From contig JAJFIR010000044.1 in NCBI GenBank assembly GCA_021774795.1, positions 1-64,000 of the forward strand: a stretch of 64,000 bases of DNA, given 5' to 3'. Position 1 is the stretch's first letter. Each line of letters starts with the position of its first letter. Origin of the DNA: Emcibacteraceae bacterium. GTDB lineage: Bacteria > Pseudomonadota > Alphaproteobacteria > Sphingomonadales > Emcibacteraceae. Below, in pieces: positions 1 to 64,000 of this stretch. Below the pieces are notes generated by a model. The model worked only from the letters and a program-made list of their open reading frames with translations. It was not told the origin of the DNA and did no database searches. A program made the translations under genes and the position numbers.

Positions 1-2
1 CC

Positions 3-1070
3 GTCGTAGAGATAATTCTACCCATCGGCATTTCATTCATTGTATTTCAGGCAATCACTTATCCACTGGATTTATATTCAAAGAAACTGGACCGTCAGAG
101 TTCTATTTTGGACTTCTCGTTGTTTCTGTCATTCTTCCCCCAACTACTATCTGGACCAATTGTTCGCGCATCATTTTTTATGCCGCAACTTAGACAAAAT
201 AACAAGCTGTCCGGCTCTGATATGATGAGCGGAATATGTCTGACCGTTCGGGGGTTGATTAAAAAAGTTATAATAGCGGATACGCTGGCAGTACAAATCG
301 TCGATCCTGCATTTGGCGCACCAATGGAATTCTCATCGATATTTTTAATCATCGCCCTATTTGCTTTTAGTTTTCAGGTTTATATGGACCTGGGAGGTTA
401 TACAGATATTGCAATTGGCGTTGGTAAGATGATGGGTTACCAGTTACCGGTGAACTTTAATCGGCCATATCTTGCAACCAGTATTGCCAATTATTGGCAG
501 AGATGGCACATCACGATGTCATCCTTTTTCCGCGACTATTTGTATGAAGGCATACGTAAATTGTCATGGAATAACATTTATCTAAATTTGCTTATCGTAT
601 TTATCTGTATCGGTATTTGGCACGGTGCTGGTTGGAATTTTGTATTATATGGATTTATTCACGGCAGCTTAGTGGGATGGGAGCATTACCGAAATCAAAA
701 CCGAAAAGATAAAGACCTACCTCCAATCGTTTATAAGGGCGGTTTATTGGTCCTGCGGATAATTCAAATCTTCACTATTGTAACTTTCACAAGGCTACTC
801 TTTAGAGGAGATGATTTATCCGCGAGCTGGGATTATTTCACCGCAATTTTTAATGCAAATACATCTGAATTACCTATGTCACCAATTGCAATTTTCGTGT
901 TAGCTTCTGCCGCGTTATTGCACTTCACACCTGTTGAATGGAGAGAGAAGTTAATGGCACTCGCTTCCAGAACTCCCCCATTCATTTTGGCAGGCGCAAT
1001 TGTCTTGCTTGTTTATGTCTTAATCGCTTTTGATACTGAAACCGCAAACTTTATCTATTTTCAGTTTTAA
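3..1070 (+). CDS. MBOAT-family membrane O-acyltransferase (AlgI-like), 5' end cut by window
   Basis: The frame is open from the window edge, so the start codon lies outside; 355 residues are visible. The first visible residues contain LPIGISFIVFQ, typical of MBOAT proteins, so an internal TTG at 108 is not the start. The core YWQRWHITMSSFFRDYLY and the segment GIWHGAGWNFVLYGF, holding the conserved catalytic histidine (codon near 621), are intact. Many hydrophobic segments indicate a polytopic inner-membrane protein. The family (AlgI, DltB, PatA) moves acyl groups from a cytoplasmic donor to an extracytoplasmic sugar polymer or peptidoglycan. The substrate cannot be read from the sequence. 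The next gene is convergent, so any partner lies to the left, outside the window. Confidence 0.9.
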   Translation, partial: VVEIILPIGISFIVFQAITYPLDLYSKKLDRQSSILDFSLFLSFFPQLLSGPIVRASFFMPQLRQNNKLSGSDMMSGICLTVRGLIKKVIIADTLAVQIVDPAFGAPMEFSSIFLIIALFAFSFQVYMDLGGYTDIAIGVGKMMGYQLPVNFNRPYLATSIANYWQRWHITMSSFFRDYLYEGIRKLSWNNIYLNLLIVFICIGIWHGAGWNFVLYGFIHGSLVGWEHYRNQNRKDKDLPPIVYKGGLLVLRIIQIFTIVTFTRLLFRGDDLSASWDYFTAIFNANTSELPMSPIAIFVLASAALLHFTPVEWREKLMALASRTPPFILAGAIVLLVYVLIAFDTETANFIYFQF

Positions 1071-1248
1071 GGGCAATAACAGCCATGTTAAGTGAAACTT
1101 TATTATGACGACCTTAAATTTAACGGAAGTTTAGAAATTTAAAGGTCCTGTGAAGAAAAAGTACGTTGTTATCAATTATCCGTATAAAAAACCTTTTCTC
1201 TATACACCGTATAAAACGGGGCCAAAGCCAGCCCGCCTGGATTAACAT

Positions 1249-2307
1249 TTATTTTTCTTCGGCGATCGTGGTGACCAATGTCCCGATATTTTCAATGCTC
1301 ATTTCAACAACATCTCCTGGCTTTAGAAATTCAGGTGGGTTACGTGCTGTGCCGACCCCGGCCGGTGTTCCGGTCATTACAACATCACCAGGATAAAGAG
1401 TAAATATTGCCGTCATATGGCGAAGAAGATGCGGTTCATCATGGATCATGTCACTGGAGTTACCATCCTGTTTCTGAACGCCGTTGACCCACGTTTTAAT
1501 ATCAAGATCCGCACTATCACCAATAAATTCCTTTGGTGTGATGAATGGCCCAAAAGGCGCAGCATTATCGCGGCTTTTGCTTTCCATCCAGTTTGCCCCA
1601 AAATTAAAACCTGCTCTTTCCTGACGCGGGAATGCAGGATCACGTCTGGCACTCGCATCAAAAACAATACTGTATCCAAAAACATAGTCTTTGGCATCTT
1701 CCATACTTACGCTATCGGCTTTTTTACCAATAATCACCGCTAATTCATTTTCAAAATCCCATGCTCTGCCAAGTGGATATCCTTTTGGAATCGGGAATTC
1801 TGAATTAGGATCAGTGATGGTTGAACGTGGTGATTTAGCAAAAAGTACCGGTGGATCAACATCCGGGTCTACAACCCGCAGGTCTGTGTCTGCCATTTCC
1901 TGTGTGTGATCCTGATAGTTCGCAGCCGTAGCGACCATGTTGTAAGGCCATTTAATCGGGGCGCGTAATGTTACGTCGGCGACGCTAAAGGCAAATGATC
2001 TGCCGTCCGAATTGCCATTATAATAGTTGGCAACCTGGTAAATACGTCCCTTAATACGGTCGTAATTTTCAATAAGCGAAAGCATGTTTCTCGGCATACG
2101 GACCCTGTCCAGACCTTCTGCATCTGCTAGTGCCGCGCCTGCACCTCTGAGATCAAGTATTGCGTCCCCGAGAACGAGACCGACGCGCGTAATGCCGTCC
2201 GCTTCAAATGTACCAAGCTTGAAAGGCGTGTCTGGGTTGCTGCTTGGTACAGCGGCAAAGGATACGCTTGTGAACAAAACTAGAAGTGAGGTTAAAATAA
2301 TTCGCAT
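1249..2307 (-). CDS. fumarylacetoacetate hydrolase (FAH)-fold protein with signal peptide
   Basis: 352 residues. The C-terminal two thirds match the FAH/5-carboxymethyl-2-oxo-hex-3-ene-dioate family: WDFENELAVIIGKK supplies metal-ligand acidic residues, followed by GYSIVFDASARR and a MTGTPAGVG segment. The family cleaves C-C bonds of beta-diketo acids or does related isomerase and decarboxylase reactions using Mg2+ or Mn2+. Unusually, the first 19 residues (MRIILTSLLVLFTSVSFAA) look like a Sec signal peptide, so the enzyme is probably periplasmic. An AGGAGA ribosome site lies just upstream of the ATG. The gene is isolated and a palindrome lies about 125 bases upstream. The family is clear; the substrate is unknown. 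Confidence 0.88.
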   Translation of the reverse strand: MRIILTSLLVLFTSVSFAAVPSSNPDTPFKLGTFEADGITRVGLVLGDAILDLRGAGAALADAEGLDRVRMPRNMLSLIENYDRIKGRIYQVANYYNGNSDGRSFAFSVADVTLRAPIKWPYNMVATAANYQDHTQEMADTDLRVVDPDVDPPVLFAKSPRSTITDPNSEFPIPKGYPLGRAWDFENELAVIIGKKADSVSMEDAKDYVFGYSIVFDASARRDPAFPRQERAGFNFGANWMESKSRDNAAPFGPFITPKEFIGDSADLDIKTWVNGVQKQDGNSSDMIHDEPHLLRHMTAIFTLYPGDVVMTGTPAGVGTARNPPEFLKPGDVVEMSIENIGTLVTTIAEEK

Positions 2308-2430
2308 TGATTTTCTCCTGTTCGATTTAATATTTATTATTCAAACAACGCACACCCCATGTCAAGTTGTATGCTGAAAGCATATTAATGATAAATAGCT
2401 ATAATGAATAATCGTATTTTAGCTCTTAGA

Positions 2431-2448
2431 TATAACAAAATTGTTATA
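2431..2448. promoter_or_regulatory. operator-like palindrome upstream of the exported FAH gene
   Basis: Perfect 8-base arms TATAACAA and TTGTTATA are separated by AA. The site lies between the end of the acyltransferase gene and the start of the FAH-family gene, about 125 bases before that start. The symmetry suits a dimeric repressor, but AT-rich DNA makes chance palindromes likelier. Inference only. Confidence 0.3.
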
Positions 2449-2483
2449 ATGATCTTTCACAATAACTTTTTCTCTCAGTAAAA

Positions 2484-3485
2484 TTAGCTGTATTTGTACT
2501 TTCTGATATATTTTCTTCCTGGCATTTCTACATATGTATAAAGCAGATGAGAAATTATTAGAGTTAAAATTATAACGGTTGTGACCGCAGCGAAAGTATC
2601 ATTAAAAATACTGGGTAGTCTATCGCTGATATTTGCAAACATTCTAAAGACAAGCCAATGGCTCATATAAATTGAAAAAGAAATTTCACCTAAATAAAAC
2701 ATTATCTGACTGCCTAATACTTTTTGAATGGTCCCCTTGCCTTTAAAAAGACCACATATAAACACGGTAATAATCACTTCGAATAATGCTTCATAAATAG
2801 GGGGTACATCGAACAAAAAATATATGATCAAGGCGGCAATTGACAAGTTAAACACCCAATTCCAGGTTCTTATACTTATGACATCCGATTTAGCAATTCC
2901 ATATAGGGCGCACCCTATATTAAATTCAAAGAATATCCTGACTAATCCGTAATCAAGGGAAAAATTCAATCCCTTACGGTAATAACACAATAACCCAAGC
3001 CCTATAAAAGATAAAAGAAGACGGACCAACCGCCACATTAATTTATCCTGTCTAAATTCAACTATTAAAAACGGAAACAACAGATAGGCAAATAATTCAA
3101 CGCTAATACTCCAGGACGGAACATTCCAATTTAAATAATCACTAAACCCCCATGCGTGAATCAGAAACAATTGCTTTAAAAGTTCAACATATTCATCAAA
3201 CCTTACAGGATCATTTTTAAACCCCGCTAATTGCGCGACAGTTAAATACGCAATATAAAATACTAATATAAATGCATGAACGGGATATATTCGGGCAATT
3301 CTGGATATCATGAAATTCTTGTAACGCTGCCTAAAATCTAACTTAAAATCATCATGGTAAACATGTGACAATATAAAACCACTAAGCAAAAAGAATATAT
3401 CCACCCCTAAATACCCGCTTGCTAAAAAAGAATAGCCATTTTCCCATTTAAAATTAAACAAGCAACAATGCCTGCCCTGGATCAC
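2484..3485 (-). CDS. acyltransferase family 3 (OafA/OatA-like), N-terminus probably truncated or frameshifted
   Basis: 333 residues from a GTG at 3485. From residue about 22 it is a typical membrane acyltransferase-3: ASGYLGVDIFFLLSGF and many transmembrane segments, ending with GEISFSIYMSHWLVF and a basic tail. Such proteins O-acetylate or O-succinylate surface sugars. The usual first helix with an R-x10-H motif is missing; the ORF instead begins with IQGRHCCLFNFKWENG. A neighbouring frame reads RAGIVACLIL at the same place, preceded by AKYYL and a stop, which resembles the expected start of the family. I infer one or more frame disruptions near 3450-3500, so the gene may be inactive. A sequencing error is also possible. 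Confidence 0.65.
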   Translation of the reverse strand: MIQGRHCCLFNFKWENGYSFLASGYLGVDIFFLLSGFILSHVYHDDFKLDFRQRYKNFMISRIARIYPVHAFILVFYIAYLTVAQLAGFKNDPVRFDEYVELLKQLFLIHAWGFSDYLNWNVPSWSISVELFAYLLFPFLIVEFRQDKLMWRLVRLLLSFIGLGLLCYYRKGLNFSLDYGLVRIFFEFNIGCALYGIAKSDVISIRTWNWVFNLSIAALIIYFLFDVPPIYEALFEVIITVFICGLFKGKGTIQKVLGSQIMFYLGEISFSIYMSHWLVFRMFANISDRLPSIFNDTFAAVTTVIILTLIISHLLYTYVEMPGRKYIRKYKYS

Positions 3486-3591
3486 AGATAATATTTTGCA
3501 ACTAAGTTTTCTGATATTTGCTTGTGTTCAAAACTTATTGTAGTTTTAAATAGTCTATAAATTTTACACTGCATAAGTTGGAGCATTATTC

Positions 3592-4563
3592 ATGAAGAAG
3601 CTATTCACTGCTGTGGGGCTAATTTTAATTTCTACCAGTTTCGCGAATGCGCAGATGACACCTGAGACAAAAATAAACGAAGGTGAAATTGTTGTGACAG
3701 TGCTGGGCTCCGGCACCCCGATACCCAGCCGCACGCAAGTGGGCACCGCGATACTTGTGCAAGCAGGCGGTCAAAATTTAATGTTTGACTGTGGGCGCGC
3801 CTGTAGCAGCCGTCTTGCACAGTTTGACGCTTCATTGATCGGTAAAGTTGACAGGCTTTTTATCACCCATTTGCATTCGGACCACATTACCGGCATTCCC
3901 GATTTATGGCTCAACGGCTGGGCGGTAGGACGGCGCACACCAATGAAAATCCTTGGGCCGACAGGCACCACATCGATGATGGAGCATATAAGAAAAGCAT
4001 ATGAATTTGACATTGATATCAGGTTCAATGATGGTGTCCCCGCGACAAAAACCGGATTAGATGCTGATTTTAAGGATATGGCAACCGACAAAGAAGGCAT
4101 AATCTATGAACAGGACGGCGTGACGGTAACCATTTTCCCGGTTGACCATGCATCGGTTAAACCCGCCTTCGGATATAGAGTGGATTATAAGGGAAAATCT
4201 GTTTTAATTTCAGGTGATACCGCAAGAAGTGAAAATGTTATCAAATACGCCATGGGAGTGGATGTTTTGCTCCACGAAGTGATGTCCCCTGCCCTTATCG
4301 CGGCAATCACCCAAAGGGCGACACCGGAACAGGCCGCCAAAGTAATCGCCTATCATACCACTGCGGATCAGACGGCAAATATTTTTAATATTACCAAACC
4401 AAAATTGGCCGTTTATTATCATATGCGAAGCGGTGGTCCATTCTCCGCATCCCTTGAAAAGGTAACGAGAGAAACATATTCCGGCCCCTTGGAAATAAGT
4501 CATGACCTATTTCAAATTCGTATCAATGATCAGATAACTACTCATGACGCTTCAAAGCAATAA
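3592..4563 (+). CDS. exported metallo-beta-lactamase-fold hydrolase
   Basis: 323 residues with a Sec signal peptide (MKKLFTAVGLILISTSFANA). The metal site is readable: THLHSDH gives H93, H95, D97 and H98, then VDHASV, SGDTA and a late YYHM histidine. The arrangement resembles RNase Z-like or arylsulfatase-like members of the fold that hydrolyse phospho- or sulfo-esters, but here it is exported, so a tRNA substrate is excluded if the signal works. GGAG lies 8 bases before the ATG. The gene is followed by two same-strand genes for exported proteins (cupin, aminotransferase), which may form a loose operon. Confidence 0.87.
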   Translation: MKKLFTAVGLILISTSFANAQMTPETKINEGEIVVTVLGSGTPIPSRTQVGTAILVQAGGQNLMFDCGRACSSRLAQFDASLIGKVDRLFITHLHSDHITGIPDLWLNGWAVGRRTPMKILGPTGTTSMMEHIRKAYEFDIDIRFNDGVPATKTGLDADFKDMATDKEGIIYEQDGVTVTIFPVDHASVKPAFGYRVDYKGKSVLISGDTARSENVIKYAMGVDVLLHEVMSPALIAAITQRATPEQAAKVIAYHTTADQTANIFNITKPKLAVYYHMRSGGPFSASLEKVTRETYSGPLEISHDLFQIRINDQITTHDASKQ

Positions 4564-4652
4564 TCCAAAATACCATCTCACATGTATATTATATTGCAAC
4601 AAATATAAGGAACTGCTAGCTTTCCAATAATTCATTGATGCGGGGAAGCCAT

Positions 4653-5129
4653 ATGAAACCAACCTTACTATTCATATTTCTGGTACTAAACACATCACTA
4701 TCTTGTGCGCAAGTTCCGGGCTTTGAATTTCGCAATCTACAATATGCCGAAGAAGCCGCTGACCGCTTGGAACGTGAGCTTGGTGATAAAGCAATGGTGT
4801 TTGAAACCATTGGAAACCACGACGGCCATTCAATGTATCTGGTGCTTAGAGGGAAAACCGGCACGGCGGAATTTCATATCACTGAATCTGATTATTATTT
4901 CGGCATTCGCGGCGCGGCTAAATTTGTTATTGGCGGCGAAGTTGTGAACCCAGAGGTACGCCCCAGAAAACAGATCGTCGGAACATCAATAAAAGGCGGC
5001 ACCACAAAACCGTTAAATCCCGGCGATATTATCCATGTGCCGCCAAGCACCCCCCACCAGATTATAATAGAACCTGATAAACCTTATATGTATATCCTGA
5101 TCAAAATTGATGAAGAACCGCTGAATTAA
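4653..5129 (+). CDS. exported cupin-domain protein
   Basis: 158 residues when started at the ATG at 4653, which has GGGGAAG a few bases upstream and opens directly on a signal peptide (MKPTLLFIFLVLNTSLSCA). An in-frame TTG at 4635 would put six extra residues before the signal and has no better ribosome site. The C-terminal part carries a cupin second motif, GDIIHVPPSTPHQ, with a metal-binding histidine, and ends in short beta strands. An earlier region, GNHDGHSMYLVLRGKTG, fits cupin motif 1. The function is unknown; small cupins include dioxygenases, isomerases and binding proteins. It lies between the MBL-fold and aminotransferase genes. Confidence 0.75.
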   Translation: MKPTLLFIFLVLNTSLSCAQVPGFEFRNLQYAEEAADRLERELGDKAMVFETIGNHDGHSMYLVLRGKTGTAEFHITESDYYFGIRGAAKFVIGGEVVNPEVRPRKQIVGTSIKGGTTKPLNPGDIIHVPPSTPHQIIIEPDKPYMYILIKIDEEPLN

Positions 5130-5157
5130 AATAAGATACGCCGTAAAGGAGATTAAA

Positions 5158-6294
5158 ATGGACTTTTCCCGCCGACAGTTTTTTAAAAAAACCTCACAAT
5201 CCGCGATGGCAATTCCGTTTCTTGGCACCCTTGCTGTTGACCCTTGCGAAGCCGCGACAAGCGCAGAATTTGATTTGTCTATGGGAAATCCGGAAGATGC
5301 CGTTCGGCTTAATTTTAATGAAAATGCTTTGGGCCCCTCTCCGCTGGCGATCGAAGGGGCAATGGCAGGATTAAAAGAAGGATGCCGATACGCGCTTGGT
5401 GGCATGCTTCGCCCGCTTATCGCCAAACATCACGGCGTGGATGCTGATTGGGTTTTAATGGGAACTGGTTCAACAGAACTACAAAGGCTGGCACCAATTT
5501 CCCATTTAAGGGACGGTGGCAATGTTGTGTCCGGGTTTGAAACCTGGGGCGGCGGGCTTGTTGTGGCGGATAATATGGGCGCAGAGGTTAAGCGAATACC
5601 GCTTTTAAAAGATAACGGATATAGTTTTGATATCCCCGCCATGCTGAACGCGGTTGATAATGATACCAAAATTTTCCTTATTGTCACACCAAATAACCCA
5701 ACGGGGGCCGCCGCGCCATTTGAACAACTTAAAGCAGTCGCAGACGCCCTGCCCGATGATGTGTTGTTTGTCATTGACGAAGCCTATGCAGACTATCTAC
5801 CTGATGGATGGAAAACGGGCGTTGATCTCATAAAAGAAGGGTACCAAAACGTACTTGTCACCCGAACCTTTTCCAAAGCGCATGCGATGGCGGGGCTGCG
5901 CTCCGGCTACGGCATTGCCCATCCCGATATATTAAAGGAAATATCAAAATTCGGCTGCGGCCCGGCGAGCACGAGCATTGTTGTTTTCGGTGCCGTGCAA
6001 GGGGCATTAAATGATAAAGAACACGCCATAAAATCCCGACAGCATGTGGAAAATTGCCGCAAATATTATGAGGAACAGGCAAATAGTTTGGGCATTAAAA
6101 CCGTTTCCGGCGTGCCGCCGTTTATTTTATTTGAACTTGGGGATCGGTGCGCGCCTATCTTTAATGCGCTACGAAAACGCAATATTCTTATCAGTCAGGG
6201 TAAATCATGGAACCTACCCAACCATTTGCGTATTTCATATGGTCTTACTGGAGAAAACGAAATATTCTTTAATGCATTAAAGGAAACTTTGTGA
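5158..6294 (+). CDS. Tat-signal class I/II aminotransferase (histidinol-phosphate aminotransferase-like)
   Basis: 378 residues. The fold-type I PLP signature is intact: NFNENALGPSP near the start, TPNNPTG at about 178-183, IDEAYADY, and the Schiff-base lysine K240 in TFSKAHAMAGLRSG. This is the HisC-like branch. The N-terminus MDFSRRQFFKK followed by a weak hydrophobic stretch looks like a twin-arginine signal, so the folded, cofactor-loaded enzyme may be exported to the periplasm. AAAGGAG lies close to the ATG. It ends a three-gene run of exported proteins. A housekeeping role in histidine synthesis is unlikely given the signal and context; the substrate is unknown. Confidence 0.85.
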   Translation: MDFSRRQFFKKTSQSAMAIPFLGTLAVDPCEAATSAEFDLSMGNPEDAVRLNFNENALGPSPLAIEGAMAGLKEGCRYALGGMLRPLIAKHHGVDADWVLMGTGSTELQRLAPISHLRDGGNVVSGFETWGGGLVVADNMGAEVKRIPLLKDNGYSFDIPAMLNAVDNDTKIFLIVTPNNPTGAAAPFEQLKAVADALPDDVLFVIDEAYADYLPDGWKTGVDLIKEGYQNVLVTRTFSKAHAMAGLRSGYGIAHPDILKEISKFGCGPASTSIVVFGAVQGALNDKEHAIKSRQHVENCRKYYEEQANSLGIKTVSGVPPFILFELGDRCAPIFNALRKRNILISQGKSWNLPNHLRISYGLTGENEIFFNALKETL

Positions 6295-6319
6295 GAAAAC
6301 AGGTAAAAACCTGTGCATT

Positions 6320-7204
6320 TTATTTTTCTTCGACAAATAGGAATTTAATGGTTGTTTCACCGACATTAAGCAGCTCATGCCATTTAACACCGTCACTTTT
6401 GCCGCTGTTTCCGGTAACACTTGTGGTTTCAAATGTACCCCGCTCGCCGATAACCTTTAAAGTGCCGCCCGATACCACATAAGTAAAATAAGGCCTTGTG
6501 TGGGTATGGCGTTCCTGCCCTGTGCCCGGCGGGTATGTGCATGTGCCTGTACGAATAATATCATCTTGATAAAGCAGTTCGCAGACCGCCTTACCCTTCC
6601 ATCCGGCTTCGATGGTATCCGGCAGTTGTTCCTCAATTTTTTCGCCAGCTTGGGAATGTTCTGTGATTTTATCTTCGGCAGCGATAATCAGCGCTCGCCA
6701 TTCTTCCATCTCTTCCGCGTATGCTTCCGTGCTCCACTCAACCAGCTCTTTATTTCTTTCTACGCTCAACGCCGTTAATTGATAAGCGACATTGACAATG
6801 GTGCCATCTTCCCCGTTTGCTTTTAAAGATACATCAACCGTTCCAACATCATAATCTGGTGTCATCCTTAAATATCGCGCACTCAGGTTTTCGGTGTCGT
6901 AATCCAGCACCAACCAAGTTGTTTTGTTAAGATGGTTGCTTGTTTGAAAAACTGAACCTTTTTCAAAGCCATCACCACTAAAAATTACAAGGCTCCAATT
7001 TGGAACCCATAAAACCTCGCCTGGGCCGGTAAATAAAGGTAGAGCCTCATGTGGCGCCATACTGAGTTCAAATGAACCGGTATGAGAAACAGTAACGGCA
7101 TTAAACTTCGGACTTTTTATCTTATTTAGCTCTTGCGCATGGAGATTAACAACAAACATTTCTCCAAATGCAATTAGCATGGTTATCAAGTGGTAGTTCT
7201 TCAT
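6320..7204 (-). CDS. exported SRPBCC-cupin fusion protein
   Basis: 294 residues. A signal peptide ends near residue 23. Residues about 36-170 resemble an SRPBCC (START/polyketide cyclase-like) lipid- or ligand-binding domain: SHTGSFELSMAPHEALPLF, a WLVLDY strand, and a long C-terminal helix rich in glutamate. Residues about 200-294 are a cupin with metal-ligand candidates H233, H235 and H276 (ERHTHTRPYF and VKWHELL). The fusion suggests binding of a hydrophobic or aromatic ligand next to a metal site. It is convergent with the aminotransferase gene. No specific function is recognised. Confidence 0.65.
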   Translation of the reverse strand: MKNYHLITMLIAFGEMFVVNLHAQELNKIKSPKFNAVTVSHTGSFELSMAPHEALPLFTGPGEVLWVPNWSLVIFSGDGFEKGSVFQTSNHLNKTTWLVLDYDTENLSARYLRMTPDYDVGTVDVSLKANGEDGTIVNVAYQLTALSVERNKELVEWSTEAYAEEMEEWRALIIAAEDKITEHSQAGEKIEEQLPDTIEAGWKGKAVCELLYQDDIIRTGTCTYPPGTGQERHTHTRPYFTYVVSGGTLKVIGERGTFETTSVTGNSGKSDGVKWHELLNVGETTIKFLFVEEK

Positions 7205-7439
7205 AATTTTCTCAAGCTAAATTATCATAACAATATTAAACTTATAACGAATGAAGCAAATACCCGGTCAATAGGAAAATTTGAAAACCCTTAGTGAAAC
7301 AGGTTTGATCGCTGGCATGTTTCAGAAACCGTCGAAGGATCATGCTTCTCTGCCCTTAGGCATGCGAGATAAGCTAAACGGCCAAACTGATTTTGCAAGC
7401 TACTCAAGTCCTGAATTGCCAGTGGTCAAGCTCAATGGT

Positions 7440-7817
7440 TTACTCAGGCGCCGGTTGGTTGCTGTTTATGATGTCCCGGTGGAGACACCAGCGACCGTAA
7501 ATATTTTTCCACACTACCATGAACTTGCCATTATCAATCTGCGCGTCCCCTGCATAAAGCGCAAATTCGCCGGATTCGATCGCCGTATCACCGCAGTCAT
7601 CAATTTCAATGGTCGTCAGGGATAGCTTCGTAATGCCTCCGTCAAACATGCCTTGAAACGCAGCTTGCACCGCCTCTTTTCCCTTAAATGTGTCAATATG
7701 CGGTGCCATAAGCCACCCGTCTTCTGTATATAAACTTGATAGTTTTGCTGCGTCCCCATCAGCAAACGCACTCATAAATTCCGTATTAATTTTTGAAATT
7801 TCTTCTTCTGCGCTCAT
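7440..7817 (-). CDS. SnoaL/DUF4440-like NTF2-fold protein
   Basis: 125 residues, the usual length of this single-domain cone-shaped family. Typical features are an N-terminal helix (EISKINTEFMSAFADGDAAKLS), the ledge YTEDGWLMAPHIDTFKGKEAVQAAF, and late strands GKFMVVWKNIYGRWCLHRDIINSN. Members are small isomerases, hydrolases or ligand-binding proteins, commonly involved in stress or detoxification. There is no signal peptide. A ribosome site AAGGAAGG precedes the ATG. The gene is alone. Confidence 0.85.
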   Translation of the reverse strand: MSAEEEISKINTEFMSAFADGDAAKLSSLYTEDGWLMAPHIDTFKGKEAVQAAFQGMFDGGITKLSLTTIEIDDCGDTAIESGEFALYAGDAQIDNGKFMVVWKNIYGRWCLHRDIINSNQPAPE

Positions 7818-7965
7818 GATATTTCCTTCCTTTTTTTATATATTAGGAAACACCGTAACAGAAAGCGGCAGATTTGCAAATTTGTCTAATCATCCGTTCC
7901 AGTTTCATGTTAAACATATTTTTTTGTTGAAATACGATTCTTACAATCTTTACACGGCATAAAAA

Positions 7966-8006
7966 AATGTACACCGCTCCCTTGGGGGGGAAGAGAAGTG
8001 TACATT
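7966..8006. repeat. hairpin with 9-base perfect arms AATGTACAC / GTGTACATT
   Basis: The arms at 7966-7974 and 7998-8006 are perfectly complementary. Beyond one mismatch, pairing continues through the A-tract on the left and the T-rich stretch on the right. The loop contains a run of seven G. Flanking A and T tracts are compatible with a terminator read in the plus direction, but no plus-strand gene ends nearby, so the role is unclear. Confidence 0.5.
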
Positions 8007-8011
8007 CTTTA

Positions 8012-8082
8012 GGTAATTTAGTCTGGTTAACGGAGTTTCTAATTAAATTAAATTATATTATATTAGAAAAGACTAATTTACC
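8012..8082. repeat. nested inverted repeat (outer 12-base arms, inner 8-base arms)
   Basis: The outer arms GGTAATTTAGTC (8012-8023) and GACTAATTTACC (8071-8082) match in 11 of 12 positions. The inner arms TTTCTAAT (8036-8043) and ATTAGAAA (8062-8069) match perfectly. Together they could fold into one long interrupted stem. This could be a structured RNA, a protein-binding site or the end of a decayed small mobile element; no coding sequence accompanies it. Confidence 0.45.
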
Positions 8083-8576
8083 GGTTTACGTCCATCTGCG
8101 GTTCGTCAAAATCGGCTGACTTTATAATTCCGAGTATAGAACGATATAACCATCAAAACTTTTGCAGAAGTATCTATATTTTTTTATAAACTAATTCTGC
8201 TAGTTACCTCCGCCAAACAAGCCTCGATTAGTAAGGTTTAAATAAAGATTCGTCTAAATACCTTAAAAAATAGTTAAATTAGGAAATGCTAACATAATAT
8301 AACCGCCTATAATACTTGCTTTTATAGCGTTTGTTTCCCAAGTAATCGTTTAATTACAATAAGTAATATATTAGTTACATGTTATGAAAAATTTAAATAA
8401 AACTAAATATTTTTTACTAAAATAGTCAGAAATAAGTTATTTATCATTCCAAATAATTTTTAAACGGATGTAATGATTCGTGTCAGATTAAGTTACATCC
8501 TGAGGGAATGAGAACAGTCACCAGTTTTAAATTTGAGGCGAGAATATAATTTTTCATAGTTTATTATGCCCAGGAA

Positions 8577-9488
8577 TTAATTTTCATTGCGGTATGCTTT
8601 TGCAGGATAGCCAAAGCCCCCCTTCTCCCAAATAATATTCTTATCAGTGTCTATTTCGATAACACGGTTATGACCGGCATCGGCGATTAATGTATTGCCG
8701 TTTTTAAGGCGAATTACTGAATACTGCGTATCTACCAGTTCGCTACCCACCTGCCAGACAACGTCACCCGCATGATTAACTTCAACTATTTTGCTTAATG
8801 CCCGTACTGATATTAATGTGTTACCGTTATCAAGGCGCTGTGCGTATATGGGGCCAAGTCCGTCAAAAAGCTCGTTTACATCCGGTCCTAAATCATCGAT
8901 ATTCCATACTTCATCGCCCGATGGCGTTACTTCATAAACCCTATTTAGACCCGCATCAGCGATCAACGTATTACCATTATCAAGGCGCTGTGCTTTCCAT
9001 GGCCATTTTAAATCTTCCATTTGCCATACGATTTCACCCGACCCATTATATTCGCGAACAAATCCCGGGACATCATCATCCCATCCGGCCACGAGAATAT
9101 TGCCATTTTCCAACACTGAAAAAGCACAAGGATATCCGCCAACATAAAGCACTTCTATGGTTTTACTGTCATCAGTTATATGCCACAGGGCGCGTTCACG
9201 TATTAAACTGACCCAATATGTTCCGTCATCCATGCTCACCGCGTCATATGGCATTTTAAGCATATTGGTTTCGAAAATAACGTCACCATTTTCAGCATAA
9301 TGGATCAACCTGCCCGGCGGATAATTAGGGTCACCGACAGCCCTTCCCGGAATTTCATCAACAATCAGTGTTGAACCACTATAAATATTTCCCTGAAAAT
9401 TCATATTCTGCACCTGGTTGTTTTCGCCACATGATGAAATACACAAAACAGCCGTTAATATGATGAGTTTTTTCAGATGTGACGCCAT
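8577..9488 (-). CDS. beta-propeller lipoprotein (NHL/PQQ-like or arylsulfotransferase-like repeats)
   Basis: 303 residues from the ATG at 9488, preceded by AAGGGAAA. A longer in-frame start at 9539 would add 17 polar residues before the signal and is less likely. The signal ends in a lipobox (VLCISSC), so this is a predicted lipoprotein. The rest is made of repeated blades with the recurring pattern RLDNGNTLIADAG-NRVYEV followed by G-x-VW, seen at least four times. This pattern is typical of NHL, PQQ-like or arylsulfotransferase-type propellers. There is no visible catalytic signature, so ligand binding or a scaffold role is as likely as catalysis. Confidence 0.75.
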   Translation of the reverse strand: MASHLKKLIILTAVLCISSCGENNQVQNMNFQGNIYSGSTLIVDEIPGRAVGDPNYPPGRLIHYAENGDVIFETNMLKMPYDAVSMDDGTYWVSLIRERALWHITDDSKTIEVLYVGGYPCAFSVLENGNILVAGWDDDVPGFVREYNGSGEIVWQMEDLKWPWKAQRLDNGNTLIADAGLNRVYEVTPSGDEVWNIDDLGPDVNELFDGLGPIYAQRLDNGNTLISVRALSKIVEVNHAGDVVWQVGSELVDTQYSVIRLKNGNTLIADAGHNRVIEIDTDKNIIWEKGGFGYPAKAYRNEN

Positions 9489-9793
9489 TTGCTTTCCCTT
9501 CGAGTGCTCTATACCATCATTTAAGGATGCTGATGTCAACTTGACTTCTTAAAATTGGTTATTTTACTGGCGTCAAAATGAATTTGTTTGATATACCTAT
9601 CAGATAATGGTTAGGATATTTATGATTTTAAACGAATGGCGATCTCACCGTGGCACTGGTTTTTCTCACCTGTTCCCTCTTTGCAAAGACCGATCGCAGC
9701 AACGAAAAGGGAAAATATCCCTCAGATTACCTTCCGACAACAATCACACTTAAGCTGTTACATTAAATATATATTATAAATAGTTGATATTAA
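9489..9793. other. intergenic region upstream of glpK
   Basis: About 305 bases between the divergent lipoprotein gene and glpK. It must hold both promoters. A GTG-started frame at 9650-9766 would encode a 38-residue peptide with a hydrophobic start, but it has no convincing ribosome site. No riboswitch or tRNA was recognised. Confidence 0.5.
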
Positions 9794-11275
9794 ATGAAAT
9801 ATATACTTTCAATTGACCAAGGAACAACATCAAGCAGAGCCATTTTGTTTGATGATAATATGCACCCGATCGTAACTGCGCAACAGGAATTTGAACAAAT
9901 ATTTCCGTCCTCCGGATGGGTTGAACATGACCCGGAAGCAATATGGCATAGTACGCTAACGACCTGTTACAACGCTTTAGAGGGAATAGGCCAAAATTCT
10001 GATACTGTTGTGGCGATTGGCATCACCAACCAGCGCGAGACCACCATTGTCTGGGATAAAATCAGCGGCGACCCCCTATATAATGCCATTGTCTGGCAGG
10101 ACAGGCGGACTACCGAACTTTGCAATAAGTTAAAAAAAGAAGGATATGAGAAGGAAATCAGTCAAAAAACCGGTTTACTGCTTGATCCATATTTCTCTGC
10201 GACAAAAATTAGGTGGATATTGGATAATGTCGAGAATGCAAGAATAAAAGCAGATAAAGGTGAGCTGTTATTTGGAACCGTAGATTGTTATCTTATCTGG
10301 AAATTGACCAAGGGCGAAATTCACGCTACCGATGCAACAAACGCCTCACGGACGATGCTTTACAATATCAGGGATGGGCATTGGGACGAAGAGATTTGCG
10401 CGAAAATGCAAATTCCCCTTTCCATGTTGCCGGAAGTTAAGAATAGCGCTGATGATTACGGTGTCACGGATTTATTCGGTACCTCCCTCCCCATTTTAGG
10501 TGTCGCCGGGGATCAGCAAGCGGCAACCATCGGCCAGGCATGTTTTGATCCGGGAATGATGAAAGCGACCTACGGCACGGGCTGCTTCGCGCTTCTCAAT
10601 ACCGGTAGTGAATTAATTCATTCAGATAACCGACTTTTAAGCACTATTGCCTATCAACTTGACGGTAACCCTACTTATGCGCTTGAGGGATCAATTTTTA
10701 TCGCAGGCGCGGTCATACAATGGCTTAGAGACGGGCTAAAGATCATAGATAACGCCACACAGGCCGGTGAACTCGCCGGAAAAGCGGATAAACATCATAA
10801 GGTATATATGGTTCCTGCGTTCACGGGGCTAGGAGCACCTTATTGGGATTCTGAATGCCGCGGTGCAATATTTGGCCTAACACGAGGAAGCGGCCCTGCG
10901 GAACTTTCCCGTGCCGCTCTTGAAAGCGTTGGCTATCAAACCCGTGACCTTCTGGAAGCAATGAAAAAAGACATACCTCATTCTATTAAAACTACTTTAC
11001 GTGTTGATGGCGGCATGGCGTCTTCTGACTGGACTATGCAATTCATTGCCAATATTTTAAACGCCGAGCTCGACAGACCGCAAGTTACCGAAACAACCGC
11101 ACTCGGTGCCGCGTGGCTTGCGGGAATGCACGCAGGGCTTTATCCGGATCAGAAGGCTTTCGCAAAAAAGTGGGAGTTAGAGCAGAAGTTTAGACCGGAT
11201 ATGGACGGCGCTACGCGCGACGAACTTTATCTGTGTTGGCAAGACGCCGTCTCGCGAACATTAACAGGAAAATAA
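9794..11275 (+). CDS. glpK: glycerol kinase
   Basis: 493 residues, the normal length for GlpK. Phosphorylates glycerol to sn-glycerol 3-phosphate with ATP in the cytoplasm. FGGY-kinase signatures are present: the N-terminal phosphate loop [43 protein letters not shown], the glycerol-site [13 protein letters not shown], and [12 protein letters not shown]. The C-terminal [16 protein letters not shown] segment is also intact. The gene is not next to glpF or glpD; the glycerol 3-phosphate dehydrogenase gene lies about 35 kb away on the opposite strand. The ribosome site is weak. Confidence 0.97.
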
Positions 11276-11287
11276 ATAAAATCGCGA

Positions 11288-12502
11288 TTAAGACCGTAAA
11301 TCTTCACCTTTAATTTCCGCTTCCAGCATATTTGAATCGATGAAAAATTTTGCGGCCCAATTAAGATATTCGTATTTCCCGTAACTACCGTCTATAGGGA
11401 ATGACCCTTTTATACCGCCAACCATTGCATCGTTTGAACCTACTAACCTAATCGTGCGCCTGACATATTGATTAAGTTTTGACGCCGTTTCCAAATATTT
11501 GTCCTGCCCGGTTTCCTTATAAATAAGCAACAATGAATGGGCAATTTGAACGGACCCGGTCAAACATACCCAGGACACCGCAGGCGTCCAGTCTTTGTGC
11601 CATCTTCCGGGAAAATAGCCGTCTTCATCCATTATTGTGGTTACCGCACCAGCAAATTTCAGCGCACTTGTGAGCAACTTTTCGTCTCTTGAATATAAAT
11701 AGCCTTCCATAATACCGCGAACAACATAGCCCAAAGTATGGGTTAGCGGGCTGTCCGGTTGTTCAAGACAGCAGTCATCAAACCACCCGTTTTCTTGTTG
11801 TTTGGTTATTGCCCAATTTATATTTTTAAGTGCCGCGTCACCATATTCCTGATTACCCGAAGCCTTGGCTGCTTCCAGAAGCCCCCATGACACATGAGTT
11901 TCGTAAGCTTTTTCACCTTTTTCTGCAAACGGGGTGGCAAATTTACGCCAGCAGCCATCGCCATCCATTGTTTCGACAAGCCAACGCGCTGCCCGGTACA
12001 TTGCGTCGTGATATTGATCAAATTCAGCTACCCCGGCTGATAACCCAATGAGTATTTGTCCGGTGTTAAATGTTACGGGAACAGGGTCTTTTTCTATTGT
12101 TCCTCCTTGAAATGCTCCGTTTTCAAGTTGAATTTTCTCACACCAATCCAGGGCAATTTTTGCGCTTTGCAGATACGTTTTGTCGTCAAAATAATGTGAA
12201 GCATTGATTAAAGTAGGGATAATATAGCCGGTTGTCTCCGGATATGATGTCGCCCATTCATTTTTAACGGAATAATCACGTGCCACACCACCGTCATGAC
12301 TTGCAGAATTTTGTTGAGCACGTACCAGCCAGTTTAATGCTGCCGTAACAGACACAGAAATACCCGGGTCTACTTGTGGTAAGCCTTTGCGATCTTGCCT
12401 GACTTCCGCCTGCCCGTCCGGATTCAATAATCTAAACTCTTCCCATCCATGGTATTTCTTAATAACGGTATCCGGAACGATCTTTTTTATCAAAGTCTTC
12501 AT
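11288..12502 (-). CDS. alpha/alpha-toroid protein of the rhamnose operon, function unknown
   Basis: 404 residues, no signal peptide. Helical repeats recur with the spacing of an alpha/alpha six-hairpin toroid (for example YLQSAKIALDWCEKIQ, MYRAARWLVETMD, YGDAALKNINWAI, YLETASKLNQYV), each followed by a G-x-F or G-x-W turn (GAFQGG, GDGCWRKF, ENGWFDDC, DGYFPGRW). This architecture occurs in terpene cyclases, N-acylglucosamine epimerases, unsaturated glucuronyl hydrolases and glucuronyl C5-epimerases. I cannot choose among them. It is the last gene of the minus-strand operon that starts with rfbB, 8 bases after the ATP-grasp gene, so a sugar-modifying role is likely. Confidence 0.6.
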   Translation of the reverse strand: MKTLIKKIVPDTVIKKYHGWEEFRLLNPDGQAEVRQDRKGLPQVDPGISVSVTAALNWLVRAQQNSASHDGGVARDYSVKNEWATSYPETTGYIIPTLINASHYFDDKTYLQSAKIALDWCEKIQLENGAFQGGTIEKDPVPVTFNTGQILIGLSAGVAEFDQYHDAMYRAARWLVETMDGDGCWRKFATPFAEKGEKAYETHVSWGLLEAAKASGNQEYGDAALKNINWAITKQQENGWFDDCCLEQPDSPLTHTLGYVVRGIMEGYLYSRDEKLLTSALKFAGAVTTIMDEDGYFPGRWHKDWTPAVSWVCLTGSVQIAHSLLLIYKETGQDKYLETASKLNQYVRRTIRLVGSNDAMVGGIKGSFPIDGSYGKYEYLNWAAKFFIDSNMLEAEIKGEDLRS

Positions 12503-12510
12503 TTGGTATC

Positions 12511-13701
12511 CTAACGTCTTATTCTTCTTTTGATCTTTATAAAAAGATTAGTAAATTTTTCAACAAACATACCACTTAAATGATATATAAATGGTAAAGG
12601 ATCATCAATTCTCGTCAAACATTCAACTGATGGGTATTTTTTTTCAAGCTGATCCTGTGCAGGATTATTCACAAGCGACCGTGAATATCTATTGATAGGT
12701 TCGTATTTCCATATTTTTTGCGGTAAATTACCCGTACTACACTTATACTCCCTGCCAATTTCCGAACAATATTGTGCATAAACCAAGTTTTCCCCATGAA
12801 GCATGGCGACCTCATGCTGAAGGTCTGTGCGGGCGACGGTCGGTTCAATCATCATTAATTTCTTACTGCGTTGGTCTTGCTTAAATTCCATCCCGGCAGC
12901 ACCCACAAAATTGACAGCTTTGAAATATTTACAGCACGCTTCGCGCATTTCATCCAAAAGATCATATGCGGACGTACAGCTGGCTGTGCCGCCAACATTT
13001 GGTGGCCAGGAACGAACTTTTCGGCCGGGAAAATCAGCGACTACGTCGCCATTTTTATTAATATATTCAAGCAGGAAGTAAATATCACTATCTGTACCTT
13101 CTATCCACTCCTGTATAACCATATCTTTTTGAATGGAGTTAACTTCTTCATATATGGATTTTATTTCATTCAAGCTATTTGTTTTATATGCCTTTTTAAA
13201 CTTATTGCCATATACAAGATTTTGGGTGGCGGGCTTGAAAATGCATGGAAAAGTGAAGTTTGTTGCCCCATCAATATCGCTTGATTGATTGACATTCAAC
13301 GTTTGCGGGAAATCAATTCCGGATTGTTTTGCATATTTAAGAACGCCTTTTTTATCCATCAATTCCATCAGTACATCATGGTCAGGCATGGTAAAACGGT
13401 ACAAATTTTTTAACTTGTCGCGGTATTTGGATATAGTTCTTACCGTACGTTCCATAGTGATAAACAGAACCGGGATTTGATCAAATTGATTGCGCAATTT
13501 GATCAAATCCTCAATCAACTCCATACCTTCCATGTTTCTGATTTTGATCTTTTTGGCCGTCCATGTGCTTCCTGATGGAGCGGAAAAATCAACATCACAC
13601 GCATAAACAGGGATATTCTCCTTATCAAGCCATCTCGCCACACCTAAACCATTAACATGAAGGCCCAGCACTACTGCCGGTATCGTATTTTCTGAAGTCA
13701 T
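12511..13701 (-). CDS. ATP-grasp ligase (carboxylate-amine ligase-like)
   Basis: 396 residues. An N-terminal Rossmann-like pre-ATP-grasp segment (PAVVLGLHVNGLGVARWLD) precedes an ATP-grasp fold: FPCIFKPATQN strand, VIQEWIEGTDSDIYF, and late acidic metal ligands in AAGMEFKQDQRSKKLMMIEPTVART. Such enzymes activate a carboxylate as acyl phosphate and join it to an amine or thiol. The ATG overlaps the stop of the DegT gene upstream by four bases, pointing to translational coupling. A link between an amino sugar made by the aminotransferase and a carboxylic or amino acid is an attractive guess, not shown by the sequence. Confidence 0.78.
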   Translation of the reverse strand: MTSENTIPAVVLGLHVNGLGVARWLDKENIPVYACDVDFSAPSGSTWTAKKIKIRNMEGMELIEDLIKLRNQFDQIPVLFITMERTVRTISKYRDKLKNLYRFTMPDHDVLMELMDKKGVLKYAKQSGIDFPQTLNVNQSSDIDGATNFTFPCIFKPATQNLVYGNKFKKAYKTNSLNEIKSIYEEVNSIQKDMVIQEWIEGTDSDIYFLLEYINKNGDVVADFPGRKVRSWPPNVGGTASCTSAYDLLDEMREACCKYFKAVNFVGAAGMEFKQDQRSKKLMMIEPTVARTDLQHEVAMLHGENLVYAQYCSEIGREYKCSTGNLPQKIWKYEPINRYSRSLVNNPAQDQLEKKYPSVECLTRIDDPLPFIYHLSGMFVEKFTNLFIKIKRRIRR

Positions 13702-14852
13702 TTTTGCTTAATCACTTTGATAAATCTATCTAAAATATTTCGCATATCTTCTTCTGTCATGTCGGCAAATAATGGTAGTTCTATCATGCTTGCAGCCATT
13801 TTGGCCCCATATTCACATGATATATTTTCATCAGCCCATGATAAACCGTACGGACGTCTTGTCTGGACCCCTTCTTCTTTCAGTAATTCCATCGCATCCA
13901 TCGGTGTTACACCTGTTGGCAAGTTAACCATTAATTTAATCAGGTACTTATCCTTTATATCCTGCACATGTTCAATTTCGGGATATTCAGTTAATATCTT
14001 TTCATATAGTTCGACAGCCTTTTTTTTCCCTTCCACGATGGTTGATAATTTTTGCATCTGCGATAATAATATTGCTGCATTAACCGAAGTCATTTTGGCC
14101 ACCGGGAGGTTTTGCCATTTGCCTTCACCAAAAATCCGCCACAAATAATAAGCAAAGTTTTTAGTATATTTCTCAAAAATATAGGAATAAGCAAAATGAA
14201 CGGCACTTAAAAAACCGTTTTTTGAAGTGGGCAAATCATCTGTGATTGTCAAACACTCTGAATTCAGATTAGTGTTATTGATCAATAAGGCTCCACCACT
14301 TCCGCTTCGACCGCTGACCAGTGTTTTGGATTGAGCAAAGCTGTAAACCCCATAATCGCCAAAGCTTCCCAATATTCTACCATTATGAGATAAACCCTGA
14401 ATCGCGGCAGCGTCATCAATGACGAAAATTTGCTTTTCAAGTGCTAAACTACAAATCGCTTCTATATCAATAGGAAAGCCGTAATTATGCACCGCAATTA
14501 CCGCTAAGACATTTGACATGTCTTGAGTATTAAGACGCTCCAAAGACATATTTAGATTATTATCAACATCCACATAGTGCGGCGTTAAACCTTCATCTGT
14601 TATCGCCTCCACAACGGCCCAACATACATAGGAAGGGACAAGCACAATTTTTTTGTTTGGTTCTTTTTTCTTGAATACCTGAAGTGCAACGCGAATGGCC
14701 GCCCGCCCGGAATTTAGCAGAACAACATCATTTGAGCCGGATATCCGGTGAAGTGCTTCTTTTAATTTTGCTAAAGCATCACCTTTTGGCAGTATAACCG
14801 CCCAAAATTCTTTCCACCCCCAATAGGCATATTTTAATCGGTATTTTTTCAA
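13698..14852 (-). CDS. DegT/DnrJ/EryC1/StrS-family aminotransferase
   Basis: 384 residues. PLP-binding elements of the sugar aminotransferase family are visible: DVVLLNSGRAAIRVAL, VLVPSYVCWAVVEAI, the aspartate in VIDDAAAIQG, and a Schiff-base lysine candidate in SFAQSKTLVSGRSGSGG. The family transfers an amino group to a keto sugar nucleotide. It starts with TTG overlapping the rfbD stop (TTGA), inside the dTDP-rhamnose operon, so a dTDP-4-keto sugar is a possible substrate. The sequence around the lysine differs from the commonest form, so the substrate is uncertain. Confidence 0.85.
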   Translation of the reverse strand: MKKYRLKYAYWGWKEFWAVILPKGDALAKLKEALHRISGSNDVVLLNSGRAAIRVALQVFKKKEPNKKIVLVPSYVCWAVVEAITDEGLTPHYVDVDNNLNMSLERLNTQDMSNVLAVIAVHNYGFPIDIEAICSLALEKQIFVIDDAAAIQGLSHNGRILGSFGDYGVYSFAQSKTLVSGRSGSGGALLINNTNLNSECLTITDDLPTSKNGFLSAVHFAYSYIFEKYTKNFAYYLWRIFGEGKWQNLPVAKMTSVNAAILLSQMQKLSTIVEGKKKAVELYEKILTEYPEIEHVQDIKDKYLIKLMVNLPTGVTPMDAMELLKEEGVQTRRPYGLSWADENISCEYGAKMAASMIELPLFADMTEEDMRNILDRFIKVIKQK

Positions 14853-15718
14853 AACTTATCGCTCTGCATTAATTTGGCTAACGCGCCCTTCCAGTCACTT
14901 GGAGAAACACCATACAGTGAATTTATTTTTGAACAGTTAAGAACAGAATTTTTTGGCCTTTGTGCTGCTGCTGGATACTGATCAGTGGTGATGGGTGTTA
15001 CCTCAACAGCATGAGGTATCTTTTTTGCCTTTAAAGCTAAATCGAAAATGCATTTCCCATAATCAGCCCATGACGTAACCTGACCTCCCGCGAAATGCAG
15101 GGTTTCGTTATTCGCCGTGTTTTTTGAGTTAATAATGGAAATGATACAGTCCGCGATATCCCCTGCGTAGGTCGGGCAACCTATTTGATCACTTATGATA
15201 TTTATGTTCTGATTATCCTGAGCCAGTGTCATCATGGTTTTTAAGAAATTTTGTCCATATTCACTAAAGACCCACGAAGTCCTAATGATAAAGTAATCGC
15301 ATCCGCTACGGCCAATAGCCAGCTCTCCTTCTGCTTTTGTTTTTCCATAAATATTGATCGGATTAATAGGATCATCTTCAACGTACGAAACTGCGCTTTC
15401 GCCATCAAAAACATAATCGGTAGATATATGGATAAAAAGAGCCTCATTATTTTTACAAAGTTTTGTTAATTTTTTTACCGCAGTAGCGTTGACCATTCTT
15501 GTTATTTCTTCATCATTTTCGGCCTTGTCCACTGCTGTATATGCGGCGGCATTAATGATAATATCGGGATTATGTTTTTTAAATATCTCATCCGCCTGTT
15601 CTTTTGAAGTAATGTCAAACTCCGATGAAGTTAGGGCAACAAATTTCCATGTATCTGGTACCCGGTCTATTATGCATTTTCCAAGTTGGCCCCCCGCGCC
15701 TGTCAACAAAACTTTCAT
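14849..15718 (-). CDS. rfbD: dTDP-4-dehydrorhamnose reductase
   Basis: 289 residues, normal length. The last step of dTDP-L-rhamnose synthesis: NADPH-dependent reduction of dTDP-4-keto-L-rhamnose. Shows the Rossmann start KVLLTGAGGQLGKCI, the SDR-type active-site region YVFDGESAVSYVEDDPINPINIYGKTKAEGE (YGKTK) and FIIRTSWVFSEYGQNF. It overlaps rfbC upstream and the DegT gene downstream by four bases each. Confidence 0.95.
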   Translation of the reverse strand: MKVLLTGAGGQLGKCIIDRVPDTWKFVALTSSEFDITSKEQADEIFKKHNPDIIINAAAYTAVDKAENDEEITRMVNATAVKKLTKLCKNNEALFIHISTDYVFDGESAVSYVEDDPINPINIYGKTKAEGELAIGRSGCDYFIIRTSWVFSEYGQNFLKTMMTLAQDNQNINIISDQIGCPTYAGDIADCIISIINSKNTANNETLHFAGGQVTSWADYGKCIFDLALKAKKIPHAVEVTPITTDQYPAAAQRPKNSVLNCSKINSLYGVSPSDWKGALAKLMQSDKF

Positions 15719-16251
15719 TTTGGCAGGTCTTCCAGATTTAACCCACGCTGATCTTTTTCAGAAAGCGTCGGATTATCCAGCGGCCATGCAATATTTACCG
15801 CTTCATCATTCCAAATTAAACAGCCCTCATCCGTCGGGTCATAATAATCTGTGCACTTATACTCGAAATCAGCCGTTTCCGACATGGTAAGGAACCCATG
15901 AGCAAATCCAGGTGGTATCCATAACTGGCTATTATTTTCAGCCGATAAAGTAACCCCTACCCATTTTCCATATGTTTTTGAACCTGATCTAATGTCAACC
16001 GCAACATCAAATACTTCACCGCTTATGACGCGGACCAATTTACCTTGCGGTTTATCTTTTTGAAAATGAAGGCCACGAAGCACGCCTTTCGATGAACGCG
16101 AATGATTATCCTGTACAAATTTTTGTTTAATACCAACTTCATTTTGGTACCGAACGCTGTTAAAGCTTTCCATGAAAAACCCCCGTTCATCACCAAATAA
16201 TTTTGGTTCGATGATCACAACCTCTTCTATGTCTGTTTTAATAACCTTCAA
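15715..16251 (-). CDS. rfbC: dTDP-4-dehydrorhamnose 3,5-epimerase
   Basis: 178 residues, a typical cupin-fold RmlC. Epimerises dTDP-4-keto-6-deoxyglucose at C3 and C5. Motifs: EPKLFGDERGFFMESFN, the catalytic histidine region KGVLRGLHFQ, and IPPGFAHGFLTMSE. The start is TTG at 16251, with AGGTGA just upstream. It lies 10 bases after rfbA in the operon. Confidence 0.95.
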   Translation of the reverse strand: MKVIKTDIEEVVIIEPKLFGDERGFFMESFNSVRYQNEVGIKQKFVQDNHSRSSKGVLRGLHFQKDKPQGKLVRVISGEVFDVAVDIRSGSKTYGKWVGVTLSAENNSQLWIPPGFAHGFLTMSETADFEYKCTDYYDPTDEGCLIWNDEAVNIAWPLDNPTLSEKDQRGLNLEDLPK

Positions 16252-16261
16252 GGATCACCTT

Positions 16262-17143
16262 TTAATTGAAACCGTTAGCAAGCTGTGTCAGATATTGCCC
16301 ATAGCCAGTCTTACTATAAAATTCTGCCTGCTTTAATAACTCACCATGGCTTATCCATCCTTGCGAATACGCTATTTCCTCTAGGCAGGCCACTTTATAA
16401 CCCTGTCTTTTTTCAACGGTTTGGACAAAATGCCCTGCATCCATTAATGAATCGTGTGTACCCGTATCCAGCCATGCAAACCCGCGCCCTAATAAACTTA
16501 CATTAAGATCACCACGCTTCAGATATATTCTGTTAACATCGGTTATTTCAAGCTCACCGCGCGCCGAAGGTTTCATCGATTTAGCAATTGAAATAACGTC
16601 ATTATCATAGAAATAAAGCCCGGTTACTGCATAATTTGATTTCGGTTCGCTTGGTTTTTCTTCGATGCTGACGGCTTTACCGTTTTGGTCAAATTCAACA
16701 ACGCCGAAACGTTTCGGATCAACCACATGATAGCCAAATACTGTGGCACCGGCATCTCTCTTCACGGCAACATCAAGTTTATCGGTAAAATGCTGTCCAT
16801 AAAATATATTATCACCCAGTACTAAGCTTACATTATCATTTCCAATAAATTCTTCGCCAATTAAAAATGCTTGTGCCAGACCATCTGGCGACGGCTGAAC
16901 TTTATAGGTAAATGTCACGCCAAATTGTGAACCATCACCGAGCATTCTTTTAAAATATGGCAAATCTTCCGGCGTCGATATGATCAAAATTTCATTAATT
17001 CCAGATAACATTAGAACCGATATGGGATAATAAATCATTGGTTTATCATAAATGGGCAATAATTGTTTAGAAACACCGAGTGTTATCGGATGCAACCGTG
17101 ATCCTGACCCTCCCGCAAGGACTATACCTTTATATTTTTTCAT
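16262..17143 (-). CDS. rfbA: glucose-1-phosphate thymidylyltransferase
   Basis: 293 residues. Makes dTDP-glucose from dTTP and glucose 1-phosphate. The nucleotidyltransferase signature [18 protein letters not shown] and [15 protein letters not shown] are intact, as are [10 protein letters not shown] and [14 protein letters not shown]. It follows rfbB by 12 bases. End-product control by dTDP-L-rhamnose is known for the family. Confidence 0.97.
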
Positions 17144-17155
17144 CTCTTTTCCACT

Positions 17156-18220
17156 CTACTTATTCACGCCCAAACGTTCCATCTGATAATCACCGCTTAA
17201 AACACGTTCCCACCAGTCTTTATTATTAAGGTACCACATAATTGTTTTCGACATTCCGCTTTCAAATGTTTCCTGTGGCTCCCACCCCAGGTCATTTTTT
17301 ATTTTAGTGGCATCAATGGCGTATCTTATATCATGGCCAGGTCTGTCTTTAACAAAAGTAATCAGATCCTTGTAATTCTGTAACCCTGTCGGCTTTTCAG
17401 GCACATGTTTTTCCAATAATTCACATATAGTCTCAACTACCTCTAAATTGGTTTTTTCATTATTACCGCCAATGTTGTAAGTTTGTGCAATCTTACCTTC
17501 TGTAGCCACCTTATAGAGTGCCGCCGCGTGATCTTCTACATAGAGCCAGTCCCTAACCTGTAATCCATCGCCGTAGACAGGCAAAGGTTTGTTATCCAGT
17601 GCATTTAAGATCATATGCGGAATTAATTTTTCTGGAAAATGATAGGGACCATAATTATTAGAGCAATTGGTTATTACGGTCGGAAAACCGTAAGTCCTCT
17701 GCCATGCGCGAACCAGATGGTCTGAACTCGCTTTGGATGCAGAATAAGGGGAGCTAGGATCATATGATGTTGTTTCGACGAATAAATCATGCCCGTGGCC
17801 AAGATCACCATAAACTTCATCGGTTGAAACGTGGTGAAATCTGAATTTATCTTTTGTTTGACCACTTAAGCCCATCCAGTAATTACGCGCAGAATCCAAT
17901 AAAGTATAGGTACCAACAATATTGGTTTTAATAAATTCCCCCGGACCGTCGATTGAACGATCAACGTGAGATTCCGCCGCCAAATGAATGATAATATCTG
18001 GTTTGAAATCCTCAAAGATTTGGACCAAGGCAGTCCCGTTACATATATCTTCCTGTAAATGTCTGTAACGTTCATTGCCGCAAACTGAATTAAGGGAGTC
18101 AAGATTACCGGCATAGGTCAATTTATCCAAGTTTAATACCTGGTGATTTGTGTGATCTATTATGTGGCGAATAAGTGCACTTCCAATGAACCCTGCGCCA
18201 CCCGTTATAATTATATTCAC
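17156..18220 (-). CDS. rfbB: dTDP-glucose 4,6-dehydratase
   Basis: 354 residues. NAD-dependent extended [21 protein letters not shown] at the start, [22 protein letters not shown], and the [14 protein letters not shown] active-site YxxxK. Converts dTDP-glucose to dTDP-4-keto-6-deoxyglucose. The start is GTG at 18220 with GAGGG upstream. It is the first gene of a seven-gene minus-strand operon running to 11288; the 100-base gap to the divergent GH5-like gene must hold both promoters. Confidence 0.96.
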
Positions 18221-18320
18221 TAAAGACCCTCATTTATCGGTAAAATCAATTATTTACATATAGGAATATATAACCATAATATTTACATTAAATAAACGCC
18301 AATTGATTAAGATAAAGTTT

Positions 18321-20345
18321 ATGAATAAAATAAACATATTCGTTATTATTTTTGCTAGCTTTTCCATTGCGAGCTCAGCGTGGGCGCGGCAATCTCAAAG
18401 CAGTGTAGAACCGCCAGCATGGAACAATGATATTCTTCATTGGAGATATTCGCCTGTTGACTTGAGCTTTATGAATAAGGACGAAATTCCGGCAGGAAAG
18501 CGCGGGTTTCTCAGGACTAGAGGCGATGAATTAATATTTGAAGACGGAACTAAGGCAAAATTCTGGGGCACAAATATTCAGGCATATGCGTTATTTAGAA
18601 CGGCTCCCAATGAAATGAAAAGCCAGGCTAAGCGAATTTCCCAACTTGGATACAATTTGGTGCGCATTCATCATCACGATTCATCGTGGGTTTCCCCCAA
18701 TATATTTGGGGACCCCTCCAGACAAGACACACTAACTCTCAATAGAGAATCATTAAAAATACTGGACCTATGGATAAATGTCCTTAAGAGCGAAGGTATA
18801 TATATTTGGCTTGATCTGCATGTTGGCAGGGATTTCACCGAAAATGACGGAATTAAAAACTTTTCTGAAATATCAAAAGGGAAGGAACGGACAACGGCTA
18901 AGGGTTTTACATATATTGACAATGATATCAGAGACCTCATGAAAAATTTCAATGACGCATATTTAAATCATGTTAGTCCGTATTCCAACCTCGCCTATAA
19001 GGATGACCCAGCAATTATCAGTGTCCTGATTACCAATGAAAATGATGTTACACATCATTTCGGAAATGCACTATTGCCGGATAAGAATGTACCAGTTGCA
19101 AATGAAATATATATGAAAAAAGCCCATGATTTTGCTACAAAACACGGCCTTTCACCTGATCGAACATGGCGATCCTGGGAACATGGCCCCTCAAAGATAT
19201 TTTTAAGCGATCTTGAACATGAATTTAACTTGGAAATAATCAGTCACCTGCGCGAAATAGAACTAAAGCCCTTGGTTACAACGACAAATTCATGGGGCAG
19301 AATGCCGCTTTCGAGCCTTCCTTCCTTGACCGATAGCGATATTGTGGATGCACACACCTACGGCAAGACAGAATTCTTAAGCACAAATCCAAGGCTAAAT
19401 GATAATTTTATAAGTTGGATTGGTGCTGCACAAGTAAATGAAAAACCTTTATCCGTCACCGAATGGAACATTGAAGAATTTCCTGCGTATGACAGATTTT
19501 CAAGTGCCGTATATCTCGCGGGAACATCCGCACTACAAGGCTGGGATGCGCTAATGCAATATGGATATGGGCAAGTTCCGCTAAATAATGAAGGTAGACC
19601 AAGCAACTGGGGGGTGTATAACGACCCCGGGTCACTCGCCTTGATGCCTGCAGCAGCCCTAATTTACCGTCAAGGACATGTATCGCCCGCTAAAACCACT
19701 TATGCATTAGTTCTTGATCAGAATACTTTTTTCAATACCGGAGTAAGTCCGACGAATTCGGCAACAATTCGCACCTTAGTCGAACAAAGTAAGTTGGTAA
19801 TAAGTGTGCCGAAAACCAAGGAACTTCCATGGTTAAAATCAGGAACAATAACTGAAAATACAGAAATTATTAGCGATTATAACAAAGATTTTATCCCCGA
19901 AGGCCAGAATTTTGTTTCATCCGATACCGGTGAAATTACGCGGGATTGGGCAAATGGCGTTTATACTATTAATACAGAAAATTCACAACTGGCCACCGGC
20001 AAGATAGGCGGTAAAAGCATCCGTTTAGGTGATCTTGAAATTCAGTTAATCACTGAAAATGCGGCCGTCGCCGCACAAAGTCTGGATAATATCCCCTTAA
20101 AAACTTCCGAAAAAATTCTTATCTCTTTAGCTGGTCGATCAAAATTATCAGCGGGCAATAAGTTACCTTATCTATCTGAACCTATTATAGGTGTTATTGC
20201 AATTGCGGCCAAAGAAGGCATGACGCTATTCGGGTTGAATAAATACGGAAAGGAATTTGAATTGCCGACAATTTATTCTGAAGGTAGATACCAAATAAAT
20301 CTGGATAATTCGGTCAAATCCTATTGGTTGTTACTGCGAAAATAA
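18321..20345 (+). CDS. secreted GH5-like glycoside hydrolase
   Basis: 674 residues from the ATG at 18321, which begins a clean signal peptide (MNKINIFVIIFASFSIASSAWA). An upstream TTG at 18303 adds six residues and has no better ribosome site. The first two thirds look like a clan-A TIM barrel: LGYNLVRIHHHDSSW, IYIWLDLHVGRDF, the acid/base glutamate in VLITNEND (E240) and the nucleophile candidate in LSVTEWNIEEF (E381). The C-terminal third is beta-rich. Such enzymes cut beta-linked glucans or mannans. Placed inside an exopolysaccharide locus, it may trim or release the polymer, as dedicated glycosidases in other such loci do. Confidence 0.75.
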   Translation: MNKINIFVIIFASFSIASSAWARQSQSSVEPPAWNNDILHWRYSPVDLSFMNKDEIPAGKRGFLRTRGDELIFEDGTKAKFWGTNIQAYALFRTAPNEMKSQAKRISQLGYNLVRIHHHDSSWVSPNIFGDPSRQDTLTLNRESLKILDLWINVLKSEGIYIWLDLHVGRDFTENDGIKNFSEISKGKERTTAKGFTYIDNDIRDLMKNFNDAYLNHVSPYSNLAYKDDPAIISVLITNENDVTHHFGNALLPDKNVPVANEIYMKKAHDFATKHGLSPDRTWRSWEHGPSKIFLSDLEHEFNLEIISHLREIELKPLVTTTNSWGRMPLSSLPSLTDSDIVDAHTYGKTEFLSTNPRLNDNFISWIGAAQVNEKPLSVTEWNIEEFPAYDRFSSAVYLAGTSALQGWDALMQYGYGQVPLNNEGRPSNWGVYNDPGSLALMPAAALIYRQGHVSPAKTTYALVLDQNTFFNTGVSPTNSATIRTLVEQSKLVISVPKTKELPWLKSGTITENTEIISDYNKDFIPEGQNFVSSDTGEITRDWANGVYTINTENSQLATGKIGGKSIRLGDLEIQLITENAAVAAQSLDNIPLKTSEKILISLAGRSKLSAGNKLPYLSEPIIGVIAIAAKEGMTLFGLNKYGKEFELPTIYSEGRYQINLDNSVKSYWLLLRK

Positions 20346-20450
20346 ACTTTTGAAAGAATGTTTAAGTTATTGTCGTATATTATAGAACTTGAAAAAATTA
20401 AAATTTCAGGTAATCATGCTTCTATAAGGTATTAGGGAGAAACTTTAGTC

Positions 20451-23060
20451 ATGGATCAATCAGAACCGATCAATGTCGTAGGGATTATTAGTAAAAATTC
20501 TATAGATTATATCGATGCTATGTTCCAAGCTTACAGTGAAAATAAAATTGCAATCCCAGTTTCAAATATCGAGTTTGGCAAGCGCTTCAAAATTCTTGAA
20601 TTTCAACAAATCATCGAACCCGGCTTAGATACCGGTTGGTATAATAAATCCCATGATCTGATCCATAGCGATGATTTAGCGCAGATTTCGTTTACTTCCG
20701 GTACCGAAGGTGAGCCCAAAGGCATTATACTTACCCACAATAACCTGGCAGATGTAACGGAACGCATAAATAAAGTCATGCAAGTCACCAGTGAAATACG
20801 TGAATATGTGGGCGTGCCGGTCTATTATTCTTTCGGCTTCGGGCGCATTCGCGCCTGCACTGCGGCAGGAGGGAAAAGTTATATACCCAGAAACGGATTT
20901 AATCCTCTTGAAATAATAGAAATGTTAAAGGCAGATCAGATAAATGCTATTTCTGCGGTACCTACTCTGTGGCGTATTATATTAAACAATCCTAGCATTA
21001 TAGGTAAATTAGGAGAAAAAATCAGGTGGATTGAAATCGGCAGCCAATATATGTCTGGTGATGAAAAAGAACAAATGAAAAAGTTGTTCCCTAACGCCAA
21101 AATCGCTCAACATTATGGGCTGACTGAAGCATCCAGATCCTCCATCCTAGACATATCAGCTACAGAAGGCGGTGCACTTGAATCCGTCGGAAAGCCAGCT
21201 GATATTTCTAATATCGACATTTCCGTTGATGGACGCATTAGAATTAGAGGACCACATGTCGCTAATCAGATGATCACTGGTGATGGGATGGCTTCTACTA
21301 TTGATCACGACGGTTGGCTGACAACTAACGATCTGGGTAAAATAGAGGACGGGTATTTATATTTTATGGGTCGTGCTGACGACATTATAAATTGTGGGGG
21401 CATAAAGGTTTCTCCGGATTTGATCGAAAAGCAAATATATAAGTCACTTGAGATTAACAGCGGTATCGCAGTTGCGCGGATCGCCGATCCTATACGTGGA
21501 GACGGCATTCTCATTGCGCTGGAAAATAATTGTGCGATTGACAGCGATGAACTTAAGATATTGGCGAACAAGATATTGAAAAAGATGGGCGTCCAAGCGG
21601 GAGATTCTCTTAAAATAGTTAAAACTGAAAAAATCCCAACAACGGAAACAGGAAAAGTAAAACGTAATGAACTACCCAATTTAATAGAAAAAAGTTATCA
21701 GGAGGAAACAGCGGTCACAAACCAAACAATTTCAAATACGACCGATAACATTACCGACGAACAAGAAAAACTTTGTGCTATTTGGCGCGAAGTGCTTGAG
21801 GTTGAAGATATCTCGATACATTCTAGTTTTTATGATTATGGCGGCGATTCACTTTCTGCCATTAATTTAACGTTGACTATGGAACGCTTAGACGTGCCAA
21901 GACAAATAGCGCAGGATATTATTAATGGTAAGTCAATTGCCCAGGTTACCGAAGATGCGCCTCATTCCGATCAATCGGCAGCCAACGGCGTTATCGACAA
22001 ATATCTTTATATTGCGACAACAAGCGAAGCCATTAATGCCGTTAGAGGAATAATGGTATTGCTGCTACTTTTCATCAGGTGGTCACCAGGTGTTTTAAAA
22101 AGGCTTTCTCTTTATGACGAGGGCTTGCTTAATCCCCTTTTTCGTCTTGGAACTCCCGGATTTGCTATCGTATTTGGAATTAGTGTCGGATTCTATTTCT
22201 TCCATCAATTCGGAATAAATAAAGCGAAAACCGTCAAAAATATCAGAGTAGCTCAAATTCTTCTTGTTTGCGGAATAGGCACCTTGGCATTGATGAATTA
22301 TCTGAATTTGATATATGCAGATTACGAGCGTGAGACTCCAATGTTAAGTTATCTCGTCTATTCCGTGCTATTTTACTATCTATTAGCCGTCTCAAGCATT
22401 TCAATCTGGTACAAGATATTGACCAGTTTTAAAAACACCATTGCCGCTACTTTGGTCGGTGCTGCGATCATGTTTTTATTGCAAGTCCAATTCAAGGTCT
22501 GGAATTTCAGCAGCCAACTAACAGAGAACGGTTGGTATCTGTTTGGCAGGATGCTGGAAGGAAAATATAGTTATTTTACGATGACGGGAATGGTGTTTTG
22601 TGGGCTTTCCATTGGATTATACATACGAAACTGCCTTAACGAACAAAGAAAACTGGTCAATTTTCTTCCATTTGGTGCAGCTCTCATATTGTTTGGGATC
22701 ATAATTTCCATTGAAAATGGTGAGTTTGACAAATGGCAGGAATATACAATCGCGCGGGTCTGGATGATTATAACATATGTTGGTGTCGTCCTGACAATGC
22801 TGTCTATTTCTTTATATTATAACACTTTAAAAAATCGTAATAAGCTATTCTTATTTATTTATAGGATCTTAGCAATATTAGGATTACTGTCTTTGCCTAT
22901 GTATGTCGGTCATAGATTGGTTGTACCTGCGAAAGACCTGCTGTTAATCGTGGATGTGCCAGGTATAGCTGCTATCGCCGTGCCAGCACTGGTCTTCTTT
23001 GGGTTGATAGGGTATTGGACACACAAGCTATACAGAGTTTATTATTCAGTGAGCAAATGA
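20451..23060 (+). CDS. adenylation domain - carrier domain - acyltransferase-3 membrane fusion
   Basis: 869 residues in three parts. Residues 1-415 are an AMP-forming adenylation domain: FTSGTEGEPKG (82-91), QHYGLTEAS (220-228), LTTNDLG, GRADDIINCGGIKVSP (308-322) and the A10 lysine K402 in TETGKVKR. It is compact, with a short stretch between the A1-like start and the P-loop. Residues about 435-500 are a phosphopantetheine carrier with YDYGGDSLSA (S467). Residues about 525-869 are a polytopic membrane domain like acyltransferase family 3 (INAVRGIMVLLLLF, FRLGTPGFAIVFG, LSLPMYVGHRLVV). The family R-x10-H motif reads R532-x10-R543, so the usual histidine is lost. AGGGAGAA precedes the ATG. Inference: it activates an acid, loads it on its carrier and presents it to a membrane acyltransferase, like DltA-DltC-DltB in one chain. 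The substrate is unknown. Confidence 0.85.
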   Translation: MDQSEPINVVGIISKNSIDYIDAMFQAYSENKIAIPVSNIEFGKRFKILEFQQIIEPGLDTGWYNKSHDLIHSDDLAQISFTSGTEGEPKGIILTHNNLADVTERINKVMQVTSEIREYVGVPVYYSFGFGRIRACTAAGGKSYIPRNGFNPLEIIEMLKADQINAISAVPTLWRIILNNPSIIGKLGEKIRWIEIGSQYMSGDEKEQMKKLFPNAKIAQHYGLTEASRSSILDISATEGGALESVGKPADISNIDISVDGRIRIRGPHVANQMITGDGMASTIDHDGWLTTNDLGKIEDGYLYFMGRADDIINCGGIKVSPDLIEKQIYKSLEINSGIAVARIADPIRGDGILIALENNCAIDSDELKILANKILKKMGVQAGDSLKIVKTEKIPTTETGKVKRNELPNLIEKSYQEETAVTNQTISNTTDNITDEQEKLCAIWREVLEVEDISIHSSFYDYGGDSLSAINLTLTMERLDVPRQIAQDIINGKSIAQVTEDAPHSDQSAANGVIDKYLYIATTSEAINAVRGIMVLLLLFIRWSPGVLKRLSLYDEGLLNPLFRLGTPGFAIVFGISVGFYFFHQFGINKAKTVKNIRVAQILLVCGIGTLALMNYLNLIYADYERETPMLSYLVYSVLFYYLLAVSSISIWYKILTSFKNTIAATLVGAAIMFLLQVQFKVWNFSSQLTENGWYLFGRMLEGKYSYFTMTGMVFCGLSIGLYIRNCLNEQRKLVNFLPFGAALILFGIIISIENGEFDKWQEYTIARVWMIITYVGVVLTMLSISLYYNTLKNRNKLFLFIYRILAILGLLSLPMYVGHRLVVPAKDLLLIVDVPGIAAIAVPALVFFGLIGYWTHKLYRVYYSVSK

Positions 23061-24379
23061 GTGAAACGGAAATAACAAATCAACAAAAAGAACTCATACA
23101 AATTTGGCAGGAAGTACTTGAGGTAGACCAAGTTTCCATCCATTCAAGTTATTATGATTACGGCGGAGATTCACTTTCAGCAATTAATCTAATGCTGACA
23201 ATGGAAAAACTTGGTATTGAGAAGTCGTTAATACAAGATATAATAAATGGCAGGACCATTGCTCAGATTACCAATTCTCGTGATCAGATGACAGCCGATG
23301 CCACAGTCAAAGATGGCGAAGAAAATAAATACGCCTTAATAGCAAAAGCAAGCGAAGCCATCAACGCGACGCGTGGTTTTATGGTTTTATTTCTTGTTTT
23401 TATTCACTGGTCTCCCGGTGTATTTGAAAGGTTATCAATTGACTTTGAACGCATTACAAATCCCCTTTTTCGAATTGGAACGCCGGGTTTCGCAATAGTT
23501 TTTGGCCTGAGCGTTGGTTTTTTCTTTTTTTCACAGTTTGAAACAAATTCAAAAAAAGCCCGGAAAAATGTGCGAGTAGCACAATTCTCAATATTAATCG
23601 CCATGTCTTTATTAGCGGCAATGAAGTATGCAGAAATCAAATTGCTGGCTCTCGAACCGTCCCTTCCTTTACCAACGGTGCTTTTCTATTCCGTGTTATT
23701 ATACTATTTCCTTGCTGTGACAAGTATTCCTATTTGGTATAGGATTTTGGCGAGTTTCGAGAACCTGCCCGCTGCTGCACTATGTGCATCTATTTTAATG
23801 TTTGCATTGCAAATTATCGTTCGTGATATTCTTTCAGGTTTCCCTGATCTGGCTGGAATATGGCATTTAATAGGTTTGATGGCAGAAGCGAACTATAATT
23901 ATTTCTTTATGTCCGGTATTGTTTTCGCAGGCATGTCGATCGGTTTATATATCAGAGAGTGCCTTTCTGAGCAAAAAAACACAACAGGGCTATTGCAGTG
24001 CGGGTTCGCTTTAATAGTTTTAGGAATTCTATTATCGATCGAAAGTGGCTTGATTGAAACCTGGTTAACCCGCAAAACGGCTTCCATACATATGATAACT
24101 ACATATTTGGGTGTCATCCTGATAATTTTATCTATGGCTCTAAATTATAGTCATCGGACACGCCGAAATTCATTCTTTTTAATGGTTTTTCGGGTCTTTG
24201 CGGTTTTAGGACTTTTGTCACTGCCCATCTATGTCGGGCACGGACTGGTAATACCGGTGAAAGATGTTTTAGTAGCATTTGGAGTACAATATTCCCTGTC
24301 ACTTGCAGCGTCGATGTTGACATTTTCTTTGCTGATAGTTTATGCAGGAATGAAGTTATATAGATTATATTACAAATAG
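23057..24379 (+). CDS. carrier domain - acyltransferase-3 membrane fusion (paralogue lacking the adenylation domain)
   Basis: 440 residues from the ATG at 23057, which overlaps the preceding stop as ATGA; an earlier in-frame ATG at 23015 would force a 46-base overlap. Residues 1-75 are a carrier domain almost identical in layout to that of the upstream protein (YDYGGDSLSA, S39). Residues about 95-440 are the same membrane domain (INATRGFMVLFLVFIHWSPG, FRIGTPGFAIVFG, LSLPIYVGHGLVIP). Here the R-x10-H motif is intact (R106, H117). Inference: the catalytically competent acyltransferase of the pair, possibly charged by the adenylation domain of its neighbour. It arose by partial tandem duplication. 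Confidence 0.85.
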   Translation: MSETEITNQQKELIQIWQEVLEVDQVSIHSSYYDYGGDSLSAINLMLTMEKLGIEKSLIQDIINGRTIAQITNSRDQMTADATVKDGEENKYALIAKASEAINATRGFMVLFLVFIHWSPGVFERLSIDFERITNPLFRIGTPGFAIVFGLSVGFFFFSQFETNSKKARKNVRVAQFSILIAMSLLAAMKYAEIKLLALEPSLPLPTVLFYSVLLYYFLAVTSIPIWYRILASFENLPAAALCASILMFALQIIVRDILSGFPDLAGIWHLIGLMAEANYNYFFMSGIVFAGMSIGLYIRECLSEQKNTTGLLQCGFALIVLGILLSIESGLIETWLTRKTASIHMITTYLGVILIILSMALNYSHRTRRNSFFLMVFRVFAVLGLLSLPIYVGHGLVIPVKDVLVAFGVQYSLSLAASMLTFSLLIVYAGMKLYRLYYK

Positions 24380-24390
24380 TGAGACTATAA

Positions 24391-25329
24391 TTAGCTTTTC
24401 GCTTTATTTAACAAATATCTTGCTAATGTTTGATCATGAATAATCAAAGCCGGACCATCTGTATTATCCGGTATTTCATAAAGTTGATTTGTCTTGGTTT
24501 CATTTACTTCTGAATATGGAAGAATACCGTGCTCGCCTTTATCAACGAGTACTTTTTCAATTATACCTTTTGATATTTCATGAACATCGTCGGAAAAACC
24601 ATAAATTAACGCTGTATCGCATATAATATTGATCAGCCTGGGGATGCCTCTGCTCGCCATATAAATATACGTGCACGCTTCATCAGTAAATATCTTTTCT
24701 TCGCAGCCAGCCACTTTTAATCTATGACGTATATAAGTTTCTACTTCTTCCAGATTAAAAGGCTTGATATAAAAGTCTGAAGAAATTCGTTGTGAAAATT
24801 GAACAAGTTCGGGTCTTTGCAGTAAATCTTTTAGTTGCGGTTGCCCAACCAGAATTAGTTGAAGTAATTGATTTTTATCAGCATTGATGTTTGAAAGCAT
24901 TCTTAACTGTTCCAGTGTCTTTAGCCCCAAATTTTGTGCTTCATCGACAATAAGAACTGTTTTTCTACCGTTGCCATATTCTTCAATTAAATAACGCTGA
25001 AATTGGTCAAATAATTTGACGTTTGACGTTTCCGTAAACGGCTGATCAAAAGCCAATAACACCCATTGAAGAAGATCACCGGTGCCGTCTTGCACGTTAG
25101 ATATCAATCCAACATTCAAATTCGTGCTCATCGTGTTAAGTAAGTGACGGATCAATGTCGTTTTACCGCATCCTACTTCGCCAGTAATAACCGTGAAGCC
25201 GGCCTGATTCATAATGCCATATTCAAGCATACTGAATGCCATAGTATGGTGATTGCCCCAATATAAATAATCGGGGTCTGGTAAAATTGTAAACGGTTTT
25301 TCGGTTAGCCCGTAATATTCGTTATACAT
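24391..25329 (-). CDS. exosortase-system-associated AAA ATPase (GspA/ExeA-like)
   Basis: 312 residues. Starts MYNEYYGLTEKPFTILPDP, a hallmark of this family, followed by Walker A GEVGCGKTT (50-58) and Walker B VLIVDEAQNL, then FYIKPFNLEEVETYIRHRL and a sensor-2 region GIPRLINIICD. In exosortase A loci a protein of this type accompanies the TPR protein PrsT and the chain-length and kinase genes. Its precise role is unknown; it may energise assembly or export. It follows the PrsT-like gene by 32 bases and is the last gene of the minus-strand series, convergent with the carrier-acyltransferase gene. Confidence 0.92.
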   Translation of the reverse strand: MYNEYYGLTEKPFTILPDPDYLYWGNHHTMAFSMLEYGIMNQAGFTVITGEVGCGKTTLIRHLLNTMSTNLNVGLISNVQDGTGDLLQWVLLAFDQPFTETSNVKLFDQFQRYLIEEYGNGRKTVLIVDEAQNLGLKTLEQLRMLSNINADKNQLLQLILVGQPQLKDLLQRPELVQFSQRISSDFYIKPFNLEEVETYIRHRLKVAGCEEKIFTDEACTYIYMASRGIPRLINIICDTALIYGFSDDVHEISKGIIEKVLVDKGEHGILPYSEVNETKTNQLYEIPDNTDGPALIIHDQTLARYLLNKAKS

Positions 25330-25361
25330 TAAAACTCATCACTTCAATAATTATTCGTTTC

Positions 25362-27785
25362 TTAACTTGCTAACTGCAATTGATCTATCAGCTGCTTTAC
25401 TTCGTCTATAAGCTCGAAAGGTTGTTCTGCCGACAACTCGACAATCTTTTCAAATTCTCTTATTGCAGCTTCTCGTCTGTCTTCTTTCATATAACTCATA
25501 CCCAGATGATATCTAAGGATGGACATATTCGGTGCTTGTTCTACAGCGTCTTGCAATAACGATGTCGCAGCCTGTATATCACCTACTTTATAGTAAATCC
25601 ATCCAAGAGTATCTTTAAAATGGGGAATTGACGATTGCCTAAACCTTGACGCAAGTTCCAATGCGCGCTGTATACTTTCCTCGTCATTACGATGTTCCGA
25701 TAACAAACTGGCCAGATTATTAATCACTACATCCGAGTTAGGGTTTGAAGCATACATTTCTTCGTAGACGTTAATGGCTTCTTCAAAATTTTCTTCTCGT
25801 TCATAAATATTTGCTTTAATAAGCTTTAAACTTCCTTTGGTTTGCGCATTGATAATGCCGTCATTGATATACTTTTTCGCAGAGGCAAAATCACCATTTG
25901 TTATATATACGCCCGCCAATGTGGTATAGGCTAAATCTTGATCTGGGGCCTTTTCCACTGCTTTTAACAATGTGTCAATGGCACCTTCCTGATTTTGACT
26001 AAACAACATCATTTGTGCTAACAGCACAAGTGCTTGATAATTATTTTCATTTTCTTCCAGGAGCGAATTCAAGAAGGCTTCGGCTTCATCAATTTTCCCG
26101 GCACTAATATAGGCACCTATTAATGAAGCCAGCGGTCTTCTTTCACCGGGGCTGGAAGAATAGGCCTTTTTGAAAGAAACTATACTCTGCTCAAAGTTCT
26201 GCTGTCCTCTATAGGCAAGTCCCTGTATCTGGCTGCTAACATTTTCATCATCACCTAATTTTTCCAACGCATCTGCTACCTGCTGAGCCCCTACCCATTC
26301 TTGACGAAGGATATAAACGCGTGCGAGCGCTCTTAAACTACCGATATCATTTGGCTTGACAGTTAAAACATTTTTCAAGACCTCTTCCGCCCTGGCAGGC
26401 GCAGAATGTTTCAACAAGAAATTAGAATATTCAATGCCGACTGCACTGTCAGTATTGCTAAATCGCAGGGCATCGGCCAACGCATCGTCGGCAAGTTCTA
26501 TGGACCCGTTAAGTTCATATGCTTTTGAAAGCAATCTTGACGCTCTCACAGATTGAGGGTCTTCATTCAACACAATTCTTAAATCCTGTATTGCTTCGTC
26601 TAAGTTTTCCTGATTTATTGATATTGAACTACGCATTTCCAGCGCCGTAATGTTCGTATTATCTATTGCAAGTATCTCTTCGATAATTTTGGACGCTTCA
26701 TCTATATTACCTTGATCGAGTGCTAATTGCCCAAGACGCCCCCTTGCAACCAATCCATCTTCCGAACTTCCGGTTCTATCTGAAATACTTGTCAATACTT
26801 CTACTGCTTCCGCATTTTTATTATTTCCAAGGTAAAATTCTGCTAAAGCCAATTGATATTTGACTATATCAATACCCCGCTGGATCAGGGTTTCAAGTTC
26901 AACTTCTGCGGCATCTGACCCTTGATGGGTATTTAAAAACCTTACGACATTAATGCTATTATCAAAATCAGAAGGATCCAAATCCATTATCGAGCGAAGC
27001 TGCGCTTCCGCTTGATCCAGTTTGTCATACTTTATATAAAAATTAACGAAATTCAGGCGAATATCCTTATCATCCGGATAATAAGAAATCAGTTCCTCAT
27101 ATATCGCTTCCGCATCGTCGCTTTCCGCCATGGAATCATAAGTTTGAATTTTTATAAGCAAAAGATCAATATTCCGTTCGTTGTGCGCCAACCCTTGATC
27201 AATGAATCTAATTGTTTCTTCGTAATCACCTTTGGAATATCGTTCCGCCGCTAAAACCTGTATGGCATCAAGGTTTGTTGGCTCTATTGCAAGAGCCCTA
27301 TTGGCATAATCAATGGCAGCAACACCGTCCTCTAACTTAAACAGTACTGCCGCTTTTAATGCCAGCACATTCGCGTTGGTGTTATCTAGCAATATTGCCG
27401 CGTCACTAATTTCTACCGCTCGATCAATTTGGCCAATCAAAATCATCAGTTTGCCGAGTTTAATTTGTGCCGGTAAATGTGTGGGTTCGAGTTCAACAAC
27501 CTTCGACAACAGCGAATATAGTCTTTCCCATTCTTGTCTTTCTTCTTCAAGGCGGGCCATTGCGTACCAAGCCGGGACAAAGTTTTCGTCTATCTGCAAA
27601 GCGTTTCGAAATTCTATATTTGCTTTCACATAATCTTTTTCTTCCAACAGTTCCAAGCCGGTTTCATAATATGATTGCTTTACTTCCTCCGGTGAACTGC
27701 AGGCGGTTAAACCGATAAAAACAGTCATTACGGCAAGAAATTTTATCATTGTTCTATTTTTCTGACTTACTATATTTTTGATCAT
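25362..27785 (-). CDS. prsT: PrsT-like TPR-repeat lipoprotein of the exosortase/PEP-CTERM system
   Basis: 807 residues from the ATG at 27785, which has GGAAAG upstream and avoids overlap with the exosortase gene; an ATG at 27845 would overlap it by 35 bases. An N-terminal segment MIKFLAVMTVFIGLTAC ends in a lipobox. The remainder is a long run of TPR helices (for example YYETGLELLEEKDYVKANIE, and many A-x3-Y/L repeats), giving about 20 repeats. The length and position next to the exosortase match the system-specific TPR lipoprotein PrsT. A likely periplasmic scaffold for polymer or protein export. Confidence 0.88.
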   Translation of the reverse strand: MIKNIVSQKNRTMIKFLAVMTVFIGLTACSSPEEVKQSYYETGLELLEEKDYVKANIEFRNALQIDENFVPAWYAMARLEEERQEWERLYSLLSKVVELEPTHLPAQIKLGKLMILIGQIDRAVEISDAAILLDNTNANVLALKAAVLFKLEDGVAAIDYANRALAIEPTNLDAIQVLAAERYSKGDYEETIRFIDQGLAHNERNIDLLLIKIQTYDSMAESDDAEAIYEELISYYPDDKDIRLNFVNFYIKYDKLDQAEAQLRSIMDLDPSDFDNSINVVRFLNTHQGSDAAEVELETLIQRGIDIVKYQLALAEFYLGNNKNAEAVEVLTSISDRTGSSEDGLVARGRLGQLALDQGNIDEASKIIEEILAIDNTNITALEMRSSISINQENLDEAIQDLRIVLNEDPQSVRASRLLSKAYELNGSIELADDALADALRFSNTDSAVGIEYSNFLLKHSAPARAEEVLKNVLTVKPNDIGSLRALARVYILRQEWVGAQQVADALEKLGDDENVSSQIQGLAYRGQQNFEQSIVSFKKAYSSSPGERRPLASLIGAYISAGKIDEAEAFLNSLLEENENNYQALVLLAQMMLFSQNQEGAIDTLLKAVEKAPDQDLAYTTLAGVYITNGDFASAKKYINDGIINAQTKGSLKLIKANIYEREENFEEAINVYEEMYASNPNSDVVINNLASLLSEHRNDEESIQRALELASRFRQSSIPHFKDTLGWIYYKVGDIQAATSLLQDAVEQAPNMSILRYHLGMSYMKEDRREAAIREFEKIVELSAEQPFELIDEVKQLIDQLQLAS

Positions 27786-27810
27786 AACGCTTTCCAGTAT
27801 TATATTATAT

Positions 27811-29421
27811 TCATCCGGGTAGATAATCCGGCAGGTTTGGTGCAATGCTATCGATAAAAAGCTTCAATCTGTCTTCTGCAACATTTATTTCTTCCCCGTC
27901 AAAAATTGGGGTTGTTACCCTAACCAACGCACCGTCAGTTCTGTTCATAAAAATTGCATCTTTTACAAGGTGCCATTTCATTAGATATTCATTAGAAATT
28001 TTTCGGCCTCTTTGATCGAACCAATAATAAACTAATTGCCGCGAGGAATCACGTTCGATGATTGCTCTATTAATTGGCAGGGTCTGTGTGCCGTTTGCTA
28101 ATTCAATCTCAAGACGGTCAAATTCAGTAATAAGCCATCCGCCGCCAGGAATACATACCCTTGGTGAATGCGGTGAAACCCCCTTACGTTGTGAGGAATA
28201 ATAAGCTACATAGAAGTTTACTGGCATTGTTTGCTGAATTGAGTTAACAGGTCTACTTTGCAGTAGTGCGGGGCCTTGATCAATTTGCGGAATACGGTAA
28301 TCCGCTAAAATATAATCATCAAAGCCTAGAGCTTGCTCGATACCCGTATCAAGAAATAATTTCTTAGATTTCCAATTATTAATGTCTTTAGGAAACGACA
28401 CAAACCTGTCACGATCAGGCTTATTCTCAACCCGGTCCGTTATATTAAACGTTGTAATCATAGCAACCACCATAAATACGCCAATTACACTGATCGGTAG
28501 CAAAGGTTTATCTGTCTTAACAGAAGATACTTTTTGCGCTGTTACCTCTGGCAAGTCAAATAATTCGAAAAAATCGCCTCTCTTGCCAAATTTGGTAAAT
28601 ATCCAGACTTCCCCACATAACATCGCAGCACAAGCCATAAAAATGACCCAACCCTCAAAATAATGAAGAAGGCCATCTGCCATTCCGCCACCCCAAATTT
28701 CAACAAGCACTCCGACCATACCAATTCGAAAACTATTCATTAAGATGGTGATTGGAATAGTTGATAGAAAAACGATTACTCGTTGCCAGAATGGTGCTTT
28801 GAATAGATAAGCAACTAAAAACCCTAAACTTGAAAGAGGGTAAAGATATCTTAGACCACTGCACGCATCCACGACCTGGAGCTTGTAAGTTCCAAGATCA
28901 ATAACATTGCCTTCCAAAAATACCGGAATATTGAACAGCCTAATAAAAAACACGCCCAACTCTGAAGATACTAACTGTAACCGCCACGAAAGAATAGTAT
29001 CGAGAAAATACGGCATCGGAATCGCAAAAGCCAGAAAAGCGATTGGCAAAAATGTCAATCTAAGAAATGGTATTCCACCAAACGCTAAACACATTCCAAT
29101 CAAAGAGACAATAAAACCAGTCTGAACTAAAATAAAAATGGCACTTAATTCACCAACTAATAGCATAAAGAACGCCAGTAAAATCAAAATCAGCCCCATC
29201 CACGATGGATTATCAATACTTTTTCCCAGCGCATCACGTCGATCCCATAGCATCCAAAGGGATATCAGTGGAATGAGAAACCCATGACTATATTCTTCTT
29301 GAGACATCCAGCGGCCATATTGATTAATGAGTCCTCCGCTAAAAGCCGCAAGGCAGAATACTACTGCCATTGCCAGCAGAATAATTCGATATAAATTTTC
29401 TTTTAAAATATTTTCAGTCAT
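27811..29421 (-). CDS. xrtD: exosortase fused to EpsI domain (VPLPA-CTERM-specific XrtD-like)
   Basis: 536 residues. The N-terminal about 290 residues form an eight-helix exosortase: EEYSHGFLIPLISLWMLW, then the catalytic cysteine C187 in VVDACSGLRYL, the arginine R232 in LMNSFRIG and the histidine H253 in LLHYFEGWV. Residues about 310-536 are the periplasmic EpsI domain (SVIGVFMVVAM helix, then CIPGGGWLITEF and YYWFDQRGR). The enzyme recognises a C-terminal sorting signal, cuts it and probably attaches the protein to a surface glycan. The only candidate target seen in the window ends with VPLPP, a VPLPA-type signal, which is why I favour XrtD over XrtA. The assignment within the family is less certain than the family itself. 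Confidence 0.9.
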   Translation of the reverse strand: MTENILKENLYRIILLAMAVVFCLAAFSGGLINQYGRWMSQEEYSHGFLIPLISLWMLWDRRDALGKSIDNPSWMGLILILLAFFMLLVGELSAIFILVQTGFIVSLIGMCLAFGGIPFLRLTFLPIAFLAFAIPMPYFLDTILSWRLQLVSSELGVFFIRLFNIPVFLEGNVIDLGTYKLQVVDACSGLRYLYPLSSLGFLVAYLFKAPFWQRVIVFLSTIPITILMNSFRIGMVGVLVEIWGGGMADGLLHYFEGWVIFMACAAMLCGEVWIFTKFGKRGDFFELFDLPEVTAQKVSSVKTDKPLLPISVIGVFMVVAMITTFNITDRVENKPDRDRFVSFPKDINNWKSKKLFLDTGIEQALGFDDYILADYRIPQIDQGPALLQSRPVNSIQQTMPVNFYVAYYSSQRKGVSPHSPRVCIPGGGWLITEFDRLEIELANGTQTLPINRAIIERDSSRQLVYYWFDQRGRKISNEYLMKWHLVKDAIFMNRTDGALVRVTTPIFDGEEINVAEDRLKLFIDSIAPNLPDYLPG

Positions 29422-29592
29422 CGTTTTGAAATGGTGTTAGTCCAATGTTTTTATTGTTTCAATTAATTTGGCGAGATTATCACAAATAAAAGTAAAGAAA
29501 CAGTATATTATCGCTCATTTATTATATCAGCAAAACTCTTTATTTAGTTGAAATAATACAGTTTTTATATAAATGTGATTTTAATTATTAAT

Positions 29593-30720
29593 TCAACCTG
29601 CAACTTCCTTTTGAAACTCGTTGAGTAAACTTTGCGGCAGGTTCTTTTGAAGCCCACAGATCGTTAAACCGCATTTGATTTGCGCCAAATCCCTTTTAAG
29701 CAACGTTAGTAACCCCATAAAAACGGTGTCCATATAGTCCACCTTACTCACGTCAATAGTAACAGATGTTTTTTTCAACATAATATTTTTAAATAATTTC
29801 CTTATTTCCTGTAAATTATCTTTAATTATTACACCCTCTAAGAAAATCACATTTGGATCTCCGGCAATCACTATCTTCGGCTTTACCAAATGTTTTACAT
29901 TGTTTGGTTTATTACTTCTGAGGTTCATACTTTGTCGAACGGCTTGGGTTATAATCAGATGGATGAGGGAAACACCGTCTTTAAAATACCGACTAAATAA
30001 TGAAGGCTCCTCTTTTATCCGCCAAAGCCACTCTAAATGCATTGTTTGCACCCATTCAGGTGCCCTTTTCACAGAACCTGCCATGAAATTTACAACGGCA
30101 CCTAAATGACTAATAACCGGAGCATTCAGATTTTTTCGATTTCTTTCTATCCATGCCTGCCCTTTTACGGCCCCCAACGATACAATGATAAAATCGGCGC
30201 CTGCCTTATTAACTTCTTCAATTATGCTATCTTCACTCATGTCTTCAACAGAGCCAAAACCAGGGTTTAGGAAACCAACACTCGTCAGGCCGTTCAACGA
30301 AGAATTCAAGTTTGCATGAGCTTTTGCTGCCATACCGTCCTGTCCACCGAAGAAAAAAACTTTAATTGGGTTATTTTTACATTCTTCGTTGTCCCCAAGC
30401 GTCTCTATTAAACTGGACCCCGCCACGCGCACTTTTATCGGAATGCCAAACATTTTACATAAAAATACAATTGGCATTCCATCTGCAATGCTCAAATCAG
30501 AATTAATTACTGAATTTCGAAACGTTTCATTTTTTTGACTGGCTATCAGGAAGTTCAAATTTGGGGTGGAAATAAATGTTTTTCTCTTTTCTCTCACCGC
30601 GTCAATTACCACCCTAACCGCACCGTCCATATCAACAGCATCAAATGTCAACCCAAGCAGGTAATGGATATCCCGATCAAAACCAACAGCGGGTTTGCCT
30701 ATTTGTGAGTTTTCAGCCAT
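29593..30720 (-). CDS. WecG/TagA/CpsF glycosyltransferase fused to a STAS domain
   Basis: 375 residues. Residues about 15-260 are a GT26-type transferase: FISTPNLNFLIASQ, NSDLSIADGMPIVF, VFFFGGQDGMA, and HLEWLWRIKEEP. These enzymes add ManNAc, ManNAcA or glucose-type sugars to lipid-linked intermediates at the inner membrane. The C-terminal about 85 residues read as a STAS domain (TSVTIDVSKVDYMDTVFMGLLTLL, here split by the protein's fold), of the type seen in anti-sigma-factor antagonists. No conserved phosphoserine is evident: the usual D-S is D-T. The gene overlaps the upstream GT2 gene by 22 bases. A 171-base gap separates it from the exosortase gene. Confidence 0.85.
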   Translation of the reverse strand: MAENSQIGKPAVGFDRDIHYLLGLTFDAVDMDGAVRVVIDAVREKRKTFISTPNLNFLIASQKNETFRNSVINSDLSIADGMPIVFLCKMFGIPIKVRVAGSSLIETLGDNEECKNNPIKVFFFGGQDGMAAKAHANLNSSLNGLTSVGFLNPGFGSVEDMSEDSIIEEVNKAGADFIIVSLGAVKGQAWIERNRKNLNAPVISHLGAVVNFMAGSVKRAPEWVQTMHLEWLWRIKEEPSLFSRYFKDGVSLIHLIITQAVRQSMNLRSNKPNNVKHLVKPKIVIAGDPNVIFLEGVIIKDNLQEIRKLFKNIMLKKTSVTIDVSKVDYMDTVFMGLLTLLKRDLAQIKCGLTICGLQKNLPQSLLNEFQKEVAG

Positions 30721-31616
30721 AAATCCGCCCTAGAATGGTTTATTTCTTCTATTGCCCTCTTTTTACCGACAAGTAATACCCGATTTTGATATTTCTTAAT
30801 GAACTTAATCAATTCTTTATCAGAATATTGCCTCTCACCCCTCACCCAACTCCGTAAATATCCGTATACCATAGCCATACCACCAATTATGTATGGGCGG
30901 TGAAACATTCTGTAACAAACAGTCGCCATAAAATACAATAAGCTGCTGCCCATAAAATATTGGCCAAATCCGTGACGCACCCTGCCAGTCAAAATTCCAT
31001 TTTGGCTGGACCCCATTGGCCGCAAATGGATAAAACGTATTGCTGGCTCATTGCTGCTACAGGCAATCCAGCCCAGGAAACGGCATCTATGACAATCGAT
31101 GGCGTCCCACATCACTTCACGGACGAACCCGCCTATTTCATTAAAACATTCCCGACGATAAAATTTCGCGGCACCAACACACATTTCGTCTCCGCACTTC
31201 TCACTTATCTCTTTACCTTCAAAAACAAAATAAGGCTTGCCGCTAAAACACCCTAATCTCGGATTATTTTGCATTTCGATCATTAAATTTTCAAAATATG
31301 AAGGTTTTAATATTAAGTCCATATCAAGCTTACAAATATAATCATATTCTTTGGTATCAGTTCTTTCCAGACCTTTATAAAATGCTTCTATTACACCTGG
31401 GCCGACACTTCTTCCTCCCCTGTCGTCATTTCTTACGTGCTTTATCCAGCTATAATTTTTAACATACTCTTCTATTATTTCCGGCGTTTCATCCGTCGAA
31501 CCATCATCAACAATGATCCATTTCTTTGGCAAAATAGTTTGCTTGCAAACACTGTCGAGCGTTCTACGCATAAATTTTGCTTCGTTACGGCATGGAGAAA
31601 CAAGTAAATAGGACAT
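30699..31616 (-). CDS. family 2 glycosyltransferase
   Basis: 305 residues. The GT-A fold is evident: LVSPCRNEAKFMRRTLDSV, IVDDGSTDETPEII, and the DxD-type CKLDMDLILKPSYF. VMWDAIDCHRCRFLGW and an arginine-rich stretch follow. It probably adds one sugar of the exopolysaccharide repeat unit at the cytoplasmic face. A late hydrophobic patch (YFMGSSLLYFMATVCYRMF) may touch the membrane. Donor and acceptor are unknown. Confidence 0.9.
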   Translation of the reverse strand: MSYLLVSPCRNEAKFMRRTLDSVCKQTILPKKWIIVDDGSTDETPEIIEEYVKNYSWIKHVRNDDRGGRSVGPGVIEAFYKGLERTDTKEYDYICKLDMDLILKPSYFENLMIEMQNNPRLGCFSGKPYFVFEGKEISEKCGDEMCVGAAKFYRRECFNEIGGFVREVMWDAIDCHRCRFLGWIACSSNEPAIRFIHLRPMGSSQNGILTGRVRHGFGQYFMGSSLLYFMATVCYRMFHRPYIIGGMAMVYGYLRSWVRGERQYSDKELIKFIKKYQNRVLLVGKKRAIEEINHSRADLWLKTHK

Positions 31617-31641
31617 TTAAATTAAAATTCTTTCTGATCTT

Positions 31642-32859
31642 TTACTCATTAAAATATTTTTCAAGTCGTGTAATATTGACATCGCGGCTAAATTCATTGG
31701 TAACATGTTTTGCCGCCTTTTTCGTAAGTGTGAAACGTAATTTTTCATCTTTATAAAGCCGTTCAATAGCCCGTGCCAATAGTTCAGGAGAGTTTGGTTC
31801 CACGAGCAAGCCCGTTTCATGATCAATTACAAGTTCGGGTATGCCTGATATTCTTGTTGAAATAACCGGAAGACCAAGCATCATTGCTTCCATCAACACA
31901 ACGGGAATACCGTCCATATCTCCGTTACTATCTTTTTGGCACGCTAAGGCAAATACATCCATCCCAGACATCCAATCAGCAACTTTGGAGTTATCAATAG
32001 CACCAAGCAGACTTACACTGTCTGATAGAGAAAGATCATCAATTTGTTTTTGCAGTATATTTTCCTGTGGACCGTCCCCCGCTATTGAGAGGGAAAAAGG
32101 TACATTTTTACTCTTGAGAATAGCACATGCTTCTATTAACACTGGCATCCCTTTTTTTTCTACTAGCCTTCCCAATGAGCAAATTTTAAATTTTTTATCT
32201 GGCTTTTTATCGCGTTCTTGAAATTTCAAATTTACTCCGCAACGAACCACACGAACTTTAATTTTATCAAGCCCTCTGGCTTCTAAAAACTTTCGATTAA
32301 ATTCAGATATAGTGAGAAAATATTTCGACCTTTCGGCTTTGCGTTTCAAAATTAAACCATGTTCAAAAATATCATTGGCATGTGAGGTAACCGTGTAATC
32401 AATTCCCGTTATTGCGCTCGCATACATCGCCACCTGACTGGGGACATTTGCAAAATGTGCATGCAGATGGTCGCTGCCATTGTTTTTAACTATCTGGGCT
32501 ATTCTGCAACTGGCAAAAAATTGATAGACAAGCTTATAAGAGGCGGAATTCATTATTCCCACATGAAAAAAATCCGCGATGAGCCAAGAAAGTCCCTTGA
32601 AAATACCTGATGGCACCGTAAACAGACACACTAGAAACGAAAGTATAAACCGAATTACACCTTCCAAATAAAGATAGTGTACCTTTCCTATTCTTTGCTT
32701 AACATCATCGGATATTTGTTCAGGCATATGGATGGATATCGCATGGACTGTATATCCACGTTCGCGAAGGGCGAATATTTCGTTATACACAAACGTTTCC
32801 GATAATGCCGGAATAGCCGGCGACAGATAGGTGATCGTTTTTTTTCTGGAATCTGCCAT
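31642..32859 (-). CDS. family 4 glycosyltransferase (GT-B fold)
   Basis: 405 residues. Begins TYLSPAIPALSETFVYNEIF, typical of EpsD-type or colanic-acid transferases of exosortase and Wzx/Wzy loci. The C-terminal nucleotide site reads KICSLGRLVEKKGMPVLIEA, LSIAGDGPQENIL and the E-x7-E-like MEAMMLGLPVISTRISGIPE. Retaining transferase for an unknown sugar. It sits 1 base from the acetyltransferase gene upstream. Confidence 0.93.
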   Translation of the reverse strand: MADSRKKTITYLSPAIPALSETFVYNEIFALRERGYTVHAISIHMPEQISDDVKQRIGKVHYLYLEGVIRFILSFLVCLFTVPSGIFKGLSWLIADFFHVGIMNSASYKLVYQFFASCRIAQIVKNNGSDHLHAHFANVPSQVAMYASAITGIDYTVTSHANDIFEHGLILKRKAERSKYFLTISEFNRKFLEARGLDKIKVRVVRCGVNLKFQERDKKPDKKFKICSLGRLVEKKGMPVLIEACAILKSKNVPFSLSIAGDGPQENILQKQIDDLSLSDSVSLLGAIDNSKVADWMSGMDVFALACQKDSNGDMDGIPVVLMEAMMLGLPVISTRISGIPELVIDHETGLLVEPNSPELLARAIERLYKDEKLRFTLTKKAAKHVTNEFSRDVNITRLEKYFNE

Positions 32860-32860
32860 A

Positions 32861-33367
32861 CTATATTGCGTTATTTTTTACGACTTTTGCAGGGATGCCA
32901 ACAACAGTTGCACCCTCATCAACATCATTTAATACAACGGCATTAGCCCCAACCTGACTATGATCGCCTAACTTAACTTGGCCCAATATTTTTGCGCCCG
33001 CACCAATGTCAACATGCCCCCCTAATACCGGAACGCCGCCCTTTTGAATGCCCAGTGTTACTTGTTGAAAAATAAGACAATTAGGCCCGATTTTGACATT
33101 AGGATGGATAACAATCCCGTTAGGATGCGGAAGAAGCAGTCCGCCGCCAATTTGACAATCCAAATCAATTTCTGCACCCGTAATGATGCTCCAGAACCGG
33201 TGCGATAACACCCAATATTTGATCCCCAGTAATTCGAATATATTGTTTTTATTTTTTTTCAATTGCTGATATTTACGAATAGACCGTAATAAACGACGTC
33301 CAGGATCCCAGAATTTATTGGGCGTTTCACGTCGCCAATCTGGAATATCTGCTGATATCTCGGACAT
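32861..33367 (-). CDS. serine-acetyltransferase-like hexapeptide-repeat acetyltransferase
   Basis: 168 residues. Left-handed beta-helix repeats (IGGGLLLPHPNGIVIHPNVK, IGPNCLIFQQVTLG, LGGHVDIGAGAKILG, VKLGDHSQVGANAVVL) and the end VVGIPAKVVKNN define a CysE/NodL-type O-acetyltransferase using acetyl-CoA. It is much shorter than CysE and lies among glycosyltransferases, so sugar O-acetylation is more likely than cysteine synthesis. TAGGAA precedes the ATG. Confidence 0.88.
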   Translation of the reverse strand: MSEISADIPDWRRETPNKFWDPGRRLLRSIRKYQQLKKNKNNIFELLGIKYWVLSHRFWSIITGAEIDLDCQIGGGLLLPHPNGIVIHPNVKIGPNCLIFQQVTLGIQKGGVPVLGGHVDIGAGAKILGQVKLGDHSQVGANAVVLNDVDEGATVVGIPAKVVKNNAI

Positions 33368-33405
33368 ATTTTTATCGTTCCTACATTCTCAAATTTAAAT
33401 TAATA

Positions 33406-34380
33406 TTAGCTCTTATATTCTATTATAGTGTTGTTTTGTCCCGTTAATCGATTGTAATGATACCTGACATAACCACAAAACTCGGGAAATTTATCCAATA
33501 GGCAAAAACACGCATATATTAATTTATCTGCATCACCATAAGGAATTTTCAGCTTCCCAAATATCCTAATTACCTGCAACGGATATATACATAGCAATAA
33601 AATAGCAAATGGTGGTTTAATGATCATTAATATGATTAATAAAAAAGGTAAAATCGCGCCCCAAAATATAAAACTTCTTCTTTCTTGCTGCCATTTCCCC
33701 CATCTAGCGGCATTCGCATATGAAAAACCGGTTCTAAATGATCTAACCCACCACTGTGAATAAGATGTCATCGCGCTATCATGGGTTCCCATATTTTCTT
33801 CAAGACAGAACATTCTTTGACCCAGTTCACGCACACGTAAATAAAACTCCGGTTCTTCGCCGGCAATTAAATTTTCATCAAAACCATTTAATTTTTTGAA
33901 AACTGAAACCCGTATGGTCGCGATGCCGCCACAAGAATATATTTCCCCCGGGCGGATATACCATCCCATATCGTTAAGCTTTGCATAAATAGATTTGGAA
34001 ATATCTTTTTCCCTAAGCCTTCCGCAAACAACGGCAATGTCATTCTCCTTATTCAGTTTTTCACATGCAAATTTTAGCCAGTTCTCATCAAGTTCACAGT
34101 CACCATCGATGAAATGAACATATTTCAATCCGGATACATTTTTTATCAGCCATTTAAATCCTTCATTTCTGGCCCGGGCCGCAGACATTGGTTTATTTGT
34201 GTCCAATTCCAATATATTCGCGCCAATACTTCTCACAATCTCAACGCTATTATCGTTAGAATTGGAATCCACATAAATAAACGTAGATCCACTATCAATT
34301 ACCGATCTGACGCATTTTTTAATGCGCTTTCCTTCATTTCGGCCAATTATCACAATGCCAATATTATTCACATTCGACAT
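33406..34380 (-). CDS. family 2 glycosyltransferase with C-terminal membrane segment
   Basis: 324 residues. GT-A motifs: IVIIGRNEGKRIKKCVRSV, IYVDSNSNDNSVEIV, and the DxD-type YVHFIDGDCELDENW. AGEEPEFYLRVRELG supplies the ED-like acceptor site. About residues 245-280 are strongly hydrophobic (ILPFLLIILMIIKPPFAILL), anchoring it to the inner membrane. It overlaps the PP-loop gene by 13 bases, suggesting coupled translation. Confidence 0.92.
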   Translation of the reverse strand: MSNVNNIGIVIIGRNEGKRIKKCVRSVIDSGSTFIYVDSNSNDNSVEIVRSIGANILELDTNKPMSAARARNEGFKWLIKNVSGLKYVHFIDGDCELDENWLKFACEKLNKENDIAVVCGRLREKDISKSIYAKLNDMGWYIRPGEIYSCGGIATIRVSVFKKLNGFDENLIAGEEPEFYLRVRELGQRMFCLEENMGTHDSAMTSYSQWWVRSFRTGFSYANAARWGKWQQERRSFIFWGAILPFLLIILMIIKPPFAILLLCIYPLQVIRIFGKLKIPYGDADKLIYACFCLLDKFPEFCGYVRYHYNRLTGQNNTIIEYKS

Positions 34381-35630
34381 TCGCTAACCTTTTTTCGGCC
34401 ATTTAACTCATTTGGATGAATGATCTTTACATCAGCTTCTAGTAACAATTTAAACAATCGTTTTGGTTTATGAAGACCTTCCCTAAATGACGAAATCTTT
34501 GGTGACGGATTTGTTTTTGGGTAAACGACATCTCTTCCCAGTAAAATTTTGCCAATTTTGGGCCTGACATCCTTTTGCAGCACAGCACCAAAATCTGCGT
34601 TAGCAATAACAGAACGTACATTTTTTCCGTGATAGGCTGATAAAACAAGACTATCCGTTAAAGCTCGTAAAAAGCTCATATGGGCTCCCTGAAGATTATT
34701 ACAAATTCCCCATATCCTCCTGAGGACAACCGGCTGAAACTTATGGCCTACTCTTCTGTGAACCCAATATGGCAATAGATAGGAAAACTTTTTATAAATG
34801 CGTCTTATCGTTCTAATTGGCTCGACATATGGCGTTATATAGTGTTTCCAGCTATCCGTTAAATAAAGGTCACCCATTTGACCTTTCCACAGTATTGTTT
34901 TCTTGGAATATTCGTTAACAATATTTTGTAAATCCACCCCCCAGCGCCAGTGTGTCAAGTCAGCGCGACAAAACGATTCTAATATTTCCGTATCCTGTGA
35001 ATTTTCGTTAAATGTGTCTTCAAGTTTTCTTACGGCAATATCTAAATTGTTATTTTTTACAAATTCACACACCAGTTCATAATTTGGATCGGCACTTATC
35101 GCTACCACAGGGTTTTTCCACGGCAACAATAATAAATTCATACTGTCTTTGCCGCCACACATTATAATATTTGTATAATTTTTGTTTTTTTTCTCAATTA
35201 TTTCTATATCTTCAATTAATGCATTTGCCATCTTTCGGCAATATTCATCAACATCGGTAATAGAATAGTTAAAATCGTGTAGTCCGTTAATTTTTCTGAT
35301 CTCAAGGTCCACAGTTTCATTATTGAAGTGATGGACGAAATCATCGTCATCGATCGCTTCAACCGCTTTATCATTCACTTTTAAGTTATTTTTCAGCAAA
35401 ACTAATGCGAGGACCGAATAAGAATAATAATTTTTATATTTATAAATATTATAAAATGATGGAATGCCATTAAAGTCATTAGCCTGCCAAACCACAGGAC
35501 CATGTTGTTGCCACATCATATCTTCGTTAAGGACGTTCACTTTTTCTACGTGCTTAATTTTTTCCTTGATTTGATCTATATGGCATATTTTAACGATTGT
35601 TTTATTCCAATATTTATTAGAACTTTTCAC
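34368..35630 (-). CDS. asparagine-synthase-like PP-loop ATPase protein, function unknown
   Basis: 420 residues. The clearest motif is NIIMCGGKDSMNLLLLP at about residues 155-170, a PP-loop (SGGxDS type, with C158 in place of serine) as in asparagine synthetase and other ATP pyrophosphatases that adenylate a carbonyl or carboxyl. VAISADPNYELVCEFVKNNN follows, as in that fold. There is no N-terminal glutaminase domain. It lies between galU and a GT2 gene, overlapping both by 13-14 bases, so it is part of exopolysaccharide synthesis. Amidation of a uronic acid or attachment of an amino acid are possible roles; neither is shown. Confidence 0.6.
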   Translation of the reverse strand: MKSSNKYWNKTIVKICHIDQIKEKIKHVEKVNVLNEDMMWQQHGPVVWQANDFNGIPSFYNIYKYKNYYSYSVLALVLLKNNLKVNDKAVEAIDDDDFVHHFNNETVDLEIRKINGLHDFNYSITDVDEYCRKMANALIEDIEIIEKKNKNYTNIIMCGGKDSMNLLLLPWKNPVVAISADPNYELVCEFVKNNNLDIAVRKLEDTFNENSQDTEILESFCRADLTHWRWGVDLQNIVNEYSKKTILWKGQMGDLYLTDSWKHYITPYVEPIRTIRRIYKKFSYLLPYWVHRRVGHKFQPVVLRRIWGICNNLQGAHMSFLRALTDSLVLSAYHGKNVRSVIANADFGAVLQKDVRPKIGKILLGRDVVYPKTNPSPKISSFREGLHKPKRLFKLLLEADVKIIHPNELNGRKKVSECRM

Positions 35631-36492
35631 TATTTTTATTTAGATAGTCCCTGATGCCGTCCTTCATTTCAACTCTGTCAATTGCATAAGCCAAATTAGC
35701 AAGTATAAACCCTGTTTTGTCACCACAATCAAACCGTTCGCCGTCGAATAACAACCCGTGAAATGGCATCTTTCCCAGCATTTCTGCCATTGCATCAGTT
35801 AGTTGAATTTCACCACCTGCCCCAATTTTGCGCTTCCCCAAATGCTCAAAAACTTCCGGTTGTAGAATATAGCGGCCGATAATCGAAAAATTGGACGGTG
35901 CATCTTCCGGTGCTGGCTTTTCAACTAAATCATTCACTTCTATCACATCGCCATCACGGGTTTTCACATCCACTATTCCGTAATTGGATGTTTTTTCCAA
36001 CGGCACTTCTTCAACTGCGACAACATTTCCACCTTTTTCATAATAAATATCAAGCATTTGTTTCAAGCATGGCCTATCGGCGCGCACTAGATCATCAGCA
36101 AGTAAAATAGCAAAAGGCTCCTCGCCAACAACATTTTTCGCGCAATTTATGGCATGACCAAGCCCCAGTGCTTCCTGCTGCCTAATATATGAAATGCTTC
36201 CTTCATTTGGCAAAAGATCCATTAACTGATCAAGAATTTCGGTTTTGTTCTTTTTCTCCAACATGTCTTCAAGTTCAAAGGAATGGTCAAAATGATTTTC
36301 GATCGCTGACTTACCGCGTCCCGTGATAAAAATAATTTCTTCAATCCCCGCTTCACGCGCTTCTTCAACTGCATATTGTATAAGTGGCTTGTCAACAATC
36401 GGAAGCATTTCTTTCGGCATAGATTTGGTGGCGGGCAAAAACCTTGTCCCCATTCCACCTACTGGAAAAACGGCTTTTTTAACCGGTTTCAT
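35617..36492 (-). CDS. galU: UTP-glucose-1-phosphate uridylyltransferase
   Basis: 291 residues. GMGTRFLPATKSMPKEMLPI and VDKPLIQYAVEEA are the GalU signature; FAILLADDLV and FDCGDKTGFILANL complete the active site. Makes UDP-glucose for the exopolysaccharide. It follows pgi by 1 base, so glucose 6-phosphate supply and UDP-glucose synthesis are co-expressed; a phosphoglucomutase is not in the window. Confidence 0.96.
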   Translation of the reverse strand: MKPVKKAVFPVGGMGTRFLPATKSMPKEMLPIVDKPLIQYAVEEAREAGIEEIIFITGRGKSAIENHFDHSFELEDMLEKKNKTEILDQLMDLLPNEGSISYIRQQEALGLGHAINCAKNVVGEEPFAILLADDLVRADRPCLKQMLDIYYEKGGNVVAVEEVPLEKTSNYGIVDVKTRDGDVIEVNDLVEKPAPEDAPSNFSIIGRYILQPEVFEHLGKRKIGAGGEIQLTDAMAEMLGKMPFHGLLFDGERFDCGDKTGFILANLAYAIDRVEMKDGIRDYLNKNSEKF

Positions 36493-36493
36493 A

Positions 36494-37858
36494 CTATTTC
36501 CTTTTCTCTTTTACCATACCCACTTTGGCCCGCGGTACAGGAATGTGGTTTTTCATATTCCTTAATCCGGTTAAATATTCTTTTGTTAGGTTTTTACCAT
36601 ATTCTACGGAAGGCTGATTATAAGGATCCACACCAAAAAGTTCTGCAGAAATAATTGTTTCCAACATAAAGTGCATAACCAACGCTCCTAGAGTACGTTC
36701 ATTGATCTCTCGAACTTTGATATGCCTTATTGGTTTTCCTCTTTCTCCTAAAGCCTCAATCGTGCTGTTGGCTTCTGCTTCAACGAGATCGCCGATAGTT
36801 GCGCCTGACATATATTCATAATTATCGTCTTCTATGAGCATTGAATCAATAGTCGGCCCGGCTCCTTTGGTAGAAGATGTAATGACGGTAAAATATTTAT
36901 CATTTGGTCCATCAAGAAACAGCTGTAATTGGCTATGTTGATCCATTGGACCCAAGGCAGTAAACGGCGTCGTGCCTTTGCCATTTTTCCCAAGACTTTC
37001 CGCCCAAAGTTGCTTATACCAATTTGAGAAACGATCAAGCCTACATTCATACGGCATCATGACATTGATGTTTATATTACTCTTTTCCTGTAATTCAAAT
37101 GACGCTATCGCACCCATTGCCGGTGGTATTTCACATACGTGTTCTGCATTCATAGTCGCTTTTAATACCTGTTCCGCCCCATTTCTTAGAGCAACAACAT
37201 CAAGACCAATAATCATTGCCGGAAGAAGCCCAACAACTGAAAAAACTGAAAAGCGTCCCCCTAAATTAGCATCATGATAATGGATAGGCAGGCACCATTT
37301 TTCTGCATAATCATGTAAAAAACTTGCACCAGGTTGAACGATCACCGTGAAATAGTTTTTAATTTCTTCTTCACCAACGAGTGTAAGCACGTTGGAAAAA
37401 CATGCAAGCATCTGAGCAATTGTTTCCGCTGTTCCACCTGATTTGGAAATCACCAGAAAATGCGTATTACTGAGGTCTAATTCCTGCAATAATTGTTGCA
37501 TCGTATGAGGACCGAGATTATCTGGAAAATGTATCCGTGCTTTGCCGTTTGGCGCGTATAGTTGTTCTCCGGATAAAGACACCACCATTTGCGCGCCAAG
37601 GCTGGATCCTCCGGTGCCAAGTACCACAACGTCTTTAAAATTTTTTGAAATCCGTTCGGCCGTCTTGCGTATCGCCGTTAAATCTTTGCGTTCGTTTGCT
37701 AGTTGGAGAAAAGGATATAGATATTTATTTGTGTTGTAATCATAATCCCGCTTTTCGCGAAGTGACTGAAGAAAAGTTCTGATTTTTACATCGTATTTTT
37801 CCAGATCAATATCATCACATTTATCAAATATATTATCAAAGCGAGTTTCGTATAACAT
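36494..37858 (-). CDS. pgi: glucose-6-phosphate isomerase
   Basis: 454 residues, the short bacterial form. VVLGTGGSSLGAQ, the sugar-phosphate loop HFLVISKSGGTAETIAQ, NLGGRFSVFSVVGLLPA and the C-terminal VDPYNQPSVEYGKNL are conserved. Interconverts glucose 6-phosphate and fructose 6-phosphate. Unusually for a glycolytic gene it lies inside an exopolysaccharide operon beside galU; it could be a dedicated copy. Confidence 0.93.
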   Translation of the reverse strand: MLYETRFDNIFDKCDDIDLEKYDVKIRTFLQSLREKRDYDYNTNKYLYPFLQLANERKDLTAIRKTAERISKNFKDVVVLGTGGSSLGAQMVVSLSGEQLYAPNGKARIHFPDNLGPHTMQQLLQELDLSNTHFLVISKSGGTAETIAQMLACFSNVLTLVGEEEIKNYFTVIVQPGASFLHDYAEKWCLPIHYHDANLGGRFSVFSVVGLLPAMIIGLDVVALRNGAEQVLKATMNAEHVCEIPPAMGAIASFELQEKSNININVMMPYECRLDRFSNWYKQLWAESLGKNGKGTTPFTALGPMDQHSQLQLFLDGPNDKYFTVITSSTKGAGPTIDSMLIEDDNYEYMSGATIGDLVEAEANSTIEALGERGKPIRHIKVREINERTLGALVMHFMLETIISAELFGVDPYNQPSVEYGKNLTKEYLTGLRNMKNHIPVPRAKVGMVKEKRK

Positions 37859-37924
37859 TATGTATTACCTTAGTAATTTTCCAAAAACAGACCCCATTAA
37901 TACCGATTATTTCTTTAATTTACA

Positions 37925-39313
37925 TTAACTTTTGTAGACTTCATGTATGACCAGAAGAATTTCATTCAAAACCAGACCGGCCAAATATCCTAAGATAGCG
38001 ACCGGGTACATTCTTAATTCATACTTCAGGATCAATAAATTACCCTTGTTACGATATGTTATATCCACTAAAGCCGAGCAAAATGCAACGATAACGACGG
38101 ACCAGATTGCCCCATACATCCCAAATTGAAAATAAAGAATTGGTAGAGTGACAAATAAAACCGTTAACTGCATAAACCGGAGAATAACATCGAATTTAGG
38201 TTGCCCTATGGCCAACATCAAAACACTAGATGTCATTGGCCCCGTAAATAATAATGTTAATGACAAAATAGTAAGCATCCAGCTTGCATCCAGATAACGA
38301 TCGTCATAAATGACCTCGATTATTGTTCCCGCCGAACAAAATAGCAAACCTGCGAAAAATATGGAGATTGCATCAGTATTTTTTCGGATCTTATAATAAT
38401 AATGAAGTATGTTATCTCCATTTTCACGGTTGATTTCACTTAATATCGGATAAAAAACGATGTTGTTTATTTTAAGTAAAATGCCTTGAACTGCGGCTGA
38501 CAAGAAACAGGCTATACTATATACCCCGATGACTTCCGCTGTTTCATAGGCACCAAAAAACAATCTATCTCCCTGCATATAAAAAGCCGTTACAAAAGAC
38601 GAAAGCATCAACCATTTGCCAAAATGAAAAATTTCCCAAAACGCGGTACTTTCCCATTGAAGCCTATTTTTTACTCCCGGGACCACCGTATGTGATAAAA
38701 TGACAAATATAATTGATGTCGCCAACGTGCCAACAACTAACGCCCAAATAGACCTGTCATTATATGCCCAGGTAACCATAATAATAATACCGGTAATCTG
38801 ACTGATCAGTTCCAAGACGGTAATTCTGCCAAGGTGTAATTTACGTCTGGCAAGAACGACATTCGTGGAAACAAACCCGCCGATTGTTGACGAAAACGAC
38901 ATAACGGCGATAATTATTGGAAGTTGAGGGTTACCGAAAGCTAATGATTGATTTATGAATCCCAATTTAGTCAGAAAATATATACTCAGTGCTATAACTA
39001 ATACACCGGCGGTTACAATCATACCGCGAATGATTTGCACAATCCAGGCTGTATTCAAAAATGCTGGATCATCACCACGGGTGCTACGAATTATGCTGTG
39101 ATTAACCCCGATATCAGAAATTAGGGTCATTATATATAAGAACACCTGGCTCAAGGCCATTATTCCAAACATTTCCGGAACCAGTAAACGCGTCATTATA
39201 AGATTACTGATTAACCGAAGTGACTGCCCGGTCCCATACCCCGCCAGGGTCCATGTTCCCGCTTTTAGTATCCTTTGAACCAGCGATAATCCGGAATTTG
39301 ATTGAGTATTCAT
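37925..39313 (-). CDS. Wzx-like oligosaccharide flippase
   Basis: 462 residues, about 12-14 hydrophobic helices. The N-terminus GTWTLAGYGTGQSLRLISNL and IMTRLLVPEMFGIMALSQV are typical of MOP-superfamily polysaccharide flippases. Moves the undecaprenyl-linked repeat unit across the inner membrane. It lies between the kinase-like gene and pgi. No Wzy-like polymerase is recognisable in the window. Confidence 0.93.
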   Translation of the reverse strand: MNTQSNSGLSLVQRILKAGTWTLAGYGTGQSLRLISNLIMTRLLVPEMFGIMALSQVFLYIMTLISDIGVNHSIIRSTRGDDPAFLNTAWIVQIIRGMIVTAGVLVIALSIYFLTKLGFINQSLAFGNPQLPIIIAVMSFSSTIGGFVSTNVVLARRKLHLGRITVLELISQITGIIIMVTWAYNDRSIWALVVGTLATSIIFVILSHTVVPGVKNRLQWESTAFWEIFHFGKWLMLSSFVTAFYMQGDRLFFGAYETAEVIGVYSIACFLSAAVQGILLKINNIVFYPILSEINRENGDNILHYYYKIRKNTDAISIFFAGLLFCSAGTIIEVIYDDRYLDASWMLTILSLTLLFTGPMTSSVLMLAIGQPKFDVILRFMQLTVLFVTLPILYFQFGMYGAIWSVVIVAFCSALVDITYRNKGNLLILKYELRMYPVAILGYLAGLVLNEILLVIHEVYKS

Positions 39314-39425
39314 TATTTATGAATTTCTTTCAAATAAAATGTTGGTTGTGAACGCTCACGATGTTGTGGTTCTAATGGTTTTGAAAAGATATAATGATGA
39401 TCAGGCTGGTAATAGTACAAAAGAA

Positions 39426-40235
39426 TTAAACATACCCTTTCCATTCATCGTCAGATTTATTTAATACCGTACCTAAAAACTTATTTGCGTCCAGGAGCCG
39501 CATGCTTTCTTCTATCTCCGACTTCGAACACATTCCATTACCCACTACCATCAAGACGCAATCAACATTTGGTATAAACGCCAACGCATCATCAGTGGCA
39601 AGGATGGGCGGGAGGTCAAAAATTATAATCCTACTGGCATATCTGTTTTTTACTTCGTCTACAAAGGCGTTCATTTTGTTTGAAGACATTAATGAAGAAG
39701 AAGCACCATAAGCCTTATTATTTGGTAGCACTACGAGCCGCGGCACACCCGGATTTACAAGCATATCTTCCAGTTTAACTTTTTCATCAAAATAATCCAT
39801 AATCGAGTAATCAACCTTCAACCCGAGGTTTTTTGATATTTCCGGTTTCTTCAGATCAAAATCGGCAAGCAATACAGAAACATCATCATAACGTGCCATC
39901 GAAATGGCCAGATTTACGGATATTACCGTTTTCCCGCAGCCTTGCGTTGGCGACGTGACTGCTATGGTTTTCCAGTCATTTTGCTTCATTTTCGCTAATA
40001 TTTTTGTTCTTAGAATATCAAAAATAGTCGACTTAACATCATTTTGGTTAAATACAACAATGCGGTTATCTTCCAGATATTTAGTATTTAAATCAACAGT
40101 TTTTGTTTGCACATAGGCTATATCTTCAAGCTTGGTACTACCCATATTTCTATTGGTTTTTTTTTCACCAAAAGTTTCAAGCGAAGATGCATTATTCTTT
40201 TTAGCTTTTTCAATAGCCTGTTTAATTCGCTCCAT
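39426..40235 (-). CDS. exosortase-associated tyrosine-kinase-like ATPase (BY-kinase)
   Basis: 269 residues. Walker A SPTQGCGKTVIS (about 95-106), Walker A' VLLADFDLKKP and Walker B RIIIFDLPPIL mark a CpsD/CapB-type P-loop protein. The C-terminus SDDEWKGYV carries one tyrosine, not a cluster, so autophosphorylation control may be reduced. Together with the membrane chain-length protein upstream (27-base gap) it should regulate polymer length and export. Confidence 0.9.
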   Translation of the reverse strand: MERIKQAIEKAKKNNASSLETFGEKKTNRNMGSTKLEDIAYVQTKTVDLNTKYLEDNRIVVFNQNDVKSTIFDILRTKILAKMKQNDWKTIAVTSPTQGCGKTVISVNLAISMARYDDVSVLLADFDLKKPEISKNLGLKVDYSIMDYFDEKVKLEDMLVNPGVPRLVVLPNNKAYGASSSLMSSNKMNAFVDEVKNRYASRIIIFDLPPILATDDALAFIPNVDCVLMVVGNGMCSKSEIEESMRLLDANKFLGTVLNKSDDEWKGYV

Positions 40236-40262
40236 GAAGTTCCCTTTTGCTCATGATAAAGA

Positions 40263-41843
40263 TCAACTAATTCGTCCCCATACTTTGATAAAGAAAATAT
40301 CGAGCGGTAAATAAAGAAAATGAACCAGAACCATAGCGCAAACAGCGGTGGCAACGGAAAATCCGGCTAAAACCTTAACCCGCTTTCTCGTTTTTGCTGT
40401 TTCTTGTCCTGTTTCAATATATGGTATATTGGCAAGTGGCTGTTGTTGAATTGCCTCTGTCAAGCGTGCTAGCCCATATACGCTACCATCAATCATTTCG
40501 ATAAGGAATATTGCAGCGAAGCCTGCCCCGATTGCGATAAAGACACCAAGAGCCATAATTTTAGCCCTGTTCGGTCTAATCGGCGTCTCTGCAAGAACAG
40601 GAGGCTCCAGTATCAGAAAACGTTCTGCCTTTTTTTCCTCTTCCAGACTTTCCGAAAGTTGAGCATCCATTAACTTTGCTTTGATAGATTCGTACTGCTC
40701 GAGCGCGTTTTCATAACCCCTGTTTAATGCCCTCAGGCCACGTTCTGTCTGCGGTGTCTGAATAATGGTTTCCTCTAACGTCGCAATCAGAATTTGAGCT
40801 TCTGCTTTGAGTCTGTTTTGCACCACAATTCGATCTTCGATCGCCTCAATTCTTGCGCTTATCTTCGCTGAAACGGGGTCCCCAACAAGACTATTACTAT
40901 CTTCAACATCGCCATTCGCAATTTTTTCTTTAACTTGTGAAATTTTCCGGTTTAATGATGTTATATCGGGATGCGCGGCTCCGTATACGGCAGATTTTTC
41001 AAGTAACTGCGCTTCTAATCTGGTTAATTCCTGCTCAGGATTAAGTAATATTTCAGCCTCACCGTTACCTGTGCGTACGCTAGCGGAAGCCAGGTCGATT
41101 TCAAGAAAGTTCCTTTGTTCTTCAAGGTTCTTAATCTCCCGATCTATATTTTCCTGAGCATTAATTGCCCGTTCTCTCTGACTGATCCTCATATCGAGAT
41201 GTTCAGGTAATGAGCCACTATTGATTTGCTTAAATTCTGCTACTTGATTCTCAATAGTTTCAAGCTCCAGTTTTAATTTTTGTGTTTCGTTATTAAGAAA
41301 GTCAGACGTTTCAGACGCTCTTGAAATTCTGTTACGTAAATTCTCGTCAAGGAAAAGAGTTACAAATTCATTTGCAACCCTAAAGGCAAGATCAGGTTCA
41401 CTGTTCACCACAGAAATTTTAAAGGAAATCGCCGTACGACCGTTGTTTCTTTGACCCTGGATATCTGCACTAATGATCTGGACAGAAACCATGTTTCTCA
41501 TCCGATCCACAAGGTCTGATGCCGGAATGCTATTTCTGTCGGAGCCAAATAAATTGAATTTATCTATAATTCGAAGAAGGTTATCCCTGATCATCACGCG
41601 TTGGGTGATAACGCCGATCCGTTCATCAGCATAACTGGTAATCGTTGATTGTACGAAGTTATCGGGTATTTGTTGAGATTCCACCATAATGGTCCCGGTC
41701 GACTCATAGACCGGTGGCGTAAACACAGATACGGCAATGCTCACGCCTAACACCAGGATGAAGGGTATTATTAAATAAAGATATCTACGCCTCAAAATAG
41801 CGACATAGTCTCTTAACGTTAATTCCGGTTCATTATATTCCAT
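40263..41843 (-). CDS. exosortase-associated chain-length determinant protein (Wzz/GNVR)
   Basis: 526 residues. Wzz domain at the start (ELTLRDYVAILRRRYLYLIIPF, with the first membrane helix at about 30-50). Long coiled coils occupy about 180-300 and 350-410, then a GNVR-type segment ALNRGYENALEQYESIKAKL. A helix lies at about 435-460 and another hydrophobic segment near the end. A polysaccharide co-polymerase in the inner membrane with a large periplasmic part. Adjacent to the kinase-like ATPase, as expected for a split system. Confidence 0.93.
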   Translation of the reverse strand: MEYNEPELTLRDYVAILRRRYLYLIIPFILVLGVSIAVSVFTPPVYESTGTIMVESQQIPDNFVQSTITSYADERIGVITQRVMIRDNLLRIIDKFNLFGSDRNSIPASDLVDRMRNMVSVQIISADIQGQRNNGRTAISFKISVVNSEPDLAFRVANEFVTLFLDENLRNRISRASETSDFLNNETQKLKLELETIENQVAEFKQINSGSLPEHLDMRISQRERAINAQENIDREIKNLEEQRNFLEIDLASASVRTGNGEAEILLNPEQELTRLEAQLLEKSAVYGAAHPDITSLNRKISQVKEKIANGDVEDSNSLVGDPVSAKISARIEAIEDRIVVQNRLKAEAQILIATLEETIIQTPQTERGLRALNRGYENALEQYESIKAKLMDAQLSESLEEEKKAERFLILEPPVLAETPIRPNRAKIMALGVFIAIGAGFAAIFLIEMIDGSVYGLARLTEAIQQQPLANIPYIETGQETAKTRKRVKVLAGFSVATAVCAMVLVHFLYLPLDIFFIKVWGRIS

Positions 41844-41867
41844 TATTCGTTCTCTATATACTAAAGC

Positions 41868-42995
41868 TTAGTACGCAACGCTTACATTGAAAATATTAGA
41901 TATACCCCACCCGCCGTTCAATCCGATCCTTTGCCTGCGTAACTGATAAGAAAACCGCAAATTCAGGTTTTCCAAAACTTGAAAGGTTACCCATGGGCTA
42001 GCTTGTACGAATTCATTTCTCATTTGTATGATACCGCTTACCTCGCTGCTACGTCTCCAGGACCCACTAACGCCCAGAGTGACACGCTGCGAGGAAGCAT
42101 AATCAACACTCAAGGCAACCGATTCATCTTGGCGCAATCCACCGAGGCCGCTTGGCAATAATTCACGTGCTGCTCTAAATGAAACAGTATTTCGTTCCAG
42201 CTCGTGTGCAATTTCCGCTACTGCGCTCCACATATAATTATCGTTCAAATAAGAAACACCACCTGTAACAGATATGGACGTATTTTCGGAAATTTGTCTG
42301 CGGAAACCTGCGCGATAACTATAGCTATTAATGCTCGGTGACAGTGCAAACTCGGGTTCGTAATGCAAATAGCCAAAATTTTGAATTAGCGCAGTATTCT
42401 CGTTTAAAGCGAGATCAACACCTAGAGAGGCACTATTGCTCCAATAATTATTAAACAGACCAAATGTCGAATAATCTAAAACCTGAAAATTATCAGAAAG
42501 TCTGACTGACAAAGTTTCGCTAAGCCTGGCACCTACGCCAATTTGGGCAAAACCTCTGTCTCTTGTTGAATTATTTAAAAAGGCACCCGTATCATCAAAT
42601 TCCGTATCAAAAATTGATTGACGGTCATATCCGCCCCCAATATTCAATGTAGCTGTTTCAAATTCATAATCGCCGATTAAGCTGATACCATAGGTAAAGC
42701 GGTCTTCTTCGATCGCCTCGTCAGAAGACTTCTGAAACGATCCTGTTGCTGAAATAACAGTTCTTGATCCTTCATCCTCGATAATTGTATCAAGCACAGG
42801 GCTCACTCTAAAAAGATAGACACTTTGCTTATTTGTCTCACTTAAAAATCTGTTATCGTTATAGCTTGCATCGGCAGCGATGCCAAGATCAAACGAAGTT
42901 TCCGCAGCCGTAACATGCCCCCCGCATAAAAGAGACGAAATACATAACCCTGAAGACAAAGTTTTTAATATTTTTTTATATGATTTTTTTTTCAA
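41868..42995 (-). CDS. outer-membrane beta-barrel protein of the exosortase/EPS locus
   Basis: 375 residues with a signal peptide ending near residue 29 (SLLCGGHVTAA). The rest alternates hydrophobic and polar residues in strands with turns (FDLGIAADASYNDNRFLS, LRFSYQLRRQRIGLNG) and ends FNVSVAY with a terminal tyrosine, an outer-membrane insertion signature. Barrel proteins of this kind lie between wza and wzz genes in PEP-CTERM loci. It may form the export pore with the Wza-like protein. 25 bases separate it from the Wza-like gene. Confidence 0.85.
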   Translation of the reverse strand: MKKKSYKKILKTLSSGLCISSLLCGGHVTAAETSFDLGIAADASYNDNRFLSETNKQSVYLFRVSPVLDTIIEDEGSRTVISATGSFQKSSDEAIEEDRFTYGISLIGDYEFETATLNIGGGYDRQSIFDTEFDDTGAFLNNSTRDRGFAQIGVGARLSETLSVRLSDNFQVLDYSTFGLFNNYWSNSASLGVDLALNENTALIQNFGYLHYEPEFALSPSINSYSYRAGFRRQISENTSISVTGGVSYLNDNYMWSAVAEIAHELERNTVSFRAARELLPSGLGGLRQDESVALSVDYASSQRVTLGVSGSWRRSSEVSGIIQMRNEFVQASPWVTFQVLENLNLRFSYQLRRQRIGLNGGWGISNIFNVSVAY

Positions 42996-43020
42996 AGTAA
43001 TTCTACCTTCGTGTTATTAA

Positions 43021-43584
43021 TTATGGGACAATTACGACGTCACCGGCTTCAAGTACAAAAATTATAGAATTTAACACTTTTCCGGAAACCAGATCCCCAT
43101 AATCAAACTCATAATACCTGGCCTGCTCGTTTTCTTTCCTTAAAACTTTTATACTGTTATCATCGGCAAACTGGGCGAGCCCACCGGCTAAACTAAGGAC
43201 TTGTGGAATGGTCATTTCAGAACTCATAACATATTCACCCGGCCGCACTACTTTACCAATAACAAAAACGCTATTCCCTCTAACGCTATTAATAATAACT
43301 GTCACCTCCGCATTTGGAACATGATCGGTTAATTTTTCTTCCAGAACGGTTTCAAGTTCTACACTTGACAAACCATTGACCGAAACAGTGCCAATAAGGG
43401 GAAACGTAATGCTTCCATCTGGAAGCACAATAACTTCTTTATCAAGGGTGTCTTCCCGCCATACTGATATCTGTAACTCATCACCCGGTTGCAATGTATA
43501 ACCGCCAATCACCTGGGCGTAAGAATGCGGTGAAACCACATGCAATAGTGAAAAGAATATAGTTAAAATCGATAGCCGCGTCAT
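43021..43584 (-). CDS. Wza-like polysaccharide export protein
   Basis: 187 residues with a signal peptide (SLLHVVSPHSYA). The poly-export domain IGGYTLQPGDELQISVWRED and VLPDGSITFPLIGTVSVNG is clear, then an SLBB-like segment NSVFVIGKVVRPGEYVM and the end LEAGDVVIVP. There is no lipobox cysteine at the signal cleavage site, unlike classical Wza. Outer-membrane or periplasmic export component; first gene of the long minus-strand series. Confidence 0.93.
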   Translation of the reverse strand: MTRLSILTIFFSLLHVVSPHSYAQVIGGYTLQPGDELQISVWREDTLDKEVIVLPDGSITFPLIGTVSVNGLSSVELETVLEEKLTDHVPNAEVTVIINSVRGNSVFVIGKVVRPGEYVMSSEMTIPQVLSLAGGLAQFADDNSIKVLRKENEQARYYEFDYGDLVSGKVLNSIIFVLEAGDVVIVP

Positions 43585-43821
43585 AGTTGTTCCAAAATTA
43601 TCTCTGATAAACCGTAATTTATATTAATATTACAATGCACTATATATTTAAATTCTTAACAATTGATAAGTGAATTGAAGAAAAATTGCAATCATAGAAA
43701 CCTTATCAAAGAGTACCATATTATAAGAAATTAACCATAACGTCTATTGGCATTCATTTAAAATTAAAATTGGGTTTAATATTAATTTACCGCCATTCCT
43801 GAATATATTAGAAATAAAAAA

Positions 43822-43851
43822 AGCTAAGGGAGTTCATTACTTCCCTTAGCT
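43822..43851 (-). terminator. Rho-independent terminator downstream of the VPLPA-CTERM gene
   Basis: Read on the minus strand: a perfect 10-base stem AGCTAAGGGA / TCCCTTAGCT with a 10-base loop, followed directly by TTTTTTATTT. This is a canonical intrinsic terminator, about 80 bases after the stop codon of the VPLPA-CTERM gene. Confidence 0.85.
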
Positions 43852-43878
43852 CTTAATAATTTATTATATTTAAACGAC

Positions 43879-43906
43879 TTAAGGTGCTCCCAAAGGAGCA
43901 CCTTAA
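43879..43906 (-). terminator. second strong hairpin after the VPLPA-CTERM gene
   Basis: A perfect 12-base stem TTAAGGTGCTCC / GGAGCACCTTAA with a 4-base loop lies between the stop codon and the terminator. It has no U-run, so it may stabilise the 3' end of the mRNA or act as the first part of a double terminator. Confidence 0.65.
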
Positions 43907-43933
43907 TCTGAGGACATTATTTAAGATTTCGTA

Positions 43934-44473
43934 TTAAGAAAAAACTTCTTTCTTTTTTCTTTTTCTACGTGCAAGGAACCCAACACCAAGCATCGCAGTA
44001 CCGAAAGCAATTACGGCTGGAGGAAGGGGAACCGCTGACACAGTCAGTGACCATCCGCCACCTTGGGCCGCGAAGTTACCAGCGAGCACTATTTTGCCTG
44101 TTTCACCGGTTTGCAATGCGTGAAAAAATGTAAGTGGACCATTATATGCTCCACTTAAGTCTGTAATGTCATGAGCAAACACGAATACATTATCAACAAA
44201 CCAAGTCATTGTTAGACCCAAAACACCAAACGGAACCGGATCACCCCCGACAGGATGGTTCACACTAGCCAGAAACTGCAAGTTTGTGAATTCTGATGCC
44301 AAAAATTCGAACTCAGCTGTGACTGGATCTCCGCCTTCAGCTACACCAACATCTTCGTTAAATGGCATAAAGAAGTTTGGATCAACGGGAAATGGGACCG
44401 CGTTTGTAGCACCCGAAAGTAATAACAGTGAAAGTACCGCTGCGCTTACTAGTGTAAAAGTTTTCTTTAACAT
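43934..44473 (-). CDS. VPLPA-CTERM sorting-domain exported protein
   Basis: 179 residues. A Sec signal peptide (LVSAAVLSLLLLSGATNA) precedes a small beta-rich body with repeated GGDPV motifs. The C-terminus is a tripartite sorting signal: VPLPP at about 148-152, a hydrophobic helix AVIAFGTAMLGVGFLA, then the basic RRKRKKK tail. This is the substrate type of exosortases; the enzyme would cut near VPLPP. AGGAA precedes the ATG, and a perfect sigma-54 promoter lies about 100 bases upstream. It is a likely surface or floc-matrix protein. It is the only such target seen in the window; others would be elsewhere. Confidence 0.9.
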   Translation of the reverse strand: MLKKTFTLVSAAVLSLLLLSGATNAVPFPVDPNFFMPFNEDVGVAEGGDPVTAEFEFLASEFTNLQFLASVNHPVGGDPVPFGVLGLTMTWFVDNVFVFAHDITDLSGAYNGPLTFFHALQTGETGKIVLAGNFAAQGGGWSLTVSAVPLPPAVIAFGTAMLGVGFLARRKRKKKEVFS

Positions 44474-44927
44474 AACATATGTTCCTCAATTTTAAATTTT
44501 ACTATATTCTCTAATTAAATCTTTTAAGTATTTGTCAGCTTAAAACTTAACTAACCTTCGGCTGATAAATATGCAATTACCGTGCCATTTTAATTTATTC
44601 TTTATTTTTAATGAGTTATATTTTCCCCAACTATTTACTAACCACACTTCTGTAAAGAAATTTAACAGTTTAAATCCGACTATCCTTTTTTGGGACAATT
44701 GGGCAACCTATCTATTTTAGAAATCGCAATAATGATATCATTTTTTAATTGATACGCAAACATATAAATGTAAAAAACCACATAGAATTTTTGCTTTTCG
44801 TTACTTTTATGGGTGACCGAAAAAAAATGAACCTATTAATCGCTTATTCACTTTCAGATAGTAGGATAGCTGCGGATATATTAATCCGTATAAGTATATA
44901 ATATTATTATGAAAAAAGGTATTGTAA
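44474..44927. other. divergent promoter region between the VPLPA-CTERM gene and the phosphoglycosyltransferase gene
   Basis: About 454 bases, very AT-rich, with no ORF of note. It contains the sigma-54 promoter for the minus-strand gene. No comparable motif was found for the plus-strand gene. The length leaves room for upstream activator sites of an enhancer-binding protein, none of which I could identify. Confidence 0.65.
44573..44587 (-). promoter_or_regulatory. sigma-54 (RpoN) -24/-12 promoter of the VPLPA-CTERM gene
   Basis: On the minus strand the sequence is TGGCAC-GGTAA-TTGC-A, a perfect match to the sigma-54 consensus TGGCAC-N5-TTGC. The -24 element is at 44587-44582 and the -12 element at 44576-44573, giving a start near 44561 and a leader of about 90 bases. 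PEP-CTERM genes in other bacteria are known to be controlled by the PrsK/PrsR two-component system with RpoN, which agrees. Confidence 0.85.
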
Positions 44928-46376
44928 GTGCAACTGCGCAAAATTGATTTGGGTAATAGCGACCCCGTTGGTAACAGTATACCAATTTCACATACTGTCT
45001 TGACAGGCATATATGTTATGCTTGATGGTCTATGGATCGTCGTTACGGGCGCTGTCATATATTATTGCCTGTTTAATTTTTCGGTGATCAATTCAAAAAT
45101 ATATATGTCCGCTATTATCTTTATTTTAATGAGCTCATGGTTTTTGTTCCATTTTGCCAGTCTATATACTTTTGAAGCATTTAGCGCGCCTTACCGCAAT
45201 ATTTCCAAACTTGCGGTTGTCATCGGTACGGCTTTTTGTCTTCTTATCGCGGTTATTTTTTCCTTGGACGTGTCCGATTTCTTTAGCAAAACATGGATAT
45301 ATTCATTCGCAACTGCATCTATTATTATGATAGTCGCTGGCCGCGTAACTGGCAATATCCTCATAAATTATATGGCGGGTAAACAAATGTTCGCACGTAG
45401 TGTGATAATTGTTGGTAGCGATAGACGGGCAGAAATGCTTATCGAAAAGATCGATAACGAAAAACCCAAACTGAATAACATCATTGGCATATTCGATGAT
45501 AGAACCGAACGTGCCAGCCCCGACGTCTGTGGTTATCCGGTTTTAGGTAATTTGGACGAATTACAGCGATATATTCGCCGCAACAAAGTGGATGATGTAA
45601 TTATCACATTACCCTGGAGTGCCGATGAGCGGCTTTACAAAATAGCCAGGCGCCTGCGCGAACTTCCCGTTCATGTATATCTTAGCTCGGATTTGGTTGG
45701 CTTTCGTTTCCCATATAAGCCCTCAACCAATCATTTTATCGGCATTCCAATGATAGAGGTCGTCAAAACGCCTTTTTCCGATTGGATGGTGTTTATCAAA
45801 AAAGCGGAAGATGTTGTTTTTTCCTTATTAGCACTGCTTATTTTCGCGCCTCTTATGATGATCATAGCAGTCGCCATTTGGGTTGAAAGCCCAGGTCCGG
45901 TGATTTTCAGGCAAAAAAGATACGGATATAATAATAAAATATTTGAAATTTATAAATTCAGATCAATGACCCATAATAAGGTCGCCGAAGAAAAAACAGA
46001 ACAAGCAACCCGAAATGACGCCCGTGTGACACGCGTCGGAAAATTTATTCGAAAAACCAGCCTTGATGAACTTCCGCAAATAATTAACGTCTTAAACGGC
46101 AGCATGTCCCTTGTGGGGCCGCGACCGCATGCGGTTGATCATAATGAAGATTATGCAAAAGTCATTGACGGCTATTTCGCCCGCCACCGCGTTAAACCCG
46201 GTATCACCGGGTGGGCGCAAATAAACGGTTATAGGGGCATCACCGACACTGTTGATAAGATGGAAGGTCGGGTAAAACACGATGTTTATTACGCCGAAAA
46301 CTGGTCCTTACTATTTGATATTCAGATATTGTTCGGTACAATTTTTGTTGGATTTATAAACAGAAATTCAATGTAA
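44928..46376 (+). CDS. undecaprenyl-phosphate glucose phosphotransferase (exosortase-associated PglC/WcaJ-like)
   Basis: 482 residues, GTG start with AAGG upstream. Four or five N-terminal helices, a CoA-binding-like Rossmann segment ([17 protein letters not shown]), then the bacterial sugar-transferase domain: [52 protein letters not shown] and [19 protein letters not shown]. It starts the repeat unit by moving a sugar phosphate (probably glucose) onto undecaprenyl phosphate at the inner membrane. It is divergent from the VPLPA-CTERM gene. Confidence 0.94.
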
Positions 46377-46405
46377 ATTAAATAGCGTAGATTAAATAAT
46401 ACTGA

Positions 46406-47908
46406 CTAAATCGTATTCTTGCCCGCAAACCAGTGTATCAATGCACCAATTTGGTCCTTGTTTAGGTGAAGGCCAAGCTTAGTGCGCCGCCATAAAATAT
46501 CATCAACCGTCTGCGCCCATTCATTTTCTATAAGATAAATTACTTCTTTTTCATATAGACCTTCGCCAAAATGTTGGCCCATTTCTTCTATATTCGCCGC
46601 GTCTTTAAGAACATTTGCCGCCAATGTACCGTAACTACTCATCAATCTTGCAATGATATGGTGTTTTAAAAATGGATACTCCCGTTGCAATTTATCTTCG
46701 TAATAATCATATTCGGTAACATTAAAGTTTCCGCCCGGAAGCGGTTTCCCTGCTGTCCACTTTTCTTTCATTTTCGGAAAATAACGTTTTAATTTTTTTA
46801 AACTTTTTTCCGCCAGAACCCGGTATGTTGTGATCTTCCCGCCTATAATATTGAGCAGTGGTGCCTGGTTCCTACCTTTATCCAGCTTAAGTACAAAATC
46901 CCGGGTCGCTTCTTGTGCTTCGCTCGCGCCATCATTATATAATGGCCGCACTCCAGAATATGTATCAACCACATCTGCTACGTTAATTTCCGCCTTCAAA
47001 TATTCGCTGGCCATTTGGCACAAATATTCGGTTTCGGCATTTGAAATCTGCACATCCGATAAATTACTTTCATAATCTTGATCAGTGGTGCCGATAAGCG
47101 TGAATTTTCCTTGGTAAGGTATCGTAAAAATAATGCGGCCATCGGCCCCTTGAAATAAATAGGCGTTATCATGATCATATATTCTTTTAACGATAATGTG
47201 ACTGCCCTTAACAAGTCGCATAATTTTTTCATCCGGTTTATGCAAAATATCTGACAAAACATTATCAACCCACGGCCCAGCCGCATTGATCAGGACCTTT
47301 GCTTTTATGGTTCTACTGTCATCGGTTTTTTGATTTCTGATTTTTATGTGCCAGTGGTCTTTTTCGCGTTTTGCCTTAATGCATTGGTGGCGAGGCAAAA
47401 TGGTCGCTCCTAAATCCCGCGCCCGCATGGCATTTAAGACGACAAGCCGGGCATCATCTACACGGCAATCGGAATATTCAAATGCCTTCTTAAATTCTGG
47501 TTTTAATATTTTCCTGTATTTTTCATCGCGCAGATCAACGGTTTTGCATCCGGGCAATAATTCACGACCCCCAAGATGATCATATAAAAATAGGCCAAGA
47601 CGAATAAGCCAAGCGGGCCGAAGGCCGCGGTGATAGGGAAGCAAAAATTTTAAGGGCCGGATGATATGCGGTGCGGACTTTAATAAAACCTCGCGTTCTT
47701 TTAACGCTTTTCGCACCAATGAAAATTCATAATGCTCAAGATACCTGAGGCCGCCGTGGATAAGCTTGGTACTCGCAGATGACGTTCCGCTCGCTAAATC
47801 ATTTTGTTCACATAACGCGACCGACAGCCCCCTGCCCGCGGCATCAGCGGCAATGCCGCAGCCATTAATGCCCCCGCCAATGATGCAAATATCATAAATG
47901 TGATCCAA
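46406..47908 (-). CDS. glpD: aerobic glycerol-3-phosphate dehydrogenase
   Basis: 500 residues, TTG start at 47908 with AGGAA upstream. FAD site IIGGGINGCGIAADAAGRG, then LASGTSSASTKLIHGGLRYLE, INAAGPWVD, LIGTTDQDYES and GGKITTYRVLAEKS. Oxidises sn-glycerol 3-phosphate to dihydroxyacetone phosphate and passes electrons to quinone at the inner membrane. Works with GlpK, encoded at 9.8 kb; the two are on opposite sides of the exopolysaccharide region, which may have separated them. Confidence 0.96.
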   Translation of the reverse strand: MDHIYDICIIGGGINGCGIAADAAGRGLSVALCEQNDLASGTSSASTKLIHGGLRYLEHYEFSLVRKALKEREVLLKSAPHIIRPLKFLLPYHRGLRPAWLIRLGLFLYDHLGGRELLPGCKTVDLRDEKYRKILKPEFKKAFEYSDCRVDDARLVVLNAMRARDLGATILPRHQCIKAKREKDHWHIKIRNQKTDDSRTIKAKVLINAAGPWVDNVLSDILHKPDEKIMRLVKGSHIIVKRIYDHDNAYLFQGADGRIIFTIPYQGKFTLIGTTDQDYESNLSDVQISNAETEYLCQMASEYLKAEINVADVVDTYSGVRPLYNDGASEAQEATRDFVLKLDKGRNQAPLLNIIGGKITTYRVLAEKSLKKLKRYFPKMKEKWTAGKPLPGGNFNVTEYDYYEDKLQREYPFLKHHIIARLMSSYGTLAANVLKDAANIEEMGQHFGEGLYEKEVIYLIENEWAQTVDDILWRRTKLGLHLNKDQIGALIHWFAGKNTI

Positions 47909-47953
47909 AAAATTACGTTCCTATAACTGCCCTGTTAGGAACTATTTACTATT

Positions 47954-49948
47954 TTACAGGTGCTCTGCCAAGAACATTTCCATTTCTCGCAGAAATTGAA
48001 TTCGGTGATTTTGGTTGTCTAGGAAATGATCACCATCCTTAAATTCAATATATTTGATTTTTTTATCGGCGTTTTTCATTTTTTTAAAAAAACTTTTACT
48101 TTGCCCTATTTTCACATTTAAATCGTTTTCGCCGTGCGCGAGCAAAACAGGGACATTTATGCTATTGATATTCATTGACGGGGAGCCATCCGCGAAAGAC
48201 CAGTCATCACTTTTAATATAATTTTCGTAAGACTTATAATTTACATCATTTTTTAAACCATCCAAAAATGAAGTAATATCGGTCATAGGTGCGAATGCAA
48301 CGGAACATTTATAAAGTGAATTATTCTTCACAACCGTTTGTAATGCTGCATAACCGCCATAACTTGCTCCGGCGATGCATATACGGTTTGGATCAGCAAT
48401 CCCCTGCTCAATCATCCATTTTGTGCCGTCGTTAATATCTTCAAGCATTTTACGGCCCCATTCATGAAACCCTAAATCCCGGAATGCCTCTCCATATCCT
48501 GTTGAACCACGAAAATTCATTTGCAAAACTGCGTAACCACGGGTGGTTAAAAATTGCGTCCAATAGTTAAAGCCCCAACTATCACGTGATTGCGGACCGC
48601 CATGCGGTAAAATAACCGTTGGTAAGTTTTCGGAAGCTGGTGCTTTCGGAAGTGATAAATAACCGGGAATTATTAAACCATCCCTCGCCTGATAACTGAC
48701 TTTTTTCATTTCTGATAATTTGCCAGTATCTAATTCTCTATAATTTGATTCCAGTAAAATAATTTCATCATTTTCCAAATTATATAGATAAAAAGATATA
48801 GGAACTTGTGGTGATGTTACTTCAAGGATTATTTTATTCTTATCTTTTGATTTATTAATGATGGAATAAGATGAATTGGGAAAGTAATCATTAATTTTCC
48901 GGTTTAGTGCTTGACCTTCGCTTTTAAAATATACGTATCTTGGTTTTTCATCAAAATATGTATAATATTCCAATTCTCCATTTTCATCCATTATGACATT
49001 ATCGATGTCAAAATTTTCATTTTCAGCTATTTTCTCGACAATTTCATGATCGGAGATATCATAAGTATAAAGGGCAAGTTTCTCAGTTTTCTTATTCAAC
49101 GCCTTAATATAAATAATATTTGGGTCCTTTGAAAATCCAGCAAAATAAAACGGGCGAGTTTCGGTGATTTCATCATAGTCAAACAATGATGCCCACTCGC
49201 TTTTTTCCGATTTACGGTAAAACCCCAAGCGCCTTACTTTATTACCAGCCTTTGCTCCAGTTGTACCTTCACCGTATCTGACGATATGATTAGAATCGGC
49301 AATCCACCAATCAATTGCCCTTCTTCCCCTTAATATTCGCCTCCTGGTTTTTGTTTTAATATTTACCTTGTAAACTGCCGGTTCCTCGGGCTTATCAATA
49401 TCTAATTGCAGTAAAATATGATCAGGTTCGTCTTTTAATAAATCAACAACCAAATCCTGGATTTGCGGTTGATAAACTTCCCTCTCATTATATACAATGT
49501 TTCTCCTGTTATATCTTGCTCCGCTTTTAAGCGGCAGAATGGGATTGGTTACTTTCTTTCCGTCCCAAGACATTGTTAATAGACGCCTTTCCGTCCTCAA
49601 TCGATGTGATCTTCCGCCGCTTTTATTACCGGGAAACCGGACACTGGCTAATATTCGTTCGTCAGATGCCCACTCGGCCCAATTATATTTACCTTTGTTT
49701 GGGGGAATAATAATTTCACTCATGGTTTTGTCACTGAGAGACCGAACAGCGATTACAACTTCGCCGCCATGATTTTTCAACATCAATATTTTGGTTCCGT
49801 CAGGTGATATTTTTATAGTTTGAATGTTTGGCAAAGTGCCAAAGGCTTCTGCGGAAACAGATAATTTTTCCTGACCATCAACAAAAGATGCTGGAACGAT
49901 CAATAGAAAAATTGATGAGCAAATTGAAATAAAGATTAACTTGAACAT
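47954..49948 (-). CDS. exported S9-family prolyl oligopeptidase-like peptidase (copy 1)
   Basis: 664 residues with a signal peptide (SICSSIFLLIVPASFVDG). The N-terminal about 400 residues are a beta-propeller (SPDGTKILMLKNHGGEVVIAV). The C-terminal alpha/beta-hydrolase has the oxyanion region LPHGGPQSRDSW, the nucleophile elbow IAGASYGGYAALQ, an aspartate in AHGENDLNVK and a histidine in DGDHFLDNQ. Cleaves short peptides. It is closely related to the next gene, about 105 bases away, so the two are tandem duplicates. Confidence 0.93.
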   Translation of the reverse strand: MFKLIFISICSSIFLLIVPASFVDGQEKLSVSAEAFGTLPNIQTIKISPDGTKILMLKNHGGEVVIAVRSLSDKTMSEIIIPPNKGKYNWAEWASDERILASVRFPGNKSGGRSHRLRTERRLLTMSWDGKKVTNPILPLKSGARYNRRNIVYNEREVYQPQIQDLVVDLLKDEPDHILLQLDIDKPEEPAVYKVNIKTKTRRRILRGRRAIDWWIADSNHIVRYGEGTTGAKAGNKVRRLGFYRKSEKSEWASLFDYDEITETRPFYFAGFSKDPNIIYIKALNKKTEKLALYTYDISDHEIVEKIAENENFDIDNVIMDENGELEYYTYFDEKPRYVYFKSEGQALNRKINDYFPNSSYSIINKSKDKNKIILEVTSPQVPISFYLYNLENDEIILLESNYRELDTGKLSEMKKVSYQARDGLIIPGYLSLPKAPASENLPTVILPHGGPQSRDSWGFNYWTQFLTTRGYAVLQMNFRGSTGYGEAFRDLGFHEWGRKMLEDINDGTKWMIEQGIADPNRICIAGASYGGYAALQTVVKNNSLYKCSVAFAPMTDITSFLDGLKNDVNYKSYENYIKSDDWSFADGSPSMNINSINVPVLLAHGENDLNVKIGQSKSFFKKMKNADKKIKYIEFKDGDHFLDNQNHRIQFLREMEMFLAEHL

Positions 49949-50054
49949 TAGCGCCAGCCTAAATCATAAACCCATCCCCACCTATGCAATTAATATGCTA
50001 TAGTATTGGCTGCTGTTAGGTCAAAAAATACACGATCAATTCTTTGTGAATATC

Positions 50055-52019
50055 CTACAAATGTTTCTTAAGGAACCGGCCCATCTCTTCTAAAAATTGG
50101 ATACGGTCGTTCTCTTTGCTGAAAAAATGGTCCCCTTCTTCCCATTCAATATATTTTATGTCCTTGTTTTTCTCTTTCATGGCCTCATAAAAATATTGAC
50201 TCTGTCCTACCCTGACACTTCGATCAAGTTTACCATGAAATAGAATTACGGGTATATTTATTTTATCCATGTTATGGGCTGGAGACCCTTCCTCAATAGA
50301 ATATTCATCACTTTTGATATAATCAAGATAAGAGTTAGTATTGCCAAAATCATCATAATAATTAACAAAGCTAACTAAGTTTGCCACAGGTGACATCGCT
50401 ACGGAGCATTTATAAAGAGACTGATCCTTAACAACCGCTTGTAATGCCGCATACCCACCGTAGCTTCCGCCGGCAATACAAATACGGTCCGGGTCTGTAT
50501 ATCCTTGTTCAATCATCCATTTGGTGCCGTCATTTATGTCTTCTATCATTTTACGACCCCATTCATGAAAGCCCATTTTAAAAAAACGTTCACCATATCC
50601 GGTTGAACCGCGATAATTCATTTGCAAAACAGCGTATCCTTGGGCGGTTAAATATTGAACCCACCAATCAAATCGCCAATTATCACGTGCAAACGGACCC
50701 CCATGAGGTAAGATTATTGTGGGTAGATTTTTGGGTTCTTCCTCCTTTGGTAACGACAGATACCCCGGAATTTCCAAGCCATCACGGGCTTCATAGGTAA
50801 TTGGCGTCATTTCTGACAGTTTTTCAATATCAACTTCCTGATAATTATAGGCTATCATTTCAATGGAGTTCTTGTCTTTATCATGAATATAATAAGTCCC
50901 AGGCTCTGTCGGTGAAGTTACCTCTATAATTTCTTTTTTTTCATCTTTAGTACTACTACGCATATTAATTGATTTATTTGGAAAACTCCTATGATACAGA
51001 TCGAGATCTTTTTGATATTTATCAATAAGAAATACCATTCTTGGCTGTTTATCATAAAAGGTATATCCGGAAATTTCCCCTTCATCAGTAAACATTAAAT
51101 TTACGATGTCGTATTGATCGTTACTTACTATTTTTTCCAGGAACTCATTTGTATCAACATTATAAGTATATGCAGAACTTCTACCATTTTCATCATTTTT
51201 CGTAACATAAATAATATTTGGATCGTCTGTAAATCCTTCAAAATAATATGGTATATCTTCTTTGATACTGTCGAAGTCATATAATGTGATCCAAGGGCTA
51301 TCTTCGGATTTGCGATAGTATGCTACTTCTCTTGCCTTAAGTGAACCTTGCCTATCTGTTTCACCCTGCCCAAATCTGACGATACCGTCACTGTCCGAAT
51401 ACCAAGACTGTATTACTGGTCTGCCTTTAACAACCCTTCTCGGTAGCTTATCACTTCTAATATCAATTTTGTAAACACCTCTTTCAAATTGTTCATGATA
51501 ATCTAATCCTACAAGAACATGATTTGGTTCATCCCTCAACATATCAACAACATTAGCTTGTATTTGAGATTGCCTACGTCTTTTAGTATTTTGTCGTATA
51601 GGGTTTAATGCGTCCTCACCATCCCATTTCATCGAAATTAATCTCGTCTCAACCGTGTCTACACTTAAAACATCATCTCTTAATTCTCTAAAATTTCCTC
51701 TGGCAGCAAATCGAACGCCGGCAAGAATACGCTCATTATTTGCCCATCTTGCCCATATAAATTCCTGATTTTCAAACGGGGGTATTCCATTTTGTTTTGC
51801 ATTTGGGTCTGTTAAGGAACGGGTAACAAGAATTTTTCTGCCCTGATAGTTTTGGAACATAAGTATTTTAGTGCCATCGGGTGATATTTTTAAATTTTGA
51901 TATTCAGGAAGTTTTCCAAATATTTTTGCATCTGCCGCAATTTTATCTTGTGCTTGTGAATTAACTGAAAACACAATCAATAAAACCAATAGTGATGTAA
52001 ATGAACGTATAATACTCAT
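50055..52019 (-). CDS. exported S9-family prolyl oligopeptidase-like peptidase (copy 2)
   Basis: 654 residues from the ATG at 52019, which has GAGGGGAAAA upstream and opens directly on a signal peptide (SFTSLLVLLIVFSVNSQA); an earlier in-frame start at 52112 adds 31 residues without a ribosome site. Same architecture as the neighbour: a propeller beginning SPDGTKILMFQNYQGRKILV, then LPHGGPFARDNW, IAGGSYGGYAALQ, FHGKLDRSVRVGQ and EEGDHFFSKEN. The catalytic triad is intact. Long stretches such as FHEWGRKM-EDINDGTKWMI are shared with copy 1. Confidence 0.93.
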   Translation of the reverse strand: MSIIRSFTSLLVLLIVFSVNSQAQDKIAADAKIFGKLPEYQNLKISPDGTKILMFQNYQGRKILVTRSLTDPNAKQNGIPPFENQEFIWARWANNERILAGVRFAARGNFRELRDDVLSVDTVETRLISMKWDGEDALNPIRQNTKRRRQSQIQANVVDMLRDEPNHVLVGLDYHEQFERGVYKIDIRSDKLPRRVVKGRPVIQSWYSDSDGIVRFGQGETDRQGSLKAREVAYYRKSEDSPWITLYDFDSIKEDIPYYFEGFTDDPNIIYVTKNDENGRSSAYTYNVDTNEFLEKIVSNDQYDIVNLMFTDEGEISGYTFYDKQPRMVFLIDKYQKDLDLYHRSFPNKSINMRSSTKDEKKEIIEVTSPTEPGTYYIHDKDKNSIEMIAYNYQEVDIEKLSEMTPITYEARDGLEIPGYLSLPKEEEPKNLPTIILPHGGPFARDNWRFDWWVQYLTAQGYAVLQMNYRGSTGYGERFFKMGFHEWGRKMIEDINDGTKWMIEQGYTDPDRICIAGGSYGGYAALQAVVKDQSLYKCSVAMSPVANLVSFVNYYDDFGNTNSYLDYIKSDEYSIEEGSPAHNMDKINIPVILFHGKLDRSVRVGQSQYFYEAMKEKNKDIKYIEWEEGDHFFSKENDRIQFLEEMGRFLKKHL

Positions 52020-52130
52020 AATTTTCCCCTCGTTTCGAATATCAATAGATAGATTATTACATATGCATTTTAGTTTTTCAATGTTGAATTGCAATTTATA
52101 GGGGTAAAACAAGAGGATGATTTAATTCAA

Positions 52131-53549
52131 TTATTTACGTTTTGGCTGCTCGGCGCCAACAGAATTGAGCCAGCTTTGCATTTCCGACTTTATACGAGTT
52201 ACCATATCAAAATGGTCATCAACAAGGTTATTTTGTTCGCCAATATCATCTGCAAGATTATAAAGCTCCGTTTCATCGCGCTCATAAAAATAAATCAATT
52301 TCCAGTCCCCTTCCCTCACCATATAAGAAGGCTCGGAATATGAACCATGATAATGGGGATAATATACTCTAATCGCCTTACGGTCCGGTTCACTTTCATT
52401 TGATAATATACCCTCGAGGCTGACACCGTCCGGTGTTTCCATATTATGCTTTTCTATACCAGCGAGCCCCATCAATGTAGGTGCAATATCCATCGAAATA
52501 GTTGGTATACTGCTTTCTGTTCCCGCTGCCGTAATACCCGGTGCGCGGATCATTAATGGTATGCGTATACCGCCTTCATATACCCATCCCTTTCCGGCCC
52601 TAAAAGGTTTGACTGAAGTTGGTGCCAATCGGCGCAACGTCGAAAGACCGCCATTGTCCGACGTCAATATGACGATTGTATTTTTATCAAGACCCAGATC
52701 ATCTAATCCATCCAGCAATCGCCCGACATTTACATCAAGCGCGTGAACCATAGACGCATATTCAGGGCTATCTTGTCTGATACGGCTCATTGCGTCATTT
52801 TTTTCCATATGGGTATTGGATATTTGATCAGGAAGCTTCGCGGCTTTATTTTCGTAGTACGCCAAATATGGTTTAGCGGCCGTAATTGGCGTGTGCACAG
52901 TGTAAAAAGACAACATAGCGAAAAAAGGATCATCCCCTTGTTCTTTCATGAATGTGAGAGTTTCGTCGGTTAGGCGGTCCGTAAGATATTCACCTTCCAG
53001 TCCATCTTTAAGGCGTGGGTTAGTATAAGGCGCGTAGTAACTTGCGGGCTGTCCTGCGTGGTAACCGCCTTTATTAATATCATAGCCATGTTGATCAGGA
53101 TGGTATCCTTCTGCACCCAGATGCCACTTGCCAGCGTAAAATGTCTTATAGCCCGCATCTTTAAAAGCTTCCGCCAGTGTAATTTCCGAATGGGGCAATT
53201 CATTTAATATTGCTGGTGTCGTTATCGGTTTCGTCAATTCAATTTCAGAATTTCCCGGAATCCAATCGGTAATTTTTAATCTTTCAGGAGACTTTCCGGT
53301 TTGAAGAGCAGCTCTTGTTGAAGAACATACAGTCGATGCTGAATAAGCATCTGTGAAACGCATGCCCGACGCCGCCAGTGCATCTATATTTGGTGTTTCG
53401 TGAAAGGTTGATCCATAACTTGATAAATCAACGCTGCCCAGATCATCAACCAATAAAATAAGTACATTCGGCCTTCCCTGCGCCAGTGAACCATTGCAAA
53501 ATAGTAATACGCTCAACAATACCCAAAATAATCTAGTCCGCTTCATCAT
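52131..53549 (-). CDS. exported sulfatase with variant active-site motif
   Basis: 472 residues with a signal peptide (LFWVLLSVLLFCNGSLA). Type I sulfatase fold: metal site LVDDLGSVDLSSYG, YAGKWHLGAEGYHP, VILTSDNGG and GGIRIPLMIRAPG are typical. The formylglycine motif, normally C-x-P/A-x-R, reads C75-S-S-T-R79, with serine in place of proline. If still modified, it would desulfate a sugar or phenol; if not, it may be inactive or a phosphodiesterase-like relative. Substrate unknown. Confidence 0.9.
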   Translation of the reverse strand: MMKRTRLFWVLLSVLLFCNGSLAQGRPNVLILLVDDLGSVDLSSYGSTFHETPNIDALAASGMRFTDAYSASTVCSSTRAALQTGKSPERLKITDWIPGNSEIELTKPITTPAILNELPHSEITLAEAFKDAGYKTFYAGKWHLGAEGYHPDQHGYDINKGGYHAGQPASYYAPYTNPRLKDGLEGEYLTDRLTDETLTFMKEQGDDPFFAMLSFYTVHTPITAAKPYLAYYENKAAKLPDQISNTHMEKNDAMSRIRQDSPEYASMVHALDVNVGRLLDGLDDLGLDKNTIVILTSDNGGLSTLRRLAPTSVKPFRAGKGWVYEGGIRIPLMIRAPGITAAGTESSIPTISMDIAPTLMGLAGIEKHNMETPDGVSLEGILSNESEPDRKAIRVYYPHYHGSYSEPSYMVREGDWKLIYFYERDETELYNLADDIGEQNNLVDDHFDMVTRIKSEMQSWLNSVGAEQPKRK

Positions 53550-53566
53550 GGTCCTTTTATAATTTT

Positions 53567-54451
53567 TTATCCCAGTTTAAAATGCTCGACTGACATTTCA
53601 ATAAAATATTTTAACGCAGGATAATCAGCACGGTATTTATTCCATAACATGAAGGAATGGAATTCTTCGCCGATTTCCCAATCAAGTTTAACCAGTCTTC
53701 CTTCTTCCAGTTCCTTCTTTACCGTAATATCGGTCAACGTAGCAATGCCAAGTCCGGATAACGCACATTGTTTGATGGTTTCCGTGTTAATAAATTCCAT
53801 GAAACTGAACAAATGAATGCCTGCTTTATGCATCCGTTTTTGAAACACTGAACTATAGCAACATTCCATCGCCCATAAAAGATGGTGATATTCCGCCAGT
53901 TCTGCGGTTTCAAAATTCTTGCCCGCAAGCGGATGATCCGGCAGCGCATAAAGCGAAACCGGTTCTTCGCATATTTTGACGATCTGTGTATTGGCGACAC
54001 TTAAATCCTGTTCTACCAAAAATCCCACGTCAAGGGTACCCATTTTAATGCTTTCGTAAAGTTCCTTGTCGCTCATTATTTTAAACGAAATATGAACATC
54101 CGGTGCCTTTTTCTGAAATTTACGAAGCAAATCCGGCAGTCTGTACGTACTTATCGTTTCCACAGCACCAATCGTGAGTGTTCCGGAAATCTTCGGTGAC
54201 AGGGCAACCGCCTCTTTTCCGTCGCGGCTTAAATCAATGATCTGGCGTGCGTATTTGTGAAATCTTTTGCCGGCGTCCGTAAGTGTCACACCCTTACGGT
54301 CCCGCACAAATAAATCCGCACCCAATGAATATTCTAACGATTTGATTTGCGCTGTTATGCTGGAATGCGCATAATTTAAATTATGAGCCGCTTTGGAAAA
54401 ACTTTTGCGACTTGCAATTTCAAGAAAGCTTTTAAGTTCGGTGATTTTCAT
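53567..54451 (-). CDS. LysR-family transcriptional regulator
   Basis: 294 residues. The N-terminal winged helix-turn-helix reads LKSFLEIASRKSFSKAAHNL and LNYAHSSITAQIKSLEYSLGA, slightly divergent at the recognition helix. The effector domain follows (ISGTLTIGAVETISTYRLP). The gene is divergent from the membrane-protein/cyclase pair, separated by 95 bases that probably hold the shared operator, so it likely controls them. Confidence 0.93.
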   Translation of the reverse strand: MKITELKSFLEIASRKSFSKAAHNLNYAHSSITAQIKSLEYSLGADLFVRDRKGVTLTDAGKRFHKYARQIIDLSRDGKEAVALSPKISGTLTIGAVETISTYRLPDLLRKFQKKAPDVHISFKIMSDKELYESIKMGTLDVGFLVEQDLSVANTQIVKICEEPVSLYALPDHPLAGKNFETAELAEYHHLLWAMECCYSSVFQKRMHKAGIHLFSFMEFINTETIKQCALSGLGIATLTDITVKKELEEGRLVKLDWEIGEEFHSFMLWNKYRADYPALKYFIEMSVEHFKLG

Positions 54452-54546
54452 GATTCACTTTTTTCGAATGTATGTTTCTATTTAATTCTATTTAATTGAA
54501 TTAAAATATTCTGTAAACCTGTTTCATCTTTAACAAAGGATCTAAA

Positions 54547-54816
54547 ATGAATAACACACAGCTATTTATGGATATCGTTGGCTGGGTCGGCGCGGGGTCA
54601 TTATTATGCGCTTACCTTCTTATTTCTAATGATAGAATTGCTGGCAAATCATACTTATATCAAGGACTAAATACCGTAGGTAGCTTCGGTCTTGTTTTAA
54701 ATTCATTTTATTATGGTGCCATGCCGTCAGTCATATTGAATGTCATCTGGGTGATGATAGGCATCTATACATTTAATACTATGATTAGGAAACCGAAGGA
54801 GCAAAGTAATGAATAA
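54547..54816 (+). CDS. small CBU_0592-like membrane protein
   Basis: 89 residues with three transmembrane helices (VGWVGAGSLLCAYLLIS, LNTVGSFGLVLNSFYY, SVILNVIWVMIGIYTF). This matches the short CBU_0592-type membrane-protein family of unknown function. AAAGGA precedes the ATG. It overlaps the cyclase-family gene downstream by 8 bases, so the two are translated together. Confidence 0.82.
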   Translation: MNNTQLFMDIVGWVGAGSLLCAYLLISNDRIAGKSYLYQGLNTVGSFGLVLNSFYYGAMPSVILNVIWVMIGIYTFNTMIRKPKEQSNE

Positions 54817-55489
54817 ATTTATGAAAGACGGTTATACACTTATCGACGTAAGCCACACAGTAAAAGACGGTTTGATAACATATAAAGGCCTGCCCGCACC
54901 GATTATTTGTGATTATTTAAATCGTGAAGCATCCAAAAAGCATTATGAAGAAGGGACTTCATTTCAAATTGGCACCATAACAATGGCGTCCAACACCGGC
55001 ACATACGTAGACGCACCATTTCATAGGTACGAGGATGGAAAAGACCTGTCGGAGCTTGCATTAACATCACTTGCTGATCTGGACGCAGTAAAAATATGTA
55101 TACCAAAAGACATATTGGAAATTGATGAAGAACATTTTCACGGTACCGATATTAAAAATAAAGCCGTTCTTATTGAAACAAATTGGTCAAGGCATTGGGG
55201 TCAAGATCAATATTTTGAAAATCATCCGTTCGTTAACGAAAAGGCGGCGCAATATTTACGCGACAACGGCGCAATTTTCGTCGGTATAGATAGTTATAAT
55301 ATTGACGATACCCGCGGCAATAAACGCCCTTGTCACAGTATATTATTGCATAACGATATCCCCATATGCGAGCACATGACGGGGTTAGCTGAACTTCCAG
55401 AAAACGACTTCAAGTTTTTTGCCGTACCTGTAAAAGTAAAAGGCATGGGCACTTTCCCGGTTCGCGCCTTTGGAATCGTCGCTAATTAG
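54809..55489 (+). CDS. cyclase-family (KynB-like) hydrolase with altered metal motif
   Basis: 226 residues. Starts TLIDVSHTVKDGLITYKGLP, as in arylformamidase/cyclase proteins. The family metal motif H-x-G-T-H-x-D-x-P-x-H reads N62-T-G-T-Y66-V-D68-A-P-F-H72, so two metal-ligand histidines are replaced by N and Y, while D68 and H72 remain. ILLHNDIPICEHMTGLAELP follows in the usual place. Such variants may form a distinct subgroup with another metal geometry. AAGGAGC lies upstream, inside the preceding gene. Substrate unknown. Confidence 0.85.
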   Translation: MNKFMKDGYTLIDVSHTVKDGLITYKGLPAPIICDYLNREASKKHYEEGTSFQIGTITMASNTGTYVDAPFHRYEDGKDLSELALTSLADLDAVKICIPKDILEIDEEHFHGTDIKNKAVLIETNWSRHWGQDQYFENHPFVNEKAAQYLRDNGAIFVGIDSYNIDDTRGNKRPCHSILLHNDIPICEHMTGLAELPENDFKFFAVPVKVKGMGTFPVRAFGIVAN

Positions 55490-56370
55490 GGTTTTGGTGA
55501 TACCAGTGAAATGGTTTTTGTTGATATAGATATCTGTACCGGGAGATCACCAAAATCGTCCCCGTCCACCTGAATAGGCGCGGCTTCGGCGCAAGAAATT
55601 GAAATTGATTTTGCTGGGTATAACTCTATGTCATCCAAAGTGGCAACACGGTTGGTGATGATTGACACAAAATACCTCAATAAATTGAACCGTCCTTTAT
55701 TCTTCATCAAAACCACGTAAAGTTTATCATCTTTTATATCAGAGCCGGGCGCACAAATATATTTACCGGCATAATATTTACCGTTACTGACAATCGCACC
55801 AAAGCAAATATGGTCATTGCCATCTATAGTGACTTTATATTCAGTATTCTTCGAAATTATCAACTGTTTTACGAAAGATATAAAATACGCGAACTCACCT
55901 AAATATTTTTTTAATGTCAAGTTTACATTCTTCACTGACAGTGCATCCAAACCTACACTCGCCATCAGGGCAAAATAACGTTCATTTATTTTTGCTATAT
56001 AAATTTTCTGGCAATTGCCCCGCACTATCGTATCAATAATGTGCGTACTTGTATTTTTAAGCCCTATTTCTTTTGCAAGGACATTCACAGTACCCGTCGG
56101 GATAATGCCCAGTGGCATATCTGAGCCATATAACCCATTTATGACTTCATTTATTGTTCCATCGCCACCTGCCGCTACGATCATATCAATATCTTTTTTC
56201 GTACAATATTGTTTTGCTAATTCAGTCCCGTGCCCCGCATATTCGGTCATGATAAGTTCAATGGATATCTGATTATTTCGTAAGCCATCAAATATAGCCA
56301 TAAATTTTTCACGGTCACGCCCGCCCGCATAGGGGTTATGGATGATGAGTATCCTATTTTTAGTCAGCAT
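55486..56370 (-). CDS. diacylglycerol/lipid kinase family protein (YegS/DgkB-like)
   Basis: 294 residues. The NAD/DAG-kinase fold signature AAGGDGTINEVINGL and the following LGIIPTGTVNVLAKEIG are conserved, with the late VDGDDFGDLPVQI strand. Phosphorylates a lipid such as diacylglycerol, phosphatidylglycerol or a sphingoid base. Its stop overlaps the end of the convergent cyclase-family gene by 4 bases. Confidence 0.93.
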   Translation of the reverse strand: MLTKNRILIIHNPYAGGRDREKFMAIFDGLRNNQISIELIMTEYAGHGTELAKQYCTKKDIDMIVAAGGDGTINEVINGLYGSDMPLGIIPTGTVNVLAKEIGLKNTSTHIIDTIVRGNCQKIYIAKINERYFALMASVGLDALSVKNVNLTLKKYLGEFAYFISFVKQLIISKNTEYKVTIDGNDHICFGAIVSNGKYYAGKYICAPGSDIKDDKLYVVLMKNKGRFNLLRYFVSIITNRVATLDDIELYPAKSISISCAEAAPIQVDGDDFGDLPVQISISTKTISLVSPKP

Positions 56371-56488
56371 GATTTATTTCTAACGTGAAACGAAAACAGT
56401 CGCAAATTTTAAATATTGTTAACCATTTGTTTTAGGATTGGTTTTAATATGATACGGTTAATATTGAACTTAAAAGAACAACACGTTT

Positions 56489-58861
56489 ATGAAATCAACA
56501 CAAAGTTATTACCATACACGTATTATCATTTTTCTGTCTTTACTTTGCCTTTGCGCATGTGGCGGCGGGGGCGGTACTGGCGGCGGATCAATACCATCCA
56601 CAATAGTAACTCCGCCACCCGCACCCCCAGCCCTTCCACCAATAGTTTTTGATACCGCTGAATTTAGAGAAAATTATTCACTGGATCAAATGAAGGCCGG
56701 CGTAGCTTATTCTAATGGCGCATCAGGAAACGGCATCGTAGTTGCGGTTATAGATTCCGGTGTTACAGTTGTTCCTGAGCTCGTCGGACAGCTACATGCT
56801 GACAGCACCAATGTATCTGCCCTCGGCAATCCCTCGGACGTAGGCGATTTTAACGGTCACGGAACTGCGATGGCCAGCATTATTGCCGCATTGCAGGATC
56901 ATGACACAAATAATGATCCCAATAACATGCACGGCGTCGCGTTCAATTCAAAAATATTGGCGATAAACGCCACAACAGCCGCCACATGCACAAGTTTTTC
57001 CAACTGCACCTTTTTACATTCGGATATCGCTGCGGGCTATGATTACGCCCGAACCCACGGCGCAAAGGTTATCAATGAAAGCCTTGGCTCCAACAACCTA
57101 AGTAGCCTTGCCCTGCAACAAGCTGTGGAACGTGCCGTAAACGATGACATTGTTATCGTTGTGCCTGCCGGAAACATCGATGCGGGTGATCCAGCAGGAA
57201 CCGGTGACGCTGTGCAAAGGTCCGCAGAGGTTGCATTGGCAAGTTGGGCGAACGGGCAGATAATTATCGCGGGATCCGTGGATTCCAATGATGTTATATC
57301 CGGTTTCAGTTATAAAGCCGGCGCAGCGGCAAGGAATTTTTATTTGATGGCTGGCGGGCAGTCAATAACGACACCGAATGGCTCCCCTGGCACCGGTAGC
57401 ACATATTTTTTAATATCGGGGACATCCGCATCAACCGCGCAAATATCGGGGGCTGTAGCACTTCTAAGAGAAGCCTTTCCAAGTTTAAGTGCAAATGAAA
57501 CCGCCGACCTTTTATTCACGACCGCCACCGACCTTGGTGCTCCGGGTGTCGATGATATATATGGTCGCGGACTGCTTAATCTGCAAGGTGCCTTCACCGC
57601 CCAGGGTAATACGGTTATCGCCGGAACCGGGTTTGGCAGCGGCGCGCAGATTGGCACGGGTGGCGGTTCTTCCAGTTTAATGATCGCCGGCGGTGCGTTT
57701 GGCGCGGATATGCCATTTTCCAGCTCCTTTAACGATATTATGGTGCTCGATAAATATGACAGGTCATTCTCACTGGATCTAACCCAAAGTGTTTATACCG
57801 GGCAAGCCGCACTCAGCTTGGAAGGATTTCTTGATGGCGGAACCCAACATAGACAGCAGGCATTCAGCCTTAGTGATAGGGCAAATATGAAGCTTGCCTG
57901 GCGGTCCGATGATCAATTTGAAGACATTAATAAAGGTTATTTCAACCTTCAATCAGATCGAGATAAAACCGTATCTGACCTGCGAATGTTATTATCCTTC
58001 CAAATTGATGATGATCGTTCAGCGAAAGTGTCAAGCGGTATGTCCATTGCAGAAATGCTTGAAGATTATCGTCCTGATGACTTTATGACACCCAATAAAC
58101 ACGGTTTTGAATCTTTAGTTTCGCCAAATAATAATCGCGCTGTAGCATATAAGACAATGGTTGGTAAAAACACGGCTTACCAAGTCGCTTTTTCCAATAA
58201 CAATATTAAGTATGACCCCCTGTTATTCGCGCAAAATATCAGAGTGAGAAATTCATTGCTTCTAAATCGCTTTAGCCATCAGGCGACAGATCAACTGTCG
58301 TTGGTTTTTGACATCGGTATGTTACAGGAACAAGGCAGCGTTCTTGGAAGCGTATCCAGAGGTGCCATGGAAATTGGTCGCGGCGCAAGGACGGCATTTG
58401 TCGGGGGTCGCGTTGATTTTAAAATTTCGAACAGTATAGAATTATTTGCCCGCGCGTCATACGGCATTACCGATGTCGAGGCAAGCTTTAGTGGTATTTT
58501 AGGCAACATCAGCACACTCAAGTCTCATAGTTACTTGATCGGACTTAAAAAGAGTGCACTATTCCTAAACAATGATCAGTTTTCTTTAACATTCAGCCAG
58601 CCTCTATTATTATCGGGCGGAAATGCATCAATAAGTAAAGTTTTAAGTCGGGACTATGTTAACGACGTTTATAATATGTCGTTGGAACGGCTATCGCTAA
58701 CACCGACGGGACGCGAACGAGATATTGAAATATCGTATGGCGTTGGTAATTTATATGGTCGGTCTGTGCGTTTGAATGTTCTTCATCAAATTAATCCCGG
58801 GCATAGTCAGAATATACCAGATGCCACTACATTTTTGCTAAGATTAGGATCCGTATTTTAA
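56489..58861 (+). CDS. lipidated S8 (subtilisin-like) autotransporter serine protease
   Basis: 790 residues. The signal IIIFLSLLCLCAC ends in a lipobox with C24, followed by a Gly-rich and Pro-rich linker (about 25-51). The subtilase domain (about 65-370) has all three catalytic residues: D89 in VAVIDSGV, H124 in FNGHGTAMAS and S313 in LISGTSAS. A passenger remainder and a C-terminal autotransporter beta barrel (about 500-790) end with LRLGSVF, an outer-membrane signature with terminal phenylalanine. Lipid-anchored S8 autotransporters such as NalP of Neisseria are a precedent. The DUF4169 gene begins at the base after its stop. Confidence 0.9.
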   Translation: MKSTQSYYHTRIIIFLSLLCLCACGGGGGTGGGSIPSTIVTPPPAPPALPPIVFDTAEFRENYSLDQMKAGVAYSNGASGNGIVVAVIDSGVTVVPELVGQLHADSTNVSALGNPSDVGDFNGHGTAMASIIAALQDHDTNNDPNNMHGVAFNSKILAINATTAATCTSFSNCTFLHSDIAAGYDYARTHGAKVINESLGSNNLSSLALQQAVERAVNDDIVIVVPAGNIDAGDPAGTGDAVQRSAEVALASWANGQIIIAGSVDSNDVISGFSYKAGAAARNFYLMAGGQSITTPNGSPGTGSTYFLISGTSASTAQISGAVALLREAFPSLSANETADLLFTTATDLGAPGVDDIYGRGLLNLQGAFTAQGNTVIAGTGFGSGAQIGTGGGSSSLMIAGGAFGADMPFSSSFNDIMVLDKYDRSFSLDLTQSVYTGQAALSLEGFLDGGTQHRQQAFSLSDRANMKLAWRSDDQFEDINKGYFNLQSDRDKTVSDLRMLLSFQIDDDRSAKVSSGMSIAEMLEDYRPDDFMTPNKHGFESLVSPNNNRAVAYKTMVGKNTAYQVAFSNNNIKYDPLLFAQNIRVRNSLLLNRFSHQATDQLSLVFDIGMLQEQGSVLGSVSRGAMEIGRGARTAFVGGRVDFKISNSIELFARASYGITDVEASFSGILGNISTLKSHSYLIGLKKSALFLNNDQFSLTFSQPLLLSGGNASISKVLSRDYVNDVYNMSLERLSLTPTGRERDIEISYGVGNLYGRSVRLNVLHQINPGHSQNIPDATTFLLRLGSVF

Positions 58862-59035
58862 ATGAATAAGATACTAAGTTTCAGCAAAGCCAGAAAATCA
58901 AAGGCCAGGACAGATCAAGAGAAACACGCAAAAGAAAATCGTATAAAATTCGGCAGAAGTAAAGCCGAAAAACAGCTATCAAAAGCAAAAGCTAAAAAAC
59001 TCAGTAAAAAAATAGATGATCATAAAATTGACTGA
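58862..59035 (+). CDS. DUF4169-family small basic protein
   Basis: 57 residues, shorter than common ORF cut-offs. The sequence begins MNKILSFSKARKSKARTD and continues with KENRIKFGRSKAEKQLSKAK, the typical pattern of alphaproteobacterial DUF4169 proteins: highly charged, helical, with a central RIKFGRSKAE. It starts directly after the protease stop codon. Function unknown. It is followed by the convergent DUF2889 gene. Confidence 0.85.
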   Translation: MNKILSFSKARKSKARTDQEKHAKENRIKFGRSKAEKQLSKAKAKKLSKKIDDHKID

Positions 59036-59066
59036 TCTTTTGAGTGTAAATTATTCAACTAATCTA

Positions 59067-59630
59067 TTAATCAGCTTCCTTGCCTTTATAAAATTCCGGA
59101 AAATGGGTCTTTACCACATTTCCATCGTCAGCCCATGCATGGCAGCTATTTATAATCATTGGTTTAAATAGTTCTGCGTGATCTTTCTTGGCTTTTTTGC
59201 GCTGCAATGGCCCGATCATTGTTTGAAATGCCACTGTCGCAATCGGGCCCATCAATTCATTGATATGCGTGCAGCCAAGTCGCCCCTTCACTTTTTCGTT
59301 TAAAGCGCGCCGCCAGCCAACACCAATGCGAATTCCTATTAATTCTTTATATACGCTTGTGATGCTAGGGCATGTTTCAAACGGGCTGTTGTCCGTCACC
59401 GCCTCTGCGTCAACAATGGTATAGCTATCGTCAAGCGTAATGCGCACCCACATTTCATGAACGGCTTCACCAGGTTCTATGCCGTCTCTGTACTGATTTT
59501 TAATGGGATAGGTCTTTATGTCCGTCAGATGGGCTTCAATGTCCCAAAGATTATCTTCACGTTGATAACCGTTTAATTCAATCGAACGGGTGTGAAGTTT
59601 TTTTCGCGGAGCGGCATTTGATAATGGCAT
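59067..59630 (-). CDS. DUF2889-family protein
   Basis: 187 residues from the ATG at 59630, which has AGGTG at good spacing; a GTG three codons earlier is possible. The sequence LHTRSIELNGYQREDNLWDIEAHLTD starts the domain, then GIEPGEAVHEMWVRITLDD and GRLGCTHINELMGPIATVAF. DUF2889 proteins are about this length and of unknown function. It has a His/Cys-containing C-terminal half. Confidence 0.9.
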   Translation of the reverse strand: MPLSNAAPRKKLHTRSIELNGYQREDNLWDIEAHLTDIKTYPIKNQYRDGIEPGEAVHEMWVRITLDDSYTIVDAEAVTDNSPFETCPSITSVYKELIGIRIGVGWRRALNEKVKGRLGCTHINELMGPIATVAFQTMIGPLQRKKAKKDHAELFKPMIINSCHAWADDGNVVKTHFPEFYKGKEAD

Positions 59631-59732
59631 TACTGTCACCTGAATTATGAATATATGATAGTGTTATATAATATGATTTAATAATAGTCATGGAAATCTA
59701 ATATCATTTATTGTATGTGATGCAAAAGAAAC

Positions 59733-60446
59733 ATGAGAATTAAACAAATGTCAGTAAAAAAAGCGGTTCTCCTTTTAAGTGGCGGCCTTGATAGCAGCAC
59801 CTGCACCGCTATCGCCCAAAAACAGGGTTTTGAGGTCTACGGCCTAAGTTTCCGCTACGGACAACGTGACACCCATGAACTCGACGCCGCAGAACGCGTT
59901 GCAAAAGCAATGCGACTTAAACGCCACGTGATAATTGATATAGATTTGCGTGCTTTTGGTGGCTCCGCTTTAACGGACGATATTGATGTCCCTAAAGGCC
60001 GCAGCGACGATGAAATGGAAGATGAAATTCCGGTTACCTATGTTCCGGCACGAAATACAATATTTCTGTCATTCGCCCTCGCTTACGCCGAAACCTTGAA
60101 AAGCAACGATATTTTCATCGGTGTTAACGCACTCGATTATAGCGGTTATCCCGATTGCCGCCCGGAATATATCAAAGCGTTTCAGAAAATGGCAAAACTC
60201 GCCACTAAAATCGGCGTAGAAGGTGATGTCGGCGTTAAGATTAACACACCGCTCATTGACATGTCCAAGGCAGACATCGTTAAAACCGGACTTAAGCTTG
60301 GTGTAGATTACAGCCTGACTACAAGCTGTTATGACCCTTCTGAAAACGGTGTCGCCTGCGGTCAGTGTGATAGCTGCCTGCTCAGGTTAAAAGGATTTAA
60401 AGAAGCCGGAAGTATAGACCCTATAACATATCAGAGTAACGCATGA
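59733..60446 (+). CDS. queC: 7-cyano-7-deazaguanine synthase
   Basis: 237 residues (232 if started at the ATG at 59748). Converts 7-carboxy-7-deazaguanine to preQ0 with ATP and ammonia in queuosine synthesis. PP-loop [26 protein letters not shown], and the zinc site with four cysteines [17 protein letters not shown] are intact. It overlaps queE by four bases (ATGA). queD and queF were not seen here. No preQ1 riboswitch was recognised upstream. Confidence 0.96.
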
Positions 60447-61069
60447 CTTATAGCGTCAAAGAACTTTTTTATACATTGCAAGGTGAAGGCGCACAATCAG
60501 GGCGCGCCGCAATATTCTGCCGGTTTAGCGGCTGCAACCTTTGGTCAGGGCTGGAAAAGGATCGCAAGGACGCCATTTGTAATTTTTGCGACACCGATTT
60601 TGTCGGCATGGACGGAACCGGCGGCGGTAAATTCAAAAATGCTCAGGAACTAGCCGCTAAAGCTTTCGCAAAATGGCCCGGCGGCGGTGATCCCTATATC
60701 GTTTGCACGGGCGGTGAGCCATTACTGCAGTTAGACGTAACGCTCATAAAAGCTTTGCAAAAAGTGGGGTTTGAAGTCGCCGTTGAAACAAATGGTACCA
60801 TCGCCGCACCAAAAGAGCTTGATTGGGTGTGTGTCAGCCCCAAAACCATGGATCAATTGGTGCAATTATCCGGTGACGAGCTAAAACTAGTCTACCCACA
60901 GTTAAAAGTTCAACCGCACGACGTCGAACATTTGAAATTCAAACATTATTTTCTTCAACCCCTTGACGAAATCGGGACCGATCATACAAAGGCCGTAACA
61001 AATTATTGTTTAGATAATCCAAAATGGAGAATTAGTATTCAAACACATAAGATTATTGATATATCTTAA
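60443..61069 (+). CDS. queE: 7-carboxy-7-deazaguanine synthase
   Basis: 208 residues. Radical SAM enzyme that turns 6-carboxytetrahydropterin into 7-carboxy-7-deazaguanine. The N-terminal [20 protein letters not shown] precedes an extended cluster motif with the cysteines in SGCNLW and, 14 residues on, CNFCDTDF, as in the proteobacterial form. [11 protein letters not shown] and AVETNGT follow. Coupled to queC by a 4-base overlap. Confidence 0.96.
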
Positions 61070-61099
61070 AGTATTAAATTAAATATTAAAGATAATCTA

Positions 61100-61912
61100 T
61101 TGAAAAATAACATTAATATCAATAAGAAACAAATTGAAACATTCCAAAAGGAAGGCGTTATATTAATCAAGGGTCTTTTTAAGGATTGGGTGGATATCAT
61201 ACGCGCCGGTATTGATTATAATATGGAAAACCCCGGTCCCTACGCCGCAGAAAACCTTAAGGACGGCGAAAATGGTCGTTTTTTTGATGATTATTGCAAT
61301 TGGCCGAGAATAACTGAATTTGAAGATGTTATTAAAAACTCCGAGGCCGGAAAAACGGCCGCAGCACTGATGAAATCAAAAGCGGTGCAAATATTTCATG
61401 ATCATGTTTTGGTTAAGGAACCTGGTACTTCGAAGCCAACGCCGTGGCATCAGGACTCCCCTTATTATTTCGTTGATGGGGACCAGCATGTAAGCTTTTG
61501 GTCGCCGATGGATCACGTAACAAACGCTACATTGCGGTGTATATCTGGTTCACACCTTTGGCCAAAACCGGTGCTGCCGACAAAATGGCTCTCCGAAGAT
61601 AATTTTTTCCCGGATGATAATAAATATATGCCTGTCCCTGATCCCGATAGTGATCCGGACCGTTATAAAATTGTTGAATGGGAGATGGAACCGGGTGATG
61701 CGGTCGCGTTTAATTATAAAATCCTTCATGGCGCGCGCGGTAATGATCTTACGACACGAAGACGCGCTTTCTCAGTTCGTTTTGTCGGCGATGACGCGCG
61801 CTATATCAGCAGACCCGGTCCGACATCCCCGCCCTACCCCGGACATAATATGGCAGACGGTGACCGATTAAGAGAAGACTGGTTTCCTGTGGTTTATTCC
61901 GAAGGTTCCTAG
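61100..61912 (+). CDS. phytanoyl-CoA dioxygenase (PhyH)-family Fe(II)/2-oxoglutarate oxygenase
   Basis: 270 residues, TTG start at 61100. The facial triad is readable: H and D in TPWHQDSPYY and the distal H in ILHGARGNDL, with arginine in RRRAFSVRFVGDDARY for 2-oxoglutarate. FQKEGVILIKGLF at the start is typical. Hydroxylates an unknown small molecule. It follows queE by 30 bases and may be co-transcribed, without an evident functional link. Confidence 0.92.
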   Translation: MKNNININKKQIETFQKEGVILIKGLFKDWVDIIRAGIDYNMENPGPYAAENLKDGENGRFFDDYCNWPRITEFEDVIKNSEAGKTAAALMKSKAVQIFHDHVLVKEPGTSKPTPWHQDSPYYFVDGDQHVSFWSPMDHVTNATLRCISGSHLWPKPVLPTKWLSEDNFFPDDNKYMPVPDPDSDPDRYKIVEWEMEPGDAVAFNYKILHGARGNDLTTRRRAFSVRFVGDDARYISRPGPTSPPYPGHNMADGDRLREDWFPVVYSEGS

Positions 61913-62016
61913 GCCTCACCATCCTGCACAGCGTCACTTGCTTTCGATTGCTTTCGACCCGAAGCGAATAATTTCTGTGCGCCGCTGAAATCTCCGTACT
62001 ATGCTCGCTCAAAGAT

Positions 62017-62349
62017 TTAAGCCTTTTTGTTCCCTTTCTTACCACGGGCGATTTCAGTATGAAGTGCGTGAAGCCGTTGTTCGAAGAAAGCTCTAAAAGG
62101 AGAAACCCAGTTATCAACTTCTCTCATTGGGGAAGCGTCAAGTACATAAATTCTTTTCGCACCTTCCCCGCGTACATGCGCAAATCCGGCCTCACGAAGA
62201 ATTTTTAGATGCTGTGAAACGGCAGCTTGTGTAATTCCAAATTCGTTTTTTATGTCAGTAACAACTTCACCAGCACTAAGTTCTGAATCTGCCAGTATTT
62301 CAAGAATTTTTCTCTTTACCGGGTCTCCGAGAATCTGAAAGGCATTCAT
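62017..62349 (-). CDS. ArsR-family winged-helix regulator
   Basis: 110 residues. ILGDPVKRKILEILADSELSA and the recognition helix ITQAAVSQHLKILREAGF are typical, then RGEGAKRIYVLDASP. There are no cysteine metal ligands, so it is of the non-metal type commonly paired with SRPBCC proteins. It follows the SRPBCC gene by 2 bases, the reverse of the commoner gene order. Confidence 0.93.
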   Translation of the reverse strand: MNAFQILGDPVKRKILEILADSELSAGEVVTDIKNEFGITQAAVSQHLKILREAGFAHVRGEGAKRIYVLDASPMREVDNWVSPFRAFFEQRLHALHTEIARGKKGNKKA

Positions 62350-62351
62350 GA

Positions 62352-62972
62352 TTATTCCTCTCCCAAATAGAATTTCTCAGTATTCCTCGCTGCCGCAATG
62401 GACTCTTGTCTATCAAATCCAGCCTTTGTCGTCGCCTCTCCCCAATCTTTAGAACAAAATGAGATAATGTTCTTTGCTTCTGGCAAAGCCATAAATGCTG
62501 TATCATCAATTGATTGTGCGGTTCGCACATAGTATCCTAGCCCCATTAACGCAAGATCCCAACCAACGCCCGTTGCAGCTGGACCATAGGTTTCGAAATG
62601 TTTACCTTCAGCATGTGCAAGATGTTCCATGTATAGATGTGTCTTACCACTCTCCGACAGAAGCTCAACTTTTACCCAACTCGTATCACCCCCAAACTCC
62701 CAAGTAAGGTCGAAGCGCTTTTCATTTTCACAATGAGTGATTTCTCCTCCAGCATTACCTTTAATTTGAAACCTACCCCCAAGTTTAAAGTCCCCTTCAA
62801 CTGGTGCAAACCATTTCGGCAAACGCTGTTTGTTCGTTAGGGCATCCCATAAATCATTGATTTCGGTATCATACACAGATTCCAGTATCGTAGCACAAGC
62901 TGTTCTGCCGCTTATGTCTCTTTTTTCAACGCGTCGGGTTACAGCTTCTGCCAAAGTAAGCAAATCTTTCAT
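62352..62972 (-). CDS. SRPBCC (AHSA1/CalC-like) protein
   Basis: 206 residues from the ATG at 62972; a TTG four codons earlier is less likely because GGAAAAT forms a ribosome site between them. The AHSA1 pattern is clear: ESVYDTEINDLWDALTNKQ and LPKWFAPVEGDFKLGGRFQI, then RFDLTWEFGGDTSWVKVEL. The C-terminal about 60 residues extend beyond the domain. Paired with an ArsR regulator in one operon. Ligand unknown. Confidence 0.92.
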   Translation of the reverse strand: MKDLLTLAEAVTRRVEKRDISGRTACATILESVYDTEINDLWDALTNKQRLPKWFAPVEGDFKLGGRFQIKGNAGGEITHCENEKRFDLTWEFGGDTSWVKVELLSESGKTHLYMEHLAHAEGKHFETYGPAATGVGWDLALMGLGYYVRTAQSIDDTAFMALPEAKNIISFCSKDWGEATTKAGFDRQESIAAARNTEKFYLGEE

Positions 62973-63158
62973 TTTATTTTCCAAACAAAATATAAGTTAA
63001 TAATTATATAAGTTTAAACTTATTTATAACATTGTCAATAAAAGGTGCATTTAATTGATGGTAAATGACCGCTTTGGCCAGAAGCAAATATTAACTTCTT
63101 AGAAAATTGCCATTTTTAAAATATGCTCTATTATTGAATTTTATTAATTGGGGAAGTT

Positions 63159-63578
63159 ATGCAAATCACACTAAAATTCCTGGCAATTATTATGCTATCT
63201 GTATGCCTTTCGGGCTGTGCGACATTCAGGAATTGCGACTCATTCACCGATGACCCGATTGCGCAACGTTACTGCTTGGCGGATCAGGGTGATGAAGAGG
63301 CTCAATATAATATCGCGGTTGATACAATGGAACTAGGCGATACAAAAAATGCCATAAAATGGCTGGAGAAAGCAGCAGAACCGAAAAGCGATAGAATCCC
63401 CGATTTTATTCCGACCGGCAATAACGGCGATGTCAGAATCCAGATGTATGAACGCGGGCCGAAAACTCCTGGACATAAAAAAGCTCAATTGCTTCTTGGT
63501 AAAATATATGAAGAAGGACTGGGTGTCGATGTGGATATTAACAAAGCAAAAAAATACAGAAAGATGGCAGGGAACTAA
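63159..63578 (+). CDS. small lipoprotein with Sel1-like repeats
   Basis: 139 residues. Signal peptide ending in lipobox CLSGC. Two Sel1-type helical repeats: DEEAQYNIAVDTMELGDTKN with AIKWLEKAAE, and KAQLLLGKIYEEGLGVDVD with INKAKKYRKMA. The first repeat is interrupted by an insertion (about 80-105). Such proteins mediate periplasmic protein contacts. GGGGAAG precedes the ATG. Confidence 0.85.
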   Translation: MQITLKFLAIIMLSVCLSGCATFRNCDSFTDDPIAQRYCLADQGDEEAQYNIAVDTMELGDTKNAIKWLEKAAEPKSDRIPDFIPTGNNGDVRIQMYERGPKTPGHKKAQLLLGKIYEEGLGVDVDINKAKKYRKMAGN

Positions 63579-63579
63579 T

Positions 63580-63660
63580 ATGAGAATTAATATGGCGATA
63601 ACATTCCATCATACTGATCCAAAAACAGGGACACGTAAAGTTATCGAGTTAGGGGGTTAG
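63580..63660 (+). CDS. possible 26-residue ORF
   Basis: Starts 1 base after the Sel1-like lipoprotein stop, with AGGGAA at usual spacing, and ends immediately before the next ATG. The peptide MRINMAITFHHTDPKTGTRK has no recognised relatives. It could be a coupling peptide or noise. Confidence 0.25.
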   Translation: MRINMAITFHHTDPKTGTRKVIELGG

Positions 63661-63822
63661 ATGATGAGAGCGACGAAATCGTTACTTTTAACATTTATTG
63701 GCTGTTTGGCAATGTTACAGCCAGAGAGGCTATACGCTGATGGTACGGATAATGTAAGGGATGAGATGCCTATTCTGAGAGCTAAGATAAACACGGCGGA
63801 ACCAGAGAACTTGGCGAAATAA
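63661..63822 (+). CDS. small exported protein, 53 residues, unknown
   Basis: ATG directly after the preceding stop, with a GGGGG run at ribosome-site distance. The first about 26 residues look like a signal peptide (MMRATKSLLLTFIGCLAML, then RLYA). The mature part would be about 27 residues. A different frame is open from 63786 to about 63929 and carries three consecutive cysteines (ITSSCCCRKHVV), so the real gene may be longer and frameshifted. Unrecognised family. Confidence 0.4.
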   Translation: MMRATKSLLLTFIGCLAMLQPERLYADGTDNVRDEMPILRAKINTAEPENLAK

Positions 63823-63936
63823 CAAAAAAAATTAAGCTCGCGCAATCAAAAACAGATTTACCTATTACTTCATCTTGCTGTTGCCGCAAACATGTCGTAG
63901 CCTCTGAATACTGCACCAATTAATGGAACTTTTTTA

Positions 63937-64000
63937 ATGATTGCTAATCTACCAATGTATCAAAGGCCGGAACTTGTGGATGCCCATGACCTATATTGGC
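63937..64000 (+). CDS. PhnD-like substrate-binding protein, 3' end cut by window
   Basis: Only 21 residues are visible: MIANLPMYQRPELVDAHDLY and W. The ANLPMY-RPE pattern followed by a tryptophan is characteristic of the start of PhnD-like phosphate/phosphonate-type periplasmic binding proteins of the short, signal-less kind. GGAA lies 9 bases upstream of the ATG. The frame runs off the window. Confidence 0.6.
   Translation, partial: MIANLPMYQRPELVDAHDLYW

Follow-up and report, generated by a model that had tools for sequence, protein, structure and literature searches.

Tandem A-T-AT3 and T-AT3 genes in an exosortase locus as a candidate carrier-linked system for decoration of surface glycans

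Proteins of the acyltransferase-3 (AT3) family decorate many bacterial surfaces, and acyl-CoA is treated as their acyl donor in the literature surveyed here. Two adjoining genes, P1 and P2, of an Emcibacteraceae bacterium (assembly GCA_021774795.1, contig JAJFIR010000044.1) raise the question of whether such a membrane acyltransferase may be fed by a carrier domain. The window, i.e. the whole stretch of 64,000 nucleotides that was analyzed, places P1 and P2 at 4 kb from an exosortase gene.

Domain composition and genomic setting of P1 and P2

The preliminary description had read P1 as a fusion of adenylation (A), carrier (T), and membrane domains and P2 as a fusion of carrier and membrane domains. 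The Pfam domains and serines S467 and S39 agree with this reading, since PF00501 and PF00550 were detected in P1, and PF00550 and PF01757 in P2 (Table 1). The coordinates, the reading frames, and the ATGA overlap were also correct as first given. P1 has the attributes of an NRPS-like A-T protein, with AMP-binding (98 bits versus a cut-off of 29.9) and PP-binding (36.7 versus 20.8) domains over the Pfam cut-offs, motif lysine K402, and S467. The AMP-binding match spans only positions 154-380 of the profile, indicating that the N-terminal subdomain is short. A start-site error was rejected as the source of this short form because the open frame allows only five more codons and relatives share the same form. 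At E<=1, Pfam made no Acyl_transf_3 call in P1, whose membrane part is taken as AT3 on the basis of 50% identity to P2. Thus, the proposed assignment to an acyltransferase family is borne out by a match over the PF01757 cut-off for P2 and only by identity to P2 for P1. The first reading had missed that P1 carries a His-to-Arg change, that the short form of the A domain is conserved, and that the architecture recurs elsewhere. Scans for promoters and terminators performed no better than shuffles (16 versus 13.5 and 4 versus 2.8, respectively).

Table 1. Features of P1, P2, and neighboring genes in the window.
Feature	Position	Strand	Evidence or remark
dTDP-rhamnose genes	14849..18220	-	rmlD, rmlC, rmlA over cut-off
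Candidate rmlB	17156-18220	-	Read from sequence only
Glycoside hydrolase family 5-like gene, upstream	18303..20345	+	PF00150 4e-8
P1, A-T-AT3 fusion, 869 aa	20451..23060	+	TGA stop at 23058-23060
P1 adenylation domain, short N-terminal form, about aa 1-420	20451..21710	+	PF00501 6.8e-28, profile 154-380
P1 A10 lysine K402	21654-21656	+	GK motif at 401
P1 carrier domain	21765..21950	+	PF00550 5e-9; phosphopantetheine serine S467 at 21849-21851
P1 membrane domain	21993..23057	+	AT3 family through homology to P2; without Pfam call of its own
P1 R543, codon AGG, in place of motif histidine	22077-22079	+	
P2, T-AT3, 440 aa	23057..24379	+	ATG at 23057, overlaps P1 stop (ATGA)
P2 carrier domain	23087..23266	+	PF00550 2.9e-8; serine S39 at 23171-23173
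P2 AT3 domain	23318..24376	+	PF01757 8.9e-10, 38.6 bits vs cut-off 31
P2 R-X10-H motif kept (R106, H117)	H117 at 23405-23407	+	
AAA ATPase, downstream	24391..25329	-	PF13401 1.1e-26; same place in three congeners
Exosortase (EpsH) with DUF3485	27811..29421	-	PF09721 1.1e-68, PF11984 1.1e-49
Exopolysaccharide genes: glycosyltransferases, flippase-like, XrtA-type chain length, tyrosine kinase, export proteins	29593..43584	-	

The exosortase match and the polysaccharide genes beyond it confirm the exosortase/exopolysaccharide setting that had been proposed for P1 and P2, and this locus makes the exopolysaccharide a plausible acceptor. The downstream AAA ATPase is presumably ExeA-like. In the clade of P1 and P2, the genes lie beside exosortase and polysaccharide genes in Emcibacteraceae, and an exosortase lies within about 22 kb in 9 of 24 genomes. 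As first computed, exosortases were present in 22/24 carriers versus 51/372 genomes of the class (p about 1e-15), a comparison that was rejected because of the high baseline in Sphingomonadaceae. Exosortases are found in 166/199 genomes of that family, so that the five carriers that are sphingomonads are uninformative (p = 1 within them). Outside the sphingomonads, 17 of the 19 carriers have an exosortase. Strong matches were obtained for 7/7 Rhodobacteraceae carriers versus 34/147 other genomes of the family (p 6e-5, with a threshold picked after seeing the list and relatedness uncorrected); at E<=0.001, the counts are 7/7 versus 49/147 (p 7e-4, relatedness likewise uncorrected). Two Chlorobiaceae carriers lack an exosortase. 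The genome-wide association is only partly informative.

Motifs of the adenylation and membrane domains

The A-domain motifs are intact in P1, and the solved structures nearest to this domain are 4-coumarate, oxalyl, and malonyl CoA ligases. The A domains fall into three kinds (20, 8, and 1 of 29 rows). The amino-binding position, which we take to be that of GrsA D235, is occupied by Tyr or Phe in all 28 rows of types I and II, and an α-amino acid looks unlikely as the substrate. The sole phosphopantetheinyl transferase match in the draft source genome is a 147-aa frame, which perhaps represents AcpS only.

The histidine of the R-X10-H motif is present in 24 of the 25 family rows, P1 alone having Arg. 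A sequencing error is an unlikely source of R543, as the AGG codon of P1 differs from the CAC codon of P2 at 3/3 bases. P1 otherwise matches 32 of 34 conserved columns, departing at two. In published work, the OafA H25A mutant retained 0.33% of activity (PMC7448272). P1 is probably a loader with a dead transferase domain, and we read P2, from its domains and conserved histidine, as the working transferase. Loss of the motif histidine from P1 indicates that activation and loading, on the one hand, and transfer, on the other, are probably divided between P1 and P2. The proposal that activation, carriage, and transfer reside in one protein thus fits most relatives, in which the histidine is kept, but not P1.

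Among the other motifs, the Arg of TMH1 is kept in 24/24 aligned rows and FxxxxG of TMH2 is invariant (25/25 rows). In TMH3, R-x-x-R is essential in OafA; in the T-AT3 family, the corresponding motif is mostly K-x-x-R, and some rows have lost it: the first position is K or R in 17/24 rows, and the second position is R or K in 19/24. The SxxxY motif of TMH9 has S in 11/24 and Y in 12/24 rows, with A and F otherwise. The number of hydropathy peaks is 10 in L016, a congener protein, and in L028, 9 in P1, and 8 in P2. The AT3 domain of L016 scored 48.3 bits against the Acyl_transf_3 cut-off of 31; scanning of the whole proteins L019, L026, L028, L037, and L041 gave no Acyl_transf_3 call at E<=0.001. 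No solved structure was found to match the membrane profile by sequence.

On balance, we consider it somewhat more likely than not that P1 and P2 act together, with divided labor, as a carrier-linked machine for acylation across the membrane, which may decorate the exosortase-linked glycan. The A domain of P1 would activate an organic acid with ATP, and the acid would be loaded on the phosphopantetheine arm of the T domain of P1, of P2, or of both. Being tethered where AT3 opens to the cytoplasm, the arm would enter the pore used for acyl-CoA in other AT3 proteins. The AT3 domain of P2 would then hand the acyl group across the membrane to an acceptor, for which a sugar of the exosortase-linked exopolysaccharide or of its lipid-linked unit is the likeliest candidate. 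The AT3 domain of P1, having lost the motif histidine, would be a membrane anchor or a partner.

Pairing of carrier and membrane domains in relatives

In 22 of the 25 family rows, T is the domain right before AT3, and four intact relatives have three or four T domains in tandem. The same order recurs in nine divergent plasmid-borne A-T-AT3 proteins, from plasmids of Rhizobium etli, Rhodococcus, and others, and one C-A-T-AT3 NRPS module was found. In L057, T and AT3 are split, T being encoded by an overlapping separate gene. A phosphopantetheinyl transferase homologue is located directly upstream in 3/3 Chlorobiaceae loci (Pfam checked on one). Since T lies beside AT3 throughout the three kinds of A domain, T-AT3 is the constant element, which supports carrier-bound acyl donors, contrary to the published acyl-CoA view of AT3. 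T-AT3 might even be a general transmembrane off-loading module, delivering from a tethered carrier to the outside of the cytoplasm while loaders vary (a short A domain, a full A domain, or NRPS condensation-adenylation) and carriers multiply, a tentative extension to which we give a little less than even weight. The two AT3 clades may be independent recruitments: comparison of their profiles gave a weak match (probability 24% over 36 columns), and only L053 passes the Pfam cut-off among the divergent AT3s. A search of plasmids with P2 and with the membrane domain of L029 gave no match. The literature search made here retrieved no description of such a fusion. The qualification "undescribed" therefore stands for the literature searched, but these proteins are not rare oddities, and database records label them 'AMP-binding protein'.

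In the three remaining rows, which belong to congeners, AT3 stands bare at this locus, and homologues of the glycoside hydrolase family 5-like gene run straight into the AT3 gene. These bare AT3s are nested inside the fused clade, indicating that A-T was secondarily lost. Neither A nor T was detected in a region of 20 kb around the bare AT3 in the three congeners, and their genomes contain no type I A domain. AT3 must therefore work there, if at all, without A and T. These congeners fit an alternative that we consider unlikely, in which AT3 takes acyl-CoA and A-T has a separate or regulatory function, such as local acyl-CoA production. The similarity of the A domain to CoA ligases and the conserved TMH1 Arg point in the same direction, as does the use of acyl-CoA by published AT3 proteins; a review names acyl-CoA, not acyl carrier protein, as the AT3 donor (PMC9558356). 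However, a CoA ligase does not need a carrier, yet T adjoins AT3 in most rows and in unrelated contexts, with up to four T domains.

Iron ABC transporter genes, not polysaccharide genes, lie beside divergent relatives in 4/10 annotated plasmid regions, and L026 and L032 are also outside polysaccharide loci. Together with the C-A-T-AT3 module, these contexts would suit a reading in which the protein is NRPS-like, off-loads through its membrane domain, and yields either an acylated lipid or a small metabolite for secretion, such as one that binds metal. We give this possibility a low probability for P1 and P2 in view of the exosortase and polysaccharide genes near the window's clade in Emcibacteraceae. 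It is very improbable that P1 and P2 are decaying duplicates, with a dead AT3 in P1 and a locus drifting to the bare AT3 of the congeners: A-T loss in the latter and the longer branch of P1 (0.76 versus 0.44 for P2) would agree with decay, but neither frame is interrupted, and the A-domain motifs and nearly all conserved columns are retained in P1. P1 and P2 paired in one analysis (86/55), and P2 grouped with the congeners in another (81/28).

Comparison with known systems

DltA, DltC, and DltB are separate proteins, and DltA activates D-alanine. P1 and P2 would share with them the sequence of acid activation, loading of a carrier, and membrane transfer, and differ by the Tyr or Phe at the amino-binding Asp position of DltA. 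The suggestion of Dlt-like logic with another membrane family is upheld, as Pfam detected no MBOAT match in P1 or P2 and found Acyl_transf_3 instead. AlmE-AlmF-AlmG glycylation similarly combines A, carrier, and transferase functions for decoration of a surface glycolipid; its components are separate proteins, with an LpxL-type transferase. Aas-type acyl-ACP synthetase/phospholipid acyltransferase fusions also join a ligase and an acyltransferase in one chain, although their transferase belongs to another family and they lack a T domain; the corresponding NCBIfam matches of the A domain are weak, far under the cut-offs. TIGR03098, the exosortase A-associated acyl-CoA ligase, is likewise an AMP-forming ligase of exosortase loci, but this family has no carrier or membrane domain, and P1, for which it is the second-best NCBIfam match, reached only 123.4 bits where the cut-off is 592. 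The source genome gave no TIGR03098 match at E<=1e-100. The contrast drawn earlier with classical exosortase A loci, said to have separate ligase, carrier, and decarboxylase genes, thus holds for the ligase part.

Similarities to AT3/TmAT proteins (OafA, OafB, OatA, and HGSNAT) include the PF01757 matches over cut-off in P2 and L016, the R-X10-H and FxxxxG motifs, and hydropathy profiles of L016 and L028 that suggest about ten membrane helices. The differences are the carrier preceding AT3 and the altered or lost TMH3 motif. Known AT3 proteins take acyl-CoA as donor and have SGNH or racemase domains as fusion partners (PMC9558356, PMC12423673).

The domain composition of P1 and P2 suggests a route, not yet reported, by which decorations may be loaded and exported onto surface sugars. 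The architecture is testable since it is carried by named organisms: Rhizobium etli CFN 42 (RHE_RS24855), Cognatiyoonia sediminum DSM 28715, and Microbulbifer aggregans. If the proposed mechanism is correct, carrier-fed AT3 proteins would add a second donor class. A covalently tethered donor could then ease trapping and imaging of these hard-to-study proteins. The mechanism would also suggest that exosortase-linked polysaccharides bear decorations other than acetyl groups. If the T-AT3 module is general, AT3 proteins would not be restricted to acyl-CoA, and NRPS-type chemistry would be exportable straight onto surface glycans.

Architecture and setting of P1 and P2

P1 and P2 lie at the positions first assigned to them, on one strand and with an ATGA overlap. 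In P1, a Pfam search identified AMP-binding and PP-binding; in P2, it identified PP-binding and Acyl_transf_3, all above their respective cut-offs. The membrane (AT3) domain of P1 shares 50% identity with that of P2. The match to the adenylation (A) domain of P1 begins at profile position 154 of 384, a short form common to the relatives. The surrounding gene content is that of an exosortase-type exopolysaccharide locus, as the preliminary description had claimed. The window also encodes an ATP-grasp protein distantly resembling carbamoyl phosphate synthase, between an aminotransferase-like and a cyclase-like gene; the protein is kept in the three congeners that have a bare AT3.

Features of the window and of loci of relatives (L numbers)
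Feature	Sequence	Position	Strand	Remark
P1, A-T-AT3	window	20451-23060	+	
P2, T-AT3	window	23057-24379	+	
GH5-like gene	window	upstream of P1		
AAA ATPase, TPR protein, exosortase	window	downstream of P2		
Glycosyltransferases, XrtA-type chain-length and export proteins	window	beyond exosortase		
rml genes	window	other side of P1/P2		
ATP-grasp protein	window	12511-13701	-	
Split fusion	L022	6770-9376		in-frame TAA within A domain
Family AT3 on other A-domain type	L037	8264-11029		domain swapping
C-A-T-AT3, full NRPS module plus family membrane domain	L041	5287-9477	-	genome also has L032
T-like protein, AT3 (separate overlapping genes)	L057	5619-5996, 5980-6999		TonB receptor and FecR gene nearby
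Divergent A-T-AT3, iron ABC transporter genes directly adjoining	L050	3690-7406		
Same	L051	3329-7273		
Same	L052	10312-13972		
Same	L056	7029-10686		

The R-X10-H motif in TMH1 is required by AT3 proteins, according to PMC7448272 (also PMC9833829 and PMC12423673), the first of these reporting residual OafA activities of 0.07% for R14A and 0.33% for H25A. In our 25-row alignment, the arginine is invariant and the histidine is present in 24 rows, the exception being P1 (R543, codon AGG). Other departures from conserved columns number 2 of 34 in P1 and none in P2. Because P1 lacks the motif histidine and P2 retains all conserved columns, the transferase of P1 is probably dead and that of P2 alive. 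The A domain of P1 would load the carrier (T) domain of P2.

Distribution and exosortase association

At 1e-30, P1 had matches in 6 of 246 genomes of the order: the window's own, two with the fusion (a congener in which a contig end truncates it, and a member of another family), and three congeners in which the match covers the membrane domain alone. Eight of the 13 genus genomes listed had no such match. In the class (385 genomes), the membrane profile matched nothing at 1e-15 but the window's own genome, and the window's clade is therefore rare. A search of 84,980 species genomes for two peptide patterns of the membrane domain yielded 23 loci (20 fused or cut fusions and 3 bare forms) in Alphaproteobacteria, Chlorobiaceae, a Planctomycetota bin, Microbulbifer, a Deltaproteobacteria bin and one further bacterium. 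In Roseobacter WL0113 (L033) and a Shimia bin (L030), the fusion gene is interrupted where the contig stops: A lies at one terminus and AT3 at the opposite one, and the contig, of 67 or 61 kb, also carries an exosortase; the two termini of the Roseobacter contig have 77 bases in common. Circular replicons, or an assembly broken within repeated T domains, are possible explanations.

Of the 24 carrier genomes, 22 encode an exosortase, with a shared contig in 14 and a distance of no more than about 22 kb in 9. The background was 51/372 genomes of the class, 51/149 Rhodobacteraceae and 166/199 Sphingomonadaceae. Since carriers showed an excess within Rhodobacteraceae (p 6e-5 or 7e-4, depending on the threshold) and none within sphingomonads, a link of the window's clade to exosortase loci is likely but not proven. 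The classical exosortase A ligase scored above cut-off in five of the 24 carrier genomes, all sphingomonads. Divergent relatives are located elsewhere, and iron ABC transporters adjoin them in 4 of 10 annotated regions, on plasmids of Mycolicibacterium, Pararhizobium and two Rhodococcus.

The carrier as candidate acyl donor

T lies immediately N-terminal to AT3 in 22 of 25 rows. The A-domain query retrieved A-T-AT3 proteins on Paracoccus and Novosphingobium plasmids and a broken copy in Neorhizobium. The membrane domain of these plasmid proteins retrieved 25 plasmid records, of which 18 bear an AMP-binding or AMP-dependent label, and that of a Rhodococcus protein 36 (29 so labelled), in overlapping lists with many near-copy rows. 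All nine divergent proteins read through have T followed by R-X10-H. A second gene in Actirhodobacter encodes C-A-T-AT3 (PF00668, 1.2e-35; PF00501, 1.1e-53; PF00550, 9e-10), the membrane part matching the family profile at 2.2e-58. In Sphingomonas hankookensis, a separate AT3 gene is overlapped by a frame of 125 aa, in which a T-like DSL motif was recognized by eye. Three or four tandem T domains occur in L025, L028, L029 and L035, and the A domains (29 rows) are of three kinds (20, 8 and 1), reassorted across both AT3 clades. The simplest reading is that AT3 in T-AT3 proteins would act on a carrier-bound group.

Two points count against a carrier-bound donor: section 14 of the review PMC9558356 gives acyl-CoA as the AT3 donor, and bare AT3 forms exist. 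The latter, of about 370 aa in the three congeners, are flanked by the same neighbours as P1/P2. In the membrane-domain tree they form one clade (100/98) adjoining fused L023, within a clade including P1 and P2 (100/99), beside which fused Chlorobiaceae are placed; rooting on divergent fused relatives was concordant (100/97). The bare forms have secondarily lost A-T. No remnant of A or T was found in their three 20-kb loci, and no A domain of P1's type in their genomes, the best scores being 89 and 87 bits in two, with nothing at 1e-20 in the third; the 20 genomes having this type score >460 bits.

Among solved structures, the A domain is closest to 4-coumarate, oxalyl and malonyl CoA ligases. 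The position of the amino-binding Asp of GrsA is Tyr or Phe in all 28 rows of types I and II, and YG is preceded by His in 20/20 type I rows. The predicted substrate may tentatively be a small polar acid, not an alpha-amino acid. A TauD-type dioxygenase gene, immediately upstream in L028 and L029 and at the gene's end in L025, would suit on-carrier hydroxylation.

Standing of the architecture

No description of an A-T-AT3 protein, and no paper combining PF01757, PF00501 and PF00550, was found in the literature searched, most subscription journals being outside its reach. The review names SGNH and racemase fusions of AT3 (PMC9558356, section 14); 'adenylation' and 'AMP-binding' are absent from it, as are 'acyl', 'ligase', 'carrier protein' and 'decarboxylase' from the passages searched of Haft 2006 (PMC1569441). 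A-T-AT3 is a real, recurrent architecture built from known parts, and its proposed donor logic is likely to be new.
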